This document shows positions 1-64,000 of a stretch of DNA of 64,000 nucleotides, piece by piece (the first letter of the stretch is position 1; every line of letters begins with the position of its first letter). The notes beneath the pieces are model-generated. The model had not been told where the DNA came from, ran no database searches, and saw nothing but the letters and a program-made list of their open reading frames with translations. Source of the DNA: Siderastrea siderea (taxonomy: Eukaryota > Cnidaria > Anthozoa > Scleractinia > Rhizangiidae); assembly GCA_964030785.1 (NCBI GenBank), contig OZ034971.1, positions 14,211,679 to 14,275,678 of the forward strand, read 5' to 3'. Position numbers and translations under genes: made by a program.

Positions 1-6
1 TTCTAC

Positions 7-352
7 AAGCGGGAACGGGGAATCGAGGAAAATATTTAAGCTTACTTTCAAGTTACTTCTTCGTTATAACTCAAGACGATTGCCAAAGAACGTGATGAGG
101 GAAACAGGACGATGTATTGTCGTAGGATCGCTGAATTTCACCGAGAACAGTTGCTATTTATAGATGAATCTGAGAAGTCCTGATTCATCTATAAATAGTA
201 ACTGTTCTCGGTGAAATTTAGCGATGACCCACGACGATACATCGCCCTATTTCGCTAATCACGTTCTTTGGTAATCACAGTGAGCTATAACGAAGAAGTT
301 AACATGAAACTGTGCTTAAATATTTTCCTTGATATTTCCCCGTTGCCGCTTT
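7..352. repeat. Palindromic MITE-like inverted repeat
   Basis: The first 350 bases fold on themselves around position 178. The sequence near 140-180 is repeated inverted at 181-220, and the outer arms match as well, with cgggaacgggga at the left and the inverted form tccccgttgccg at the right. The arms differ by scattered substitutions, so this is an old copy. It has no coding capacity and looks like a non-autonomous foldback/MITE. The left end is close to the window edge, so a target duplication cannot be checked. Confidence 0.75.
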
Positions 353-1237
353 AATTTTATAAATAACGATTTTTCAGAATTTTCTTGCTAGCATGTCACA
401 GCGTTAACATTCACGTAGAACAATAAACGCTATAAAGCGCTTATGCCTTGTTTTTCATTCCATTCCTCAGGTGATCCATTCCTTGGGTGATAGGTGACTA
501 GAATTGGCATCGTTTCTTGCAAAAACAATCTAACAAGTCCTACGTACGTTTCTTCAGCTTTCTTCTTGTCAAACCCATTTTCTTCACGAATCGGTTGATC
601 GCACGCCGATCATGATTCGTTTTCCCGTTGCATACTCTATCCACTCCCGAATTTCGTCCTCGTACACTTCGGGATATTAATTGCCAGATTTATACTCGTG
701 GTGAATAACATGTCGTATGCTATTTTCAGGTCACAAAAGCTGGAATTTTTACTTCGCACTTCGGTTTAGCTTATTCACGAGATTAAACGCAAGCTTACCA
801 TCCACCGCATAGGATAATCCGCCGAGCGGGTATTTAATTCTGAAGAAATGTCGAAATTTCTTTACAAATATCTGCCAAACGTGAAGTATTCTTGCAACAT
901 CAACGACTCTAAAGCTTTTTACTAGTCAATATATGACTCGCCAGCGCAAATTTACGGGATAATTTGGCGCTATCTTTATTCCTTCGAGCTCAATTCAATT
1001 GCGGTAACCGATCACACGCTTTCCATATAAGGTATGATTGACGGAAGCGTATTGCAAAGTGCAGTGTTTTGAAAAGAAAAGTCGCGTAGTAGTGAAAATG
1101 GTGGTAAGCCAAATTGTGAATGCAAATACGAAATAAATCATTGCTATGCTCTATCGTACAGGTTACAAGAAAGCGCATTATAGGCATTTACCAGTCGTTT
1201 TGACCCACTCCACCCTCGACAAATGTTTTTACTTGGT
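353..1237. other. Non-coding stretch, nothing recognised
   Basis: There is no reading frame with a recognisable domain on either strand, no clear RNA gene and no long internal repeat. The base composition is like the rest of the host DNA. Confidence 0.5.
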
Positions 1238-1760
1238 TCAACGTGCTAACTGGCGTAACGAAAATTGTGACAGTATTTTGCCCTTTGCGTTACCGAATGA
1301 CGTTATGTTTAAAATCTGATGACTCAGCTTATCTGTCTTATCGCTTTGAATATTTAATTTTGTTGAATTAAACTAAAAAATTAAATGTTGATATACATTT
1401 GTCCACAACTGAACATGCTTTTACCAAGAGTTGTGAGCAATGTATTTAGATACTGTTGTGAATAGGGCACTATAAAAACATGATTATCGATAAAGACAAA
1501 CACATCGTCAGAATCTCAACGTGCTAACCGGCGTGACGAAAATTGTGACAGTATTTTGCCTTTTGCGTTACCGAATGACGTAATGTTTAAAATCTGATGA
1601 CTCAGCTCATCTGTCTTATCGCTTTGAATATTTTGTTTAATTAACATTAAAATTTAAAGATAAATATTGTCCACAACTGAACATGCCGTTATCAAGAGTT
1701 GTAAGCGAAGCATTTATATACTGTTGTGAATATGGCACTATACAAACATGATTATCGATC
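1238..1760. repeat. Tandem duplication of a unit of about 280 bp
   Basis: Positions 1238-1498 and 1517-1760 carry two diverged copies of the same sequence. Both contain a block around gacagtattttgcc (near 1268 and 1548), a block around ttgtccacaactgaacatg (near 1398 and 1668), and end in cactataaaaacatgattatcgat-like sequence. Between 1761 and 2489 I see nothing further that I can identify. Confidence 0.7.
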
Positions 1761-2489
1761 TGGAGAAATTAGCAAAAAGCGAAGTCGTTGCTTTATCTCA
1801 AACACGTTAAAGCATGTCTTATGACGTAATCGTTAAATCTGGTTTCCTCTTCCGCAGTCAGCAAGTCAGTGTCTCGAACTCTAAAATCGAACAAATCGGT
1901 TCAAAATCAAAAGTAAAGCAGAAAAATGAAAAAGACTAACTGGTATATCCTTCTGTGCCGCTTATAGTATACTATCCAAGAAGATCCAGCCTCGTGTCGT
2001 AATTCATTTCCCACCTGCCAATAACCTTTCTTAACGTTGGCAGGTAGACATTTTCAAGTAATAAACATAACCACAACAACATACACCAGAAGTTTCCTTT
2101 CATAACTTTTACTGAGAACGATTCTATCCTTACGATGTCTCAGCAACACTTTGGTCCCACCAGCATCAACAGTACCACTGGACTTCACCTCCTGTTATTA
2201 TCAGTCCTCCTTGCTTTCTTTCACTAGTATTGCACAGATATTTCAGTCCGGTCAAAACCAACACTGCTCGGCGGAACTGTTCTTCTATACCTACGATACT
2301 TTTTATGTGGACCCTTGTCCCATCGTACGTGCGTGTGTGTACTAATCGATGGGCTTAACTGCAGAATACGTCATCCCATCCCGTGGGCCATAGCGAAATA
2401 CACACCTTGTGAGCCTTACACGACGTATTTTGACCGACCAAACCAGTCGACCCTCTTGTCACGACTGCTCTAACTCGACTTCGTCGGTT

Positions 2490-2934
2490 AAAAAGGATCT
2501 TTATTTTTAGCAGCAACGTAAATGTACAGTTTGGCCACTAGTAAACAATAGTTGATGCCTTGAAATGATCTCTTTTGCGGTTTATAAGGGCATAGAGGAT
2601 ATCGCGTTCTCAAAGGCTAATTCTGTACATCATTTTTGGAATTCCTCCAATAAGAGAAGTCGGACCAGAATAGTTTGGTGTAATGACATTCTACAAAGAG
2701 ATGTATGAGCGTTTGACTGCAGTTGCAAAGGTAACATTTGTCATTTTCGGCTAACCTATCCCTGAAGAGCATGCTTTTTGTGTACATGATGTTGTGATTG
2801 ATTTTAAATTGAAACATTGCCAATCTGACATCTAAAGTTAGCTTAAAAGTAGCTTAAGATGCTAGCGATTTCTTAAGTAGTGAAGCCTGCTTTTTCGAGT
2901 CTGATTTCAGAGGTAGGCAGCTGAAAAATCATTC
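2490..2934 (-). pseudogene. LINE ORF2 fragment, C-terminal part with zf-RVT-like domain
   Basis: The minus strand encodes a decayed match to the C-terminal part of the LINE reverse transcriptase ORF found inside the CHAT gene at 22370-23449. The two share the pattern MFQFKI-HN, then DKC-x2-C and H-x4-C-x2-T spacing typical of a reverse-transcriptase zinc-binding (zf-RVT) region, then a LLVAK-YIY block near 2530. The fragment stops abruptly at 2934. The missing upstream part of the same ORF resumes beyond the foldback element, at 8259-8489. It is a dead, 5'-truncated non-LTR retrotransposon copy. Confidence 0.75.
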
Positions 2935-5168
2935 TATTTTGCCCAAGTAACCTCTATAGTGAAGTATTTTCAAAAATAACATTGAAAGTTTCAACAGCTT
3001 TTTAGTTTTCTCGAAATCGAGTAAAGTTTGAAAATACGGCGTATCGGCCTCCTTCGAATAGTGAAATTGGCGGAAAATTACACATTTTTATCTCGCTCGT
3101 ACGTTAAAACGCAGCGTCGTCTGTTAAGGAAACACAAACATAATATAAACACACTTTAGCTCTTTATAACACAGTAGTCTTCCTTTGGATAGGTTGTTGA
3201 AATGAGAACGTTTCGGCCGTTAGAAGAAAACCAGTTTCAGGTATTTAAAAAAATAGCAAATTTCACCCAACTTCCACACTACAGAAACCCAATTGGTACG
3301 TGGATTTTGGACATGAAATAACAACAGATTTGAAGGAAAACCTTTGTAAATTACTGTGTTAAATTATTTCTGGCGGCAATGAAAAATTACCCCGTCGAGA
3401 GACCAAAATGTGAAGGGTTGTTTGACACGAATCACCGACTGAATTTACGACACAAACCGCCGACTGGCTACGCAAAGCAAACTGTAGCCGTTTTCATTGA
3501 GAGAAATACCGAAGAAAACCTTCGCAAAATTACTTAAGGGGCTTGCAGAATAATTTTACATAGTATTTGCTGAAGTTAAGTGATATTTTTGAACTACGAT
3601 CAACGCACGAACCCCTTGTTTTAGTACACGGTTCTGTCGATCGAAACCGCAACATATGCATAACATTAATCTTACCGTGTTTTAAAATTATTCATTATCT
3701 GTCTGATTAAAATAATCCTCTACTCCATCGATATCTTTGTGATTGGTACTGTAATAGCTGTAGCCTGCTGGACATATGATAGCGTTGTTTTCCCGAAATT
3801 TGTCATCACTTAGCTGCAAACAAACTGACAAAAGAAACATTCCGGAACGGCACTAGAATGTGTTACAAGAACAAGTTGCGTGACGCATGGCATGGGCAAG
3901 GTCAATAAATGCAATCGCATTTTATAGGTGTTAGGTTTTCGAGGTATAAGCATAAAGTTCTACTGGAATACTTTTTTTCAATCACCTTTAGATGGAAAAA
4001 AAGCTTTTATGCATTGATATCGTGTCGCTATTTTTTTTTTTGACATTTCATTGCGTGGTATCTTGTGGCTATACAAGCATCATGATGGTAGTCCTTGTTG
4101 GTGGACCCTGTGGCCCCAGTCATTTAACCCAGTGAATGCGGAATGTGTGGCGATCGGCGAGTGTAGCAAAAACGTCTACAGTCACCTCGTGTATTGTAAA
4201 ATCAGCGACGACACTGCAGTGGACAGTGAATCCCAGCTATTACTTACTCGAGCAGATAGGGGGTTGGCTGTTAGACATTGCAAATCTTAGAGAGCGATTT
4301 TCTTTTTATTTGGCCTTTTTTTAAATTAAATTGGCGTATTTATTTCATGCATTTTTGAGACAGAAGAGTCTCACTTAAAATTAACAGTGTGCCCACGACA
4401 TTGAAATCTGTTTGGGACTACGTGGCGCTGCAATAACTCGCGGCGTTCGATCCCCGCAGAAGTGGCCGCCCACAAAGGAAAATCCTCAGCCCCAAAGGCT
4501 CAATGTGGATTTAAAAAAGGTACATTCAGCCCATGTTATGAGCGGCACGAATATGCTTGTACCAGTACGCTCGCGTAAGTGTTTGTATAAATGGTTTTTG
4601 TTCATAGTGAATTAGCTGCAATTTGTTTACGCGGTTAATCTGGGGTGCGCAGTTTTAGTAACTTCATGTTCATGGGGGAGAGGCTGCGTTACAAAGTTGG
4701 CGCAGAAAACTGCTGCTCAAACATACTTTCCTAACAGAAAAGAAAAACCAAACAAAACAAAAACAAAAAAACAGAGTCCCACCCTTCCCAACACACATGG
4801 TTTATAAGAGCCTGTGCCCCAAAAACTCGTGCTGCATTATACGTAAGTAGAACATGGTTTTTGGAATCTGTTCACAAACGTTTATTTATCTAAAGTTTTA
4901 GGTTCGCGAGTGTACGATCGCAAACTGTGAAAAAAAAAATGTTCTCATTCCCTCGGCTACCCTCTCACCCCTAGCGCACGCTCGTGAAAAACCATCCCAC
5001 GAAAGGAAAGAGAAGACCGAGCAGTCTCTCTTTCCGCTCAGAAACTCCAAAGCAGAGAGCGAGCGCGAAAATCACCTGTGGCATTTGAACGTGACGTGCG
5101 TGTCAAGCCGCCTAGCCTAGTATTGAGCCGGCTCCAGTACACTAGCGCATAGCATATATATATTTATA

Positions 5169-5307
5169 GTACAACGCTAAATTTTGGCGTGCTGCCATTC
5201 GTCGAACTCGATCACGTGACGCAATAGTGTCTCTCCTCAGCGAGCGCCTATCAGCGCATCGTGCCCGTTTTTGGCAATTTTCGCTCAAAATTTAGCGTTG
5301 TACAATA
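5169..5307. repeat. Small MITE nested in the centre of the foldback
   Basis: The sequence starts tacaacgctaaattttg and ends with the inverse, caaaatttagcgttgta, about 140 bp apart. It lies in the unpaired centre of the 5.3-kb foldback and so probably inserted after that element formed. Confidence 0.65.
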
Positions 5308-5346
5308 GAAACAATGCAGTCCTTCTGTCTCAGGCCCTATGGATAA

Positions 5347-5452
5347 TAGGTTCCCTCGGGAATTTGATGTTCAAACTTCATGTAAGCCCTCGAACTGCGT
5401 TCTCGGGCTAATATTTGTTGTGAACATCAAATTTCCTCGGGCAACCTATTTA
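5347..5452. repeat. Short inverted-repeat element
   Basis: The left end ggttccctcgggaatttgat and the inverted right end atcaaatttcctcgggcaacc enclose about 100 bp. A further palindromic patch follows near 5595-5625 (tatctatcatggaatagata). No coding capacity. Confidence 0.6.
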
Positions 5453-8258
5453 ACAATTAGATTATGAGCTCGAGATTTCTATCGCGTGATATAAGTATAA
5501 ATCTTGATTAATATTCCACTAAAGTGAAACGTTTTACTACATTGCATTGTTATTTTGAAGTATAAGACTGCGACTGCTGCTCACCTTTTCGCTATTCACT
5601 ATCTATCATGGAATAGATAGCGAGTAGGGTAGCCAATCAGATTGCAGCATTTATGATAGAACGCTAGTAGATTTATACTAATACACGATAGTGCCTTCGA
5701 CAGAAGAACTCTATTGTTTAAATAGTTTTTTATTAATTACCTATCACATTAGCACTTGGGTTACGTATAACTTTAAATTTGACAGAAGAACTATAGCGGC
5801 TCCACATGCGCGTCACATTTGAACGCCGGAGGCGATTTCGCACTCGACAGCTCGCTTGTTCGTTTCTCTCGACTGACTAGACTACCCCTGAGCAAAAAGA
5901 GAGACTGCTCGTAGTCTAAGGTGTTGATATTTAACGGATACTGATCACGCAAATAAAGAATCTTTTTTTTCCGAAATGGCTTTTATCCAGGAAATATTTC
6001 ATGGGGTGAGAAAATCGCAAGAACATAATAACGGACCCCTATTCACAATGTCCACGGAGGGGTAGCTAGTGGAATTTTGCAAGGCTAAAACTATTTTAAC
6101 GGAACCCTCAGCACCCTACTTTAATTAACATTATTTTTAGATAGTCTCTACACAGACGTATTTTTTCTTTCGCGTAAGATGGGTTTTCACGAGCGCACAC
6201 AAGGAGTGAGAGGTTGGCTTGGGAAATGAGAATTTTTTGTGGTTCGCGCTCGTGCACTCGTGTATCTAAAACACTAAATAAATAAACAGTTGTGAACTGA
6301 CCCCCGAAAACATGTTTTACTTACGTATAATGCGGCACGAGTTTAAGATTTGGGAACGGTGGACCACAGTTTTTCTGTTTTTGTTTTTGCCCCTTTTTTA
6401 ATCACAGCAGTGACGGTTTTCCGTTAGGAAAGTATGTTTGAGCAGCGGTTTTCTGTGCCAACTTTGTCTAGAATACAATAAACCCACATAAGTATGCCTT
6501 TGATTGCCCTCTCCCCCAGCCTCTCCCCCACGAACATGAAAGTACCCCAGAGTAACCGCGTAAGCAAATTGCGGATAATTTATTATAAACGAAAATCATT
6601 TATACAAATGCTTACGCGAGCCTACTTATGCAAGCATATTCGTGGCGCTCACAAGCATGGGTTGAATTCGCCTTTTTTTAATCTTTTTGAGCCTTTGGGG
6701 CTGAGGATGTTCCCCTGTGGGCAGCCACCATGACCACTTCAGTGCGGGATCGAACACCGCGAAGTTACTACACCGCCACCTAGTCCTAATCAAATACCGA
6801 TGTCGTGGGCACACTGTTATTTTAAGTGAGACTCTTTCTGTCTCAAAAATGCCTGAAATAAAAATGTTATTGTCTTTAAAATGTCCAAATAAAAAAATCG
6901 CTTTCTAGGATTTGCCATGTCTAACGGGAAACCCCCTACCTACTCGAGTAAGTATTAAATGGCTTAGATTCACTATCCAGTGTAATGTCAACTCGTTGCC
7001 GATTTTACAATACACGAGGTGATTGTAGACATTTTTGCTACACCGCCGATTGCCACACATTCAAAATTCGCCATGTTAAATGAACTGGGCCGCAGGGTAC
7101 ACCAAAGAGGACTACCATCATGATGCTTGTAGAGCCACAAGATACCATGCAGTGGACTGTCAAAAACAAAATAGCTACACGATATCAGTGCATGAAAGCT
7201 TTTTTCCATCAAAAGGTGGATGAAAAACTAGTATTTCTAGATTATACGCTTACACCTCAAAAAGCTAAGACCTAAAAATGCGATTACATCGATTGACCTT
7301 TGTTCATGTCATACGTCACGCAATCTTGTTCTTGTAACATATTCTGGTACTGTTCCGGAATGTTATTTTTGCCAGTTTTTTTGCAGCTAAGTGATGACAA
7401 ATTTCGGGAAAACAACGTTATCACATGTCCAGCAGACTACAGCTATTACAGTACGAATCACAACGATGGAGTAGAGGACTATTTTAATCAGACAGATAAT
7501 GGATAATTTTAAAACACGGTAAGATTAATGTTATGCATATGTTGCGGTTTCGATCGACAGAACTGTACTAAAACAAGAGGCGTGTGTGTTGATCGTAGTT
7601 CAAAAACAACACTTAACTTCAGTAAACACTAATATAAAACTATTTTGCAAGCCTCTTAAGTAATTTTGCGCAGGTTTTCTTCGGCATCTCTCTCAATGAA
7701 AACGGCTACAGTTTGCTTTGCGTAGCCAGTCGGCGGTTTGTGTCGTAAATTCAGTCGGCAATTCGTGTCAAACTACCCTTCACGTTTTGGTCTCTGGACG
7801 GAGTAATTTTTCAGTGCCGCCAGAAATATTTTAACACAGTAATTTACAAAGGTTTTCCTTCAAATCTGTTGTTACTACATGTCCAAAATCCACGTACCAA
7901 TTGGGTTTCTGTAGTGTGAAAGTTGGGTGAAATTTGCTATTTTTTTTAAATACCTGAAACTGTTTTCTTCTAACGGCCGAAACATTTTCATTTCAACAAC
8001 CTATCCAAAGGAAAACTACTGTGTTATAAAGAGCTAAAGTGTGTTTATATTATGTTTGTGTTTCCTTAACAGACGACGCTGCGTTTTAACGTACGAGCGA
8101 GATAAAAATGTGTAATTTTCCGCCAATTTCACTATTCGAAGGAGGCCGATACGCCGTATTTTCAAACTTTACTCGATTTCGAGAAAACTAAAAAGCTGTT
8201 GAAACTTTCAATGTTATTTTTGAAAATACTTCACTATAGAGGTTACTTGGGCAAAATA

Positions 8259-8489
8259 TAAAGAAATTCGAAATTTCACGACTGACGCCCGATTCTCGAT
8301 AATTTCAGACATCGGCTCTTAATAGTCCTAAGTATTGTAAGTAGTTTGTCGTTATGCCAAAGGTACGACATAAATTTTCCATCCTTGCTTATCAAATCCT
8401 TTATACAGTTAACTCCCGCTTCATACCATGACTGATAGAAAAAACTGGTTTTCCTGCGACTGTTATATCTTGATTCTTCCAATTAGATT
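8259..8489 (-). pseudogene. LINE ORF2 fragment, upstream half of the split copy
   Basis: Minus-strand coding here aligns with the LINE ORF at 22545-22690: a FF-x2-W-Y-x2-G block followed by KDLIS-x-GKF. It is the piece of LINE ORF2 that lies upstream of the fragment at 2490-2934, so the two were contiguous before the foldback at 2937-8256 inserted. Stops and frameshifts make it a pseudogene. Confidence 0.7.
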
Positions 8490-11400
8490 TAAATGTCCGT
8501 CACTATTAATAAAGAATGTGTGGAGAAAAGAACAACAATTCAGGTTCAGGTTTTTATTGTTTCAAGAGAAAAGACTTCGGTTGCGATAGAAAACAAAAAA
8601 GGCTTCGCTTTCAAGGGAAAAGGCTTCGGTTTCATGTCAGTGAACACGTCAGAAATCACAGTAAATTATCATGAAAAAATTTATCCAAAAAAGTACAGTA
8701 ACACTCGGTATGCGGATGGTTTTCACCTGTGAGTCTGAGATGAACTTATCAATCCAGCAGCACATTCCCGTTCAATACCCGCCCCTCTCCCCTCCCCCCC
8801 CCTGTGTAAATGATAGCGTGGCACGTCACATGATTATCAGGTTTTTTCGGAAAACGAGGAAAAACCGTAATTGATTATTCAAATGCACTTCCTTTCATCC
8901 CATACGCACTAAATATACAGCTCTGTTGTTTGAATTTTATTGTCATCTCCTAAAAGAAAATCTCTACATCTGACGATTAAATAAGCTTTCTGTAACAGCG
9001 ATGTAACTGGGTTTTCAGGTAGGTATTCGTTTTGTTTGTTTGGTTCTGTTTTGGCGAAATAGATGATTGTATAACAAAAAGGTAACTAGATGTGGAGTAA
9101 GTGGAATCACCCAGCCTTGGTTTATTCAAGTATCATAGGTCTATGGAGCTAGTCATTTCGCTTTATTATTCCACTCTTGCGCCATTTTACCATAAAAGGT
9201 CAAGAGAACGCGCAAAAATATGCTACGGTATAACACAGTTAAATTATGTAATGCACTGCAAAATCCAGGTTTTACAGGTTTTCTGGCCGAAGGACTGGCA
9301 AAAACCAAATTTTGACATGATTTTTTCAAGTGGAATAACAAATCTCATTGCTCATTGCCCTTCGAGGCTCGGAAAAATACTACGCAACTCGCAAAATATC
9401 CGCGTGTATTATATGTTAAACCATCAAAGGAAAGAGCCAATGCTGAATATTTAATCATCCGGAATATTCAGTATTATGATTGACACAGATACTAGATTTC
9501 TCCGTGACCATTCAAAAAGAATGTGTGGAGAAAAGAACAACAATTAAATTAACTTAACTTAACTTAACTTAACTTTATTATTTCTATAGCGCAAAAATCC
9601 ATGCATATATGATCTAATGCGCTTTACATAAATAGTTATCATAATATTACAACAATAATGTACTTCAATTGATCAATTCAAAGCATTGAATGTGGTACAT
9701 TCTCGCTCACTCTTTTATCTGTCGTTTATGTCGGCAGACCTGCACGGTTCCAAACCTCTAATTTCATTGGTCCCTATAACCTGCACCGTCTGTTGTTATT
9801 AGGGTTAGGGCTATTGTTTCGTTCTTTACCTATTGTTCTCCTCGACCAATCCTAGACCTCGTCTGGAAGCGGTGCGGGTCCTCCCGTTTATGTACATTGT
9901 TCAGCGAAAGAGAAAAGTTGGTTTTTCTCAGTTTTCTTTCGCAGAGAACAGAAAAAGCTTTAGTTTCAATAGAAAAGGCTTCGGTTTTAATGGAAAAGGC
10001 TTCGGTTTCAATAGAAAAAGCTTCGGTTTTAAGAGAAAAGGCTTCTGTTTCGAGAGAAAAGGCTTCAGTTTCACGTCCGTGAACACGTCGGTTAGCAAGA
10101 ATAAATTATCAAGAAAACACAATAAATTATCGTAAAACAATTTACCCAAAAAATACATTAACACTTGGTATGCGGATGGTTTTCTCCTGTGAGTCTGAGA
10201 TAAACTTATCAAACCAGCGCCTCATACCTGTTGTACCCCGCCCCTCTCCCCTCCCCGCTGTGTAAATGACAGCGTGACACGAAACACGATTATGAGCTTT
10301 ATTTGGAAAACGAGGAAAAATCCTAATTGATTATTCAAATGTACTTCCTTTCATCTCATTGCGAGCCGCACTCACTAAATATACAGCTTTGTTGTTTGAA
10401 TTTTAGTGTCATCTCCAAAAGGAAATCTTTATATCTGAACGATGATATGAGGCTTCTGTAACAGCGATGTAACTGGGTTTTCAGGTAGGTATTCGTTTTG
10501 TTTGTTTTATTCTGTTTTGGGGAAATAAATGATTGTATAACGAAAAGGTAACTCGATGTGGAGTAATGGAATCACGCAACCTTGTTATATACTTATGGGT
10601 CTACAGCGCAAGTCATTTGGCTATATTATTCAGTGTTCAAGGGGTGGAAGTTATATCTAAAAACTAGAAAAGAGCCACTGCTGAATATTGAATCCTTCAA
10701 AATATTCCGTATTATGATTATCACAGATACTAGATATGTCCTTGACTATTAGTATAGAATCTAAAGAGAAAAGAACAACAATTCAAAGCATTGAGTGTGG
10801 TACATTCTTCCTCAGTCAGTTATCTGACTCTATACTGGGTTGAAAATTGTAAATTGCTCCGCGAAAGAGAAAAAGCTGGCTTTTCTCACATCTGTTGTTT
10901 GAATTTTAGTGTCATCTCGTAAAGAAAATTTTTTGAACTGAACGAAGATATCAGGCTTCTGTCACAGCGATGTAACTGGGTTTTCAGGTAGGTAGTCGTT
11001 TTGCTTGTTTTATTCTGTTTTGGCGAAATAGATGATTGTATAACGAAAAGGTAACTAGATGTGGAGTAGTGGAATCACCCAGCCTTGATATATTTATTAC
11101 GGGTCTATCACGCAAGTCATTTGACTATACTATTCAGTGTTCAAGGGGTGGAAGCTATAACTGGGCAATAGTAAAAAGCCATTACTGAATATTTAGTCAT
11201 CCAAAATATTCCGTATTATGATTGTAACAGATACTAGATATGTCTGTTACTACTGATGAAGAATATGTGGAGAAAAGAACACTCCAAGGCAACCTTTTTA
11301 ATCCATGAAGAACTGAGCGTGGTACATTCTCCCTTAGTTTGTAATCTGGCGTCAATACTGGATTGTAAATTGTTCTGTGAAAGAGAAAAGGTTGCACATT

Positions 11401-12283
11401 TTTGGTTTCATGTCAGCGAACCCGACAGTTGGCAAGAATAAATCTTCAAGAAAATGCGGTACAACTTGGTATACGAATGATTTTCTCCTGTGGGTGTCAG
11501 ATGAACTTACACGTGCTTGTTGCGTGACCGCACGAAAACCTTGTACCAGTTCTTAAGTCAGGCGCGCCTTTGTGTGACTGTTGAATAGCAAAATTCCCGT
11601 AGGATTATGCGATTTTTCTCTCTAAATTTTCGTTTTCAGCTGTTTTTCCGATATTCTATATATCAAGTACAAAACACCGCGGAACTTGACATGGCATCCA
11701 ATTTCCTTCTAAGGCAAAGTACAGAGTTATTTTGTATTTACCCTTTGTTCGGTGGACAAATAAGAACGCTAGAAATTCAACAATCGAGATTGAGAATTTA
11801 TTAAAATCAGTTCACTTCAGCCTCGGTCAATTTCAAAGACGTCTGGAGATTGGCTTTTAAAGAGTTGTCTGGAATTGTTATTAAAGAGGAACTGAGTTAA
11901 GAATACAAAAGAATCCGAATCCGGGGTAGGGTACAAGGTAACCGCTCTAGTTTGTTGTTGTTGTTGTTGTTGTTGTTTCAGGCAAGTGATTTCTTGTCAC
12001 TTCCTTTCTGTGGCTTACCATTCGTAGGCTTAATTTTCGAGTATCTTTGATGATGCTCGAATATTTTTAACATTGGTAGCACAACTGCCGTAAATGATCT
12101 GACAGCAAGACCAAGCGATTACAGAGGCGGAAATACGTGGTGGTTTTTTCGCTTATTTCCAAAAAATTTTCAGGGCTAGCAAGTATGAAAACAAAACTAA
12201 AATGTCATAGAATTTTTATTTTTAATAATCAAAATGTTAAATTATTTGATCTACAGCAGCTTAAAATCAAACTCCCAGCATTC
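8490..12283. repeat. Degenerate tandem array of a ~1-kb repeat with an 18-bp minisatellite
   Basis: Successive copies start near 8490, 9510, 10735 and 11235 with a block like tgtggagaaaagaacaacaa, and pass through a block like gggttttcaggtaggta (near 9010, 10475, 10980). Some copies contain an 18-bp repeat close to gaaaaggcttcggtttca, with about six units at 9950-10075 and fewer at 8570-8635. A GTT microsatellite lies near 11950. The short reading frames here are produced by the minisatellite and are not taken as genes. The block lies directly upstream of TPR-CHAT exon 1, and a second copy lies at 59300-63370. Confidence 0.8.
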
Positions 12284-14542
12284 ATGGCGAGGAGTCCAAT
12301 TACAACTGCAAGTGACAGTGACGTCACATCAGCTGCTGCGGATACGCTGGATTTTGATGACTTCACTTTAAGAGGTGGGGTGAAACATGTTTGTTATTTT
12401 CCAAAGGAAGTTAATAGTGTAGGGAGATAACAAATGTTCGCTCGTAACTGTCAATAAATACTGTTAATTCCTTGTCAGCTCATTAGGAAAAAGCCCAATT
12501 ACAATACAATCGTCTCCGATCGTTGATTTTGTGTTTATTACTTATAAAGTAAACTTAACATTTTGAGGTTTTTCTACATTTGAATAAATTTCTTTTCTAA
12601 GACTGAAAGAAGCTGATTTTTAAGGACCCTTATAACTACCGTAATTAACTATGACGATAGGAGTTAAAGGTAAGTATTATTATTTTCCTGTCAGTGAGTA
12701 TTTGGGACTCCAATCGGCTATTGTCAGAAAAAAATGACCGAAGAAAAAGGGTCAAGTTTCGTCCAGTTGGTACTTTATTTTAAAAGACCGTTCTAACGTC
12801 ACTTATTAACTACGACGCTACATATAAGTTAGAGTTTTATGTTTAATGTCATGTTATTTCAGCAATAGCAGAGGTCTACAAGAATGAAGGTAATGATCAC
12901 TACAAAAAGAAAGATTTTAGCTACGCCATTTACTTCTACACGGAAGGAATTAAAGTGAACTGCAAGGACGAAGAATTGAACGCCAAACTCTACAGCAACA
13001 GGGCGACAGCACACTTTTATTTGGGTGAGAAGTTTTGCGATTTTCTATGGCTTTTCAAGGTAAGACAAATCTCAGGTTGAAGTTACTTATGCCATCATCA
13101 ACCCAGTACTGACTTTCCTTTTCATTTCTCTTCTTGTATTTGTCACAGGAAACTACAAAGATTCACTGAGTGATACAAAAGATGCCACTGGCTTACAACC
13201 ATGTTATGTCAGTGCGATTGTGAGAGGTGAGATTTCTGTTACTTAGTGACACATTGAATCTTTTGCTTATAACTTGTCTCCTTATACGGCTGAAAAAAAT
13301 AAAACTGACACTTTTCACGCAGTCAGTCACTAGAGACTGGGCTTTTTTCGTAACTCTTTAAGCCATACAGCTAGAAACAAATACACAAGAATTAAAAAAA
13401 AATCTGTTATAAGTCAAATTCCATCTTTACAAGGGTAAGGTGAACCCTTTTATCAAATAAATCTGTCGTTTGAGTCATATATTTTTGTACAGACGTATCT
13501 CTAAACGAGCAAAAGACATCATTTCTGGTGATAACACCACAGTCATTGCTATTAGTCCTTGGTAGTAGTTATTCTCATGTGGAACTTAAGACCGATAAGG
13601 AATCGACGAGATAACTGATTTACAACATTCCGGGCAAACCCAGCTTGATCCAAGTTCAGAACTTCTTCCGCATAGATATCTTATTTTACAAATAGAGTCA
13701 TGCAGCTAAATTTCTGCAGGATGCCTTTATTAACAAGAGACAAAAATGATGATGAACTTACATTATTTTATCTTATTAGGAGCAAGTGCATGTTTTGAGC
13801 TGAATCAGCTTGAGGAAGCCATCACCTGGTGTGATAAAGGATTAGCAGTATCCTTCACTATAGATTTCTGCTTTTGTGTCAACTTTGAAAACCAGGAACT
13901 ATTATGCTGTTTACACCTGGACTCTCTGTCATGAACCCTGTTCGTGACAGGTGATTTAGGTTCGGTTCAGGCGCCGTACTTCACATGAGCCAAACTGAAT
14001 TCGCCGTAGTGAAATGCTGTTGTAATTGCACAACACTTTATTTGGGACTATAATAGCAATATTCAGTGTTTGGAATTCAAGCTACAGTGTATGTCACTCG
14101 CATGTTTTATACATTACTGGTCACACTACAAGGTTTCAACCATTCACTGGTGTTATATTCAGAAATATATTAACATAAATTATGCATTTGATTCGGCTCA
14201 TGTGAAGTTCGGCGTCTGAATCAAAGCTGGTCCACAGCCGTTATTCTCGGCTGAGCTGATCCGAATTCAATCAGCCGCTTCGAACTGATTCAGACGCGTA
14301 CTCACGAACTAAATTCATGTGCTCATTACTTACTTGGGTGCAATCATTTTACTTAATTGGGTGCAAAGAGCACAGCGTCAGACATCAGGTCTTGTACAAA
14401 TGCCCTCCATTATTGCCGGTTTCACGACCATCGATAAGGTGCTCCGGCCGGGTAACACCTAGGGGTCCTTGGTAGAGTGAGCTACCTGATTCTTCAAAAT
14501 CCTGATCCTAGAGTATTTCAGACAACATCAAACCAAGGGGAA

Positions 14543-14578
<36 letters not shown>

Positions 14579-17500
14579 GAGGTGAAACAGAAACAGTTCA
14601 ATTTATCAACGTAACAGAGTTGATAAGGTAAATTGGCCATCGTACAGAAATTGAAAGCTGACGTTTCGAGCTTTAGCCCTTCGTCAGAGCGAATCAAGGA
14701 ATTGTGAGTTTGGTTTATATGGAGAATGGTGGAGCTACGCTACTGAAAAAAACATGGCGTCGTAAAAAACAAGACTAAATTAGTTGAATTAAATGCGTTC
14801 GTTGATACCGTGGGGATTGACTGTGACGCTTTGAAAAATGCATTTTTGTTTTAGATTTTTTTACGAAAGAAGATAGCAGGTCAGAAGTCCAAGAGATGTA
14901 TGGTCGCTGGTAGCATTAACTGGGTGATCTGATTAACGACGTGTTCAAAGAGCTTTTGTTTTAGGCACAAAAAAATTAAGCGTGATAACGAAGTGCTCGT
15001 AAGGCGGATTCCACTGTATTACATTGTCATAAAGCGCTTCGGCATTCCTCAGGCCACTTAAGGCATCATTAGCGCCTTATTTGCATAAAATCTGCTAATT
15101 AATTATGACGCTGCGGACATTTGACGGAAGCTGTCAAACTTGGTAGCCATTTAAAGCTTGATGGCCTCAGTTTTAGGTTTTAGTATCGAACGTTCGTGTC
15201 ACGTTAAAAAAAATTTTAGAGTAAAATGGGGGGTACGAAAATATAATAGAATGAAATCTGTTTGAAGCGTCCCCATATTAAGGATACAAAACAGTGGTTT
15301 CGTTTATTTTTGCAGTTACAAATAAACTTATACATTTTCTGAAACCTTGATAAGCAAAGCAGATCTCATATTTTGCGCCACTTTTGCTTAAAGGAAACCT
15401 CCACTGTTATTACAAATTGACCTTAAATTGTTGGAAATAAAGTCTAAATTCCAATTTTTTTTTAACAAGGGGCAAGAAAGTTTTAGAGTGAAAAAAAGTC
15501 GATATGAATATCGCCTATTTTCGCTTTTAAATTTCCCGCGCGCTGCATTTTGAATTTTATGACATCAAATGGTTGCCCATTTGTTTCAAACAAAAGAGAG
15601 TTGCTTCTTAACAATAGCGGCAACCGTTTGACGTCATAGAAATTCAAAATAGCGGAGGGCAGGAAATTTAAAAGCGAAAATAGGCCATATTCATTTCCAA
15701 TATTTTGCACACGAAAACTTTCTTTTCACTTTTTAAAAAAGAATCGGAATTTAGACTGTGTTTCCAACAATTTAACGTCAATTTGTTATGACAGTGGAGG
15801 TTCCCTTTAAATCTCCTTGGAATGAAGACTACACCTTATTGTTTTGAGAGAAGACGTTTTACGCGGGACGTTTACTTGCTGACGCTTTAACCCCGACACT
15901 GATCATTTCCGGCGGAATTTAAATATACAGATATTGAACCAAACAATAGTGTCTCAGATTTCGATTTTAACGCATCTGTATTTTTTATAATTTTTTTAAG
16001 ATTAGAATGGTAGTTGCGACATGGTAGTTTGCGACATATCTGGAAAGAAAAGGCCATGTCTCAAATCTAAAGCGAAAACAAACCTTGTGAGTCACAATTA
16101 TTAAATTCAGTATATCTGCAAGATCCCTGCCAATTTTCACGTAATCGGTGGCATACTTAGCGAGAATACAGTCACCAAAATTCGCTTGTATGCTCAAAAT
16201 TGAATTTACACAATGGTGTTTCCGATTCACGACATTGATCCAATCACATGCAACCAGCTTATTAGAGATATCATCCATTGTCGACGGGATGTGGGTGTCA
16301 AGTACAACAAGCAGACACGTGCTGCAAAAAAACTACTAATCATCGATCTACTTCTGCGCCTAAACTGTGAGATTTATTTTTTCTGTATCGCTGACCTCGA
16401 TGGAGGAAGCTTCAACTTGTGGACTGAATTGTTGTAGCAGAGACAGAAAAGGGGGAAGAAAGAAAACGAAGTTAGTTTTTCGATGCGTGTAAGTTCAAGC
16501 TGTTGAAATGCCTCCAAGTCGTTTCTTTATTTGAGGCTTCAAAATGGCAGTGGGCATTTTCAGGATTAATAAAATAGACAAATAAAGAATTTTCGCTCTA
16601 TTTAACCCACACGTACGCAAAGTTACCACATTAATCCGCATTGTTCTACCACAATAAACGGACGGTTGTCATTACAAACATGCGGCCGCTTCCTTTATCC
16701 CTTTTGAACAAAACGCATGACCACTATCTGAAGCTCTGCAGTCAATTCTATGTTCTTTTTGTGGCTCTTCTTTAGTATTTCTTCTTGAACTAGCCCCTTC
16801 TTTTACCATTTATTCTGGACAAATTGATCGAAGAAGGAACCCTTGTCGCATACTCCGGCCCGATTGAAACTTGATCAATGATTTACGACACGTTTCATTT
16901 TCCTTTTTCCTGAGGGATTCCCAATCGATTTTGTTTTGGATAATAAATTTAACAGTTGAATAACAAAACAGTTAAAAAAATCAACTTCAAAGACGCTAAC
17001 CTGGTGGAGAGTACTGCAATTTCGCAAGTTTGCAAAAACAGTTCAAACATCAAGTGCAACCTCGTTAATAAGCTGACCAAAAATGTTTGACTTCGTCTGT
17101 TATCAATCTTATACTTTCTTATACTTTCTGCGGTTAAGTCTCTTGAACTAAATAAGATTTTAACTTAAACCTTTTTCCATTCGATAGCTCTTTATTTCCT
17201 TTAGTACTATGAATTTTTGTCAAAATCGAGAAAAATTCGATTTTTTTTCTTCTGTGTATCCTCAAGGTAGGAATCCTGCAATTGACGAAAATAGGTCACA
17301 TGACTTGAATGTAAATTATAGATACCACCATACAAAGCTAATTCATTATAAGGTCTTATGATGTGAAAGAATGACACCCAAAAAGATTTAATTCTGTGTC
17401 ATAATAATGTACCTCAGTTTACTCTGAAGATTTAACAGTTAATAATCCTTTACTGGTCACGTGACGCAAAAGACTGGTAATTAAAGTCAAAGCTGAGTTA

Positions 17501-18410
17501 AGCTCATCAAGTCTTAAACAATTGGCTAATTCCAGAGTTTTACGGCAAATTCCCGCAATGTTGGGATTTTTAGAGAGATTTTATGCAAATTAGACTCAAC
17601 CATACCACAAGTGGCCTGAGTTTGAGACCACGAGAGAAATGCCGATTGCGAATGCTTTTACGTTTCTTTCGAGTTCCCGAATGTTCGCTGTGTTTTATTA
17701 CATAATAAAGCATGGATTTGTCTTCTTTATTTTTTAAATAATTTTTACTTTTGACTTTTGAAAATGGGGAATTTTAAGAATTCAAGAATTCTAAGTTCAT
17801 TGAATGAAAAGAGGTATGCTTGCATGCGGAGAACTGACAGGTAAGTGTGCAAACTAGCATAATTATAATACTTGTTGAAAGCAAAAATTAGGAAGCCGTT
17901 AATCCTCTCTCGGAGAGCGAACCTTTGCCCCAAATATCAAATGAGGACATATTCATAAAAAAAGCATTTGTAATTTAAGATACTTTGATTGAACTTCAGT
18001 CCTATAACTGAAGCTTTGGCTACCTGTGATCGCTGGTGGCATTAAAGGGCTGATCGGCTTAATGACGTGTTCAAATAAGAAAATGACTCAGTGTTCCACT
18101 GAATTATTTTGGCATAAAAAACTTTTCAAAGGCATTTGAGAACAGGAGGAAAATGCTAGTGGAGAATGCTTTCTGCGTTTCTCTCTTCTTCTAAAATGTT
18201 CGACGTGTTTTATGAAAATATAATGCGTGGTTTTGCCTTTTCTATATGTTAGATAGTTTTTGCACTTGACGTGTTATGAAACTTGACTTTTGCAAGATTG
18301 ACAAGGGTAATAAGAAGTTGTTGGAACTAAGAAGCAGGTCTACCAAAGAACAAAACAAGCTGCATGATACAGTCACAAAGAAAGCCAAGGATCAGGAAGA
18401 ACCTCAAACG
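12284..18410 (+). CDS. TPR-CHAT gene, exons 1-5 (TTC4-like TPR N-terminus)
   Basis: Five exons can be chained in phase with GT-AG borders: 12284-12374, 12863-13024, 13149-13226, 13780-13847 and 18297-18410. Exon 1 starts MARSPIT and is acidic and serine-rich. Exons 2-4 encode tetratricopeptide repeats with the features of the TTC4/HOP-type TPR clamp (KNEGNDHYKKKDF, LYSNRATAHFYLG, WCDKGLAI across the last junction). Exon 5 encodes a lysine-rich linker helix. The reading frame then continues, by my inference, into the long exon at 18946. TPR arrays bind partner proteins, so this half is probably an adaptor or sensor region. The borders come from sequence signals and phase only; no transcript was seen. 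Intron 4 is unusually long (4.4 kb). A near-identical exon 1 recurs at 63371. Confidence 0.75.
13848..18296 (+). other. Intron 4 of the TPR-CHAT gene
   Basis: About 4.4 kb without a supported coding exon. It contains a dispersed repeat around 14655-14690 (gctgacgtttcgagctttag), a MITE at 15392-15806 and otherwise unremarkable AT-rich sequence. The small reading frames between 15,980 and 16,440 overlap on opposite strands and show no domain. Confidence 0.5.
15392..15806. repeat. MITE with TTAA flanks
   Basis: The ends AGGAAACCTCCACTG and the inverse CAGTGGAGGTTCCCT lie between TTAA at 15388-15391 and TTAA at 15807-15810. The arms remain similar for about 50 bp. A TTAA duplication is the hallmark of piggyBac-type mobilisation, which is inferred here. 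Confidence 0.75.
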
Positions 18411-18945
18411 GTACGAGTGACACGTTTACAAACAACTCAATAAGTGATGGTCAAAAATAGACAAATTACGTCACTAACCGGTGAGAAATAGAAGGAGTTT
18501 GCTTGGATCATCATGTAATGGATATATTTTCATTCGAAATGACTCAGAGTTTCCTGATTTTACTGGTTAGCTGAAAGTTGAGGTATCGGTCGCAGATGGA
18601 ATAATTTTGTTGTCACAAAAACTGCGAACAGTTGCACGGAAACAAAAGCTAAATATACACGCTAAAATATGCAGTTTTTTCTTTCGTTAAATCCGTATGC
18701 TCTTTCTTTCGCCACCAACGTTTAATCGGAGGCAAACTTCATCAAGCATCAACTTTGTGGAGAAGAAGAAAAACTATGCGGAAGTAGCCTAGATAATAGC
18801 TGATTTCAATACTTCGTTGAAAAACGCATGATGAGGAAAAAAGTTTTGCCATTGCAATTCATTAAACCGAAGAATCAGCAAAATAAAGAAGAGAACGAGC
18901 AGTAAAAATATGTGATAAAAAGCTAGTTACCTTTATGTCCGACAG

Positions 18946-21900
18946 ATAAATTACATCTCTCAACACAAAACTGCCTCGGACGTAAAGAAGAGCACTGTCA
19001 AGATGGACACCTCTGAAAATCATAGAAATATCATCAGAGATTTCAAAAAGATCATAGACCACCTTCAAGAAGAGGGAGACAGGTGGACAGAAGGAAAGGC
19101 GTACGGTAATCTTGGCAACATGTATCACAGACTCGGAGATTTCAAGAAAGCCATAGACTACCATGAACGCCGCCTAAAAATTGCAAAACAAGTGGGAGAG
19201 AGGTCAGGAGAAGAACAGGGGTATGGTAATCTTGGCAACACTTATTTCAGTATCGGAGATTTCAAGAAAGCCATAGACTACTATGAAAGTTGTTTAAAAA
19301 TTGTAAAAGAAGTGGGAGACAGGTTGGGAGAAGGAATGACGTATGGTAATCTTGGCAACGCTTATTTCAGTCTCGGAGATTTCAAGAAAGCCATAGACTA
19401 CCATGAACGTCATCTAAAAATTGCAAAAGAAGTGGGAGACAGGTCAGGAGAGGGAAGGGCTTATGGTAATCTTGGCAACGCTTATCGCAGACTCGGAGAT
19501 TTCAAGAAGGCCATAGACTACCATGAACGTCACCTAAAAATTGCAAAAGAAGTGGGAGACAGGTCAGGAGAAGGAAAGGCGTACGGTAATCTTGGCAACA
19601 TGTATCACAGACTCGGAGATTTCAAGAAAGCCATAGACTACCATGAACGTTACCTAAAAATTGCAAAAGAAGTGGGAGACAGGTCAGGAGAAGGACTAAC
19701 GTATGGTGGTCTTGGCAACACTTATTCCAGTATCGGAGATTTCAAGAAAGCCATAGACTACCATGAACGTCACTTAAAATTGCAAAAGAAGTGGGAGACA
19801 GGTCAGGAGAAGGAAAGACATATGGTAATCTTGGCAACGCTTATTTTCATCTCGGAGATTTCAAGAAAGCCATAGACTACCATGAACGTCACTTAAAAAT
19901 TGCAAAAGAAGCAGGAGAAAGGTCAGGAGAAGGAAACGCATATGGTCGTCTTGGCAACGCTTACGACAGTCTTGGAGATTTCAAGAAAGCAATAGACTAC
20001 CATGAACGTCACCTAAAAATTGCAAAAGAAGTGGGTGACAGGTCAGGAGAAGGAATGACGTATGGTAATCTTGGCAACGCTTATTTCAGTATCGGAGATT
20101 TCAAGAAAGCCATAGACTACCATGAAAGTTGCTTAAAAATTGCAAAAGAAGTGGGAGACAGGTCAGGAGAAGGAAAGGCGTATGGTAATCTTGGCAACGC
20201 TTATTTCAGTATCGGAGATGTCAAGAAAGCCATAGACTACCATGAACGTTACCTAAAAATTGCAAAAGAAGTGGGAGACAGGTCAGGAGAAGGACTAACG
20301 TATGGTGGTCTTGGCAACACTTATTCCAGTATCGGAGATTTCAAGAAAGCCATAGACTACCATGAACGTCACTTAAAATTGCAAAAGAAGTGGGAGACAG
20401 GTCAGGAGAAGGAAAGACATATGGTAATCTTGGCAACGCTTATTTTCATCTCGGAGATTTCAAGAAAGCCATAGACTACCGTGAACGTCACTTAAAAATT
20501 GCAAAAGAAGCAGGAGAAAGGTCAGGAGAAGGAAACGCATATGGTCGTCTTGGCAACGCTTACGACAGTCTTGGAGATTTCAAGAAAGCAATAGACTACC
20601 ATGAACGTCACCTAAAAATTGCAAAAGAAGTGGGTGACAGGTCAGGAGAAGGAATGACGTATGGTAATCTTGGCAACGCTTATTTCAGTATCGGAGATTT
20701 CAAGAAAGCCATAGACTACTATGAAAGTTGCTTAAAAATTGCAAAAGAAGTGGGAGACAGGTCAGGAGAAGGAAAGGCGTATGGTAATCTTGGCAACGCT
20801 TATTTCAGTATCGGAGATGTCAAGAAAGCCATAGACTACCATGAACGTAACCTAAAAATTGCAAAAGAAGTGGGAGACAGGTCAGGAGAAGGAAAGGCAT
20901 ATGGTAGTCTTGACAACGCTTATGACAGTCTCAGAGATTTCAAGAAAGCCATAGACTACCGTGAACGTCACTTAAAAATTGCAAAAGAAGCGGGAGAAAG
21001 GTCAGGAGTGGGAAAGGCGTACGGTAATCTTGGCATCACGTATCACAGACTCGGAGATTTCAAGAAAGCCATAGACTACCATGAACGTGACCTAAAAATT
21101 GCAAAAGAAGTGGGAGACAGGTCAGGAGAAGGAAAAACGTATGGTCGTCTTGGCAACGCTTACAGCAGTCTTGGAGATTTCAAGAAAGCCATCCACCACT
21201 TCGAACTAAACCTCAAAATTGCAAAAGAAGTAGGGGATGACGTTGACATTGCTGGTTCGTTTCATAACCTTGGTACTTGCTTTGAATTTCTGCGCTCTTT
21301 AGACCAGGCTCTCGATTGTTATCGTCACAGTGTAGCAAAGTTCAATGACATTAGGTGTCGTCTTGGGTTTGATGATAAGCTTAAAATAAGCTTGCGCAAT
21401 ACGCAACAGGTGGCGTACGTGCGTTTATGGCGTTTGTTGGTAAAACAAGGCAAGGTTTTAGAGGGGTTGTTTTCTGCTGAAGAAGCACGTGCACAGGCTC
21501 TGAAGGATCTCATGGAGTTCAAGTATTCCCGTGTAAAAGACCAAGCAGGGTCAGGAACAGGAATCGCTACTATACATGACACATTAAGTTATCTTCCGTC
21601 AAATACAGTTTTCATAGCGATTGAAAAGCACGAATTAATTTTCTGGGCTTTCCAGAAAGGAAATGGTGTTCAGTTAAGACGAAAACAGATCAGCAGTGAT
21701 GGTGAAGCCTACACTCTTTTAGAGTGTTTAATGCAGGTTACACGCCAGGAAATTGGTTCGAGAAATGGTATTGAATGCGAAGATCGTTCCTTGGATATGG
21801 CAAGAGAAGGAAACGTTATATATAAGAGATCCCCTTCAGATGAGAGAAAAGATCAGTCCGCAATATTTAACAAAGATGCATTAAGTACATGGTACGACGC

Positions 21901-22100
21901 CATCATAAAACCTCTCCAAGACTTGTTGCTTGACAGTGAACTGGTATTCGTCCCCGAAGGTCCAGTGTGTCTGGCTCCCTATGCTGCTTTCATGGACTCG
22001 AACTCAAAGTACCTTTGTGAGTCGTTCAGAATCCGAGTGATTCCCTCCCTGACCAGTTTAAAGTTGATCGCGGAGTGTCCAGCCGATACCACAGTAACAA
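18946..22100 (+). pseudogene. TPR-CHAT gene, long exon: TPR array with frameshifts, and start of CHAT
   Basis: A candidate acceptor (gacag at 18941-18945) opens a frame that continues through the ATG at 19003. From about 19063 to 21230 there are about 18 near-identical 40-residue (120-bp) TPR units of kinesin-light-chain type, with the core AYGNLGNAYFSLGDFKKAID and a trailing YHERHLKIAKEVGDRSGEG. After the last units comes a helical linker and the first part of the CHAT domain (from about 21580, with LVFVPEGPVCLAPYAAF). The frame shifts by one base at about 19778 and again at about 20377, both inside the same A-run (ttaaaattgc where other units have ttaaaaattgc), and a third time near 22085-22100. 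So the copy is a pseudogene, or the assembly carries homopolymer errors. The two identical A-run losses are 599 bp apart, so one was probably copied from the other by duplication of five units. Confidence 0.8.
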
Positions 22101-22369
22101 TGGAGCGCTTCTCGTGGGTGATCCGTGGGTACAAGATGTTACTTATCAAGGGGTAAGGTTACAGCAACTGCCATTCGCCAGAAAGGAAGTACAAATGATT
22201 GGACAAATACTTCACACTGTGCCCCTCATTGGAACAGAGGCAACCAAGGATGAAGTGTTGAAACAAATCTCATCAGTTGCCTTGGTACACATTGCAGCAC
22301 ATGGGCGGATGGAAACAGGAGAAATTGCCTTGGCACCAAACCCAGCACCTGCATCTGGGGTACCTAGCG
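22075..22369 (+). pseudogene. CHAT protease domain, first half with the catalytic-type His
   Basis: In a frame shifted relative to the TPR array, this segment has GALLVGDPWV, LPFARKEV and then VHIAAHGRME, the block that carries the presumed catalytic histidine of CHAT (caspase HetF-associated with TPRs) peptidases. CHAT is a caspase/separase-related cysteine protease fold, typically paired with TPRs in one polypeptide. The segment is cut at 22369 by a LINE insertion. The rest of the domain continues after the duplicated target at 23671. Confidence 0.85.
22353..22369. repeat. Target-site duplication of the LINE insertion, left copy
   Basis: The 17 bases atctggggtacctagcg recur exactly at 23671-23687, at either end of the LINE. 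The first base is ambiguous with the poly(A) tail. Confidence 0.95.
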
Positions 22370-23449
22370 TGGAAAATAATACCAGATAATACAACTGCGC
22401 ATCTAGGAGGCTTCTCTTTCCTTCTTCAGTGCAACTACAAAGCCAAGGATCTCGATGTGAAAAATGTACCGCTTTTTTACGAAAGAGTGCTTAAATATTG
22501 GGAGGAGGTTACATGCTTGGCGGGCAAGGCTGATCTTAATCCAAACGAAACATTCATCTGGAACAACAGACACATTAAAATCAACAATAAAACTCTATTT
22601 TTTCCAGCGTGGTACCACAAAGGAATCTACAAAATTAAAGATCTAATAAGTGATAACGGTAAATTTCTCCCTTTTGACGTTTTTTGTCGTACGTTTGATG
22701 TTAAAGCTTGTTTTACAACATACTACGGTCTATGTAATTCAATCCGTCAAAATTGGAATGCTATCTTCAAAGAATCCCATGGCGTTTTAGAATTAATTTC
22801 AAATTGGCGTACTAACAACTCGAACTTAACCACTGCAGATCTGCTGAGTGTTATCGCAGATAATAAATTTGTGCCTCCTTCAGCAGAGCAAAAAATTCTT
22901 AATTCAGGTGTATCTAAAGATAACTTATCAAAAGTATATCTTCTACCATGGAGTATAACAAAGGAAATTAAATTGTGCATGTTTCAGTTTAAAATTATTC
23001 ATAACGCAGTGTTCACAAAGGACAAGCTTTTCAAAGCAAATATTTTACAGGATGACAAATGTTTTCACTGCAAAGACAAAGTAGAAACACTTTTGCATTT
23101 GCTTGTCCACTGTCCGCATACAGTGGCTTTTTGGGATCATTTTCGGGAATGGTGGCGCAAAAATACCCATATTGTACTGAACCTTACACCTACTATGGTG
23201 TTATATGGTGTGATAGATAACTCAAGGTTCTGCACGCTACTCAATTTGGCCCTGTTAGTTGCCAAGTTCTACATATACCGATGCAGTCTAGACGATACAC
23301 CTCTATACTTCCCTGTGTTTGAAACAGAATTACGTGAAAAAGCAAGGATTGAGAAAGATATTGCTACGAGAAATGGTAATCTAAAGCATTTCAAGATTAA
23401 ATGGGAACCTCTGATCCGCAGCAAATTTATTGGAGATGTCGATATTTGA
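22370..23449 (+). CDS. LINE ORF2 C-terminal fragment (zf-RVT region)
   Basis: The open frame encodes only the region downstream of the reverse transcriptase core: a block with WYHKGIYKIKDLI, then MFQFKIIHN, then a Cys/His cluster (DDKCFHC-KDKVETLLHLLVHCP) that fits the reverse-transcriptase zinc-binding domain seen in plant- and animal-type non-LTR elements. The catalytic YADD region is absent, so the fragment cannot encode an active reverse transcriptase. Related decayed pieces lie at 2490-2934 and 8259-8489, so the family has been active in this genome. The exact clade cannot be assigned without the missing RT core. Confidence 0.85.
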   Translation, partial: WKIIPDNTTAHLGGFSFLLQCNYKAKDLDVKNVPLFYERVLKYWEEVTCLAGKADLNPNETFIWNNRHIKINNKTLFFPAWYHKGIYKIKDLISDNGKFLPFDVFCRTFDVKACFTTYYGLCNSIRQNWNAIFKESHGVLELISNWRTNNSNLTTADLLSVIADNKFVPPSAEQKILNSGVSKDNLSKVYLLPWSITKEIKLCMFQFKIIHNAVFTKDKLFKANILQDDKCFHCKDKVETLLHLLVHCPHTVAFWDHFREWWRKNTHIVLNLTPTMVLYGVIDNSRFCTLLNLALLVAKFYIYRCSLDDTPLYFPVFETELREKARIEKDIATRNGNLKHFKIKWEPLIRSKFIGDVDI

Positions 23450-23670
23450 GAGACCTTTTGACCCGCTTTGCAATTTATATAGTTATTTATTTGGATGTTT
23501 TTATTTGTCTATCTCTTTTTTTTTATTTAATGTAATTGCTTTATACGTCGTTGATTTTTTATCTACTGGTTCTTTTTGTTAATATGTGTATAGTACTCTT
23601 GTAATTGCTTATCTATTATATTGTAACCTTTTTTGTGTTCTTTAATAAATTACATTAAAAAAAAAAAAAA
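22370..23670 (+). mobile_element. 5'-truncated LINE with poly(A), inserted in the CHAT domain
   Basis: A 1.3-kb insertion carries the 3' end of a non-LTR retrotransposon ORF2, a 3' UTR with AATAAA at 23644-23649 and a poly(A) tail at 23657-23670, between perfect 17-bp target duplications. The coding part (to the stop at 23449) has no frameshift or stop over about 360 codons, so the insertion is recent. Truncation at the 5' end, the tail and a target duplication of 10-20 bp are typical of target-primed reverse transcription. Confidence 0.95.
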
Positions 23671-24058
23671 ATCTGGGGTACCTAGCGAGGAAGACTTCCT
23701 TTTAACAATGACAGACGTGTTAAGTGCTCAGATAAGAGCAAGACTAGTTGTGTTGAGTTGCTGTCATAGTGCTCGTGGGGAAATGAAGGCTGAGGGTGTG
23801 GTTGGCATATCAAGGGCATTTTTGGGTGCCGGTGCTCGGTCTGTTTTGGTGTCACTGTGGGCGATTGATGATGAAGCCACTTTGGAGTTCATGAAAGTTT
23901 TCTACCTTTACCTGAAGAAAGGAAAAAGTGTCAGCGAATCTCTGAACCAAGCCATGAAATGCATGAGAGAATCTGACCAGTTTAGTGCAGTGAAGTACTG
24001 GGCTCCGTTTGTACTTATTGGTGATGACGTCACCCTGGAGTTTGGTGAACACAAATAA
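23671..24058 (+). pseudogene. CHAT protease domain, second half with the catalytic-type Cys
   Basis: After the second target duplication the host frame resumes with EEDFLLTM and continues to [12 protein letters not shown], the block with the presumed catalytic cysteine, then [19 protein letters not shown], a hallmark of CHAT domains, and ends with [11 protein letters not shown] just before the stop at 24056-24058. The insertion therefore separates the catalytic His and Cys, so this allele cannot make an intact protease. A polyadenylation signal AATAAA lies at 24738-24743, preceded by about 680 bases of probable 3' UTR. Confidence 0.9.
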
Positions 24059-25040
24059 TAGGTTTGCACTGTAAGTAGATCCATATCAGGTGTTGAAACG
24101 TTATATTGAAGTCCATGGCCCGGATATTCAAAGCAGGCTTAGGCTGAGGCAGGTTTAGAATCAACTGATTCATTTAAAGAGTACGGATTGTGATGTTTTG
24201 GTCTTCATTTTGATTTTGATACTTTCAAGACGTATCTTCAAATTTGCGCTTGGAATACTATTAAAGGGGAAAGAAAAAATCTTCAGAAACTGTTACTCCT
24301 GGGTTAGCGTCAATCAACTTCTGAACAACCCGCCCCAGAAATTTGACTCCTCGTGCACGTGTAATTATCTCGTATTATAGAAATCAGCGAAATCAATCTT
24401 TAGATAAGAACTGATAAGGGTAAGAACGCGTTGTGAAATTAGTTGCATAAATTAGTTTGTATTGTATAAATACGACTTACAGTGCCAATGGCGAAATTAT
24501 TGCAAAGCAAGTAGCTGTCTAAGACGAGTTACAATTTGATACGTATCATGCAGCTTGTGTAGCAATGTGTTCCGAGGCAAGTCATGTATCCATCTTTTGA
24601 GTTACATTAAGTGCATTATTTTGAGACCCTGCGCCGGCGTTGTTTAGCGCTCTTTAATTCAAATTCTTTGCACTTAAGATTTTAGAATGAGCGGCATTGT
24701 TTTGTATTTAGCGTATTTCGTTGTTTTTTTTTTATTAAATAAAATGCTTGACTTCACTTGCCTTATTTTCTACCTTTGTGTTATTTTAAGCTAACAAATG
24801 TGAGACAAATAAAGCTATCTGATGGGAATCAGATTAGCAGGCTGAAGGTCTGAAGTTTGTACTTTGAAATTAATGAAAAAACTTTATCGTGTTATTTTTA
24901 CATTGCAACGTCGCCTTTCAGTGTTAGAGAACATGAAGCGGCGTATGTTATAACTGCAAGAACTTTTCAAGTGGTGTTGAAACTTGCTATTTTTTCTTCA
25001 TTCTGTTAGCTACAAAACAAGGAACTGTGGTTCAGTGAAG
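24059..25040 (+). other. 3' UTR and intergenic DNA between the CHAT gene and the Polinton
   Basis: No coding feature. Contains the AATAAA at 24738 and AT-rich sequence up to the Polinton target duplication at 25041. Confidence 0.5.
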
Positions 25041-25046
25041 AAGCAT
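25041..25046. repeat. Polinton target-site duplication, left copy (AAGCAT)
   Basis: AAGCAT lies immediately outside the left TIR and again at 45028-45033 outside the right TIR; a preceding G is also shared. A 6-bp duplication is the length known for Polinton integrases. Confidence 0.8.
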
Positions 25047-26205
25047 CACAGGACACCCAAGCATAACGTTTGAATATTATTAAAAATGGCGTTTCAAAAT
25101 ATAAGACTTTGTATGGGATTTCGAAGCGAACATTTTGAGCAATACATAACAGCAAACTAACTGAATAAAGTTCATGAAACATTACATGGTGTTGTTTGCT
25201 ATCCTAACAACGCATTTTGAGCAATTTTAGGTCTATTTACCTTACTGTGTATTAGTACATGTATAATACATTGACAAGGAAGGAGTCATTTGGCCCGATT
25301 TAGCCACTATCACCGCTCGACACGTTTCGGAATTCGCTCGAATTTACCCACAAATCTAGTTCAGGCTCCCATTCTGACTTAGCGACTTGACAAAAGGAAG
25401 ACATACAAGTGATTTTCTCAAAACCAGTTGCACATACCTCGTGTCCCAAAAGAATTATCCACTGCACAAAATCGTAATAGCATCTCAAAATAGGCCTCCA
25501 TGGATCGGTGAGGATCCCGATAGCCCCGTTTGACCGCGGTCGGCACTGGACACCAGTCAAATCATGCCCTTATCGGGAGGGCCACGCTCGTTTTGGTCGT
25601 GTTACAATTGTAGTAACTATGACCCGGTACGGACACAAAATTGTCGCTCCAACGTAGTCTGGTTCGCGTGAGAAAATCGTGTTACAAGCGGATAGCAAAA
25701 ATAAATCATTCCCATTTCTGAGTTTATATCCATTTTCAGGGTGTATATTTTCTTGTTTTTTTAATAAGTAGGTTACCTGACCGGCTTCATGCAAATATAG
25801 AAGTAGTTATATACTTGGGGGTACGAAAGCATTTTTTCAAAATGCTTTCTTACCAATCCCAAGTATTAACTACTTTCCATCTGATGGTAATATTTTATGG
25901 AAAACTATATGTTTTTTTATTTTTTGGTATCGAACACATGGCTCCATCACATGGCTTTATCACATGGCTCCATCACGGCAATAGAATCCTCGGCATGACA
26001 AAGTATTTGATTGGCTTGCGTTAGCAAGACATTCAAAGACGAAGTCACGGGGATGGAGGATTCGTCATTGCAAAAGGCGCCTTGGTGGGAAGAGCTCGAA
26101 GAGCGATGGGCGCCTTATTATGTGATGGTATTATGTGATGGTATTATTTGACGGTATTATTTTATGGAAAACTATATGTTTTTTTTTCATGGCGCCATTT
26201 TTTAT

Positions 26206-26292
26206 GCATTGGGGAACAAAAGCGGAGCTTTTGTGAGGCAGTGAATTGATCGCAAAGCGATCAAGAGGGGAAGTTTCTTTTTGCGATGCTGG
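26206..26292. repeat. 87-bp double-hairpin repeat, copy 1
   Basis: The 87-bp unit from gcattgggga to gatgctgg contains two perfect 8-bp stems with 3-nt loops. It is repeated directly at 26517-26603, just inside the left TIR. The right side has only the TIR copy, near 43099-43185. Confidence 0.9.
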
Positions 26293-26345
26293 TTTCATTT
26301 TATGGTTTCCTCTGGGAGGTATAAAAAGCATTTTCACATGTTGGT

Positions 26346-26444
26346 AGGAGCCGAGCAGGCTCGGGAAGTCGTCACTTTAGTGACGAGTGAGGCTCCTTTC
26401 AGCCTACAGTGGGTAGAGACGTAGTCTCGTAGGGCACTGTAGGC
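26346..26444. repeat. Two branched hairpins at the inner end of the TIR
   Basis: First structure: aggag at 26346-26350 pairs with ctcct at 26393-26397. It encloses two arms, ccgag/ctcgg (26351-26355 with 26360-26364) and tcgtcac/gtgacga (26369-26375 with 26380-26386). Second structure: gcctacagtg (26402-26411) pairs with cactgtaggc (26435-26444) and encloses gagac/gtctc (26416-26428). The same structures appear inverted at about 42950-43048. They resemble branched terminal hairpins in shape only; a role in replication or packaging is a guess. Confidence 0.8.
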
Positions 26445-26516
26445 AACATGGTTCCAGATCATTTTTATTTCATGTGGAAACGAACGCATTTTTATATATG
26501 CTAGATCCATATTTTC

Positions 26517-26603
26517 GCATTGGGGAACAAAAGCGGAGCTTTTGTGAGGCAGTGAATTGATCGCAAAGCGATCAAGAGGGGAAGTTTCTTTTTGCGATGC
26601 TGG
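26517..26603. repeat. 87-bp double-hairpin repeat, copy 2
   Basis: Direct repeat of 26206-26292 lying outside the left TIR, overlapping the 3' end of the gene at 26572-27156. It has no counterpart just inside the right TIR, so it probably arose by a local duplication or a TIR boundary shift. Confidence 0.85.
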
Positions 26604-27156
26604 TATTATTTTTTGGAAAAAATAATTGAAAACCGTTATATTGGTCGTATTTTTTTAATAATTTGCTAAATTCAGAAGAGTATGCATCATATCCATATTG
26701 GTTGTTAGTTAATATACTTAAAATATATTGTCTTTCGCTTTTATCGAACGGATTGCTATCATATGATTTGTATTTATTGATTGTACCGTTACGGTTTCTG
26801 AATTCGACTTTCTTATATTTGTGATAATATTTGTCCAAAAATCCGTGAAAGTGAATTTTATAAATTTTTATAGTTTTTGTACTGTTATCATTGTAATTAA
26901 TGGTTTTTAACATTTCTATTTCTATTTCTTTATATTCGGTTTCAGATTCATCGTTTTCATTCATATTACCTCTGTAAGTGTTTGATCTTTTTTCGTCAAT
27001 TGTACCATCAGGGTGTATGTATTCAACCATCTTCCATCTGAAATTTGGTGTTTTCTCATTACCAGCGTAATATTTTAAAATATGAATTTTTTTTGTACAT
27101 CCATCATCATAATGAATATTTATTGTCATTTTTACTTCTCGGGTTGCGATTTTCAT
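26572..27156 (-). CDS. Unrecognised Polinton protein, 194 aa
   Basis: I do not recognise this protein. It is hydrophilic, rich in Lys, Tyr, Asn and Asp, with no signal peptide or membrane segment. Its first 120 residues look like two or three related beta-rich blocks, each of the form I-x-YxDG/N-S/C-TKKIxI (residues about 11-25 and 88-102). The last dozen residues are encoded by the 87-bp hairpin repeat, so the original C-terminus may have been replaced. The start is supported by a TATATATAT stretch touching the ATG (27157-27169), the motif seen at most genes of the element. It is the gene closest to the left TIR. Confidence 0.65.
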   Translation of the reverse strand: MKIATREVKMTINIHYDDGCTKKIHILKYYAGNEKTPNFRWKMVEYIHPDGTIDEKRSNTYRGNMNENDESETEYKEIEIEMLKTINYNDNSTKTIKIYKIHFHGFLDKYYHKYKKVEFRNRNGTINKYKSYDSNPFDKSERQYILSILTNNQYGYDAYSSEFSKLLKKYDQYNGFQLFFPKNNTSIAKRNFPS

Positions 27157-27214
27157 ATATATATATTATTCAGATAATGTTTAAGAAAAATAATATCTCA
27201 CATAATAGTATAGA

Positions 27215-27778
27215 ATGAATTGTAACAAGGAATTACATGATGAACTGAAAGAATCAGGAGATATTGTTTGTCCTTTTTGTGACCAAAAATTGGAAGATTC
27301 TAATGAAAAACCGAAATATGATGAATGCTGTGATAATCAGTATATTATTAATGACGATGGGATGTTAGCCTGTCTAAGTTGTGGTATTGTTCAAGGATAT
27401 AATTATGTGAAAGAATATGTTAATTTTTATGAAAATAGACATAAATTTATTAGAAAATCTGTTTACCATCGAGAGTACCACATTAGCAACATATTACTCG
27501 ATATTGAAGAAAAATATAACATTAAAATATCAAACTGTCAGAAATATAAGATCGATAGAGTGTTTACAGAGATCGGTAAGGTTCTTAATGAAGTTAATGG
27601 AACTAGGAAAAGGATGATTAGCGTAAATTTCATTATGAGAAAGATATTCAAGATGATGGGAATACCTTACAAAAATATTCCAATTAGTAAATCGAAAAAA
27701 ACTTTAGCTTTTTATAATAAATATTGGGCTAGTATTATGTCTCTAATCGGTGATAAAATAAAATCTATTATTGGATGA
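27215..27778 (+). CDS. VLTF3-like zinc-ribbon late transcription factor, 187 aa
   Basis: The N-terminal third has a zinc-ribbon pattern: CPFC at residues 19-22, then ACLSCGIVQG near 52-61, plus a further CC pair. Next comes a YHREYHISNILLDIEE segment and a helical C-terminal region. This order of ribbon, Y-x-R-x2-H motif and helical domain fits the VLTF3/A2-like family of late-gene transcription factors known from poxviruses and other large DNA viruses. I assign it by pattern, without a search. It would act in transcription of late (virion) genes. It is the only plus-strand gene in the left block and overlaps the 3' end of the neighbouring minus-strand gene by 11 bases. A weaker AT motif (ataatagtataga) precedes the ATG. 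A generic TFIIB-type ribbon protein is the alternative. Confidence 0.65.
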   Translation: MNCNKELHDELKESGDIVCPFCDQKLEDSNEKPKYDECCDNQYIINDDGMLACLSCGIVQGYNYVKEYVNFYENRHKFIRKSVYHREYHISNILLDIEEKYNIKISNCQKYKIDRVFTEIGKVLNEVNGTRKRMISVNFIMRKIFKMMGIPYKNIPISKSKKTLAFYNKYWASIMSLIGDKIKSIIG

Positions 27779-28256
27779 ATACCTTATTATATTTCTTTTC
27801 AAATTTGTCAGTTAACGGACACATATCTACTATTATATCATCTAGAATTTTGACAAAATCAATAAATTCTTTGTCATTATATTCCAGTCCTCTCATAAAA
27901 GATCGCAAATGTGTTAAAACTTTTTCGTACGAAGTGTATGCGAATTTTAACATCTCAATCTTCCTTTTATAATTTTTAGCCTCTGAATATGATTTAAGTA
28001 AGAGCCCAGAACCGGATATCACTCCAAGAGGAATAGGGTTTAGTGTTACACCACCAACTACAGTCCCAGTTACTATCAAAAAAACAGATCCAATATTACA
28101 TGCAAGTTCTGCCTTTTTGTAATATTTAAATGTCATTTTTGCAAGCCAATATTTTTTATGATAGAATTTGTACAATGCTTTCAACTCAGATATTTGATCT
28201 TCCGTTAAATTTTCTGAAACATGGTTCCAATTGAATATGCTTTCACGTCTATCCAT
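27768..28256 (-). CDS. Predicted membrane protein, 162 aa
   Basis: I do not recognise the family. The N-terminal 50 residues form a charged helix (ENLTEDQISELKALYKFYHK). Two hydrophobic segments follow at about residues 54-70 (VFLIVTGTVVGGVTL) and 73-88 (IPLGVISGSGLLL) with a short proline turn between them, then a second charged helical region that ends EKKYNKVFIQ. This is the layout of a hairpin membrane protein with both ends on the same side, possibly in the virion or in a virus-modified host membrane (inference). The ATG is preceded directly by ATATATTATAT (28257-28267). Confidence 0.65.
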   Translation of the reverse strand: MDRRESIFNWNHVSENLTEDQISELKALYKFYHKKYWLAKMTFKYYKKAELACNIGSVFLIVTGTVVGGVTLNPIPLGVISGSGLLLKSYSEAKNYKRKIEMLKFAYTSYEKVLTHLRSFMRGLEYNDKEFIDFVKILDDIIVDMCPLTDKFEKKYNKVFIQ

Positions 28257-28261
28257 ATATA

Positions 28262-28384
28262 TTATATGGTTACATTTTTTTCTTTTTTGAACGATTTCTT
28301 AATACTGATGTATAATTTTCTGATGTTTCGAACTATTTTTTCTATATTCTCAATAATTTCGTTGATTAAAATAGCTGTTCTCAT
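28262..28384 (-). CDS. Small helical ORF, 40 aa
   Basis: A 40-codon frame runs from the ATG at 28384 down to a TAA at 28262-28264. It is rich in Ile, Glu and Lys (MRTAILINEIIENIEKIV at the N-terminus), predicts a single amphipathic helix, and ends with a lysine cluster. Its ATG is preceded by ctttataat, like other genes of the element. It sits in an otherwise empty gap of 280 bases and ends a few bases upstream of the next start. No family is recognised; a chance frame is possible. Confidence 0.35.
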   Translation of the reverse strand: MRTAILINEIIENIEKIVRNIRKLYISIKKSFKKEKNVTI

Positions 28385-28538
28385 TATATTATAAAGTTAG
28401 ATTATTCATTATCTTCTTCGGAATCCTCATTTTTTTGGGGGGGGGATAATAATATATTCTAAAAAGCATTCCATGCTCCAATCAGATGGATATCCCGCAT
28501 TGTGCTATATTGTAAATGAAAATTTTTGTGGAAAGTTA
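28385..28538 (-). other. Short gap with a coding remnant and a G9 run
   Basis: On the minus strand this gap can be read as a fragment with YPSDWSMECF near 28495-28465, running into an A7/C9 homopolymer at 28431-28446. Read past the homopolymer in another frame it would end in an acidic tail. This may be the remnant of a small gene broken at the homopolymer, or chance. Confidence 0.25.
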
Positions 28539-30233
28539 TCACGCACTTGTTTGATACTCGATACGAAGTATAATTGCGTTGTAACTTTTCCAAATATCAT
28601 CATTCATATTTAGTTCAAAAGCCAAAATCCCAGACGAAGGCATTTGGAAAGAATTTAGGTTTATTGTCTGATACCACCCACTTTTTCTTGAGGTAAAATT
28701 TCTTGAAGAGCTTAGAGTTCCAGTAAAAAAATTCCGTAAAGATGTTTTGAGTTTCAAAGATATTTTTTTGTGTCTATGTACAGTGACATGAGAAGAAGAA
28801 GAAGTGATTGGACGCGTACAATATATATCAATATTTTTCAAAATCGCTTCACCCGGCAATGACATTATTTCGGCGCCATTTAAAACAAAATTTTTGTTCC
28901 CTTTTGTCGAATTTAAAAAACCGTTTATGTGGTGAATGGAAGAGCGTAGTTGGTGCCCGTTTAAAGACAAATCCGTTTCCATTACCATCTTACCATTTTC
29001 AATAACAAAAGCGGTGTCATAGACACTTGGGTCAACATTTGAAATTGTTTCTTTAACACCATAGACAATTAAATGCCCAATTGTTAATAACGATTGCTTA
29101 CTGACTGTACCGTGCAGATCGAGATATATAAATTGTGGGGGTGAGCTACCCCATCTGTGAAAATGGATAACTGTTTTGGTGTACTTCTCGAATGTTTTGG
29201 TTGTTTCATCAGAAATTGAAATCGTTGTTCCTTGAGCTGTTACACTTATCTCATTCATTTCCGGCGGGAACCATTCAACGACCATTGTGTAATACCCCAC
29301 TGGAAGTTTATATAAGTTAAAACCAAGACGTGAGCGGTACTGGAAGGGTGAGCTTTTTTCAAACAAGAGTTTAAGTTGGTAAGCTTTTTTATTAATTTGA
29401 TGTGGAGAATTGGGAAAATCGACAATACCCAAAACCTCGATATTGTTTTCACTCGAAGATTCATCAGTGTCTTCCATCAAGTATCTGAAGGCGTCTCGTT
29501 TTTGTCCTGAGTTATTGATCTGAGATTCACGAATTTTTTGAGTGACAAGATTTCTCAAATCTTTTATTTCCTCTTGCACAAAATCAACATTAACTGCGGA
29601 TTTTGAATCTCTGTAATCGGTTTGTAAGTTAATAATTTTATTGTTATTTAAATTCAAGTTTCCAGTCATATTGTTGGCGTCTCTTTGGTTTGATGGAAGA
29701 TCAAGATTGATAATTGAATTATTTTTCATATCAATATCAGATCCTTTATCCAGTTTTTTTTCAAGCTGATTTTCGACATACTTTTTATTAACACAATGGT
29801 CTGAATTAACTGGATCTTTCACATTTGTGATGAAATTATTGTTCATGTCAATATGTTGCTCCATTCGACCTCCTTCCTTCTTTGACAAGAATATCTCTCT
29901 TTGCGATTCATAACTGATAACCTTGTTGAGATTACCATGAACTGGATAATTGTCTTTTGGGACAATGAGTGACCCTGTCATCGTATCACCTGCTTTTAGC
30001 ATGAATTGAGATGTATCCACACTTGGAATATTGGCTATCTCTGAATCAAGATAAGATTTTGTAACCACGTCATTATTATTAGTTCCCTGTTTTACATTAA
30101 CCAGTTTTTTGTTTTGCATATCATAATCATTATTAGAATCTAATTTAAATCCAATACCAGGTAAGCCTCTTAAACCTATCTTACCTAGTCCTTGAGAATC
30201 ATCATGATTAAGGATTCCGTTAGTATAACTCAT
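28539..30233 (-). CDS. Fiber-like virion protein with repeated shaft motifs, 564 aa
   Basis: The first 220 residues contain four or five spaced repeats of the form DMxNxxIxNLxxPxxxxDAVxKxYVxxxI (for example DYDMQNKKLVNV, HIDMNNNFITNV, DIDMKNNSIINL, NLNLNNNKIINL), and a further one near residue 415. Such repeats are common in trimeric tail-fiber and spike shafts. A short Gly-rich segment (GLRGLPGIGF) is near the N-terminus, and the C-terminal half is beta-rich without a known motif. I infer a virion fiber for host attachment. The start is supported by ATAATATTA directly upstream of the ATG (30234-30242). The gene is followed at 11 bases by the packaging ATPase on the same strand. Confidence 0.6.
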   Translation of the reverse strand: MSYTNGILNHDDSQGLGKIGLRGLPGIGFKLDSNNDYDMQNKKLVNVKQGTNNNDVVTKSYLDSEIANIPSVDTSQFMLKAGDTMTGSLIVPKDNYPVHGNLNKVISYESQREIFLSKKEGGRMEQHIDMNNNFITNVKDPVNSDHCVNKKYVENQLEKKLDKGSDIDMKNNSIINLDLPSNQRDANNMTGNLNLNNNKIINLQTDYRDSKSAVNVDFVQEEIKDLRNLVTQKIRESQINNSGQKRDAFRYLMEDTDESSSENNIEVLGIVDFPNSPHQINKKAYQLKLLFEKSSPFQYRSRLGFNLYKLPVGYYTMVVEWFPPEMNEISVTAQGTTISISDETTKTFEKYTKTVIHFHRWGSSPPQFIYLDLHGTVSKQSLLTIGHLIVYGVKETISNVDPSVYDTAFVIENGKMVMETDLSLNGHQLRSSIHHINGFLNSTKGNKNFVLNGAEIMSLPGEAILKNIDIYCTRPITSSSSHVTVHRHKKISLKLKTSLRNFFTGTLSSSRNFTSRKSGWYQTINLNSFQMPSSGILAFELNMNDDIWKSYNAIILRIEYQTSA

Positions 30234-30244
30234 ATAATATTAGT

Positions 30245-30886
30245 TTAGATTTTTTCATCGAAATTTCGGGCTACCTTTTTTTTAACCTTATCAACATACA
30301 AAAAACTGTATGGATCCTTAGTAGCTTTCTGATAATATGATTTATTTATGTTCAGTTCTCGGCAAATCATCGATTGCTCGTTTATAGAAGGAAAATCAAA
30401 AACACAAAAATGTGTACTATTCAGTCTTATTGTTTTATCGGTTCCGTAATAGCTTTGACTCAAATATATACAACAACAATTTTTATTTCTAGAATTGGTA
30501 AAGTAGTCTCGTATCCGTTCGTCATTTTTCTTACCTGTATTCAAATAGTCATCAAATATGATTAATTTTTGGTTTTCATCAGACAAATCTGTCAGAGGGA
30601 TGATTTCATCGTTACTTGCTTCTATCACGTCATAACCGACCTCTTTTGATATTGGTTCAAGAGATTTTAACAGATGCTTATATTTGCTTTGTTGGAGATT
30701 GCGAGCGTAAAGATATATTTTATCAAAATAGAGAAGCCTATATATCATATCAAGCAAAAGGTTAGTCTTGCCACCACCAGAGGGGGCACAAATAAGCATC
30801 CTGAAACATCGGTTTGGCATGAAACTCTTTAATTGAACAAAATCGTTGTTTTCATCATCTTGAATGTCGTAATTTTGTATCTTCAT
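30245..30886 (-). CDS. FtsK/HerA-type genome-packaging ATPase, 213 aa
   Basis: Walker A is APSGGGKT at residues 34-41, Walker B is LIIFDD at 108-113, and a CCCIYLSQSYY strand near residue 145 fits the sensor/glutamine motif of the A32-like branch. The length is normal for Polinton ATPases. The enzyme would hydrolyse ATP to drive the genome into the preformed capsid. The start is set by ATGATATTATG directly upstream (30887-30897). It is the first gene of the leftward block, facing the rightward virion genes across a divergent promoter region of about 130 bases. Confidence 0.9.
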   Translation of the reverse strand: MKIQNYDIQDDENNDFVQLKSFMPNRCFRMLICAPSGGGKTNLLLDMIYRLLYFDKIYLYARNLQQSKYKHLLKSLEPISKEVGYDVIEASNDEIIPLTDLSDENQKLIIFDDYLNTGKKNDERIRDYFTNSRNKNCCCIYLSQSYYGTDKTIRLNSTHFCVFDFPSINEQSMICRELNINKSYYQKATKDPYSFLYVDKVKKKVARNFDEKI

Positions 30887-31014
30887 ATGATATTATGTTA
30901 TACAATTTTATCGTATTGCGACACGCTATGCGACACGCTATGCGAGCGTTTTTATATATGATAACCCTAATTTTTCCGAACAAAATACGAAATTTTATGT
31001 AAACAAATGATATA
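30887..31014. promoter_or_regulatory. Divergent promoter region of the Polinton
   Basis: The 128 bases between the ATPase (minus) and the PPxY protein (plus) carry atgatattatg next to the left ATG and gatata next to the right ATG. A short duplication, gcgacacgctat, occurs twice at about 30918-30940. Both gene blocks start from here, so this is the likely hub of late transcription. Confidence 0.5.
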
Positions 31015-32010
31015 ATGAGTTTACTCAAATGGAAAGAAATGGCTGAGAAACGATCCGAGCTTGGTAAAAAGATTAACACAGTGAGAGAGACAATAAAACA
31101 AAAAACGATATCTGATCAAATGGGTGAAGTTGAGGCAGAGAAACTTTTCAAACCTATAACATCAGGATTAAAGGAACTTACAGCCCCAAAAGCACCGTTG
31201 AGAAGATTGGTAAAGAAAAAGCGACCTGTTCCAGATTATGGAATAGCTATTGATGATGAAGTGCCTGATTATGGATTGGACGATTTGTTTGATCAACCTG
31301 TTCTACCACAAAATGACAAACAATTGGTTCCAAAACCTCCATCTTATGAAGATGTCCTTGAGGATTTAGCATCAGGTAAAAAACAAATGTATATAGATCC
31401 AGAATACATGTATGAACCAGAAGATCTTCCACCTGAATACGAAGAAGAAGAAGTACCAGATTACGAAATCCTTGAGGAGGATGAAATTAACCGAGTTTTA
31501 GATGAATATAATCTTCCGAACTACGATGATGTTGAATTACGACTCAAACAAGAAGAAATGAATGACCAAAAAAAGAAATCTTATCTGAAAAAAATCTTGA
31601 AAGATGCTAAAGAGAAACGGCAACAACTAAATGGCCATTCGATGAATATTACTAAAAAATTAAATAGTGGCTCAATCACTGAAGCTGAGGCTCAATATCA
31701 AAGAAAAATTATTCAAGATACAAGAAAGGTTCTTACTGATTATGTAAATTACAATAATCAAAGACTGAAAAATATTAAAGGATCTGGTTTGAAGAAAAAA
31801 ACAAAAAGAGGTGGACAGGTAATGTTTTTCAATAATCCAACAGAAATGATGAAAAAACTTGAACTGATTATCGGATCAAAGGTTGCTGGTAATAATAGCA
31901 TAGAGCTAAGAAACACAGGTGTCGCACTTCTCGACATCTTGTTGAGAAATTCAATACTCAATAAGCCGCAATATAACAAAATATACAAAAACTATTTTAG
32001 TCTAAACTAA
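31015..32010 (+). CDS. PPxY-motif virion protein, 331 aa
   Basis: I do not recognise a named family. The first 70 residues are basic. Residues about 75-165 are acidic and proline-rich, with three PDY repeats (VPDYG twice, VPDYE) and two PPxY motifs (PPSY near residue 110, PPEY near 139). The C-terminal half is helical and lysine-rich. PPxY motifs recruit NEDD4-type ubiquitin ligases and occur in the adenovirus membrane-lytic protein and in retroviral Gag; the use here is inferred. IKGSG near residue 258 fits the adenain-type site pattern (I/L/M)xGx-G, so it may be processed by the element's protease. It opens the rightward block, with GATATA touching the ATG. Confidence 0.65.
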   Translation: MSLLKWKEMAEKRSELGKKINTVRETIKQKTISDQMGEVEAEKLFKPITSGLKELTAPKAPLRRLVKKKRPVPDYGIAIDDEVPDYGLDDLFDQPVLPQNDKQLVPKPPSYEDVLEDLASGKKQMYIDPEYMYEPEDLPPEYEEEEVPDYEILEEDEINRVLDEYNLPNYDDVELRLKQEEMNDQKKKSYLKKILKDAKEKRQQLNGHSMNITKKLNSGSITEAEAQYQRKIIQDTRKVLTDYVNYNNQRLKNIKGSGLKKKTKRGGQVMFFNNPTEMMKKLELIIGSKVAGNNSIELRNTGVALLDILLRNSILNKPQYNKIYKNYFSLN

Positions 32011-32018
32011 TCATATAA

Positions 32019-32780
32019 ATGAATAGACAACTTATCTTATCATCCCATACAGTCAGAGACAAGAATGGTAATAAACCGAGTGATTTCATAATCAAATACA
32101 TCAATCCGATAATTCTCAATCCAAATCGACAATATGAAATCGGACTAGACCGAATCATTTCAATGTCATTTACTTGGTTTAATGTGACAAAAGAACTCAA
32201 TAATCAGAAAATCAGATATTCATCTGATAGTGGTACTAATTGGACAGAGTTGATATTAAGTCCTGGTGTATGGAACTATGTCGATTTCAATAATTTTTTA
32301 AAGGATGAAACTAAAACAGGAACAGCTAACAATCCGTCATATCCGATCAGTCTCGAATTCGACGATACAATATTTCGCACAATAATCACATTAGCCACAA
32401 ATTATAGATTAGATCTGACTCAGTCAGATTTCAATAATCTCATCGGTTTCAATAAAAAGATTCTAACTTCTTCTGAAAATGTTGGTGATTACATTCCTAA
32501 TCTCTCTCAAGACAGGGAAATCTTGAACGTTCATTGTGACCTCATATCCGAAAGTCTAGTTGATGGTGATGAAACGGATATTATATATAGTTTCAGTACC
32601 TCAACTCTCACCCCGAGTTATAGTTTCACACAAGAGCCAAGACGAGTACAGTTCAATCCTGTCAATAAAAATACGATTAATAAAATTCGGATTTATATCA
32701 CCGACGGTAAACGAAGAATTATACATCTTAATCATAGTGACACTTCATTCAGTTTGATTTTAAGAGAGAAGAGAGATTAA
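32019..32780 (+). CDS. Minor capsid protein (penton-like), 253 aa
   Basis: The protein is beta-rich with no membrane segment. It starts MNRQLILSSHTVRDKNGNKPSDF and includes a QYEIGLDRIISMSFTWFN block, which fits the Polinton minor capsid (penton base, single jelly roll) family by position, size and style. It lies 8 bases after the preceding gene and 18 before the next, ahead of the major capsid gene, the usual order in Polintons. It would form the capsid vertices. The start is supported by CATATAA directly before the ATG. The call rests on context and pattern without a search. Confidence 0.75.
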   Translation: MNRQLILSSHTVRDKNGNKPSDFIIKYINPIILNPNRQYEIGLDRIISMSFTWFNVTKELNNQKIRYSSDSGTNWTELILSPGVWNYVDFNNFLKDETKTGTANNPSYPISLEFDDTIFRTIITLATNYRLDLTQSDFNNLIGFNKKILTSSENVGDYIPNLSQDREILNVHCDLISESLVDGDETDIIYSFSTSTLTPSYSFTQEPRRVQFNPVNKNTINKIRIYITDGKRRIIHLNHSDTSFSLILREKRD

Positions 32781-32798
32781 TCTAACTAATAGTTATAT

Positions 32799-33170
32799 AT
32801 GTCGTCGTATGAATACAAGCGTATTTATCATCCAAAACTTGGACGATTTGTTTATGAACATAAAGGATCTGGGATCATTGTTGACAACATTTTCAAACCT
32901 GTTGGAAGGGTGTTAAGTAAAGTTCCAGAAATGGTTTTAAAACCTTTTGCCAAAAAAGCGCTTGAATCTGGTATTTCACATGCTGGAGACAAACTGGGAA
33001 AAAAAGCAGCTGAAAAAAGCGGAGAGCTTATTATGAGAAAATTACACGGTTCAACTAAACAATCAATGAATAAAACCATGAAACCAACCAAACCTACTAA
33101 ACCAAAACAAGAAGAAGATTACAACACAATTCTGAATAGACTTATATCTGGTACTGGATTAAGACGATAA
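32799..33170 (+). CDS. Small basic virion protein with amphipathic helix, 123 aa
   Basis: The protein has a KRIYHPKLGRFVYEHKGSGI N-terminus, then a long amphipathic helix (VGRVLSKVPEMVLKPFAKKAL), then a basic, threonine- and proline-rich tail and a C-terminal LISGTGLRR. HKGSG-I and ISGT-G resemble adenain cleavage sites, so a short N-terminal propeptide and a C-terminal clip are plausible. That arrangement recalls the membrane-lytic minor protein of adenoviruses (inference). TTATATATG forms the start. It sits between the minor and major capsid genes. Confidence 0.6.
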   Translation: MSSYEYKRIYHPKLGRFVYEHKGSGIIVDNIFKPVGRVLSKVPEMVLKPFAKKALESGISHAGDKLGKKAAEKSGELIMRKLHGSTKQSMNKTMKPTKPTKPKQEEDYNTILNRLISGTGLRR

Positions 33171-33269
33171 AATGTTATTAAAAAGTGAGTTTTATCCAAT
33201 TATAAATAGACTAGCAAGTGGGAAATGGTTTATATAAAAAGTGAATTTTATCTAAACTATCAATATATA

Positions 33270-34559
33270 ATGAGTTTCAGAACAAGTGATAATTTACAAA
33301 GATATGAATACGTTCATTTCCATTTGGACAATGTCATTGAGCAACCTGCTAACAATCAATCACAGAAAAAGACGGGTTACAGATTCACAATCAACGATAG
33401 GTCGACTATGTTCGATTTTTTTAATGGGTATTTCGAAGTAACTAAAGAGCTTCAAAAAAGGGCAGATGGTACTGGATATGCTCAAGCAGATCGCATCACC
33501 ATGATAAACGGATCTTCTAGTTTGATCAAACATATGGTTATTAAATCGTCTGGTAAAATAGTATACGAGAGTGATAATTTACATAGAATTACGAATGTTA
33601 AAAATTTACTCGAATATAGTGATGATTTTAGTAGATCCGTTGGAAAGAATTCGTTCTGGTATCTTGATACTGACAGAACTACAGCAGATACAAACACAGG
33701 TTTCGAAGCCCGTCGCATTTTAACCCAGGCTAATCAGAATAACGGCGGCGGAGGAGCTAAATCGAATAACGAGATGATACCGTTGAACCGATACAGTTTT
33801 TTCCAAAAATTAGAAAAAAAAATGTTGCCCCCAATGCAGCTCGCATTTGAACTTACACTTAACGAAGACAGTGAAATGATTCACATGGCAAACGGCACAG
33901 ACGCTGGTCGTGTTGTAGTAAAGAGATTGTATCTTTGGCTCCCAAGATTAATTCCAAAAGACAGCATGTATAGTAATTTCGTTTCAGAGTTTCTCAAGCC
34001 AACAACCTGGACATATATGCGAGATCTCTACAATCAGTCAGCAAATACCAGAGCTATTCAGAATATGTTTCAAATCAGTCCAGCTATCGACGACGTTAAA
34101 CATGTTTTTATATATCTCCAGCGGACAGATGCACCGAATGATGATGAAGCAGAGAGGAGTCCGTATTTGTTTGACACTTTCAAGTTGAATGCTGCTGACG
34201 CTAATAGCTCTCTCTCGAGTTGTCGTTTAGAATATGGAAACAACACGTTCTATCCCGAACTAGAATACGATGCAGATTCTAAAATCAGGATATTCAATGA
34301 TCTCATGAGTTATGCATTTCGTAAAAACGATTACAATTCTGGGACACAACTTAATGTATCTAATTTTAGTAGTTTGTACGGATTAATATATTTCGATTTG
34401 ACATATCAAAAAGAGGTAGTGACGAGAGATCCTAAACAGTTGATTCTCCATTATCGTTTGAATGTTGCCCCAGCTGCTAACGTCCGAGCCCATAGTATCG
34501 TATTTTACGAGAGTGAGGTTGTTGTTAAGACAGTTGGAAACGAATTGATGATAGTTTAA
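33270..34559 (+). CDS. Major capsid protein, double jelly-roll, 429 aa
   Basis: The length, the all-beta character and the position after the minor capsid gene fit the Polinton hexon-like double jelly-roll protein. Segments such as YRFTINDRSTMFDFFNGYFEV near the N-terminus and PKQLILHYRLNVAP near the C-terminus look like jelly-roll strands. It would build the icosahedral shell. The frame is open upstream to 33225, but the ATG at 33270 is chosen because AATATATAATG matches the start motif used throughout the element and gives an N-terminus of normal length. No break is visible. Confidence 0.85.
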   Translation: MSFRTSDNLQRYEYVHFHLDNVIEQPANNQSQKKTGYRFTINDRSTMFDFFNGYFEVTKELQKRADGTGYAQADRITMINGSSSLIKHMVIKSSGKIVYESDNLHRITNVKNLLEYSDDFSRSVGKNSFWYLDTDRTTADTNTGFEARRILTQANQNNGGGGAKSNNEMIPLNRYSFFQKLEKKMLPPMQLAFELTLNEDSEMIHMANGTDAGRVVVKRLYLWLPRLIPKDSMYSNFVSEFLKPTTWTYMRDLYNQSANTRAIQNMFQISPAIDDVKHVFIYLQRTDAPNDDEAERSPYLFDTFKLNAADANSSLSSCRLEYGNNTFYPELEYDADSKIRIFNDLMSYAFRKNDYNSGTQLNVSNFSSLYGLIYFDLTYQKEVVTRDPKQLILHYRLNVAPAANVRAHSIVFYESEVVVKTVGNELMIV

Positions 34560-34633
34560 ATAAATAAGTTTTACATCGATGAAAATTTAAATGAATATGT
34601 TTTTTAAAACAGAATTTATCTAACATATATAAT

Positions 34634-35479
34634 ATGACACAACTATACGAAATCAAAGTTAGTTTATCACCAAACCAGAAAAAGAATCTTAGTAACGCGT
34701 ATCATAAAAGAGAAACTATCGTTTTGAGACTGACAAAGGATTCATTATCTGGGAATGACACTCTATACGTACCTCAGAATATAGTTAAGCGATTGGATAA
34801 AAATAGAAAATTGAAAAAGGGAATGGACATCAAACTAGCAAAAACAAACATTCGAAAGCAAGTTGGTGGATCACTCCTCTCTACAGTTTTGAATCTGGGA
34901 CGAACTTTTGCTCCCACTATTGCTAAGACTCTTGGATTGTCGGCTTTAGCTGGAGCAGCTAGTGAAGGAGCATCTCAGATCATCAAAAAGATATCTGGAA
35001 AAGGAATTCAAACTGGTGGGTTTCTCATACCACAAAATAAAATCGACCAGTTGATAGCATATAAACATCTTTTGACCACAAAACAAAAGAAGGATATATT
35101 AAATGCTCTACAAACCGGTTCTGGTGTTCATATAAAACCAACAAAAGTACAAACAGGTGGGTTCTTAGGTACTCTTCTCGCATCAATTGGAGTCCCTTTA
35201 GCTATTGAGGCAATAAAAAAGATGACTGGTAAAGGTGCCCCTCAGATGGGACAGCCTAAACAAAGACCACCCAGATCTATACCAAGTACTGCTAACAATC
35301 AAGATGGTGGTTTGTTAGTTCCGATGTATAGAACTCCACCTTTTTATGGAAATTGGCCGAACGATACAATCGGTATGGGAATTAAAAAAAAAAGAAAAGC
35401 TCAGAAAAAGGGCGAAGGTCTACTATTAGGCAAGAACTCACCCTTCAAAAACGTCCCACTGTTAAACATTCTGTTGTAA
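34634..35479 (+). CDS. Minor virion/core protein with Gly-Gly processing sites, 281 aa
   Basis: After a basic N-terminal domain of about 80 residues the protein has glycine-rich hydrophobic modules (VGGSLLSTVLNLGRTFAPTI near 77, TGGFLGTLLASIGVPLAIE near 180) separated by sites that look like adenain targets (ISGKG, MTGKG, VGG, TGG). The tail is basic and proline-rich. Such modules suggest a precursor cut into small core or membrane-active peptides (inference). ATATATAATATG precedes the start. Near the 3' end, the codons at 35384-35392 are AAA AAA AAA, which gives an in-frame A AAA AAA heptamer. The protease frame opens there in -1. Confidence 0.7.
   Translation: MTQLYEIKVSLSPNQKKNLSNAYHKRETIVLRLTKDSLSGNDTLYVPQNIVKRLDKNRKLKKGMDIKLAKTNIRKQVGGSLLSTVLNLGRTFAPTIAKTLGLSALAGAASEGASQIIKKISGKGIQTGGFLIPQNKIDQLIAYKHLLTTKQKKDILNALQTGSGVHIKPTKVQTGGFLGTLLASIGVPLAIEAIKKMTGKGAPQMGQPKQRPPRSIPSTANNQDGGLLVPMYRTPPFYGNWPNDTIGMGIKKKRKAQKKGEGLLLGKNSPFKNVPLLNILL
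35386..35392 (+). promoter_or_regulatory. Candidate -1 ribosomal frameshift site 1 (A AAA AAA)
   Basis: The heptamer is in the zero frame of the minor virion protein, 85 bases before its stop. The protease frame (-1) has a TAA at 35383-35385 and opens exactly here. No strong downstream stem is seen: only a 5-bp pairing of gaagg (35414-35418) with ccttc (35442-35446). The A10 run could also allow transcriptional slippage, or mark an assembly indel. Confidence 0.55.
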
Positions 35480-35937
35480 AACCCGAATTCCATAAGAATG
35501 TCCCATTAAGTAATTATGATTTAATAAAATGGTGTAAATATCTGAATATCCCAATTAATGATGTATTGTCAAGAGATGAAAATGTTCCTCACAATCATAG
35601 ACAGGCTCTATTCATTTACAATCTTGAACCGAGTTATATGTCAGGGAGTCATTGGGTGGCTACTTATGTTAAGGACAAAGTCCTCAATTACTTTGATAGC
35701 TTTGGTTTGCCTCCCTTCCAAGAAATGGTCAATCACGCGAGAAAAAAGAATTTAACATTGCTTCATCAGAACAATCAAATACAAAATTTACTGACGACAA
35801 CATGCGGTTACTTCTGTTTATACTTTTTGAATGAGATGAATAAGGGTAAATCATATTTTGATCTGTTGGAAGTTTTCGACATATACGATACGACGAATAA
35901 TGAGAGGTTTCTAGAACGGTATTTCAAAAATATGTAA
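35386..35937 (+). CDS. Adenain-type cysteine protease, reached by -1 frameshift
   Basis: The catalytic order His-Asp-Gln-Cys of the adenovirus protease family is present: His in SHWVATY (codon 35650), Asp in YFDSFG (35695), Gln in the NNQIQN region and Cys in TTTCGYFC (35803). It would cut virion precursors during maturation. The frame is open from 35386 to the stop at 35935-35937, and conserved-looking sequence (WCKYLNIPI near 35530-35556) lies upstream of any ATG. No ATG in frame precedes the domain, and no TATA-ATG motif is present. The simplest reading is expression as a -1 extension of the preceding virion protein. A lost start codon is the alternative. Confidence 0.85.
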   Translation, partial: KKKKSSEKGRRSTIRQELTLQKRPTVKHSVVKPEFHKNVPLSNYDLIKWCKYLNIPINDVLSRDENVPHNHRQALFIYNLEPSYMSGSHWVATYVKDKVLNYFDSFGLPPFQEMVNHARKKNLTLLHQNNQIQNLLTTTCGYFCLYFLNEMNKGKSYFDLLEVFDIYDTTNNERFLERYFKNM

Positions 35938-35948
35938 TCAAGTTATAT

Positions 35949-36350
35949 ATGAAATCTTATTGCGTGAAACAAAAAAGGGTCACAGAATGTGTACCTGGGA
36001 GTGAACGATATGTGAGAGCCAAAAATGGGAGGCTTATGCTTAAATGTATTTGTGGTGAATGTGGTATTACTAAGACTAAATTCGTCAAAAGTCAAAAAGG
36101 AGGTGAAAATCCATTAGGTAAAGCTTTTGAGGCAGCCAAAATAGCCGAACAAATAACTCGCAAAGTAATTCCATCAACCAACCATGTATTTGACCGATAT
36201 TGGTCTGGTGATATCTTAAAAGGTGCTTTCACAGCACCAACAGGTATAACAAGCAAGAAATTCTGGACTAAACCAAAGAAGGGTACTGTCATGCGTTTGG
36301 TGAAAAATCCAAAAACTGGTAAATATGAGAACGTATATATTGAACCTTAA
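35949..36350 (+). CDS. DUF5679-like zinc-ribbon virion protein, 133 aa
   Basis: The N-terminal 47 residues (MKSYCVKQK, AKNGRLMLKC, GECGITKTKFVK) resemble the DUF5679-type ribbon, although one Cys of the first pair is replaced by Gln. The rest is basic, with a helix KAFEAAKIAEQITRKVIP and a C-terminal VMRLVKNPKTGKYENVYIEP. The same N-terminus recurs at 36372, so one gene is a duplicate of the other's first module. GTTATATATG forms the start. The function is unknown; a DNA- or capsid-binding role is a guess. The TATATATG start right after the protease stop shows that it is expressed independently. Confidence 0.65.
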   Translation: MKSYCVKQKRVTECVPGSERYVRAKNGRLMLKCICGECGITKTKFVKSQKGGENPLGKAFEAAKIAEQITRKVIPSTNHVFDRYWSGDILKGAFTAPTGITSKKFWTKPKKGTVMRLVKNPKTGKYENVYIEP

Positions 36351-36371
36351 TCTAATCTAATCATATTATAT

Positions 36372-36557
36372 ATGAAATCTTATTGCGTGAAACAAAAGAT
36401 GGTCACAGAATGTGTGCCTGGGAGTGAACGATATGAAAAGGCTAAAAATGGGAGGCTTATGCTTAAATGTAAATGCTCTGAATGTGGAATAACTAAGACT
36501 AAATTCGTTAAACAGGCGGGAAACGGGCTAGCCCGTCGAAAGGGGCGGGCTTACTAG
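36372..36557 (+). CDS. DUF5679-like zinc-ribbon module, zero frame of the PLA2 gene
   Basis: A 61-residue frame starts at ATTATATATG and repeats the first 47 residues of the protein at 35949 with few changes, then ends after a short basic tail (stop 36555-36557). Near its end, codons GCG GGA AAC give an in-frame G GGA AAC heptamer (36518-36524). The PLA2 frame lies in -1 and opens at 36512. I infer that this frame is the N-terminal module of a longer product. If frameshifting does not occur, a free 61-residue ribbon protein would be made as well. Confidence 0.7.
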   Translation: MKSYCVKQKMVTECVPGSERYEKAKNGRLMLKCKCSECGITKTKFVKQAGNGLARRKGRAY

Positions 36558-37219
36558 ATACAGTAGCATCAACTGGTACTGATTTATTGATTCACCACGG
36601 TATTCCTTGGTTGGGAAAAAAGGCTGTTGAAATGGGTCGATATTATGGATCAGAAGCCTTGAGAAACCCAAAACTGCAGAAAAAGGCTATCGATTATGCT
36701 CTGGATAAGTTGAATCCAATGATTCAAAATGTCGGAAGTCAAGCTCTTGATCAATTATCAACCAAAATAAGACCAAATAGAAAGTATAAAACTGACAGGA
36801 AGGATTTGGATGGTGGTAGTTTAGATATCCATAAACTAATTGGTAAATTACCAAGACCAAAAGCTGGATTCACTCCAGGTAAGTATAAATATTTAGGTCC
36901 GTATAATCCGCTGGAAGAGCAGCTGCAGTACGATAAAAATACTGGCAAGGTGACCAAATGGAATGTAAAACCTCTCAACAAGGTCGATGAAATAGCAGCT
37001 CATCATGATATTTGTTATGACATGGGGAAAAACAAGGTTGAATGTGACAAACAAATGGTCAAGTCATTGGATGAAATACCTTATGGACAAATGCCAAAAT
37101 GGGGACAAACAGCACGATTTCTAATCAACACGAAGCAGAAACTGGGTCTTGGTGTAAAACAAAGGAAGACAAAAAACCTGAAAAGCCGTCGAGTGAAGAA
37201 AACTGGCAAGAAAAATTAG
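36512..37219 (+). CDS. Phospholipase A2-domain virion protein, reached by -1 frameshift
   Basis: The frame opens after a TAA at 36509-36511 and has no ATG until well inside the conserved N-terminal helix (HHGIPWLGKKAVEMG). The PLA2 part has a calcium-loop pattern YLGPYNPL near 36889-36912 and the catalytic pair in AAHHDICYD (His-Asp codons 37004-37009), followed by ECDKQM. This is the compact secreted-PLA2-like fold also used by parvovirus capsids to leave the endosome; the same role is inferred here. The tail is strongly basic. Codons ACA AAA AAC near the end give an A AAA AAC heptamer (37171-37177) in frame, 42 bases before the stop. Confidence 0.75.
   Translation, partial: TGGKRASPSKGAGLLDTVASTGTDLLIHHGIPWLGKKAVEMGRYYGSEALRNPKLQKKAIDYALDKLNPMIQNVGSQALDQLSTKIRPNRKYKTDRKDLDGGSLDIHKLIGKLPRPKAGFTPGKYKYLGPYNPLEEQLQYDKNTGKVTKWNVKPLNKVDEIAAHHDICYDMGKNKVECDKQMVKSLDEIPYGQMPKWGQTARFLINTKQKLGLGVKQRKTKNLKSRRVKKTGKKN
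36518..36524 (+). promoter_or_regulatory. Candidate -1 ribosomal frameshift site 2 (G GGA AAC) with stem-loop
   Basis: The heptamer is correctly phased in the zero frame. After a 5-nt spacer, agcccg (36530-36535) pairs with cgggct (36546-36551) around a 10-nt loop. This is a GC-rich stem in an otherwise AT-rich element, with the spacing used by retroviral frameshift signals. The same heptamer is used at known retroviral gag-pro junctions. Confidence 0.65.
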
Positions 37220-38136
37220 CTGATGAGCTTCATAAACCGATAAAGCGTAACTTCACCCGGCGGCGGGTAATTGTAAACCATATTGACGAGACATGGTGTT
37301 CAGATATCGTTGAGATGCAAAAATTCAGTCGATGGAACGCTGGCTACAGATATCTTCTTATGGTACTTGAGGTATTCTCTAAATACGGTTGGATAGTTCC
37401 ATTAAAAGATAAAAAGGGTGAAACCGTTATGAATGCTTTTAAAACAATATTCAAAGAGGGGCGTAAACCACAATATCTTTGGACAGACAAAGGCAAGGAG
37501 TATTACAACAAACATGTTAAAGAACTACTTGATAAGAATAAAATAACCTTATACTCAACCGAAAATGAGGAAAAATCTAGTGTTTGTGAAAGATGGAACC
37601 GTACAATCAAAACCAAAATGTGGAAGCAGTTTACTGTTCAAGGTAATACAAAGTATTTAGACATGCTACCCAAATTAGTGAAACAGTATAACAACACCAG
37701 ACATTCAAGCATAAAGATGACGCCTACAGAAGCCGGTAAAAGGAAGAATCAAGGAACTGTTTACTTTAATCTGTATGGTGATATGGAGCAAGTATCATCT
37801 AAACCGAAATTCAAAATAGGTGATAAGGTTAGAATAAGTAAGTATAAACGAAATGTGTTTGATAAGGGCTATACACCGAATTGGTCTGAGGAAATTTTTA
37901 CAGTTGATGAAATACAACATACAAACCCAATCACATACAAACTAAAGGATCTCAGAGGTGAAGATATTCAAGGGAGTTTTTATGAACCTGAATTATTAAA
38001 AGCTAAACAGGAGGTATTCCGTATCGACAAAGTTATTAGGAGAGATTACAAGAAGAAACAAGCTTTAGTCAAATGGAAGGGATATAGTGATGACTTCAAC
38101 AGTTGGATTCCGTTAAAGGACTTGAAGGATATATAA
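37099..38136 (+). CDS. Retroviral-type integrase with C-terminal chromodomain, up to 345 aa
   Basis: Counting from the ATG at 37099, the catalytic triad is Asp69 (WCSDIVEM), Asp130 (LWTDKGKEYY) and Glu164 (SSVCERWNRT). A beta-barrel-like region follows (FKIGDKVRISKYKRNVFDKGY), then a chromodomain at about 300-345 (IDKVIRRDYKKKQALVKWKGY, SWIPLKDL). It inserts the element into the genome and makes the 6-bp duplication; the chromodomain may steer it to marked chromatin. The first 120 bases overlap the PLA2 frame. The protein may start at 37099 or be made as a -1 fusion through the heptamer at 37171. Confidence 0.9.
   Translation: MGTNSTISNQHEAETGSWCKTKEDKKPEKPSSEENWQEKLADELHKPIKRNFTRRRVIVNHIDETWCSDIVEMQKFSRWNAGYRYLLMVLEVFSKYGWIVPLKDKKGETVMNAFKTIFKEGRKPQYLWTDKGKEYYNKHVKELLDKNKITLYSTENEEKSSVCERWNRTIKTKMWKQFTVQGNTKYLDMLPKLVKQYNNTRHSSIKMTPTEAGKRKNQGTVYFNLYGDMEQVSSKPKFKIGDKVRISKYKRNVFDKGYTPNWSEEIFTVDEIQHTNPITYKLKDLRGEDIQGSFYEPELLKAKQEVFRIDKVIRRDYKKKQALVKWKGYSDDFNSWIPLKDLKDI
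37171..37177 (+). promoter_or_regulatory. Candidate -1 ribosomal frameshift site 3 (A AAA AAC)
   Basis: The heptamer is in the PLA2 frame; the integrase frame is -1 and enters its conserved N-terminal region a few codons later. Downstream pairing is weak: gtgaag (37193-37198) with cttcac (37251-37256). An ATG in the integrase frame at 37099 offers an alternative start, but it lacks the TATA-like motif and lies inside the PLA2 tail. Confidence 0.5.
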
Positions 38137-38169
38137 AAATAAAAATTATATGTAAACATATATATATAG

Positions 38170-38442
38170 ATGGATACTGAAAATCGGCAGTGGTTCTGCG
38201 ATATTTGTGAGAGGAACTATAGTTTGAAGAGAAAGGAAAAACATCTTCTAACTAAAGTTCATAAAAAGAATAAAGAACGTTCAGATCGTGAAGAGGCTTA
38301 CGAAGAATATCTAATACGTCGAGATGAACTATTGATGGAAAATATTAGAGATATGGATTTGGAGGGGTTCGTAGAAAAACGTAAACTTGTTGAAAAACAA
38401 CTTAAAAAAGAATTTGGTCGAAATTATAAAGTTTCTGAATGA
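38170..38442 (+). CDS. Small zinc-finger protein, 90 aa
   Basis: One C2H2-like finger lies at residues 8-32 (FCDICERNYSLKRKEKHLLTK-VH), with C-x2-C and H-x5-H spacing, followed by a charged helical tail. ATATATATAGATG gives the start. It pairs with the similar gene at 38503; both lie between integrase and polymerase. A DNA-binding or nucleic-acid-chaperone role is likely, but the target is unknown. Confidence 0.7.
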   Translation: MDTENRQWFCDICERNYSLKRKEKHLLTKVHKKNKERSDREEAYEEYLIRRDELLMENIRDMDLEGFVEKRKLVEKQLKKEFGRNYKVSE

Positions 38443-38502
38443 ATTGAAACGCATCTTACTTATTTAAAGATATATAGTATATATATATATATAGTATTAT
38501 AT

Positions 38503-38733
38503 ATGGAAAATCAGAATGTTAAGAGAGGTCGAGGTAGACCACCAAAATATTCAACTGAAGAAGAGAGGAAGGATGCTTTAAGACGACAAAAATCGAAGTA
38601 CATGCTAGACAAAGAATGGTATTGTGATATTTGTAAAACAGGTCGTAACTATACACTGGCTGGCAAGCATTGTCATTTGAAGACGATAAAGCACCAAAAA
38701 ATAGCATTGCATCAATATCATGGAGAAAAATAA
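38503..38733 (+). CDS. AT-hook and zinc-finger protein, 76 aa
   Basis: The N-terminus has an AT-hook (KRGRGRPPKY at residues 7-16), then a basic linker, then a finger WYCDICKTGRNY with downstream His residues (GKHCHLKTIKH). The AT-hook should bind the minor groove of AT-rich DNA, which fits the AT-rich start motifs and composition of the element; a regulatory role is inferred. The start is set by TATTATATATG, and the upstream 40 bases are almost pure TA. Confidence 0.7.
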   Translation: MENQNVKRGRGRPPKYSTEEERKDALRRQKSKYMLDKEWYCDICKTGRNYTLAGKHCHLKTIKHQKIALHQYHGEK

Positions 38734-38876
38734 TTGACATAATGCAAGGACATAATGCATAATAATGTTTCATAATTACAGTTCAAAGGATCAAATCGCG
38801 GATCATTTGAATTCTTGACTGTGTTTGAACGCAGATTAAAACTACTTAAAAAAATATCTTTACTATAGTATATATA

Positions 38877-41800
38877 ATGAAATCAGAAAAATCTAATTAT
38901 ATAAATATGGATAAAGCTAGTTTGAAGAAACTAAGCAAATCGAAACTTATCAAATTACTTATGAAGCAGGAGAAGAAGCCAGTTCCAGCACCAAGGAGGC
39001 CAATACCAACACCTCGCAAGAGTGTCAAACAGATGGCTAAAGAATATGAAGAAAACATCATTCTTCCACCTCCAGAATTCAGGAATGATTACAAACCCAT
39101 TCCAACACCAAGGAGTAAAAAACCAGTTCCAACACCAAGAACCATAATAAAACAAACAGACAAAGCTTTAAAAGATTTCACTAAGTCATTTGAAATTGGC
39201 ATTAAAAACAATAAAGACCCCTTACCCCAAATGCAAAACACAAGAAAAGCAATAGAACATCGTTTAATAACTTTGTTGAATGAAATGAAAGGCTTGAAAT
39301 ACCTTGAAACATTGAAAGTCACATTTAGCAAAATGTCTGATGGTGAAAAAGTGATTAAAACTGCATATTTCAACAGTAAAGCCCAAACAATAATCAACCA
39401 AATGGAAATCAATGAAGAATTACAAATGTCTAAACAAAATATCTTAAACCTGATCTCCCAGTGGATATCAGAAGGATCTGGTTGGACAATCCAATCTGTT
39501 GATAGCCATTACCTCAACATTGTCAAATACAAGCCAATGAATGGATCCTCATATATCCAACTGCCTTCTGAACTGCGAAATAGTGCTAAGGGACTAATTA
39601 ACATGAAAAATGAGGATAATGAATGTTTCAGATGGTGTCATATCCGACACTTAAACCCACAAGAAAAATATCCTCAAAGGATTAAAAAAGTCGATAAACC
39701 ATACATTGAAAAGTTAGATTACTCAAACATTGATTTTCCAGTCAGTGTCAAACATTACAACAAAATTGAGAAGCAAAACAGTATTAATATAAGTGTATTC
39801 GGGTACGAAAACAAAGAGCCATATCCCATCTATGTTTCCAAAGAAAAGTATGAAGATCATATGGAACTACTTCTGATAACAAAAAATGAAAACAAGCATT
39901 ATGTTCTGATAAAGGATTTCAACAAATTCATGTATAACCAAACAAAACACAAAGAGAGGAAACACTTTTGTATGTGGTGTCTGCAACGTTTCAGTTCAGA
40001 CAGGGTTTTAAACAATCATAAAGACATTTGCATTCAAGTGAACGGCACCCAAGCAATTAAAATGCCAGACAAAGACAATAACATACTGAAATTCAACAAC
40101 TTCCATAAGCAACAACCTGTACCATTTGTCATCTATGCTGATTTTGAGGCTATAACTGAAAAGATACAAAGATGTCAACAGAAGGGTAACAAATCATACA
40201 CAGAAGCATACCAAAGACACACAGACTGTGGATATGGTTACAAGGTTATCTGCTGTTATGACGACAAATATACAAAACCAATACAAATATATAGAGGCGA
40301 AAAGGCTGTTTATAAATTCATGGAAAACATGTTAGAAGAAGTGAAATACTGCAAAAAAGTAACGAAAAAACATTTCAATAAACCATTGAGAATGACAAAA
40401 GAGAATGAACATGAATTTGAAAAAGCAAAAGAATGCCACATATGCGACAAAAAATATACTGAGAAAGACATTCGAGTGAGAGATCATTGCCATATTACTG
40501 GTAAATACAGAGGCTCAGCTCACCAAGAATGCAATCTGAAACTCAGAATAAATCCAGAAGAAATAAAAATTCCTGTTATATTCCATAATTTGAGAGGTTA
40601 TGACAGTCATTTCATTATGCAAGAAATTGGAGCTATTGTCAAGAATAATACATACAAAAATAAGAATGGAGAGGAGAAACAAATGAATATCAATGCTATT
40701 CCAACTAATATGGAAAAGTATATGGCTTTCATGCTTGGCAACCATCTGAAATTCATCGACAGTTTCCAATTCATGAGTTCAAGTTTGGATAAATTAGTGA
40801 GCAACTTACCAGCAGAAGCTTTGAAATATACAAACAAAAGATTCCAAAAAGAAAAATTCAATCTTATGACGCGAAAAGGTATTTATCCGTATGATTACAT
40901 GGACAGTTTTGAGAAATTCAATAAAACAGAATTGCCAACTAAACAAGAATTTTACAGCATATTGAATAATGAGCATATAACAAATGAGGATTATTGTCAT
41001 GCTCAGAAAGTGTGGAATACATTTCAATTACAAACTATGGGTGAATACCACAATCTATATCTTAAGTCTGATATACTTCTATTAGCCGACGTGTTTGAAA
41101 ACTTCCGCAAAACCTGTTTACAATTCTACAAACTCGACCCATGCCACTATTTCACATCACCCGGTTTGTCCTGGGACGCTATGTTGAAAATGACTGATAT
41201 TCAACTAGAACTAATGACAGACATAGATATGTTTCAATTCATTGAAAAAGGTATGCGTGGTGGTATATCTTATATAGCAAATCGACATGGTAAAGCGAAT
41301 AACAAGTACATGAGTAAATATGATAAGAATAAGCCGTCAAAATACATTATGTATCTTGATGCTAATAATTTATACGGTTGGGCTATGAGCCAATATCTCC
41401 CAACTGGTGGTTTCAAATGGATGACAGAAAAGCAGATTAATAAAATCAATTTAGCTCAGTATAATGAAGACAGTAATAAAGGATTGATACTGGAAGTTGA
41501 TCTCGAATATCCTAAAGAGTTGCATGACCTTCATAACGACTACCCATTAGCCGCTGAGAGGGTTTGTGTAAATAAAGATATGCTGTCTGATTATTGTAAA
41601 AAAATTGCTACAAAATATAATATATCAACAGGACTGGTACATAAATTAATTCCTACATTAAGCAACAAAGAAAAATATGTTCTGCATTACAGAAACCTGC
41701 AGCTGTATCTTGATCTTGGATTGAAAGTAAACAAAGTCCATCGAGTATTAAAATTCAATCAGTCACCTTGGCTCAAACAATACATACAATTCAATACTCA

Positions 41801-42614
41801 AAAACGTACTCAAGCAAAAAATTCATTCGAAAAAGACTTTTTCAAACTCATGAATAACTCAGTATTTGGTAAAACTATGGAAAATGTAAGAAAACGTGTT
41901 GATGTCAGACTTATCACAGATGAAAAGAAACTATTGAAAATGGTAAGTAAACCAACTTATGTATGCAGTAAAATCTTCAACGAAAATTTGGTGGCAGTGC
42001 ATAAAATAAAGGAAACGCTCACTTTAAACAGGCCGGCATATGTTGGAATGTGTATCCTTGATCTGAGCAAAACATTAATGTATGATTTCCATTATAACTA
42101 CATAAAAGAAAAGTATAATAACAAAGCCAAATTATTATTCACAGACACAGACTCATTAACATATGAAATCGAAGCCGAAGACGTCTACAGAGACTTTTGG
42201 AATGACAAAGATCGATTTGACAACAGCGACTATCCAGAAAACTCTCCATATTTCGATAAGACAAACAAGAAAGTAATTGGTAAATTCAAGGATGAAGCTT
42301 GCGGTATCCCAATAACAGAATTCGTTGATTTGAGATCAAAAATGTACAGTTACATCAAAGACAATTATAAAGGTGAAAAAACAGCCAAAGGAATCAAAAA
42401 AAATATAATAAAGAACAAAATCAAACATACAAACTACAAAAAAGTTTTATTTAAAAATAAACAAATACATCACACAATGAAAACCATTCGAAGCAGCAAA
42501 CATCTAATAGGAAGTTATGAAATAAACAAAGTATCACTAAGCTGCTTCGATGACAAAAGATATATATTGACTGACGGAAAACAAAGTTTAGCTTATGGTC
42601 ATTACAAATTATAA
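38877..42614 (+). CDS. Protein-primed family B DNA polymerase (pPolB), 1245 aa
   Basis: Exonuclease motifs: YADFE (Asp422, Glu424), HNLRGYDSH (570-578) and YLKSDILLLADVF near 730. Polymerase motifs: YLDANNLYGWAM (Asp828), NNSVFGK (993-999) and FTDTDS (Asp1090, Asp1092). Zinc clusters lie at about 365-385 (CMWC) and 522-560 (CHIC, DHCHIT, HQECN). All catalytic residues are present and there is no break, so the gene looks functional. It replicates the element from a protein primer at the TIR ends. The N-terminal 100 residues hold four (V/I)P(T/A)PR repeats of unknown role. TATATAATG marks the start. Confidence 0.95.
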   Translation: MKSEKSNYINMDKASLKKLSKSKLIKLLMKQEKKPVPAPRRPIPTPRKSVKQMAKEYEENIILPPPEFRNDYKPIPTPRSKKPVPTPRTIIKQTDKALKDFTKSFEIGIKNNKDPLPQMQNTRKAIEHRLITLLNEMKGLKYLETLKVTFSKMSDGEKVIKTAYFNSKAQTIINQMEINEELQMSKQNILNLISQWISEGSGWTIQSVDSHYLNIVKYKPMNGSSYIQLPSELRNSAKGLINMKNEDNECFRWCHIRHLNPQEKYPQRIKKVDKPYIEKLDYSNIDFPVSVKHYNKIEKQNSINISVFGYENKEPYPIYVSKEKYEDHMELLLITKNENKHYVLIKDFNKFMYNQTKHKERKHFCMWCLQRFSSDRVLNNHKDICIQVNGTQAIKMPDKDNNILKFNNFHKQQPVPFVIYADFEAITEKIQRCQQKGNKSYTEAYQRHTDCGYGYKVICCYDDKYTKPIQIYRGEKAVYKFMENMLEEVKYCKKVTKKHFNKPLRMTKENEHEFEKAKECHICDKKYTEKDIRVRDHCHITGKYRGSAHQECNLKLRINPEEIKIPVIFHNLRGYDSHFIMQEIGAIVKNNTYKNKNGEEKQMNINAIPTNMEKYMAFMLGNHLKFIDSFQFMSSSLDKLVSNLPAEALKYTNKRFQKEKFNLMTRKGIYPYDYMDSFEKFNKTELPTKQEFYSILNNEHITNEDYCHAQKVWNTFQLQTMGEYHNLYLKSDILLLADVFENFRKTCLQFYKLDPCHYFTSPGLSWDAMLKMTDIQLELMTDIDMFQFIEKGMRGGISYIANRHGKANNKYMSKYDKNKPSKYIMYLDANNLYGWAMSQYLPTGGFKWMTEKQINKINLAQYNEDSNKGLILEVDLEYPKELHDLHNDYPLAAERVCVNKDMLSDYCKKIATKYNISTGLVHKLIPTLSNKEKYVLHYRNLQLYLDLGLKVNKVHRVLKFNQSPWLKQYIQFNTQKRTQAKNSFEKDFFKLMNNSVFGKTMENVRKRVDVRLITDEKKLLKMVSKPTYVCSKIFNENLVAVHKIKETLTLNRPAYVGMCILDLSKTLMYDFHYNYIKEKYNNKAKLLFTDTDSLTYEIEAEDVYRDFWNDKDRFDNSDYPENSPYFDKTNKKVIGKFKDEACGIPITEFVDLRSKMYSYIKDNYKGEKTAKGIKKNIIKNKIKHTNYKKVLFKNKQIHHTMKTIRSSKHLIGSYEINKVSLSCFDDKRYILTDGKQSLAYGHYKL

Positions 42615-42919
42615 TTGCCAACCGGAAGCTACTTCTGCTCTTTTTATCAAACTGGAGCAAGTTCTGATATTTTTACACGAAAACGTAATTTATGGGGAAG
42701 TTTTTAATTGGTTGATAGAGATCATACGACTATCATGACCTTGGAAAATAGCTTAGTCATTTCCTGTTTTCACCAGACATGTCCAGACTTGTTTCTGAGA
42801 AAAACTTCCTGCTTTCCGAGAATTATAGACTTCCTGCAGTCTGGCGTCACGTGATGGAAGAATGCGTTGGATACATCATGAGATAAAACATATAGTATCC
42901 AAATCCAAATAATTGCGCT
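42615..42919. other. Gap between polymerase and right TIR
   Basis: About 300 bases with no supported gene. A Polinton terminator or polyadenylation signal for the rightward block should be here, but no clear AATAAA followed by a GT-rich run stands out. Confidence 0.4.
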
Positions 42920-45026
42920 CATGAAATAAAAATGATCTGGAACCATGTTGCCCACAGTGCCCTACGAGACTACGTCTCTCCCCACTGTAGGCTGAAAGGA
43001 GCCTCACTCGTCACTAAAGTGACGACTACCCGAGCCTGCTCGGCTCCTACCAACATGTGAAAATGCTTTTTATACCTCCCAGAGGAAACCATAAAATGAA
43101 ACCAGCATCGCAAAAAGAAACTTCCCCTCTTGATCGCTTTGCGATCAATTCACTGCCTCACAAAAGCTCCGCTTTTGTTCCCCAATGCATAAAAAATGGC
43201 GCCATGAAAAAAAAACATATAGTTTTCCATAAAATAATACCGTCAAATAATACCATCACATAATACCATCACATAATAAGGCGCCCATCGCTCTTCGAGC
43301 TCTTCCCACCAAGGCGCCTTTTGCAATGACGAATCCTCCATCCCCGTGACTTCGTCTTTGAATGTCTTGCTAACGCAAGCCAATCAAATACTTTGTCATG
43401 CCGAGGATTCTATTGCCGTGATGGAGCCATGTGATAAAGCCATGTGATGGAGCCATGTGTTCGATACCAAAAAATAAAAAAACATATAGTTTTCCATAAA
43501 ATATTACCATCAGATGGAAAGTAGTTAATACTTGGGATTGGTAAGAAAGCATTTTGAAAAAATGCTTTCGTACCCCCAAGTATATAACTACTTATAGAAA
43601 TAGATATTGTATATACAATTATAACATAAAATAATACCGTCAAATAATACCATCACATAATACCATCACATAATAAGGCGCCCATCGCTCTTCGAGCTCT
43701 TCCCACCAAGGCGCCTTTTGCAATGACGAATCCTCCATCCCCGTGACTTCGTCTTTGAATGTCTTGCTAACGCAAGCCAATCAAATACTTTGTCATGCCG
43801 AGGATTCTATTGCCGTGATGGAGCCATGTGATAAAGCCATGTGATGGAGCCATGTGTTCGATACCAAAAAATAAAAAAACATATAGTTTTCCATAAAATA
43901 TTACCATCAGATGGAAAGTAGTTAATACTTGGGATTGGTAAGAAAGCATTTTGAAAAAATGCTTTCGTACCCCCAAGTATATAACTACTTATAGAAATAG
44001 ATATTGTATATACAATTATAACAATTTTAAAATAAAACATTTTCACGCGCGTGAGGATATGAATTTAAATGAATTTGCCGACTTCGGTTCGAAAAAATAT
44101 ACCTCAGTGGTATATAAAACCTATCGAGGATTCCAAAAAATTGAACACATTCAATTCACGCAGAGTACGTATTTAAAATTAACGCAGTAGACTGACCTGT
44201 ATTACAAACGTTTTGTACATCAACGCAAATATGTTCAATTTACCACGCATGAATAGAAATATAGGAGGAGGGAGAAACACGGTTCACTTTCTCTTTTTCT
44301 TGACTCGTTTTCATTTTCTAACGGCCAAGACCGTTTTAATTTCTTTCGATAACTTAATTCTCTCCATAAGGTCACGGAGTCCCGCGCAGCGATTCCACCA
44401 TTCTCGCGCGAACCAGACTACATTGGAGCGACAATTTTGTGTCCGTACCGGGTCATAGTTACTACAATTGTAACACGACCAAAACGAGCGTGGCCCTCCC
44501 CATAAGGGCATGATTTGACTGGTGTCCAGTGCCGACCGCGGTCAAACGGGGCTATCGGGATCCTCACGGATCCATGACGGCCTATTTTGAGATGCTATTA
44601 TGATTTTGTGCAGTGGATAATTCTTTTGGGACACGAGGTATGTGCAATTGGTTTTGAGAAAATCACTTGTATGTCTTCCTTTTGTCAAGTCGCTAAGTCA
44701 GAATGGGAGCCTGAACTATATTTGTGGGTAAATTCGAGCGAATTCCGAAACGTGTCGAGCGGTGACAGTGGCTAAATCGGGCCAAATGACTCCTTCCTTG
44801 TCAATGTATTATACACGTACTAACACAGTTAAGTAAATGGACCTAAAATTGCCCAAAATACTTTGTAAGGATAGCAAACAACACCATGTAATGTTTCATG
44901 AACTTAATTCAGTTAGTTCGTTGTTATGTATCGCTCAAAATGTTCGCTTCGAAATCCCATACAAAGACTTATATTTTGAAACGCCATTTTTAATGATATT
45001 CAAATATTATGCTTGGGCTTCCTATG
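42920..45026. repeat. Right terminal inverted repeat of the Polinton
   Basis: Inverted match to 25047-26474, but about 680 bp longer because of a 397-bp tandem duplication (43228-43624 and 43625-44021) and an unmatched stretch at about 44022-44401. The inner end starts exactly where the left one stops (catgaaataaaaatgatctg at 42920). The branched hairpins and the 87-bp double-hairpin unit are conserved here. Confidence 0.9.
43228..44021. repeat. 397-bp tandem duplication inside the right TIR
   Basis: Two almost identical units, 43228-43624 and 43625-44021, each run from ataaaataataccgtcaaat to acaattataac. The left TIR holds one unit. Each unit contains the long imperfect palindrome near the sequence gtacccccaagtatataact. 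Confidence 0.9.
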
Positions 45027-45027
45027 G

Positions 45028-45033
45028 AAGCAT
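45028..45033. repeat. Polinton target-site duplication, right copy (AAGCAT)
   Basis: Direct copy of 25041-25046, next to the right end of the TIR. Confidence 0.8.
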
Positions 45034-48000
45034 GAGTACCACACAGACTCCTCACATGACGGATATGTCTTCATGTTAGACAAGGAAATCTTTTGCACTC
45101 CTAAAGAGACTGTAAATATTATGAAACTTTGAGGTAATGTTAGGTCTAATAAGGGAATAGTTATCAGAGGGATGAAGTCTGCCCTACACGTGTGTTTAAT
45201 TAGACGTGGTATTCCTAATTAATATCACTAGGGATTTATGATTCATCAGTCATGAACCATTTTATTTCGGTATTTGGTACACTCAAATGCGTGCTTGTGA
45301 AAGGGACTTGGTTCTTCTCTCTTTATTGTATTTGAGTTTTACACGTCAACGTTGCAGGATTAGACTGTAGTACTGCAGAAAGCTTAGCTACCATATTCCA
45401 AAGCGTTTTAAAACAATTATATCAAATAATATTACATACAGTTAGTGAGCTTATAAAAATATTTAAAGGGTGACTTTGAGTTTCGCGGGTTTGCAGGCAT
45501 TAGAGAAATATGTAAGAAGTCGTACCTATTGTCGGACATTTTTACGCTGATCGCTTTTTCTTGGTCCTTGAGTAAGATTATTTATATTTTTGTTGTCCCA
45601 TATAAACGTAAGATGTTTTTACACTGATCGATAGCCAATATCTGGTTTTCAAAAACAATTGCACACTAAAACGGTGGTTACAATTTTATTTGCTGAAAAA
45701 TCAATTATTAGACACGCAAATCTATTGTCGGGCATCCCCCAGAAAATCTTGAAAAATTGAGCGATTATGAATCATTGCACGTAAACCACGTGCTCGCACG
45801 CACTGCAAAACAAACCTGTCGATGTCTACTGTTTTGTGGGTCATCACAGCTGGTTCTAAACCAGAAATGGAGCCTTCAGAAACACAAGTAAGGCTTTTTA
45901 ACATCTTTCACATCTTTTTACGTTCCTTTTCAGCGGCTCTGTTGCGTCCGTCCGAAAATAGATTTGCAGAAGATCCGAGGAATATAGCGAAAGCTCGACA
46001 GTTCAGTAGCGTGACAAGGCCACTATGATAATAATGGTGGCCAATGCTCATCGTGACGAAGTTTGAAGTGAATCAAAGCTTGTTTTCTACATTTTTTACA
46101 AGTTTTTCTCCGTGCGCACGGAAATTTTTATGTTTTTTAAGCGCCATCTTTTTTAGCAGGTACACAAGAATGTGCTTTGGCGTAATTTTACTCGTTCTAG
46201 GATTAAACAGAACTCGTTCGATAGAGTCTTTTTAGTGTGTTCCCAACTTGTATGGCTTTGGTTCTCGTATTTCTGTCTTTATGAAGACACATGAAACAAG
46301 TTTTTTCAGCTGTCCGATACTACGTAGTGTCCGATAATGTATGCGAATACCTTAACGTATTGTTCATGCACGTTGTGATAATTTGTACAAATTCCCGTTT
46401 CTCTCGGTCCCTACTTCTTGTAACCAAATGTTTTGCTGAAAACATCCCTTTAAGCAATAACGAAAGCAAAATATCAAAATTTTTTTATTGACGTTTGACT
46501 GACAGATGATCCATGATATGGTGTTCCATGGAAATCAATTACTGTTATTTTTAGAAAGATATTGATACCGAAATTCGATGTATTGACGCCGGATATTTGC
46601 ATAGTACTGTGAAGGATAGTTGATGATAGAACACACAATGACTTTTAGCTAAGCGTCGAATTTCAAGCATTCATGATTATCAAAAAATATATGGAAAATA
46701 TAATTTGGACACTCTATGAATGTTTGTTTAGTTTTTAGTTGAATTTCTTTTTGCGTAGACTTATATTAAACAAACTGGAAGCGTCCAAAAAAGTTCAGTT
46801 GATTATAGAAAAAGTAAGACGTCATCGGTGTTTAGAATGAAGAAATAGTGATACAAATTACCGGCGTTAAAAATGGTTAAAATTCTTTCGGTGCTGCTAC
46901 TGGAGTGTAATTCAGGTAAGCCTTAAATTCGTTTGTGAATAAACTTTGTTCCCCGTAGGTTGTTTAATGATCTTTCCGTTAAGGGTGGAGTTATGTAGTT
47001 TAACTTAGCGCGCAGGTGATTTTTTCGTACTTTCAAGTTGTTACTCCTATTATAATATTTAATTGTTTTCAGTAAAATGAACAAGATGTGTCAGACGCTT
47101 AAATTATACACTAGACGTAAAGTTAAATTTACTAAAATTTCCTGGGAGCGAATGTCACGGAAAAAACTGTCAAATTCATTGTGTGAATGTTGGGCAAAAT
47201 GGTAAATGCCGCATTTTCACCATTGTTTGCACTCAGTAGGCCAGTGTTGGGCAAAAGCGGACATTACCCACTCTCCCACCAATTGAATAAACCTCACAGC
47301 GGAGATCCTTTACGGCTGATAGACCCTAAGAGCACACCCCAATAGATGGTTTTCACTGTCACGCCATGAAAAATAAAATCCAAAACCATTCGTTAAAGAC
47401 TCTCTGTCGACCACAATGCAACGCGCGCCTAAACGGAGGTTTCGTGGACCACGAAACCCCAAAGTTTTGCGTTGGCATTTGAAGGCTGTGGAAATCTGCC
47501 TTCATCCAAGTCATCCTTCCGTAGAATGGATAGAGATTTTCTTATGGAGCTATGAAATTTATCAGGGAACTATTGGAGCAGTGTTGATTTAAAAAATGTT
47601 TTATTCTTCGGGTCACAAAAGCGACATTCGGACACTCGGATGTTTCGCACAGCTCTCAACCGACAAGCGAGACCACGCGGAAAGTTTTTTATTTATACCT
47701 CATATCAGAATAATGTGACTATGGACGATCCAGTGAGTTCATAGGGAACAATAACAGAATTCTTATGGTTATGTGGAACTGAATGTGAGTGAATATCAAA
47801 CTGACTACAGTAATAAATGCTTCTGTAGATCGGACGTGACTGAGTATTCAACACACCCCGCGGGTGACAAATCGCGGTTTTGCAACCGTTAGCGATAAAA
47901 TAAAGTAATGTCAATTGCTTTTACTCTACACGCCTTTCGACATTTTAAAGTGGGGTATATTAAAGTATAAGTGCTGTTGAACATAAATGAATGAGCGAAC

Positions 48001-51000
48001 TCATGACGCGATACACTAAAAACCAAATGCGCTATGTCAATTTGAAAATATTTCTCTGACTGCGTGACGTGTAATGACAATCTACGATGAATCGTATTTT
48101 ATTACAGTCATCTGAGAGACTTTTAAACCATAAAAGTTAGCTCTTTCTATTGACAAAACGTATACACCTAACGAAGCGAACACGTTCTTTTCCTTTCTTG
48201 GCTGCTAAAGGGCTCAAATCTAGCCATTTTATCACAATGTTCTCTCTCCAAAGGAATCAAAATATAAACAAACGCGCGCATTGCATTGTAGTCGACAGAG
48301 AGTCTTTAATTGGAGAGAAGAAATAGCGATACTAGAGAAAATTAATAAATAAACAACTTCTCGAATTCTCAGGTCCGTGTGGTATCCCAAACTTCAGTTA
48401 TTCGCCGAAATGTTCCACCCAAATTTATAGAGCCTAGTATGGAGCCACCATATTGGGTTACCTCCATGGTACACCAATATGGCGGAGGAAATAATGAACA
48501 CATCTGGAAAAGTCAGCGGTTACCCACACCTCCTGAAGCCTGGGTCTAGACTAATGTCCTGATCATTGATATTCAAAGAGACACCTCCCCGCCCCTAACC
48601 GCCATATCTTGCATCAAGGGATGTGAGCCCACGAGGATATGAAGTCATTTGATCAGCAATTACGTACCTCTTCCAAGATATTTCCAGTGACTAGTAAGGG
48701 TAAATTTACTCAGGACAACTTTACATGTGCCGAACCTAATGCAACTTAGCAACAAGAATAGCTTTTGCTCATTTGCATTAGGTAAATGTAGAGTTCGACG
48801 TTTAAACTAGGCCTTAAAGTACACAAAGAATTGTCCCACAGCACAACCTACGTATCACTTCTGATTAAAATTAGCGTCGAACAATTAGCAACCAATCAGA
48901 AGCATTTTCCGCATTTTACTAGTAACATTCCAGGTTGGTGGGGTGCTTCTCGGTATTTTAGCCCCTCGTCCCTGATGTAAATATTATAGGCTTACCACTG
49001 AGTCCTCATAGGGGATTTTTTCTGGCTTAACTCAGATGTTGACATTACAAAGCGAGGTTTCTACTTCTCTAGGGTCATTTGGCAGCTTCTTCTGTGGCTT
49101 ACTCGACGGAATATTGCTGAACCTTGATGAGGACGAAACCTACAGTGTCTAGTCATTTTCTTAATAAATTATGTGATTGGGTTCCAATCGGTAAAACTGT
49201 TTAGGATATAGGATTCTAGGACAAAAGGTTTCGCTTAAAGGAATTTTGCTCTTTCACGAGTGGTTAGACTGTACAAGTTAAACTACAATCAAAATGACTG
49301 CATTGGATTTGATAAAACGGCTTAATTCTGGTGTATGTGCTTTGCATGAGTGATTTTTCCCAAAGTATTATTCACAATAAGTTTCAAATCGTTAAGTTAC
49401 AAGATTGTGCATGCGCTGCTCTCTTTTGTATTCCCTCTCTCTGATTGGTTGTTTCTCCCTCCAGCCGTTGGGGCCTGGGTAGGAGCACCTTGAGTATTTG
49501 CATTTGCGTTTCCAATGATGACTCGCACGTCACGAATCTGGAAGCAAGAATTTGCGAAATCTTAGTCCAAACTGTATCACTACAGCGATTTTCCTTAGAG
49601 GGTTTTACGTTTGAAAAGATGTTCAAGTGATTTACAAACCTTGCAAAATAAGGAAGGAAAACCAAGCCAAATTGTTTGTTTTCTTCTTCAAAGAATCAGA
49701 ACATAATTCAAGCCCGGGCTATCCACACTAATGAGTTTTCAGAAGTCTCCGTTTTCAAAAAGTAGCAAAATATTTGTCCGTGCAAACGTTTCCTCATCGT
49801 TTTCACAAATCTACACTAACGCGATTTCCTTTAGTTTTGGTTTTCATGTCCACACTAACCACGTAAGCGGCTTCAGAAGTCTCCACCTTTGAAACCGTTT
49901 TTGAAAGTCTCCATTTTCAAAAACGCTTTTGATCGTTTTAGTGTCGTTGATGGACGCGTGTTTTACCGCGCTTAGCGCTGCTTTCATGTTTTTGAGAGTA
50001 TGTACCTTTAACGTAGTTTTGGCGGCTTTGTTACGATTAATAGAGGCAGCACTAAGATAAAAGAGAGAGACCTGTTTGTGGGTGAAAGGTTATCAGGGGC
50101 ATAGAAGGGGCATATTTTATTTGCAACCACCAAAGAAAAGATAAGAAATGTAAGGTAATTAATAGTAACCTCATGTAGGCCAAGATTGTATTGTTGAAGC
50201 CTAGATAACGTACTGTTTAATCTTTTTTTCCTTTCTTTTTTTATTCCCTTTAGATTGATAATGTAAATGTTAATGCCAGTTTTGCTTTGGTAAATAAATT
50301 TTAAAAAAATAGTTTTTCCGGCTTGCTGTTGTTTGTCACCGGCACATCCAACGAAGCTGATTCATTTTGTCGTGAAGCCGTTTATTTTGCTTTTTTAGCG
50401 TCGCCATCTCGGTCACATTTTTCACCACGTCTGGATTAAGTGGGAAACTACAGAGAAACGTTTTACTGTTTTACAGTTTTACTGTCACACACTGAAAACC
50501 TCACCTGGATTGATCAAAGTTAAGAGAATTTCTTGTTTTTGCAATCACCAAATTACATAGTGGAAGATTAAAAAGACAACAAACCATACTCACTCAAAAA
50601 CAGAATACAACAGCTAATAACAAGCAACACTTTTAGAAATCTAGACTATTGATACTCAGAGTGTTCTAAAACAATAGCCTTTTTAAGCAACACGCGTATG
50701 AAACTGGCAATGTCGGATCACACCACAAAGCGAAACTATGCTTACGGTTTGTTTCTTAGTTTCCACTCTCCTTATTGAATTGGTATCGTTTCCGTTTTTG
50801 GCCGCCGCGTTGACTTGTCTCTTGTCCGCGATTTTGCTGGCCCCACTGGTACTATGACGTCATCGCCCCACCAGTGACAACAAAGATGACTGGAGACGAG
50901 TCAGGGATTTTGCGGTGCTACGAAAATATGCTGCAATGAATTACAGCGAAAGCCTGTCATGCAGAAGAGTTATAAACTTTTCATTACATTTTTAAGGTAA

Positions 51001-51710
51001 TCGTTGTTTGGAACAATAAAAAAATATGCAACGCTTAGCGTGTATCGCTAAGGAATTCCCTTTGCGCTCTACACGCGGACAACAAAATCCAGTTTCTTTC
51101 CTTCCTGCAGTAAGGAACGATGAAACCAATGATCCTACAGTAACAATACCATAAAACTAAGATTTGTAACGCCCCTTCCATTAAAACGAAAACTCAATCA
51201 ACGCTTGACTTAAGCGAGGGGTCAAAGAAAACAAGCTCAGCAGAAAACGTACTGTAAAGTGTAAACCACTGAAGTGAACGGCCAAATTAAAACCTTTCAA
51301 ATTGCTAAAATTGTTGTTTAGAGCCTCAGCGACGACAAAACAGAACGGTTGAGGTAAGTTAACGTTTATTTTGAAATTGATTAATAATTGTTCACCGAAG
51401 TGGAGGTAAATAACAGATAATAACGCGAGTTTGAGTAGCCAATTAGAGGGGGCGAAAAATACAATTGGTTTATACTTAACGTCACTGTGACAACGTTTGG
51501 TGGAATTGAATCCATTGTTCGATTCTATTTTTGAGTGCTCCGTAAGTTGTGATTGTTATTGTGATTGGCAGTAGCGTAAAACACAAACGCCAGGAATTTT
51601 CAATGGGAAAATGACGACTTGTAATTAATCCTTGAGAAGCCTAAGAATGTTGACTCAGATTTCGCAATTTACAATAACGATCGATACTGATATTAATGTG
51701 ATGGTGAATT
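45034..51710. other. Long non-coding region right of the Polinton
   Basis: I find no supported gene in these 6.7 kb. An exon-like patch at 45815-45892 (open frame ending CAAGTAAGG) could be a coding exon but has no partner. A short inverted repeat with ccatattgg lies near 48440-48490. A diverged repeat with tccacactaa-type blocks spans 49710-49940. The remainder shows nothing I can name. Confidence 0.4.
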
Positions 51711-51716
51711 TTTAAG

Positions 51717-51934
51717 GCTGGTGAATATATGAGAACGATGTTTTATTTAGTTAGTGACACAGGTAACTCGGAAAAATCCGAATTCTCCAAAAGAATCGAA
51801 CCTATGACCATCTGGTTACTAGTCCAGATACTCTACCACTGAGCTACAGGAGATTTGTGGGAACTAAGGCCATTAAAACTAGGTTCTTGTGACAAACGTC
51901 CCCCATACTGCTAGGACTGGTAAGCCTGGTGAAC
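51717..51934 (-). repeat. tRNA-derived SINE
   Basis: On the minus strand, 51855 down to 51790 reads like a decayed tRNA: a D-arm with GCTCAGTGGTAGAG, an anticodon stem TCTGG/CCAGA around ACTAGTAA, and a T-loop GGTTCGATTC (boxes A and B of a Pol III promoter). The loop has eight bases and the T-stem is poor, so it is not a working tRNA. A non-tRNA tail follows. Similar sequences at the two ends (ctggtgaatatatgag near 51718, cctggtgaacatgag near 51924) look like a target duplication. Confidence 0.65.
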
Positions 51935-53909
51935 ATGAGCCTAGTTTATTTGCAGGTTTTTTTTATTATTAGCTCTTTTCTTTCTTTTTATTCATTTTAG
52001 CTGAAATGCATTTGATTAATCCAAATAAAAACAAGATAAGCACGTGTTTCAACGAGGGGGGAATGGGTAGGGACCCCCTGGACTCTTGCTGCTATTAGTT
52101 CCGCTTAAGACTAACACGAACCAAAGCAAGGGTGCTGCCGTAAAAGAGTGCTAGCAGCGTAAAACTAACCAGTTGTCTGGGATCGTCGATGAATATGTCA
52201 TCTTCTTCTGTGATTTCTTTCCCTTTGTCGTTTAATGGTACTTCTTCTACCTACAAGACAGTCCAGAAGAGAAATGAGAAACGCTAAACAAACCACAACA
52301 AAAGAGGGGATGCGTACGGTAATCGATGTAGCCGATTTCTCATCCTCTAAAGACAGTTACACTGAGCCTCTCCTCCATGGTAACTTCAAGTATAGAAAGC
52401 GTCATGAAAATATTGTTTTAAACTGTGAAAGATGATGTTGAAAAGCAGAAGGTGAATGCAAAGCCAAAATTCCTAAGAACTTCTGAAGCTTTTTCCAAGG
52501 AACCTTTTAAAGCTTTTACTGTTGTGGCATGCATACAGGGTAGCGTTAAGCTCTTTTTTTGAGCTAGGAGTACAATTACAAAGTAACTTAAACAGCGGCC
52601 ACTATTCAGAAGCCATGTTATTTTGTCTTGGTTGCCATTTACTCCTTTGTTGAATTAACCTTTAGATTAAGGCCGTCACGGAGAAATTTTGTACAGGACG
52701 ACTTGATTTAAGATGCGACATGAACCATTATTACCAGCACGGTTTCCATAAGACGCAAAGATTTCGTGATGAATGGTTTTAAGACACGGCTCAAGGTTGA
52801 GGTGATGGATTGGATTTATATCCAAGAAGACTTTGAACAAGAGAATTGGCAAACGAATTACCGAACTAGTAGGATTAAAACTGTCTTGTCTTCTGTATTT
52901 CTCCAAAGATTTGTGCGACACACATGGTGGTGGTTGAACCATGAGCTATAGGAAACATGGAGATCGAGGTCTCACGGCAAGACGAATTTGAAAAACAGCA
53001 GCAATTGTCTTATCTACCAATGGCACAAATCTCCTAGAAACGGCCCAAGCGCTTCCTACTCAGTGTGTCTAAGGCCTTCCGGGGGTTTTCTAGTAAGCTG
53101 CGTAGAACTGGGAATGAGCGGTTTTTCAAAATGGCGGCAGTTAAGCAACCGCGATCGAATTCACCGAAGAATCGGGAAGAAACATGAAGAAATCAAAAAC
53201 ACAGGACAACAAAGCTTACGGTATGGTGACAGTGTTACCTTGAAAAGAAACAACGTGAATTTAACATATTTTTCTTTTTTTTCTTTATAACATTGCGCTT
53301 TTCTGTTAATGCATGCTCATTATCCACAAATGATATGGAATTATTACAGCCGTCTTAAACTTTGTACGCGGTCTCAATTGCCAAACATCTCAAGATGTTC
53401 GGCAATAGGACAGGGTTTCTATCTATTTTGATCCACAAACCCTTCACGACTTTCCTGTTACTATTAAAGGGAAATATACGCAGTACATCATTTTATTCCA
53501 GGAGTGTTTTCGTTTAAACCAGTTTGTCTTCACAAAATGAGGATCTTGAACGTGTGTTTGAGAGTCGTTGCACATTTGAGTATAAATTTCCGGAAACTGT
53601 TTCTTGAAAACTTAATTTAAGCTTAAATGAATAGCAAGCTATTGCAGAGCAAATTATTAAATATATTTTGAATCAAATGTGAGTCGAGTCAACACAGTAA
53701 AAACTATACCCTTCCTCAAATCTGTCTTTTACTTTTCAACCGATATTTTTGACCAAACATTTTCTTTCTTAAAAACTAGTGGCATTCCATCTATCTCGCA
53801 GATGAAAATAAAGGAAACTTTGGAGTGCATCTTGTCATTTGTCTGTCTTCTCACACTTCTTATCAGTAAAGACCGGCCAGCTTACTGTATTTTTTCTACC
53901 CTTTATTAA
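51935..53909. other. Non-coding region
   Basis: About 2 kb with only short, domain-free frames on both strands. No RNA gene or repeat is recognised. Confidence 0.4.
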
Positions 53910-54302
53910 GGACGGTGCCTCCTAATACAGATGTGTTTTTTAAAAGGTTATGTCTATGGGGGAAAAGTAGATGTTAGCAAGGATTATTGGAATCCAAAAC
54001 GAAAAATGTGGGTAACCACGCATTTTTCAGAGATAATTAACCAACCATAATTCTAAAAAAGCGTTAAAATACAAAGAATGTATGGCAATTTCTTTCCAAA
54101 TTTAAGCTTAATTATCTCTGAAAAATGCCTGGTTACCCCCCATTTTCTTTTTGGATTCTGATAGCCCTTGCTAAGATCTGCTTTTTCTACATAGTCGCAA
54201 ACCGCGCAAAAACATTGTTGTATTAGTGGGCAAATTCCTTAAGAAACCCGAATATCCCGAGATGCGCAGAACGTATGCTCAGTGAAAAAGGAGGCACCGT
54301 CC
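53910..54302. repeat. MITE with TTAA flanks
   Basis: Ends GGACGGTGCCTCC and GGAGGCACCGTCC lie between TTAA at 53906-53909 and 54303-54306. A second, inner inverted repeat (tttttcagagataatta at about 54024-54040 with its inverse at about 54110-54126) makes the element almost wholly palindromic. Confidence 0.8.
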
Positions 54303-54677
54303 TTAAAGAGGCCCAACTGGCTATGAAGTGGGTGGCTTACTAGTGATTAGGAGGGTCTGATTACAAAATCTGATGACCCAAAGGGGAAGGGTTGGGTGGA
54401 GGCTTATTAGAGAGTGGGATTATTGCAAAATTTGACTTTCAGAGGGGGGGGGGGGGGTGGGGGCGTATTCAAGAGAGGGTTATAGAGAGAGGGGTCTTAA
54501 CTGAGCTTTTGTGGTAAGTAGATTAGCTCACAGATACAAAGTATCTGATTTCAGTTATAGGAAAAATAAGGAGGCGAATACAAGGTGTCCCAAAAGTTCG
54601 TTCCTCTTATTTCATTCGCCATAAATTTTGATCGAAACTTTATTTTTACATAAAATTTCTAAAAGATTTTTATTACT

Positions 54678-55335
54678 CTATGGAGTACATGTATTCAGAA
54701 GTTCAATTTCCGGCATGCCCCCTTTGCTTTTTATCACATTCCGTAGTCGTTGAGGCATGGAGTGGGATAAGTCATATAGCCTGGGAAACGGAATATTCTT
54801 CCAGGATTGTTTGAACCATCTTTTCAGATCCTTCATGGTCGTAGGAGTTGGGTCTTTGTAGACAACTTCATCCATCATGCTCCAAAGATTCTCCACAGGG
54901 TTGATATCTGGCAAATTTGGAGGACAGCTTGTTTTCTCTGTAAAATTTGGCAGGCTTCTTTTGCACCATGCTTGGGTGGCCTTGACTGCGTGTGCTGACG
55001 CCCCGTCTTGGACGAACATCATGTGTCGATTGAAACTGAACAGCTTTCGTTTGTCTAATGCTTCAGTTACATTTTACGGCGAAGGAGAGGCTTCACTTCT
55101 TTCTCTAATATGTTGTTGATGTAGTAGCCGACAGTCAAAGTCTGTCCTTGGGTATAAAATGAAGCCCAGTGAGACCGTGGCCTGTTATTCCGCCCCAGAT
55201 GATCCATTTTGAGTTTTTTTTCCCTGGCATGCAGGCGACCCCTAAACAATATCATTTTTGGGATTAGGCAGCTGAAATAAATATTTGGACATTCGTCCGA
55301 AAAAAGAACAACATCCCATTCTTCTGTAGTAAGGT
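54678..55335 (-). pseudogene. Tc1-type transposase, catalytic part, broken
   Basis: The minus strand encodes the first catalytic Asp in VVLFSDE (near 55300), the second in MFVQDGASAHAVK (near 55010) and the Glu in DINPVENLW (near 54890), the DD-E layout of the Tc1 family. The first segment and the second are in different frames, with the shift near 55030-55070. The upstream DNA-binding part lies at 58635-58923, beyond the nested element. It cannot make a working transposase. Confidence 0.85.
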
Positions 55336-58300
55336 TTTTGCAGGGACCGCGCGAGGGGTGGGCTGAGGGGGCTTTAGCCCCCCCCCCCCCCCCCCCCACT
55401 TTTTGGTGCCAGTAAAATAATGATAATGATAAAGCTGGAAAATTTATTAGTCAGTGATTAGTTTCATGATTAACCAGTACCGTGGTTTTCCCGTGGTTTC
55501 AAATTTAATTCTTATATGGACCAAACAAAAACGGAATACTCAGTCTTCAAGAGTTCAAATCGCCTTGCTATCATTTGGCTTCGGATTAGTTGAAACTCAC
55601 GTGCGCTCTGAGTCAATCTTGGGTAGTCTATCTTAAAGATTTTGAAACTCCTCAGATTTTAATAACAATCGACAGAGGTTGAAACTCTCGCTGTCATTTG
55701 GCCTCTAATTCCTGAACTCTCGTTGACTCTCTTATGCTCTCAAAGCGTTTGACTTTTGTTGACTCTCGTTCTTGCCTGGCCCGGGCATTACGAACTGTAG
55801 TCTGTCTCCAGAAAGGCCATTATCGGCAACAACGTGCTTAGATATCTGCTGAAAATCAACTTGACTTCTTCAAGCCCCTCTATATGGTTGTAAACTTAAT
55901 TGCCCTTCTACTGTTTGTAATTTTAGTATATCTTAGATTTAAAGAGTTAGGTCGCAATTGGGACGCAAGTTCTGCCCCCCACCCCTTCCCCACTTACCTT
56001 TGGCTTTTTTTTCTTTTTATTTGTTGCGTATTGAAATCTCTTTGTTAAGTATCTCTCATTTTTTTGGCAAACGCATTAAAACAAATAAAATAAAATAAAC
56101 TTTGCAACTAGGATTGCTGCCGAAAGATCTCTTTCGCTCCTAACGATGACAAATATGGCATTCTGCAGTCAGGACATACCGAAAGACTGACTTTGGCAAA
56201 CTATGTATATCATGATACTCAGCTCAGTTTTCTCAGTTTGCCTTATTCTGTAATGACCACAAGTTTGCTTGCACAAGTTTTAAGAAAAACCTCTTTGTGT
56301 TTGAGATCTTAAATGCGAATACGTCAAGGTTTGCACCTTGCCGGATACGTCTTAAAATGTGTGCAGAGATGAAAAGAATTCCCAGGCACATTACTTTGGG
56401 ACTATCCTGGCTATTCCTATTCCGGTTTAGGAATATCCAGAATACCAACTCCCTAAAAGAACGCATTTTTTTCCATTCTGAGTAAATCAAAACGTTCCGA
56501 CCGCATTCCGTTCCTTTTGTTATCGTGGGTACATTACTGAGCGAATTATTTAGGAATCATGATCTCCAAACTGAGAAAACTGTAATTATAGTATAGTGTC
56601 TTCTATTCCGGATTGGGACACCAAAACTTGTCCTTAGTGTCGACATTGCTAATCACTGGGAGGTCGAATAGTTTGATGTCTTTGATACTTTAGTGTAGTG
56701 TTAATTCGTTACTTAGGGAGGGTACGTTTTTAATTGGGGAGGGGGGGTGGGGCCGGGCTATTTTAGAAATTTTCGGAGAAAAAAGTCGTGGCCCTCCCAT
56801 TTCCTGGAATGGATTAATGCATGACCCTTCACAAACACCCACACAAAAACATCTGACCCCCCACCCCCTCCCTCACCTATTCAACAGTTTCTTGAAGACA
56901 AAAATACCCAAAAGTGAAAACTAACTAACCGGAAGTGTTACTCATATAACTGCGTTCTGGTCGCTCCATCTGCGCACAAAGCAGCTAATCGCGTGGCGCG
57001 TGATTGTACAGTGAAAACTTGAAGATGGGCGAGGATATACGAGGAATCAAAAGATGGAAATGTGCTTGTGGTGGATGCGATGACGTCATGAGGTCAGATG
57101 GAGCAACTTGTGGCTATTATGGCTGTTTGCCGACTCGCCGTTGTAAAAAGAATGTCCGCTCCTCATCTGACTCTGTTTTGAGGCATCAAGAAGACGGCAC
57201 ATCGGGTGCGGGAACAAGTGGCAGTGCAAGTCCAGAGAAGTGGAAAGATAAAGACCTAGGGTGGTTCCCGAACCCAACGGGCGAATATACTGAATTCTGC
57301 AATAGTATTCTGCCAGAATTCTACCTGTCCTTTTGGGCCACTACCTACAAGGAACACTTTCGCCACTGTTTCGTGCCTGAAAGAAAGCGCCAGTGGGAAG
57401 TTCGCGAGGCTTTGTAAGCAATAAATCACAAGTTCACTTCCAGCTAGACAACCATATCCCGACTATAGCAAGCTACCAAACTGCCATTATCTCTCTTGGA
57501 GTGAAGCCCCCACAGCTGGCCGTGAGCCAGACGACTTCCAGACTCGTGCTCAGATTAAGCGATTGTTTGAGGAAAGTAAACTAGTCAGTGGGGACAGTGA
57601 GGCCATTGGAGAGTTTTCAGATAAGTACATTGTCCCTGAAAAGCTTGTGGCAGAGTATGTTCAGCACCTTGCCCAGATAAAAATGCGCAAAGAGAAGAAG
57701 AAAGAGGAGACTGAAAGGGAGCAAATGGAACGGCTGAACCAGGAGTGCATTGAAATTGACTGGGTTGGACTGTACAGTTCCAATAAGCTGTCGACCTTGA
57801 GGGTGAACGAGCTATTATTGTACTTTTCCCATCACAAGATCACCTTCAAAGGAAAGAAAGCTGAAAGGGTCGCAATGATCAAAGCGCACATTGACAGCTT
57901 GCTATACAATTCTCAGTGGAGTGTCAACAACGTCGGCAGCTCCCAAAAAGAAATGTGCAACAACAAGTGACGCCATCACTTTCCGAGGTCGAAACTGACT
58001 CGCAAAGTGATGTGGTAGGTCGAGTTGTCGGTTCAAGCTCGGGTAGCTTAATTAAGTGATGAATCGTCACCGGAGACTGATTTTAAACCAGATCCCTGAA
58101 GCGGGCACGGGTTGAGAGAGAAATTATGTTAGTTGGGAGAAGATAGTTTTGTAATATACTTTTTCGACACCTGTAATTACATTTGGATTGATCTTGGCTG
58201 GTAGCTTTGCTTGTACATACAAGTTTAGTTTTTCAAAGACTTCACATGTTTGTTAACAAATAAAAGAGTCGACTTTAATAGAAGCGACATGGAGTAATTT

Positions 58301-58634
58301 TTTCCTTTCCGAAAAAAGTGTGACCCTCCCCCAGCTGCGAACAAAACAGGTTTGGCCCTCCCCAATTTGCGAACATTTTACTGATGACCCTCCCCTCCGA
58401 AGCCCCGTCCCACCCCCCCCCCCCCCAATAAAAAACGTACCTTCCCTTATACTGGGCTATACGATGGGTAAAAACCGACAACTTTTAACACTTTTGGCCG
58501 CCCCTGATGCATTGTTAGTCCCTAAAGAGGACAAAAATTTCGCGTTAGGCTGTCATTGTCCACCCCTCCTCCCTCACACTTGAGCGATCGAGTTAGCCCC
58601 CTCACTCTAACATAGGCCGCGCGGTCCCTGATCT
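55336..58634. mobile_element. 3.3-kb DNA transposon nested in the Tc1 transposase
   Basis: The ends CAGGGACCGCGCG (from about 55333) and its inverse CGCGCGGTCCCTG (to about 58631) are inverted, and the Tc1 transposase reading resumes directly outside both. CAGG-type termini suggest a hAT- or Kolobok-like element; a clean target duplication could not be seen. Long C- and G-runs lie near both ends (55379-55398, 58412-58426). No transposase is recognisable. It carries the gene pieces at 57004-57970. Confidence 0.65.
57004..57970 (+). pseudogene. Transposon-carried protein with Cys cluster and SAP-like domain
   Basis: Two open segments follow each other. The first, 57004-57417, has a Cys-rich start (CACGGCDD, CGYYGC) and a serine-rich linker. 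The second, 57563-57970, has a YIVPEKLVAEYVQHLAQIK helix, a charged coiled region, and a helix-turn-helix like a SAP domain (LRVNELLLYFSHHKIT then GKKAERVAMIKAHI). SAP motifs bind AT-rich DNA. The 145 bases between them shift frame, so this is either an intron or, more likely, decay. I do not recognise the whole protein. It lies inside the nested element and is probably its cargo or accessory gene. Confidence 0.5.
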
Positions 58635-58923
58635 TGTACTGCTTAGCAAATTTCAGGCGAGCTGCACTTTGCTTGGCGGTGAGCAGAGGTTTCTTTTGCC
58701 GTCTCAGCGGCCTCCAACCTTTGCTTTTCATTAACGTCCAGACGATGTTTTTCCCCCCAAGAAGGCCTTTGCTTGCTAACTGTTGTGAGAGCTGCCTCGT
58801 CGAGTTTCCCCTTTTGTACTCACCTTTCTTCGGAACTTTTTTAGCTGCTTCATTCAGGACTTTCGGTCTTCCCGTTTGTTTCTTGTCTTCGAAAACTTCA
58901 TTTCTTGACGACCATTTTACCAC
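58635..58923 (-). pseudogene. Tc1-type transposase, N-terminal DNA-binding part
   Basis: The minus strand encodes a bipartite helix-turn-helix region typical of Tc1-type transposases: GRPKVLNEAAKK, then STRQLSQQLASKG, then the end of the HTH_Tnp_Tc3-like second domain with LTAKQSAARLKFAKQY just before the nested insertion. The ORF is open to 58923 and could start further upstream. Together with 54678-55335 it makes up one split gene. Confidence 0.8.
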
Positions 58924-59299
58924 CCAACGTTCCGATTTTTCTAGTTTTTTAGCAATTTTTTTTACTGATAAGCCAGTAGATCTAGGTATAAATGTTTTGG
59001 CTCTAAAGTAGCTGATCTTTTTTGGTTAAGAGGGTTCATCTTTCACGATAAACCACAAAAAAACGAGGAAAGATATACACTCTCGCTACATCTTTGGCGG
59101 AAAAATGCACAAATTGAATATTCGAGTCAAAAGATGACACAACAAATATGTAATATTTAACTAGATTGAAATAGACAACTTCTGTTTAAAAGATTTGTTT
59201 GTCGAGTCTAATCGTACTGAATTACTGACCTATAAAGTAGAGGATCGAACTTTTGGGACACCCTGTATTTCTTTTCAATTTAGCTGCACATACCTATTT

Positions 59300-62200
59300 T
59301 ACCCGTTCCTCTTCCCCTCACCCCCAGTGTAAATGACAGCATGACACGGCATATTTTCTCGGAAAACATGAATGTATCAATATTGTGATTTATTGTATTT
59401 CAGTTTACAATTATTTCAGGTGGACTTTGAGCTATTTATTGTAAGGTGCTGTTAAATTATTATTAATAATATTGCAATACCCTAATGGATTATTCAAATG
59501 CACTTTCTTTCATCAGCCACTCATTGTGATACAGTGACTCAGGTTTCCCCGCCCAGATGTAAATGACAGCATGTAATAAACAGATCATGTGATTATATCG
59601 TGTTATCAGTTTTCTCGGAAAATGGGAAAAACCCTAACTGATCATTCAAAGCAATTTCTTGCGCCAGTGTAGTTATTCATTTTGTTGAGCTCTGTTGTTT
59701 GAATTTTTGTGTGATTTTCATTTTCCATATTTATATCTGAACATGATATGACTGCTGTGTAATATTTCTTGTTGGCCAGCTTCAGTCACAGCGGTGTAAC
59801 TGGCTTTTCAGGTAGGTATTCGTTTTGTTTGTTTTCTTCTGTTTTGACGAAATAGATGATTGTGTAACGAGAAGGTAATTAGATGTTGAGTAATGGAACC
59901 ACGGGGCCTTGGTATATTCAAGTATTAATTATAAAGGTCTATGACGGTAGTCATTTGGCTATATAACACAGTGTTCAAGGGGTTGAAGTTTTATCTAGGA
60001 AATAGTAAAGAGCCCATTGCTGAATATTTATCCAGAATGTTCAGTACTTTCATTGTCACAAATACTCGATATGTCCGTGACCATTAACAAAGAATATGAG
60101 GAGAATAGTAGAACAATTAAATTCAATTGAACAATTTAAAGCATTGAGTGTGGTACATGCTCGCTCACTCTTTTCTCTGTCGTTTACACTGGACTGAAAA
60201 TTGCCGATTGTTCTGCGAAGGAGGAAAGTTAGCTTTTCTCAGTTTTTCTTTCGCAGAGAACAGAAAAGGCTTCAGTTTCAATAGGAAAGGCTTCCGTTTG
60301 GAGAGGAAAGGCTTCGGTTTCGTGTCAGTGAACACGTCAGTTGGCAAAAATAAATTATCAAGAAAACACAATAAAATATCCTGAAACAATTTATCCAAAA
60401 TACACAGTAACACTTGGTATACGGGATGGGTCTGAGATAAACTTATCAATCCAGCACCACATACCTGTTGTACCCCGCCCCTCTCCCCTCACCCCCTGTG
60501 TAACCGATAGTTGACACGGCACATGATTATTGGATGATTAAATATTCAGCAATGTCTCTTTACTATTTCCTAGATATTATTTCAACCCCCTAAACACTGG
60601 GATATATAGCCAAATGACTAGCCTCATAGACCTATAATACTTGAATATACCAAGTCTGGGTGATTCCATTACTCCACATCTAGTCACCTTTTTGTTATGC
60701 AATCAAGTATTTCGCTAAAACAGAATAAGACAAACAACAGTATTTTGATTGTCACAGATACTGGATGTATTTTATCTGCCGTTTAGACTGGACTGAAAAT
60801 TTCAAATTGTTCAGCGAAGGAGAAAAGTTAGCTTTTCTCAGTCTTTCTTTCGCAGAGAACAGAAAAGGCTTCAGTTTCAAAAGAAAAGGCTTCCGTTTCG
60901 AGAGAAAAGGCTTCGGTTTCATGTCAGTGAACACATCAGTTGGCAAGAAAAAATTATCAAGAATACACAGTAAATTATCGTGAAACAATTTATCCCAAGA
61001 AAAGTAACACTCGATATGCGGATGGTTTTCTCCTGTGAGTCTGATATGAACTTATCAATCTAGCAACACATTCCTGTTCAATACTCGCACCTCTCCCCTC
61101 ACCCCAAGTGTAACTGATAGTTGGCACGGCACATGATTATTGGCGTTTTATGGAAAGCGAGGAAAAATCCTAATTGATTATTCAAATACACTTCCTTTCA
61201 TCTATTGCGAGCACTAAAAATACAGCTCTGTTGTTTGAATTTTAGTGTCATCTCCTAAAGGAAAATCTTTATATCTGAACGATATGGTATGAGGCTTCTG
61301 TATTCGGTGTTTGTTTTGTCCTGTATTGGCGAAATCGATGATTGTACAACGAAAAAGTAACTAGATGTGGAGTAATGGCATCATCCAGCCTTGCTATATT
61401 TATTATGGGTCTGTAGCGCAAGTCATTCATGATTATATGATATGATTCAGTGTTCAAGGGGTGGAAGGTATATCTAAAACATATTAAAGAGCCACTGCTG
61501 AATATTGAATCATACAAAATATTCCGTATTATGATTGCACTTCACAGATGCAAGATATGTCCGTGACTATGACTAAAGAACGTGTGGAGAATACAACATC
61601 AATTTGAAGCATCGAGTGTGGCACATTCGTCCTCAGTCAGTTATCTGTCGTCTATACTGGATTGAAAATTATAAATTGTTCTGCGAAAGAGAAAAAGCTG
61701 GCTTTTCTCAGTTTAATCTTTTGCAGACAACAGAAGAGGCTTCGGTTTCAAGAGGAAAGGCTTCAGTTTCGAGGAAAAAATGCCTCGGTTTCATGTCAGT
61801 GAACACGTCAGACGCTAAGAATAGATTATCAAGGAAAACAGTAAATTATCGTGAAAAATTATCCAAAAGTACGGTAACACTTGGTATGGTTTTTTCACAG
61901 GATGATTTTCTCCTGTGAGTCTGAAATGAACATTTGAATTCAGCACCGTACTCACTAAATATACAGCTCTGTTGTTTGAATTTTAGTGTCATCTCCTAAA
62001 GGAAAATATTTATATCTGAACGATAATATGAGGCTTTTGTAACAGCTATTTAACTGGGATTTTAGGTAAGTATTCGTTTTGTTTTGTTTTTGTTTTTTTT
62101 TTCTGTTTTGGTGAAATAAGTGATTGTATAACGAAAAGGTAACTAGATGTGAAGAAGTGGTATCAGCCAGTCTTGGTATATTTATTACGGGTCTATCACG

Positions 62201-63022
62201 CAAGTCAATTGGCTATACTATTCAGTGTTCAAGGGGTGGAATAGTAAAAATCCATTGCTTAATATTTAGTCATCCAAAATATTCCGTATTATGATTGTAA
62301 CAGATACTAGATATGTCCGTTACTACTGATGAAGAATATGTGGAGAAAAGAACAGTTCAAAACAATCGTTTAATCCATGAAGAATTGAGTGTGGTATATT
62401 CTCCCTTAGTTTGTTATCTGGCGTGTATACTGGATTGTAATAAATTGTTCTGTGAAAGAGAAAAGGTTGCACATTTTTGGTTTCAGGTCAGTAAACCCGT
62501 CAGTTGGCAAGAATAAATGTTCAAGAAAATGCGGTACAACTTGGTATACGGCTGATTTTCTCCTGTGGGTGTAAGATGAACTTACACATACTTGTTGCGT
62601 GACCGCACGAAAACCTTGTACAAGTTCTTAAGTCAGGCGCGCCTTTGTGTGACTGTTGAATAGCAAAATTCTGGTAGCATTACGCGATTTTTCTCTCTAA
62701 GGTTTCGCTTTCAGCTGTTTTTCTGACATTTCATGTATCAAGTACAAAACATCGCTGCACGTGACATGGCATCCAATTTCCTTATAAGGCAAAGTACAGA
62801 GTTATTTTCTAATTACCCTTTGTTCGGTAGACCAATAAGAACGCTAGAAACTCAACAACCGAGATTGAGAATTTATTAATATCAGTTCAATTCAGCCTTC
62901 AGTCAGTTTCAAAGACGTCTGGAGGTTGGCTTTTAAAGAGTTTTCTGGAATTGTTATCAAGAGTTAAGAATACAAAAGAATCCGAATCCGGGGTAGGGTA
63001 CAAGGTAACCGCTCTAGTTTGT

Positions 63023-63056
<34 letters not shown>

Positions 63057-63370
63057 GTTGTTATTTCAGGCAAGTGGTTTCTTGTCACTTCCTTTCTGTG
63101 GCTTACCATTCGTAAGCTTAATTTTCGAGTATCTTTGATGATGCTCGAATATTTTTAACAATGATAACACAACTGCCGTAAATGATCTGACAGCAAGACC
63201 AAGCGATTACAGAGGCGGAAATACGTGCTGATTTTTCTTCTTATTTCCAAAACGTTTTCAGGGCGAACAGGTATGAAAGCAAAACTAAATGTCATAGAAT
63301 TTTTATTCTCAATGATCAAAATGTTAAATTATTTGATCTACAGCAGCTTAAAATCTAACTCCCAGCATTC
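59300..63370. repeat. Second copy of the ~1-kb repeat array
   Basis: Copies of the repeat seen at 8490-12283 recur here, starting near 60100, 60750, 61575 and 62325, with the 18-bp minisatellite at 60260-60325, 60865-60925 and 61735-61790 and the GTT microsatellite at 63020-63062. From about 62280 onwards the similarity to 11215-12280 is almost continuous. The block again ends just before a TPR-CHAT exon 1. Confidence 0.85.
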
Positions 63371-64000
63371 ATGGCGGGGAGTCCAATTACAACTTCAAGT
63401 GACAGTGATGTCATATCAGCTGCTGCGGATACGCTGGATTTTGATGACGTCACTTTAAGAGGTGGGGCGAAACATACTTTGTTATTTTCCAAAGGAAGTT
63501 AATAGTGTAGGGAGATAACAAATGTTCGCTCGTAACTGTCAACAAATACTGTTCATTCCTTGTCAGCTCATTAGGAAAAAGCCCAATTACGTCGTTATAA
63601 TCCATCACAATACAATCGTCTCAGATCGTTGATTTTGCCTTTATTACTTATAAAGTAAACTCAACATTTTGAGGTTTCTCTACATTTGAATAAAGTTCTT
63701 TAAGGAAGTTGATTTTTAAAGACCCTTATAACTACCGTAATTAACTTCGACGATAGGAGTTAGAGATAAGTATAATTCCTTTCCTGTCAGTGAATATTTT
63801 GAACTCCAATCAGTTATTGCCAGAAAAAAATGACCGGAAGAAAAGGGTCAAGTTTCGTCCGATTGGTATTTTTATTTTAAAAGACCGTTCTAACGTCACT
63901 TATTAGCTATGACGTTAGGTTAGAGTTTTATGTTTAATGTCAATTCATTTTAGCAATAGCAGAGGTCTACAAGAATGAAGGTAATGATCACTACAAAAAC
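63371..64000 (+). CDS. Second TPR-CHAT gene, exon 1 and start of exon 2
   Basis: Exon 1 (63371-63461) encodes the same 30-residue start as the gene at 12284, with a few substitutions (MAGSPITTSS for MARSPITTAS), and ends at the same GT donor in the same phase. Exon 2 starts at 63954 after TTTTAG and runs off the window in AEVYKNEGNDHYK. The gene is a paralogue from a tandem duplication that includes the upstream repeats. Whether its TPR array and CHAT domain are intact cannot be seen here. Confidence 0.85.

Follow-up and report, generated by a model that had tools for sequence, protein, structure and literature searches.

The window, a 64,000-nt stretch of the Siderastrea siderea genome, contains an integrated Polinton (Maverick; family Eupolintoviridae) of this stony coral. 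The element has terminal inverted repeats, with internally duplicated arms at ~25047-26616 and 42920-45026, and encodes a Pox_A32-like packaging ATPase (Pfam match, E 6.4e-9). ORF 33270-34559, the putative double jelly-roll major capsid protein, had no match in Pfam or PHROGs. The 1245-aa ORF at 38877-42614 is presumably the polymerase, judged by its motifs; its only Pfam match is Endonuclease_7. No reverse transcriptase domain appeared among the Pfam matches of the 17 scanned ORFs of the element. The element is not a retroelement; it is its proposed expression strategy that resembles Gag-Pro-Pol. The genes and signals at the three junctions considered here are:

34634..35479, + strand: pX, presumed virion-type protein, 281 aa, zero frame of junction 1, start motif at 34634
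35386..35392, + strand: junction 1 slip site A AAA AAA, inside a 10-A run
35386..35937, + strand: PRO, putative adenain-like cysteine protease, -1 frame of pX, weak Peptidase_C5 match
35949..36350, + strand: ribbon1, paralogue of ribbon2, ribbon and another stretch in one frame, own start motif
36372..36557, + strand: ribbon2, DUF5679-like zinc ribbon, 61 aa, zero frame of junction 2, start motif at 36372
36512..37219, + strand: PLA2, -1 frame of ribbon2, 235 codons, Phospholip_A2_4 (PF08398), zero frame of junction 3
36518..36524, + strand: junction 2 slippery heptamer G GGA AAC
36530..36551, + strand: predicted stimulatory hairpin of junction 2, 8 bp (36530-36537 with 36544-36551), 5-nt spacer
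36806..36820, + strand: LDGGS, PLA2 frame, consistent with the adenovirus-protease consensus (M/I/L)XGG|X
37075..38136, + strand: INT, -1 frame of PLA2, rve core and chromodomain
37171..37177, + strand: junction 3 slippery heptamer A AAA AAC
37185..37198, + strand: 5' arm of the junction 3 stem, 7 nt past the heptamer
37251..37264, + strand: 3' arm of the junction 3 stem, pairs 13 of 14 positions, over INT codons F, T, R, R

Pfam placed both an rve integrase core and a C-terminal chromodomain in INT. The Peptidase_C5 match of PRO (E=0.028) and the DUF5679 match of ribbon2 fell below cut-off, and the AlphaFold model of PRO was poor. The pX C-terminus, GLLLGKNSPFKNVPLLNILL, is common to many unfused relatives.

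Frames, starts and heptamers at the three junctions

PRO, PLA2 and INT each lie in the -1 frame of the frame before them, and a heptamer of the form X XXY YYZ sits in phase at each junction, as the first-pass annotation had reported. The -1 frames are open over the heptamer and beyond the zero-frame stop. The PRO frame begins right after the stop at 35383-35385 and the PLA2 frame 6 nt before its heptamer; as had also been noted, both start close to the heptamer with no ATG ahead of it in this copy, their first ATGs being PRO codon 84 and PLA2 codon 40. The INT frame of this copy has an ATG (37099) upstream of the heptamer.

The element's genes share a start motif, scored here as TATAT or ATATA no more than 14 nt from the ATG. 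We took 15 gene starts as ordinary, using the ATG at 33270 and not the first ATG at 33225 for ORF 33210-34559. The motif accompanies 12 of these 15 starts versus none of the three first ATGs of PRO, PLA2 and INT, which bears out the earlier remark that these frames lack it. When all 610 ATGs were scored, 14 of the 15 real starts ranked among the best 17 (the fifteenth, at 31015, ranked 28 with a score of 1.9), while the upstream ATG of INT and the ATG of PLA2 in the window scored -13.6 and -15.6.

These starts bear on whether PLA2 and INT are made independently, by internal promoters, leaky scanning or reinitiation, with the overlaps reflecting compact packing. The PLA2 ATG at codon 40 is upstream of the Pfam domain, some relatives have a PLA2-frame ATG inside the ribbon (L098, L099 and many database ORFs, MWYNKDQ-type), and 30/40 close copies have an in-frame INT ATG ahead of the junction 3 heptamer. 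However, the remaining 10 INT frames have none, the candidate ATGs in the window are without the start motif, and independent expression leaves the conserved heptamers, spacers and stems described below unexplained. We therefore consider it very improbable.

The heptamers were compared with chance expectation by codon resampling. The presence of any X XXY YYZ in the overlap was not significant (P ~0.35, 0.15 and 0.48 for junctions 1, 2 and 3). Meeting one of AAAAAAC, GGGAAAC or TTTAAAC by chance had a probability of 0.009 for the overlap at junction 2 and 0.05 for that at junction 3; with AAAAAAA admitted as well, the values at junctions 1, 2 and 3 were 0.11, 0.06 and 0.17. GGGAAAC and AAAAAAC each turn up a single time among the element's 4,996 zero-frame slots, at junctions 2 and 3. 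It is the identity of the heptamers, not their mere presence, that exceeds chance. The strongest stems anchored to any of the element's 58 in-phase heptamers are those of junction 3 and junction 2.

Conservation across copies and relatives

We compared the junctions in other copies of the element from the same 831-Mb genome, 40 close and 20 more divergent; the DNA copies come from this one genome, and other assemblies enter as predicted proteins. Judged by pN/pS, the -1 frames are under purifying selection (PRO 0.148, PLA2 0.219, INT 0.139; wrong frames 1.16-2.53). The zero-frame tails of pX and PLA2 are conserved as well. In the close copies, GGGAAAC and AAAAAAC are kept while their flanks drift: the mean pairwise difference is 0 at the heptamers of junctions 2 and 3, versus 0.058-0.159 in pieces of ribbon2, PLA2 and INT.

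At junction 2, GGGAAAC is present in all 40 close and all 20 divergent copies. The -1 phase holds in 38/40 close copies and in 18/18 divergent copies in which phase was read. A predicted GC hairpin lies 5-7 nt 3' of the heptamer, depending on where the stem start is set, and was found in 20/20 divergent copies and also in seven copies with different downstream sequence; in the L038 type (L038, L040 and L108), the predicted minimum is another register. The stem ranks 12 of 1629 positions, and its fold z-scores vary by window (-3.1, -2.7, -1.8). At the protein level in other assemblies, [GK]K[RL] spans the junction in 51 of 53 readable peptides.

At junction 3, the heptamer is AAAAAAC in 40/40 close copies; the 20 divergent copies have AAAAAAC (10), TTTAAAC (8) or AAAAAAA (2), and all 60 copies are in -1 phase. 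A 14-nt stem begins exactly 7 nt past the heptamer in 39/40 close and 16/20 divergent copies; L058, L078 and L082 have a different, weaker stem, and L079 and L084 a partial one. It ranks 1 of 1629 positions, with fold z-scores of -2.0, -2.3 and -3.0, and -0.4 and 0.2 in windows that cut off the 3' arm. Arg codons within the stem pairing are CGG or CGA in 76/77 cases, and elsewhere in INT CGG accounts for 82/537. Stem changes across copies are mostly one-sided and pairing-preserving, not two-sided covariation. Of 107 listed PLA2 tails predicted from other assemblies, 91 carry KN and a further 13 LN.

Altogether, the heptamers, spacing and RNA stems across copies strongly support the proposal of two successive frameshifts, from ribbon to PLA2 and from PLA2 to integrase, and we regard junctions 2 and 3 as very likely sites of programmed -1 frameshifting. 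The first-pass annotation had named relatives with simply fused frames as a refutation, and a minority of relatives are indeed fused: 2/40 genome copies at junction 1 (L039 and L053, by one extra A), 2/58 with phase read at junction 2 (L058 and L061) and 0/60 at junction 3, and, among the best 120 protein clusters listed in each case, 29 for pX and junction 1 (of 3,020 in all) and 33 for INT and junction 3 (of 6,769). These fusions are what would be expected if pX-PRO and ribbon-PLA2-INT were ordinary fused genes, broken by one-base mutations or assembly errors in A-runs, with incidental heptamers. However, the -1 relation is the rule at all three junctions and the zero-frame pX and PLA2 tails are conserved. 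The compared database fusions fall at several different positions in the overlaps, as expected of independent indels. Decay would neither hold heptamer, phase, spacer and stem amid flank drift nor exchange one canonical heptamer for another, and we regard this explanation as highly unlikely. Joining of the frames in spliced mRNAs is less credible still. One annotated protein, P0070 of Oculina patagonica, is without the junction stretch, as an intron gene model would give, but in-phase X XXY YYZ heptamers are not needed for splicing, and the ORFs of intact vertebrate Mavericks are described as intronless (PMC8097293).

Junction 1 differs in its evidence. The -1 relation is kept in 36/40 copies, and an A-run is present in all 40, with varying length. 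From 27000 to 42614, no A-run longer than the 10 A of this junction was found on the + strand. The site has no strong stem (rank 565 of 1629 positions), and the copies show no strong conserved one. The pX-to-protease frameshift proposed earlier is plausible, but less well supported than the other two, given the lack of a strong stem and the fused copies. Transcriptional rather than ribosomal slippage on the A-run, a mechanism that potyviruses, IS elements and other systems employ for switches of this kind (PMC5009743), would also yield a pX-protease fusion, and fits the long run, its variable length and the missing stem. On the other side, A AAA AAA lies in phase and is itself a permitted -1 heptamer, and junctions 2 and 3 of the same element look ribosomal. 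We consider transcriptional slippage possible but rather unlikely, and programmed -1 ribosomal frameshifting at junction 1 probable.

A proposed expression strategy and its relatives

Based on these comparisons, we think it highly probable that the coral Polinton uses programmed -1 ribosomal frameshifting. Translation initiated at the ribbon2 ATG would run into G GGA AAC and, 5 nt further on, the GC-rich hairpin. Ribosomes keeping the ribbon2 frame would stop at once or after a short tail, while a minority would slip and produce ribbon-PLA2. At A AAA AAC (U UUA AAC in other copies), followed after 7 nt by the 14-nt long-range stem, a minority of the ribbon-PLA2 ribosomes would slip again to give ribbon-PLA2-integrase, roughly 590 aa. 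A less well supported proposal is that ribosomes translating the pX mRNA slip on A AAA AAA, which would yield a pX-protease fusion of some 434 aa. Fusion would couple enzymes needed in few copies to abundant virion-type proteins in a constant proportion. The adenain-like protease of the element could then free the PLA2 domain at a conserved LDG-type site; ahead of this domain are LDGG|S-type sites that conform to (M/I/L)XGG|X or (M/I/L)XGX|G. The low dose of protease suggested earlier can only be inferred, because a frameshift rate is not readable from sequence. We give about even chances to the full Gag-Pro-Pol-like strategy, in which two conserved -1 signals join PLA2 and integrase to the ribbon, a third slip joins the protease to a different virion protein, and all of them are released by the protease that the element itself encodes, so that entry and integration enzymes are packaged at a set low ratio.

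The closest parallel is with the betaretroviruses MPMV, SRV-1 and MMTV, which express gag-pro-pol by a double -1 frameshift (PMC3835772). The coral Polinton shares with them GGGAAAC or AAAAAAC, a ~7-nt spacer, downstream RNA structure and two successive -1 shifts to enzymes. Betaretrovirus pol includes an integrase. Unlike betaretroviruses, the coral element is DNA virus-like and has no reverse transcriptase match, its first protein is a small zinc ribbon, and its order is PLA2-integrase. Its predicted stems, the RNA structures compared here, are a short hairpin, with a 5-nt spacer in the window, and a long-range stem; the stimulator spacer is typically 6-9 nt in -1 frameshifting (PMC3835772).

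Nearer relatives are the adintoviruses, also Polinton-class, for which a 2024 preprint (PMC11071296) proposed from KnotInFrame predictions that -1 frameshifting may occur close to the 3' end of penton ORFs, and that hexon-adenain fusions may arise in a comparable way. Slippery sites close to the 3' end of virion-protein ORFs are common to both. The first-pass annotation had known of no published case in Polintons; this needs qualifying in view of the sites suggested in the preprint, which rest in its section 16 on prediction with no comparative test and concern penton and hexon rather than ribbon-PLA2-integrase or pX-protease.

Bacterial IS elements and phages also extend a product by frameshifting (PMC5009743). 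The coral Polinton is like IS elements in being mobile DNA that would use frameshifting to lengthen a product, while the IS and phage cases are bacterial. To our knowledge, the packaged-enzyme idea does not apply to those frameshifts. The adenovirus protease cleaves at (M/I/L)XGG|X or (M/I/L)XGX|G (PMC4246237). The coral element resembles the adenain system in its PRO-like frame, with a weak Peptidase_C5 match, and its LDGG|S-type sites; unlike the adenovirus protease, which is encoded by a separate ORF, its PRO frame lacks its own start.

Retroviruses and many RNA viruses are characterized by programmed frameshifting. For DNA virus-like elements there had so far been no more than a hint of it, the earlier suggestion coming, in the section cited, from prediction alone (PMC11071296). 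A double -1 frameshift backed by conservation in a eukaryotic DNA virus-like element would mean that Polintons, too, arrived at this way of setting the dosage of enzymes and packaging them. Frameshifting would also explain why ORF callers split the PLA2, integrase and protease genes of these elements. The junctions supply short RNAs suited to any reporter.

Frames, heptamers and downstream structures

In the Polinton (Maverick), the protease, PLA2 and integrase frames each lie in -1 of the frame before them, as the first-pass annotation had observed, and the heptamers of the form X XXY YYZ that it placed at the three junctions are indeed in phase. The frames and sites are as follows.

34634-35479: pX, virion-type protein frame
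35386-35937: PRO, putative adenain-like protease frame
35949-36350: ribbon1, zinc ribbon
36372-36557: ribbon2, zinc ribbon paralogous to ribbon1
36512-37219: PLA2 frame
37075-38136: INT, integrase frame
35386-35392: A AAA AAA, heptamer of J1 (pX to PRO)
36518-36524: G GGA AAC, heptamer of J2 (ribbon2 to PLA2)
37171-37177: A AAA AAC, heptamer of J3 (PLA2 to INT)

Heptamers of any such kind are common in the element (58 in 4,996 zero-frame slots), and because the chance of meeting one in the overlap is P 0.35 for J1, 0.15 for J2 and 0.48 for J3, we rejected the mere presence of an in-phase heptamer as significant by itself. GGGAAAC and AAAAAAC each occur once in the 4,996 slots, at J2 and J3, respectively.

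At J2, where the surrounding DNA has 36-37% GC, a GC hairpin of 8 bp begins 5 nt 3' of the heptamer, with fold z of -3.1 (76 nt), -2.7 (41 nt) and -1.8 (111-nt window around the site). The J3 stem, with 13 of 14 pairs and a spacer of 7 nt from the heptamer, encloses a loop of 52 nt; its fold z is -2.0 to -3.0 with both arms in the folded stretch and about 0 with the 3' arm cut off. The fold at J1 showed nothing unusual (z 0.3 to -0.5). When the best stem anchored 4-10 nt downstream was ranked over 1,629 positions, their own neighbours included, J3 came first, J2 12th and J1 565th, and among the anchored stems of the 58 in-phase heptamers those of J3 and J2 were the strongest.

Conservation of J2 and J3 among element copies

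Copies in the same genome were compared as two non-random samples: a close set made of the 40 best-scored of 674 first-look pX candidates, one of which is the window itself, and a divergent set of 20 INT copies, hand-chosen for a spread of identity (82-98% to P0042, the integrase of another subfamily) among the 120 listed out of 3,581 first-look candidates. Within the close set, mean pairwise difference is 0 at both heptamers, J2 and J3, compared with 0.159 for the ribbon ahead of J2, 0.058 for the PLA2 module, 0.129 for the PLA2 domain and 0.102 for the body of INT. Among these same-genome copies, heptamers and -1 relations are thus kept while their flanks drift, the pattern that the first-pass annotation had proposed to look for.

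All 40 close copies (window copy included) have GGGAAAC at J2. In 36 of them the -1 frame continues into the PLA2 domain; in L054 and L066 it is open over the junction and broken later, and in L058 and L061 a one-base difference fuses ribbon with PLA2. In seven of the 40 the ribbon frame meets its stop immediately after the heptamer, and in some copies (e.g., L033) the start of that frame is different or broken. All 20 divergent elements have GGGAAAC and the GC hairpin. Phase was read in 18 of them, 12 of which have a ribbon stop codon directly after the heptamer; L100 and L101, not among the 18, have the heptamer and a hairpin with a variant loop. Over the 60 copies, the hairpin falls into class A (51), class B, which differs in sequence (7), and the loop variant (2), and in L038, L040 and L108, which are of one type, the predicted minimum is another register. 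In the -1 frame over J2, 51 of 53 readable protein sequences (of 360; not independent) have [GK]K[RL] with varying neighbours. This would be the product of GGG AAA C or AAA AAA C, an indirect indication given that codons are invisible in proteins.

J3 has AAAAAAC in all 40 close copies, each of them with PLA2 in the zero frame and INT in -1 open across the junction, and the stem follows after exactly 7 nt in 39, with varying spacer letters. The INT frame ends early in at least five of the 40 (L034, L035, L038, L042, L043). The -1 relation and an in-phase heptamer are likewise found in 20 of 20 divergent copies, as AAAAAAC in 10, TTTAAAC in 8 and AAAAAAA in 2, and the TTTAAAC class has the stem and 7-nt spacer unchanged. 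Sixteen of these 20 have the same stem, L078 and L082 have another, weaker one, and L079 and L084 a partial one; pairing is weaker in L079 and L084 (11 of 14 positions) and in L059 and L063 (12 of 14).

In the 3' arm of J3, pairing is kept, not sequence. Variability of the arm (0.117) is no lower than that of INT overall (0.102). Of the changes seen across 14 distinct arm pairs, most leave pairing intact but alter one side only: at pair 5 U-G becomes U-A or C-G, and elsewhere G-C becomes G-U and A-C becomes A-U, the last of which mends the mismatch. The two INT Arg codons within the arm are CGG in 74 of 77 cases (CGA 2, AGA 1), whereas the 537 Arg codons elsewhere in INT include 82 CGG and 266 AGA, so codon choice here follows the RNA and not codon habit. 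Among 107 readable PLA2 tails (of 120), 91 have KN, a further 13 LN and 3 neither; KN and LN are the residues expected from A AAA AAC or T TTA AAC, although proteins, which hide the codons, speak to this indirectly.

Frames without their own starts, and the pX to PRO junction

The start motif lies directly 5' of many ATGs, often as TCTAA or CTAAAC followed by TATATA, and resembles a late promoter whose leaders would be very short. The motif-bearing starts are:

27156, 28256 and 30233: minus strand
31015, 32019, 32799, 33270, 34634, 35949, 36372, 38170, 38503 and 38877: the rest

TATAT or ATATA is found at most 14 nt from the ATG in 12 of 15 gene starts and at none of the first ATGs of PRO, PLA2 and INT, which bears out the earlier remark that these frames lack the motif. 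A matrix built from the 15 starts and scored over 610 ATGs placed 14 of them within the 17 best and the fifteenth, 31015, at 28th; its top two sites between 34660 and 38160 are those of ribbon1 (35949) and ribbon2 (36372). The first ATGs score -9.9 (PRO), -13.6 (PLA2) and -15.6 (INT) on what is a rough matrix, with leave-one-out start scores of 6.7 to -8.3 and the PRO value just under the worst start. Many PLA2 ORFs in the database open at an ATG within the ribbon, so lacking an ATG is not a general property of PLA2. The INT frame has no ATG 5' of the J3 heptamer in 10 of 40 copies, and given this and the motif and matrix scores we reject independent starts for PLA2 and INT.

Nor are these decayed frames, since phase is kept across copies and pN/pS in the own frame is low: 0.202 for pX, 0.148 for PRO, 0.219 for ribbon2, 0.219 for PLA2 and 0.139 for INT (from 37 usable copies of 40 for INT and from all 40 otherwise), against 1.16-2.53 in the two wrong frames of PRO, PLA2 and INT. 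Frames without starts of their own have therefore been translated.

At J1, 35 of 40 copies, L057 included, show the -1 relation together with an in-frame pX tail; in two of these, L043 and L062, pX is broken at a point further 5'. L037 has the -1 relation with a premature stop, L039 and L053 have pX and PRO fused by an extra A, and the A-run is shortened in L050 and L067. Two of ten divergent pieces were readable, L117 and L120, both -1 and the former with a stop in that frame; the other eight enter no count. With A AAA AAA in an A-run, ribosomal or transcriptional slippage could each work, and we lean towards -1 frameshifting at J1.

Fusion of the frames by single-base differences, which the first-pass annotation held to weigh against recoding, does occur: in two of 40 copies each at J1 and J2, and in database clusters, where 29 of the best 120 listed for pX are fused pX-PRO ORFs and 33 of the best 120 listed for INT have a PLA2 domain on the INT ORF. 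Most of the remaining copies are in the -1 state, as are all 40 at J3. The database ORFs resemble raw ORF calls, apparently with alternative start codons written as M. The fusions compared are located at differing points of the overlap, as would be expected of independent indels. In P0005 and P0059, database ORFs whose PLA2 module is of another kind, ribbon and PLA2 share a single frame, which suggests that the fusion protein itself is functional.

Recoding model, precedents and other features of the element

Site, phase, spacing, predicted structure, conservation and selection are established by these comparisons; that ribosomes slip, and how often, we infer. We regard -1 frameshifting at J2 and J3 as very probable. 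The best model would be one mRNA from the ribbon2 start with two-step -1 frameshifting, giving a short ribbon, ribbon-PLA2 and ribbon-PLA2-INT. An excerpt of PMC3835772 describes GGGAAAC or AAAAAAC, a spacer of about 7 nt and double frameshifting in betaretroviruses, the same arrangement as the two-step one proposed here. LDGGS, located where the inserted module meets the PLA2 domain, matches the consensus (M/I/L)XGG|X or (M/I/L)XGX|G of the adenovirus protease (excerpt of PMC4246237), and at least 74 of 110 homologues match the consensus at this position; release of PLA2 by the element's protease at such a putative site would be a reasonable guess.

The recoding mechanism is a known one; new here are its support from conservation in a DNA virus-like element and its link to PLA2 and integrase. 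The first-pass annotation knew of no published Polinton case. That holds in part: PMC11071296, a preprint that suggests possible adintovirus -1 sites from prediction, is the one relevant text found in the open-licence literature, and reports may exist elsewhere. In the accessible portions of PMC8097293, PMC10120064 and PMC12567637, the frameshifts mentioned are mutations or errors, or belong to an RNA virus.

Long inverted repeats (outer ends at about 25047 and 45026) bound the element, which spans at most about 20 kb and encloses 34634-38136; the repeats at 25248-26616 and 42920-44827 contain an internal duplicated block, so that neither end simply mirrors the other. Pfam content includes an rve integrase with chromodomain, a Pox_A32-type ATPase and a Phospholip_A2_4 domain, with DUF5679-like ribbons matching below cut-off. 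We use pX, PRO, penton, capsid and polymerase as assumed labels, some of them those of the first-pass annotation. PRO has a sub-threshold Peptidase_C5 match only in Pfam, and a PDB sequence search, PHROGs and an AlphaFold model (mean pLDDT 48) gave it no identity. IMG/VR scans with the integrase, an integrase alignment, a pX alignment and the ORF at 33270 found no relative, nor did a scan of bacterial and archaeal genomes. Relatives found otherwise, among them one from Oculina patagonica, suggest a coral host.

The ORF at 27215-27778 (+) matches poxvirus late transcription factor VLTF3 above cut-off (PF04947, E 1.5e-6), so the element may supply its own late transcription factor, possibly reading the start motif. 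A small ORF at 38503-38733 (+) has an AT-hook (PF02178, E 3.8e-4), and the ORF at 38877-42614 (+), which we take to be the polymerase, has Endonuclease_7 as its sole Pfam match (E up to 0.1). The host flank holds a CHAT domain at 23627-24058 (+; PF12770, E 7.6e-33). Ribbon1 and ribbon2 are a closely similar pair, one fused in frame to another stretch and the other frameshift-reached, and ribbon copies vary between elements as if by module swapping. The element load of the genome is very high, with 674 pX and 3,581 integrase first-look candidates (40 and 120 scored) in 831 Mb.
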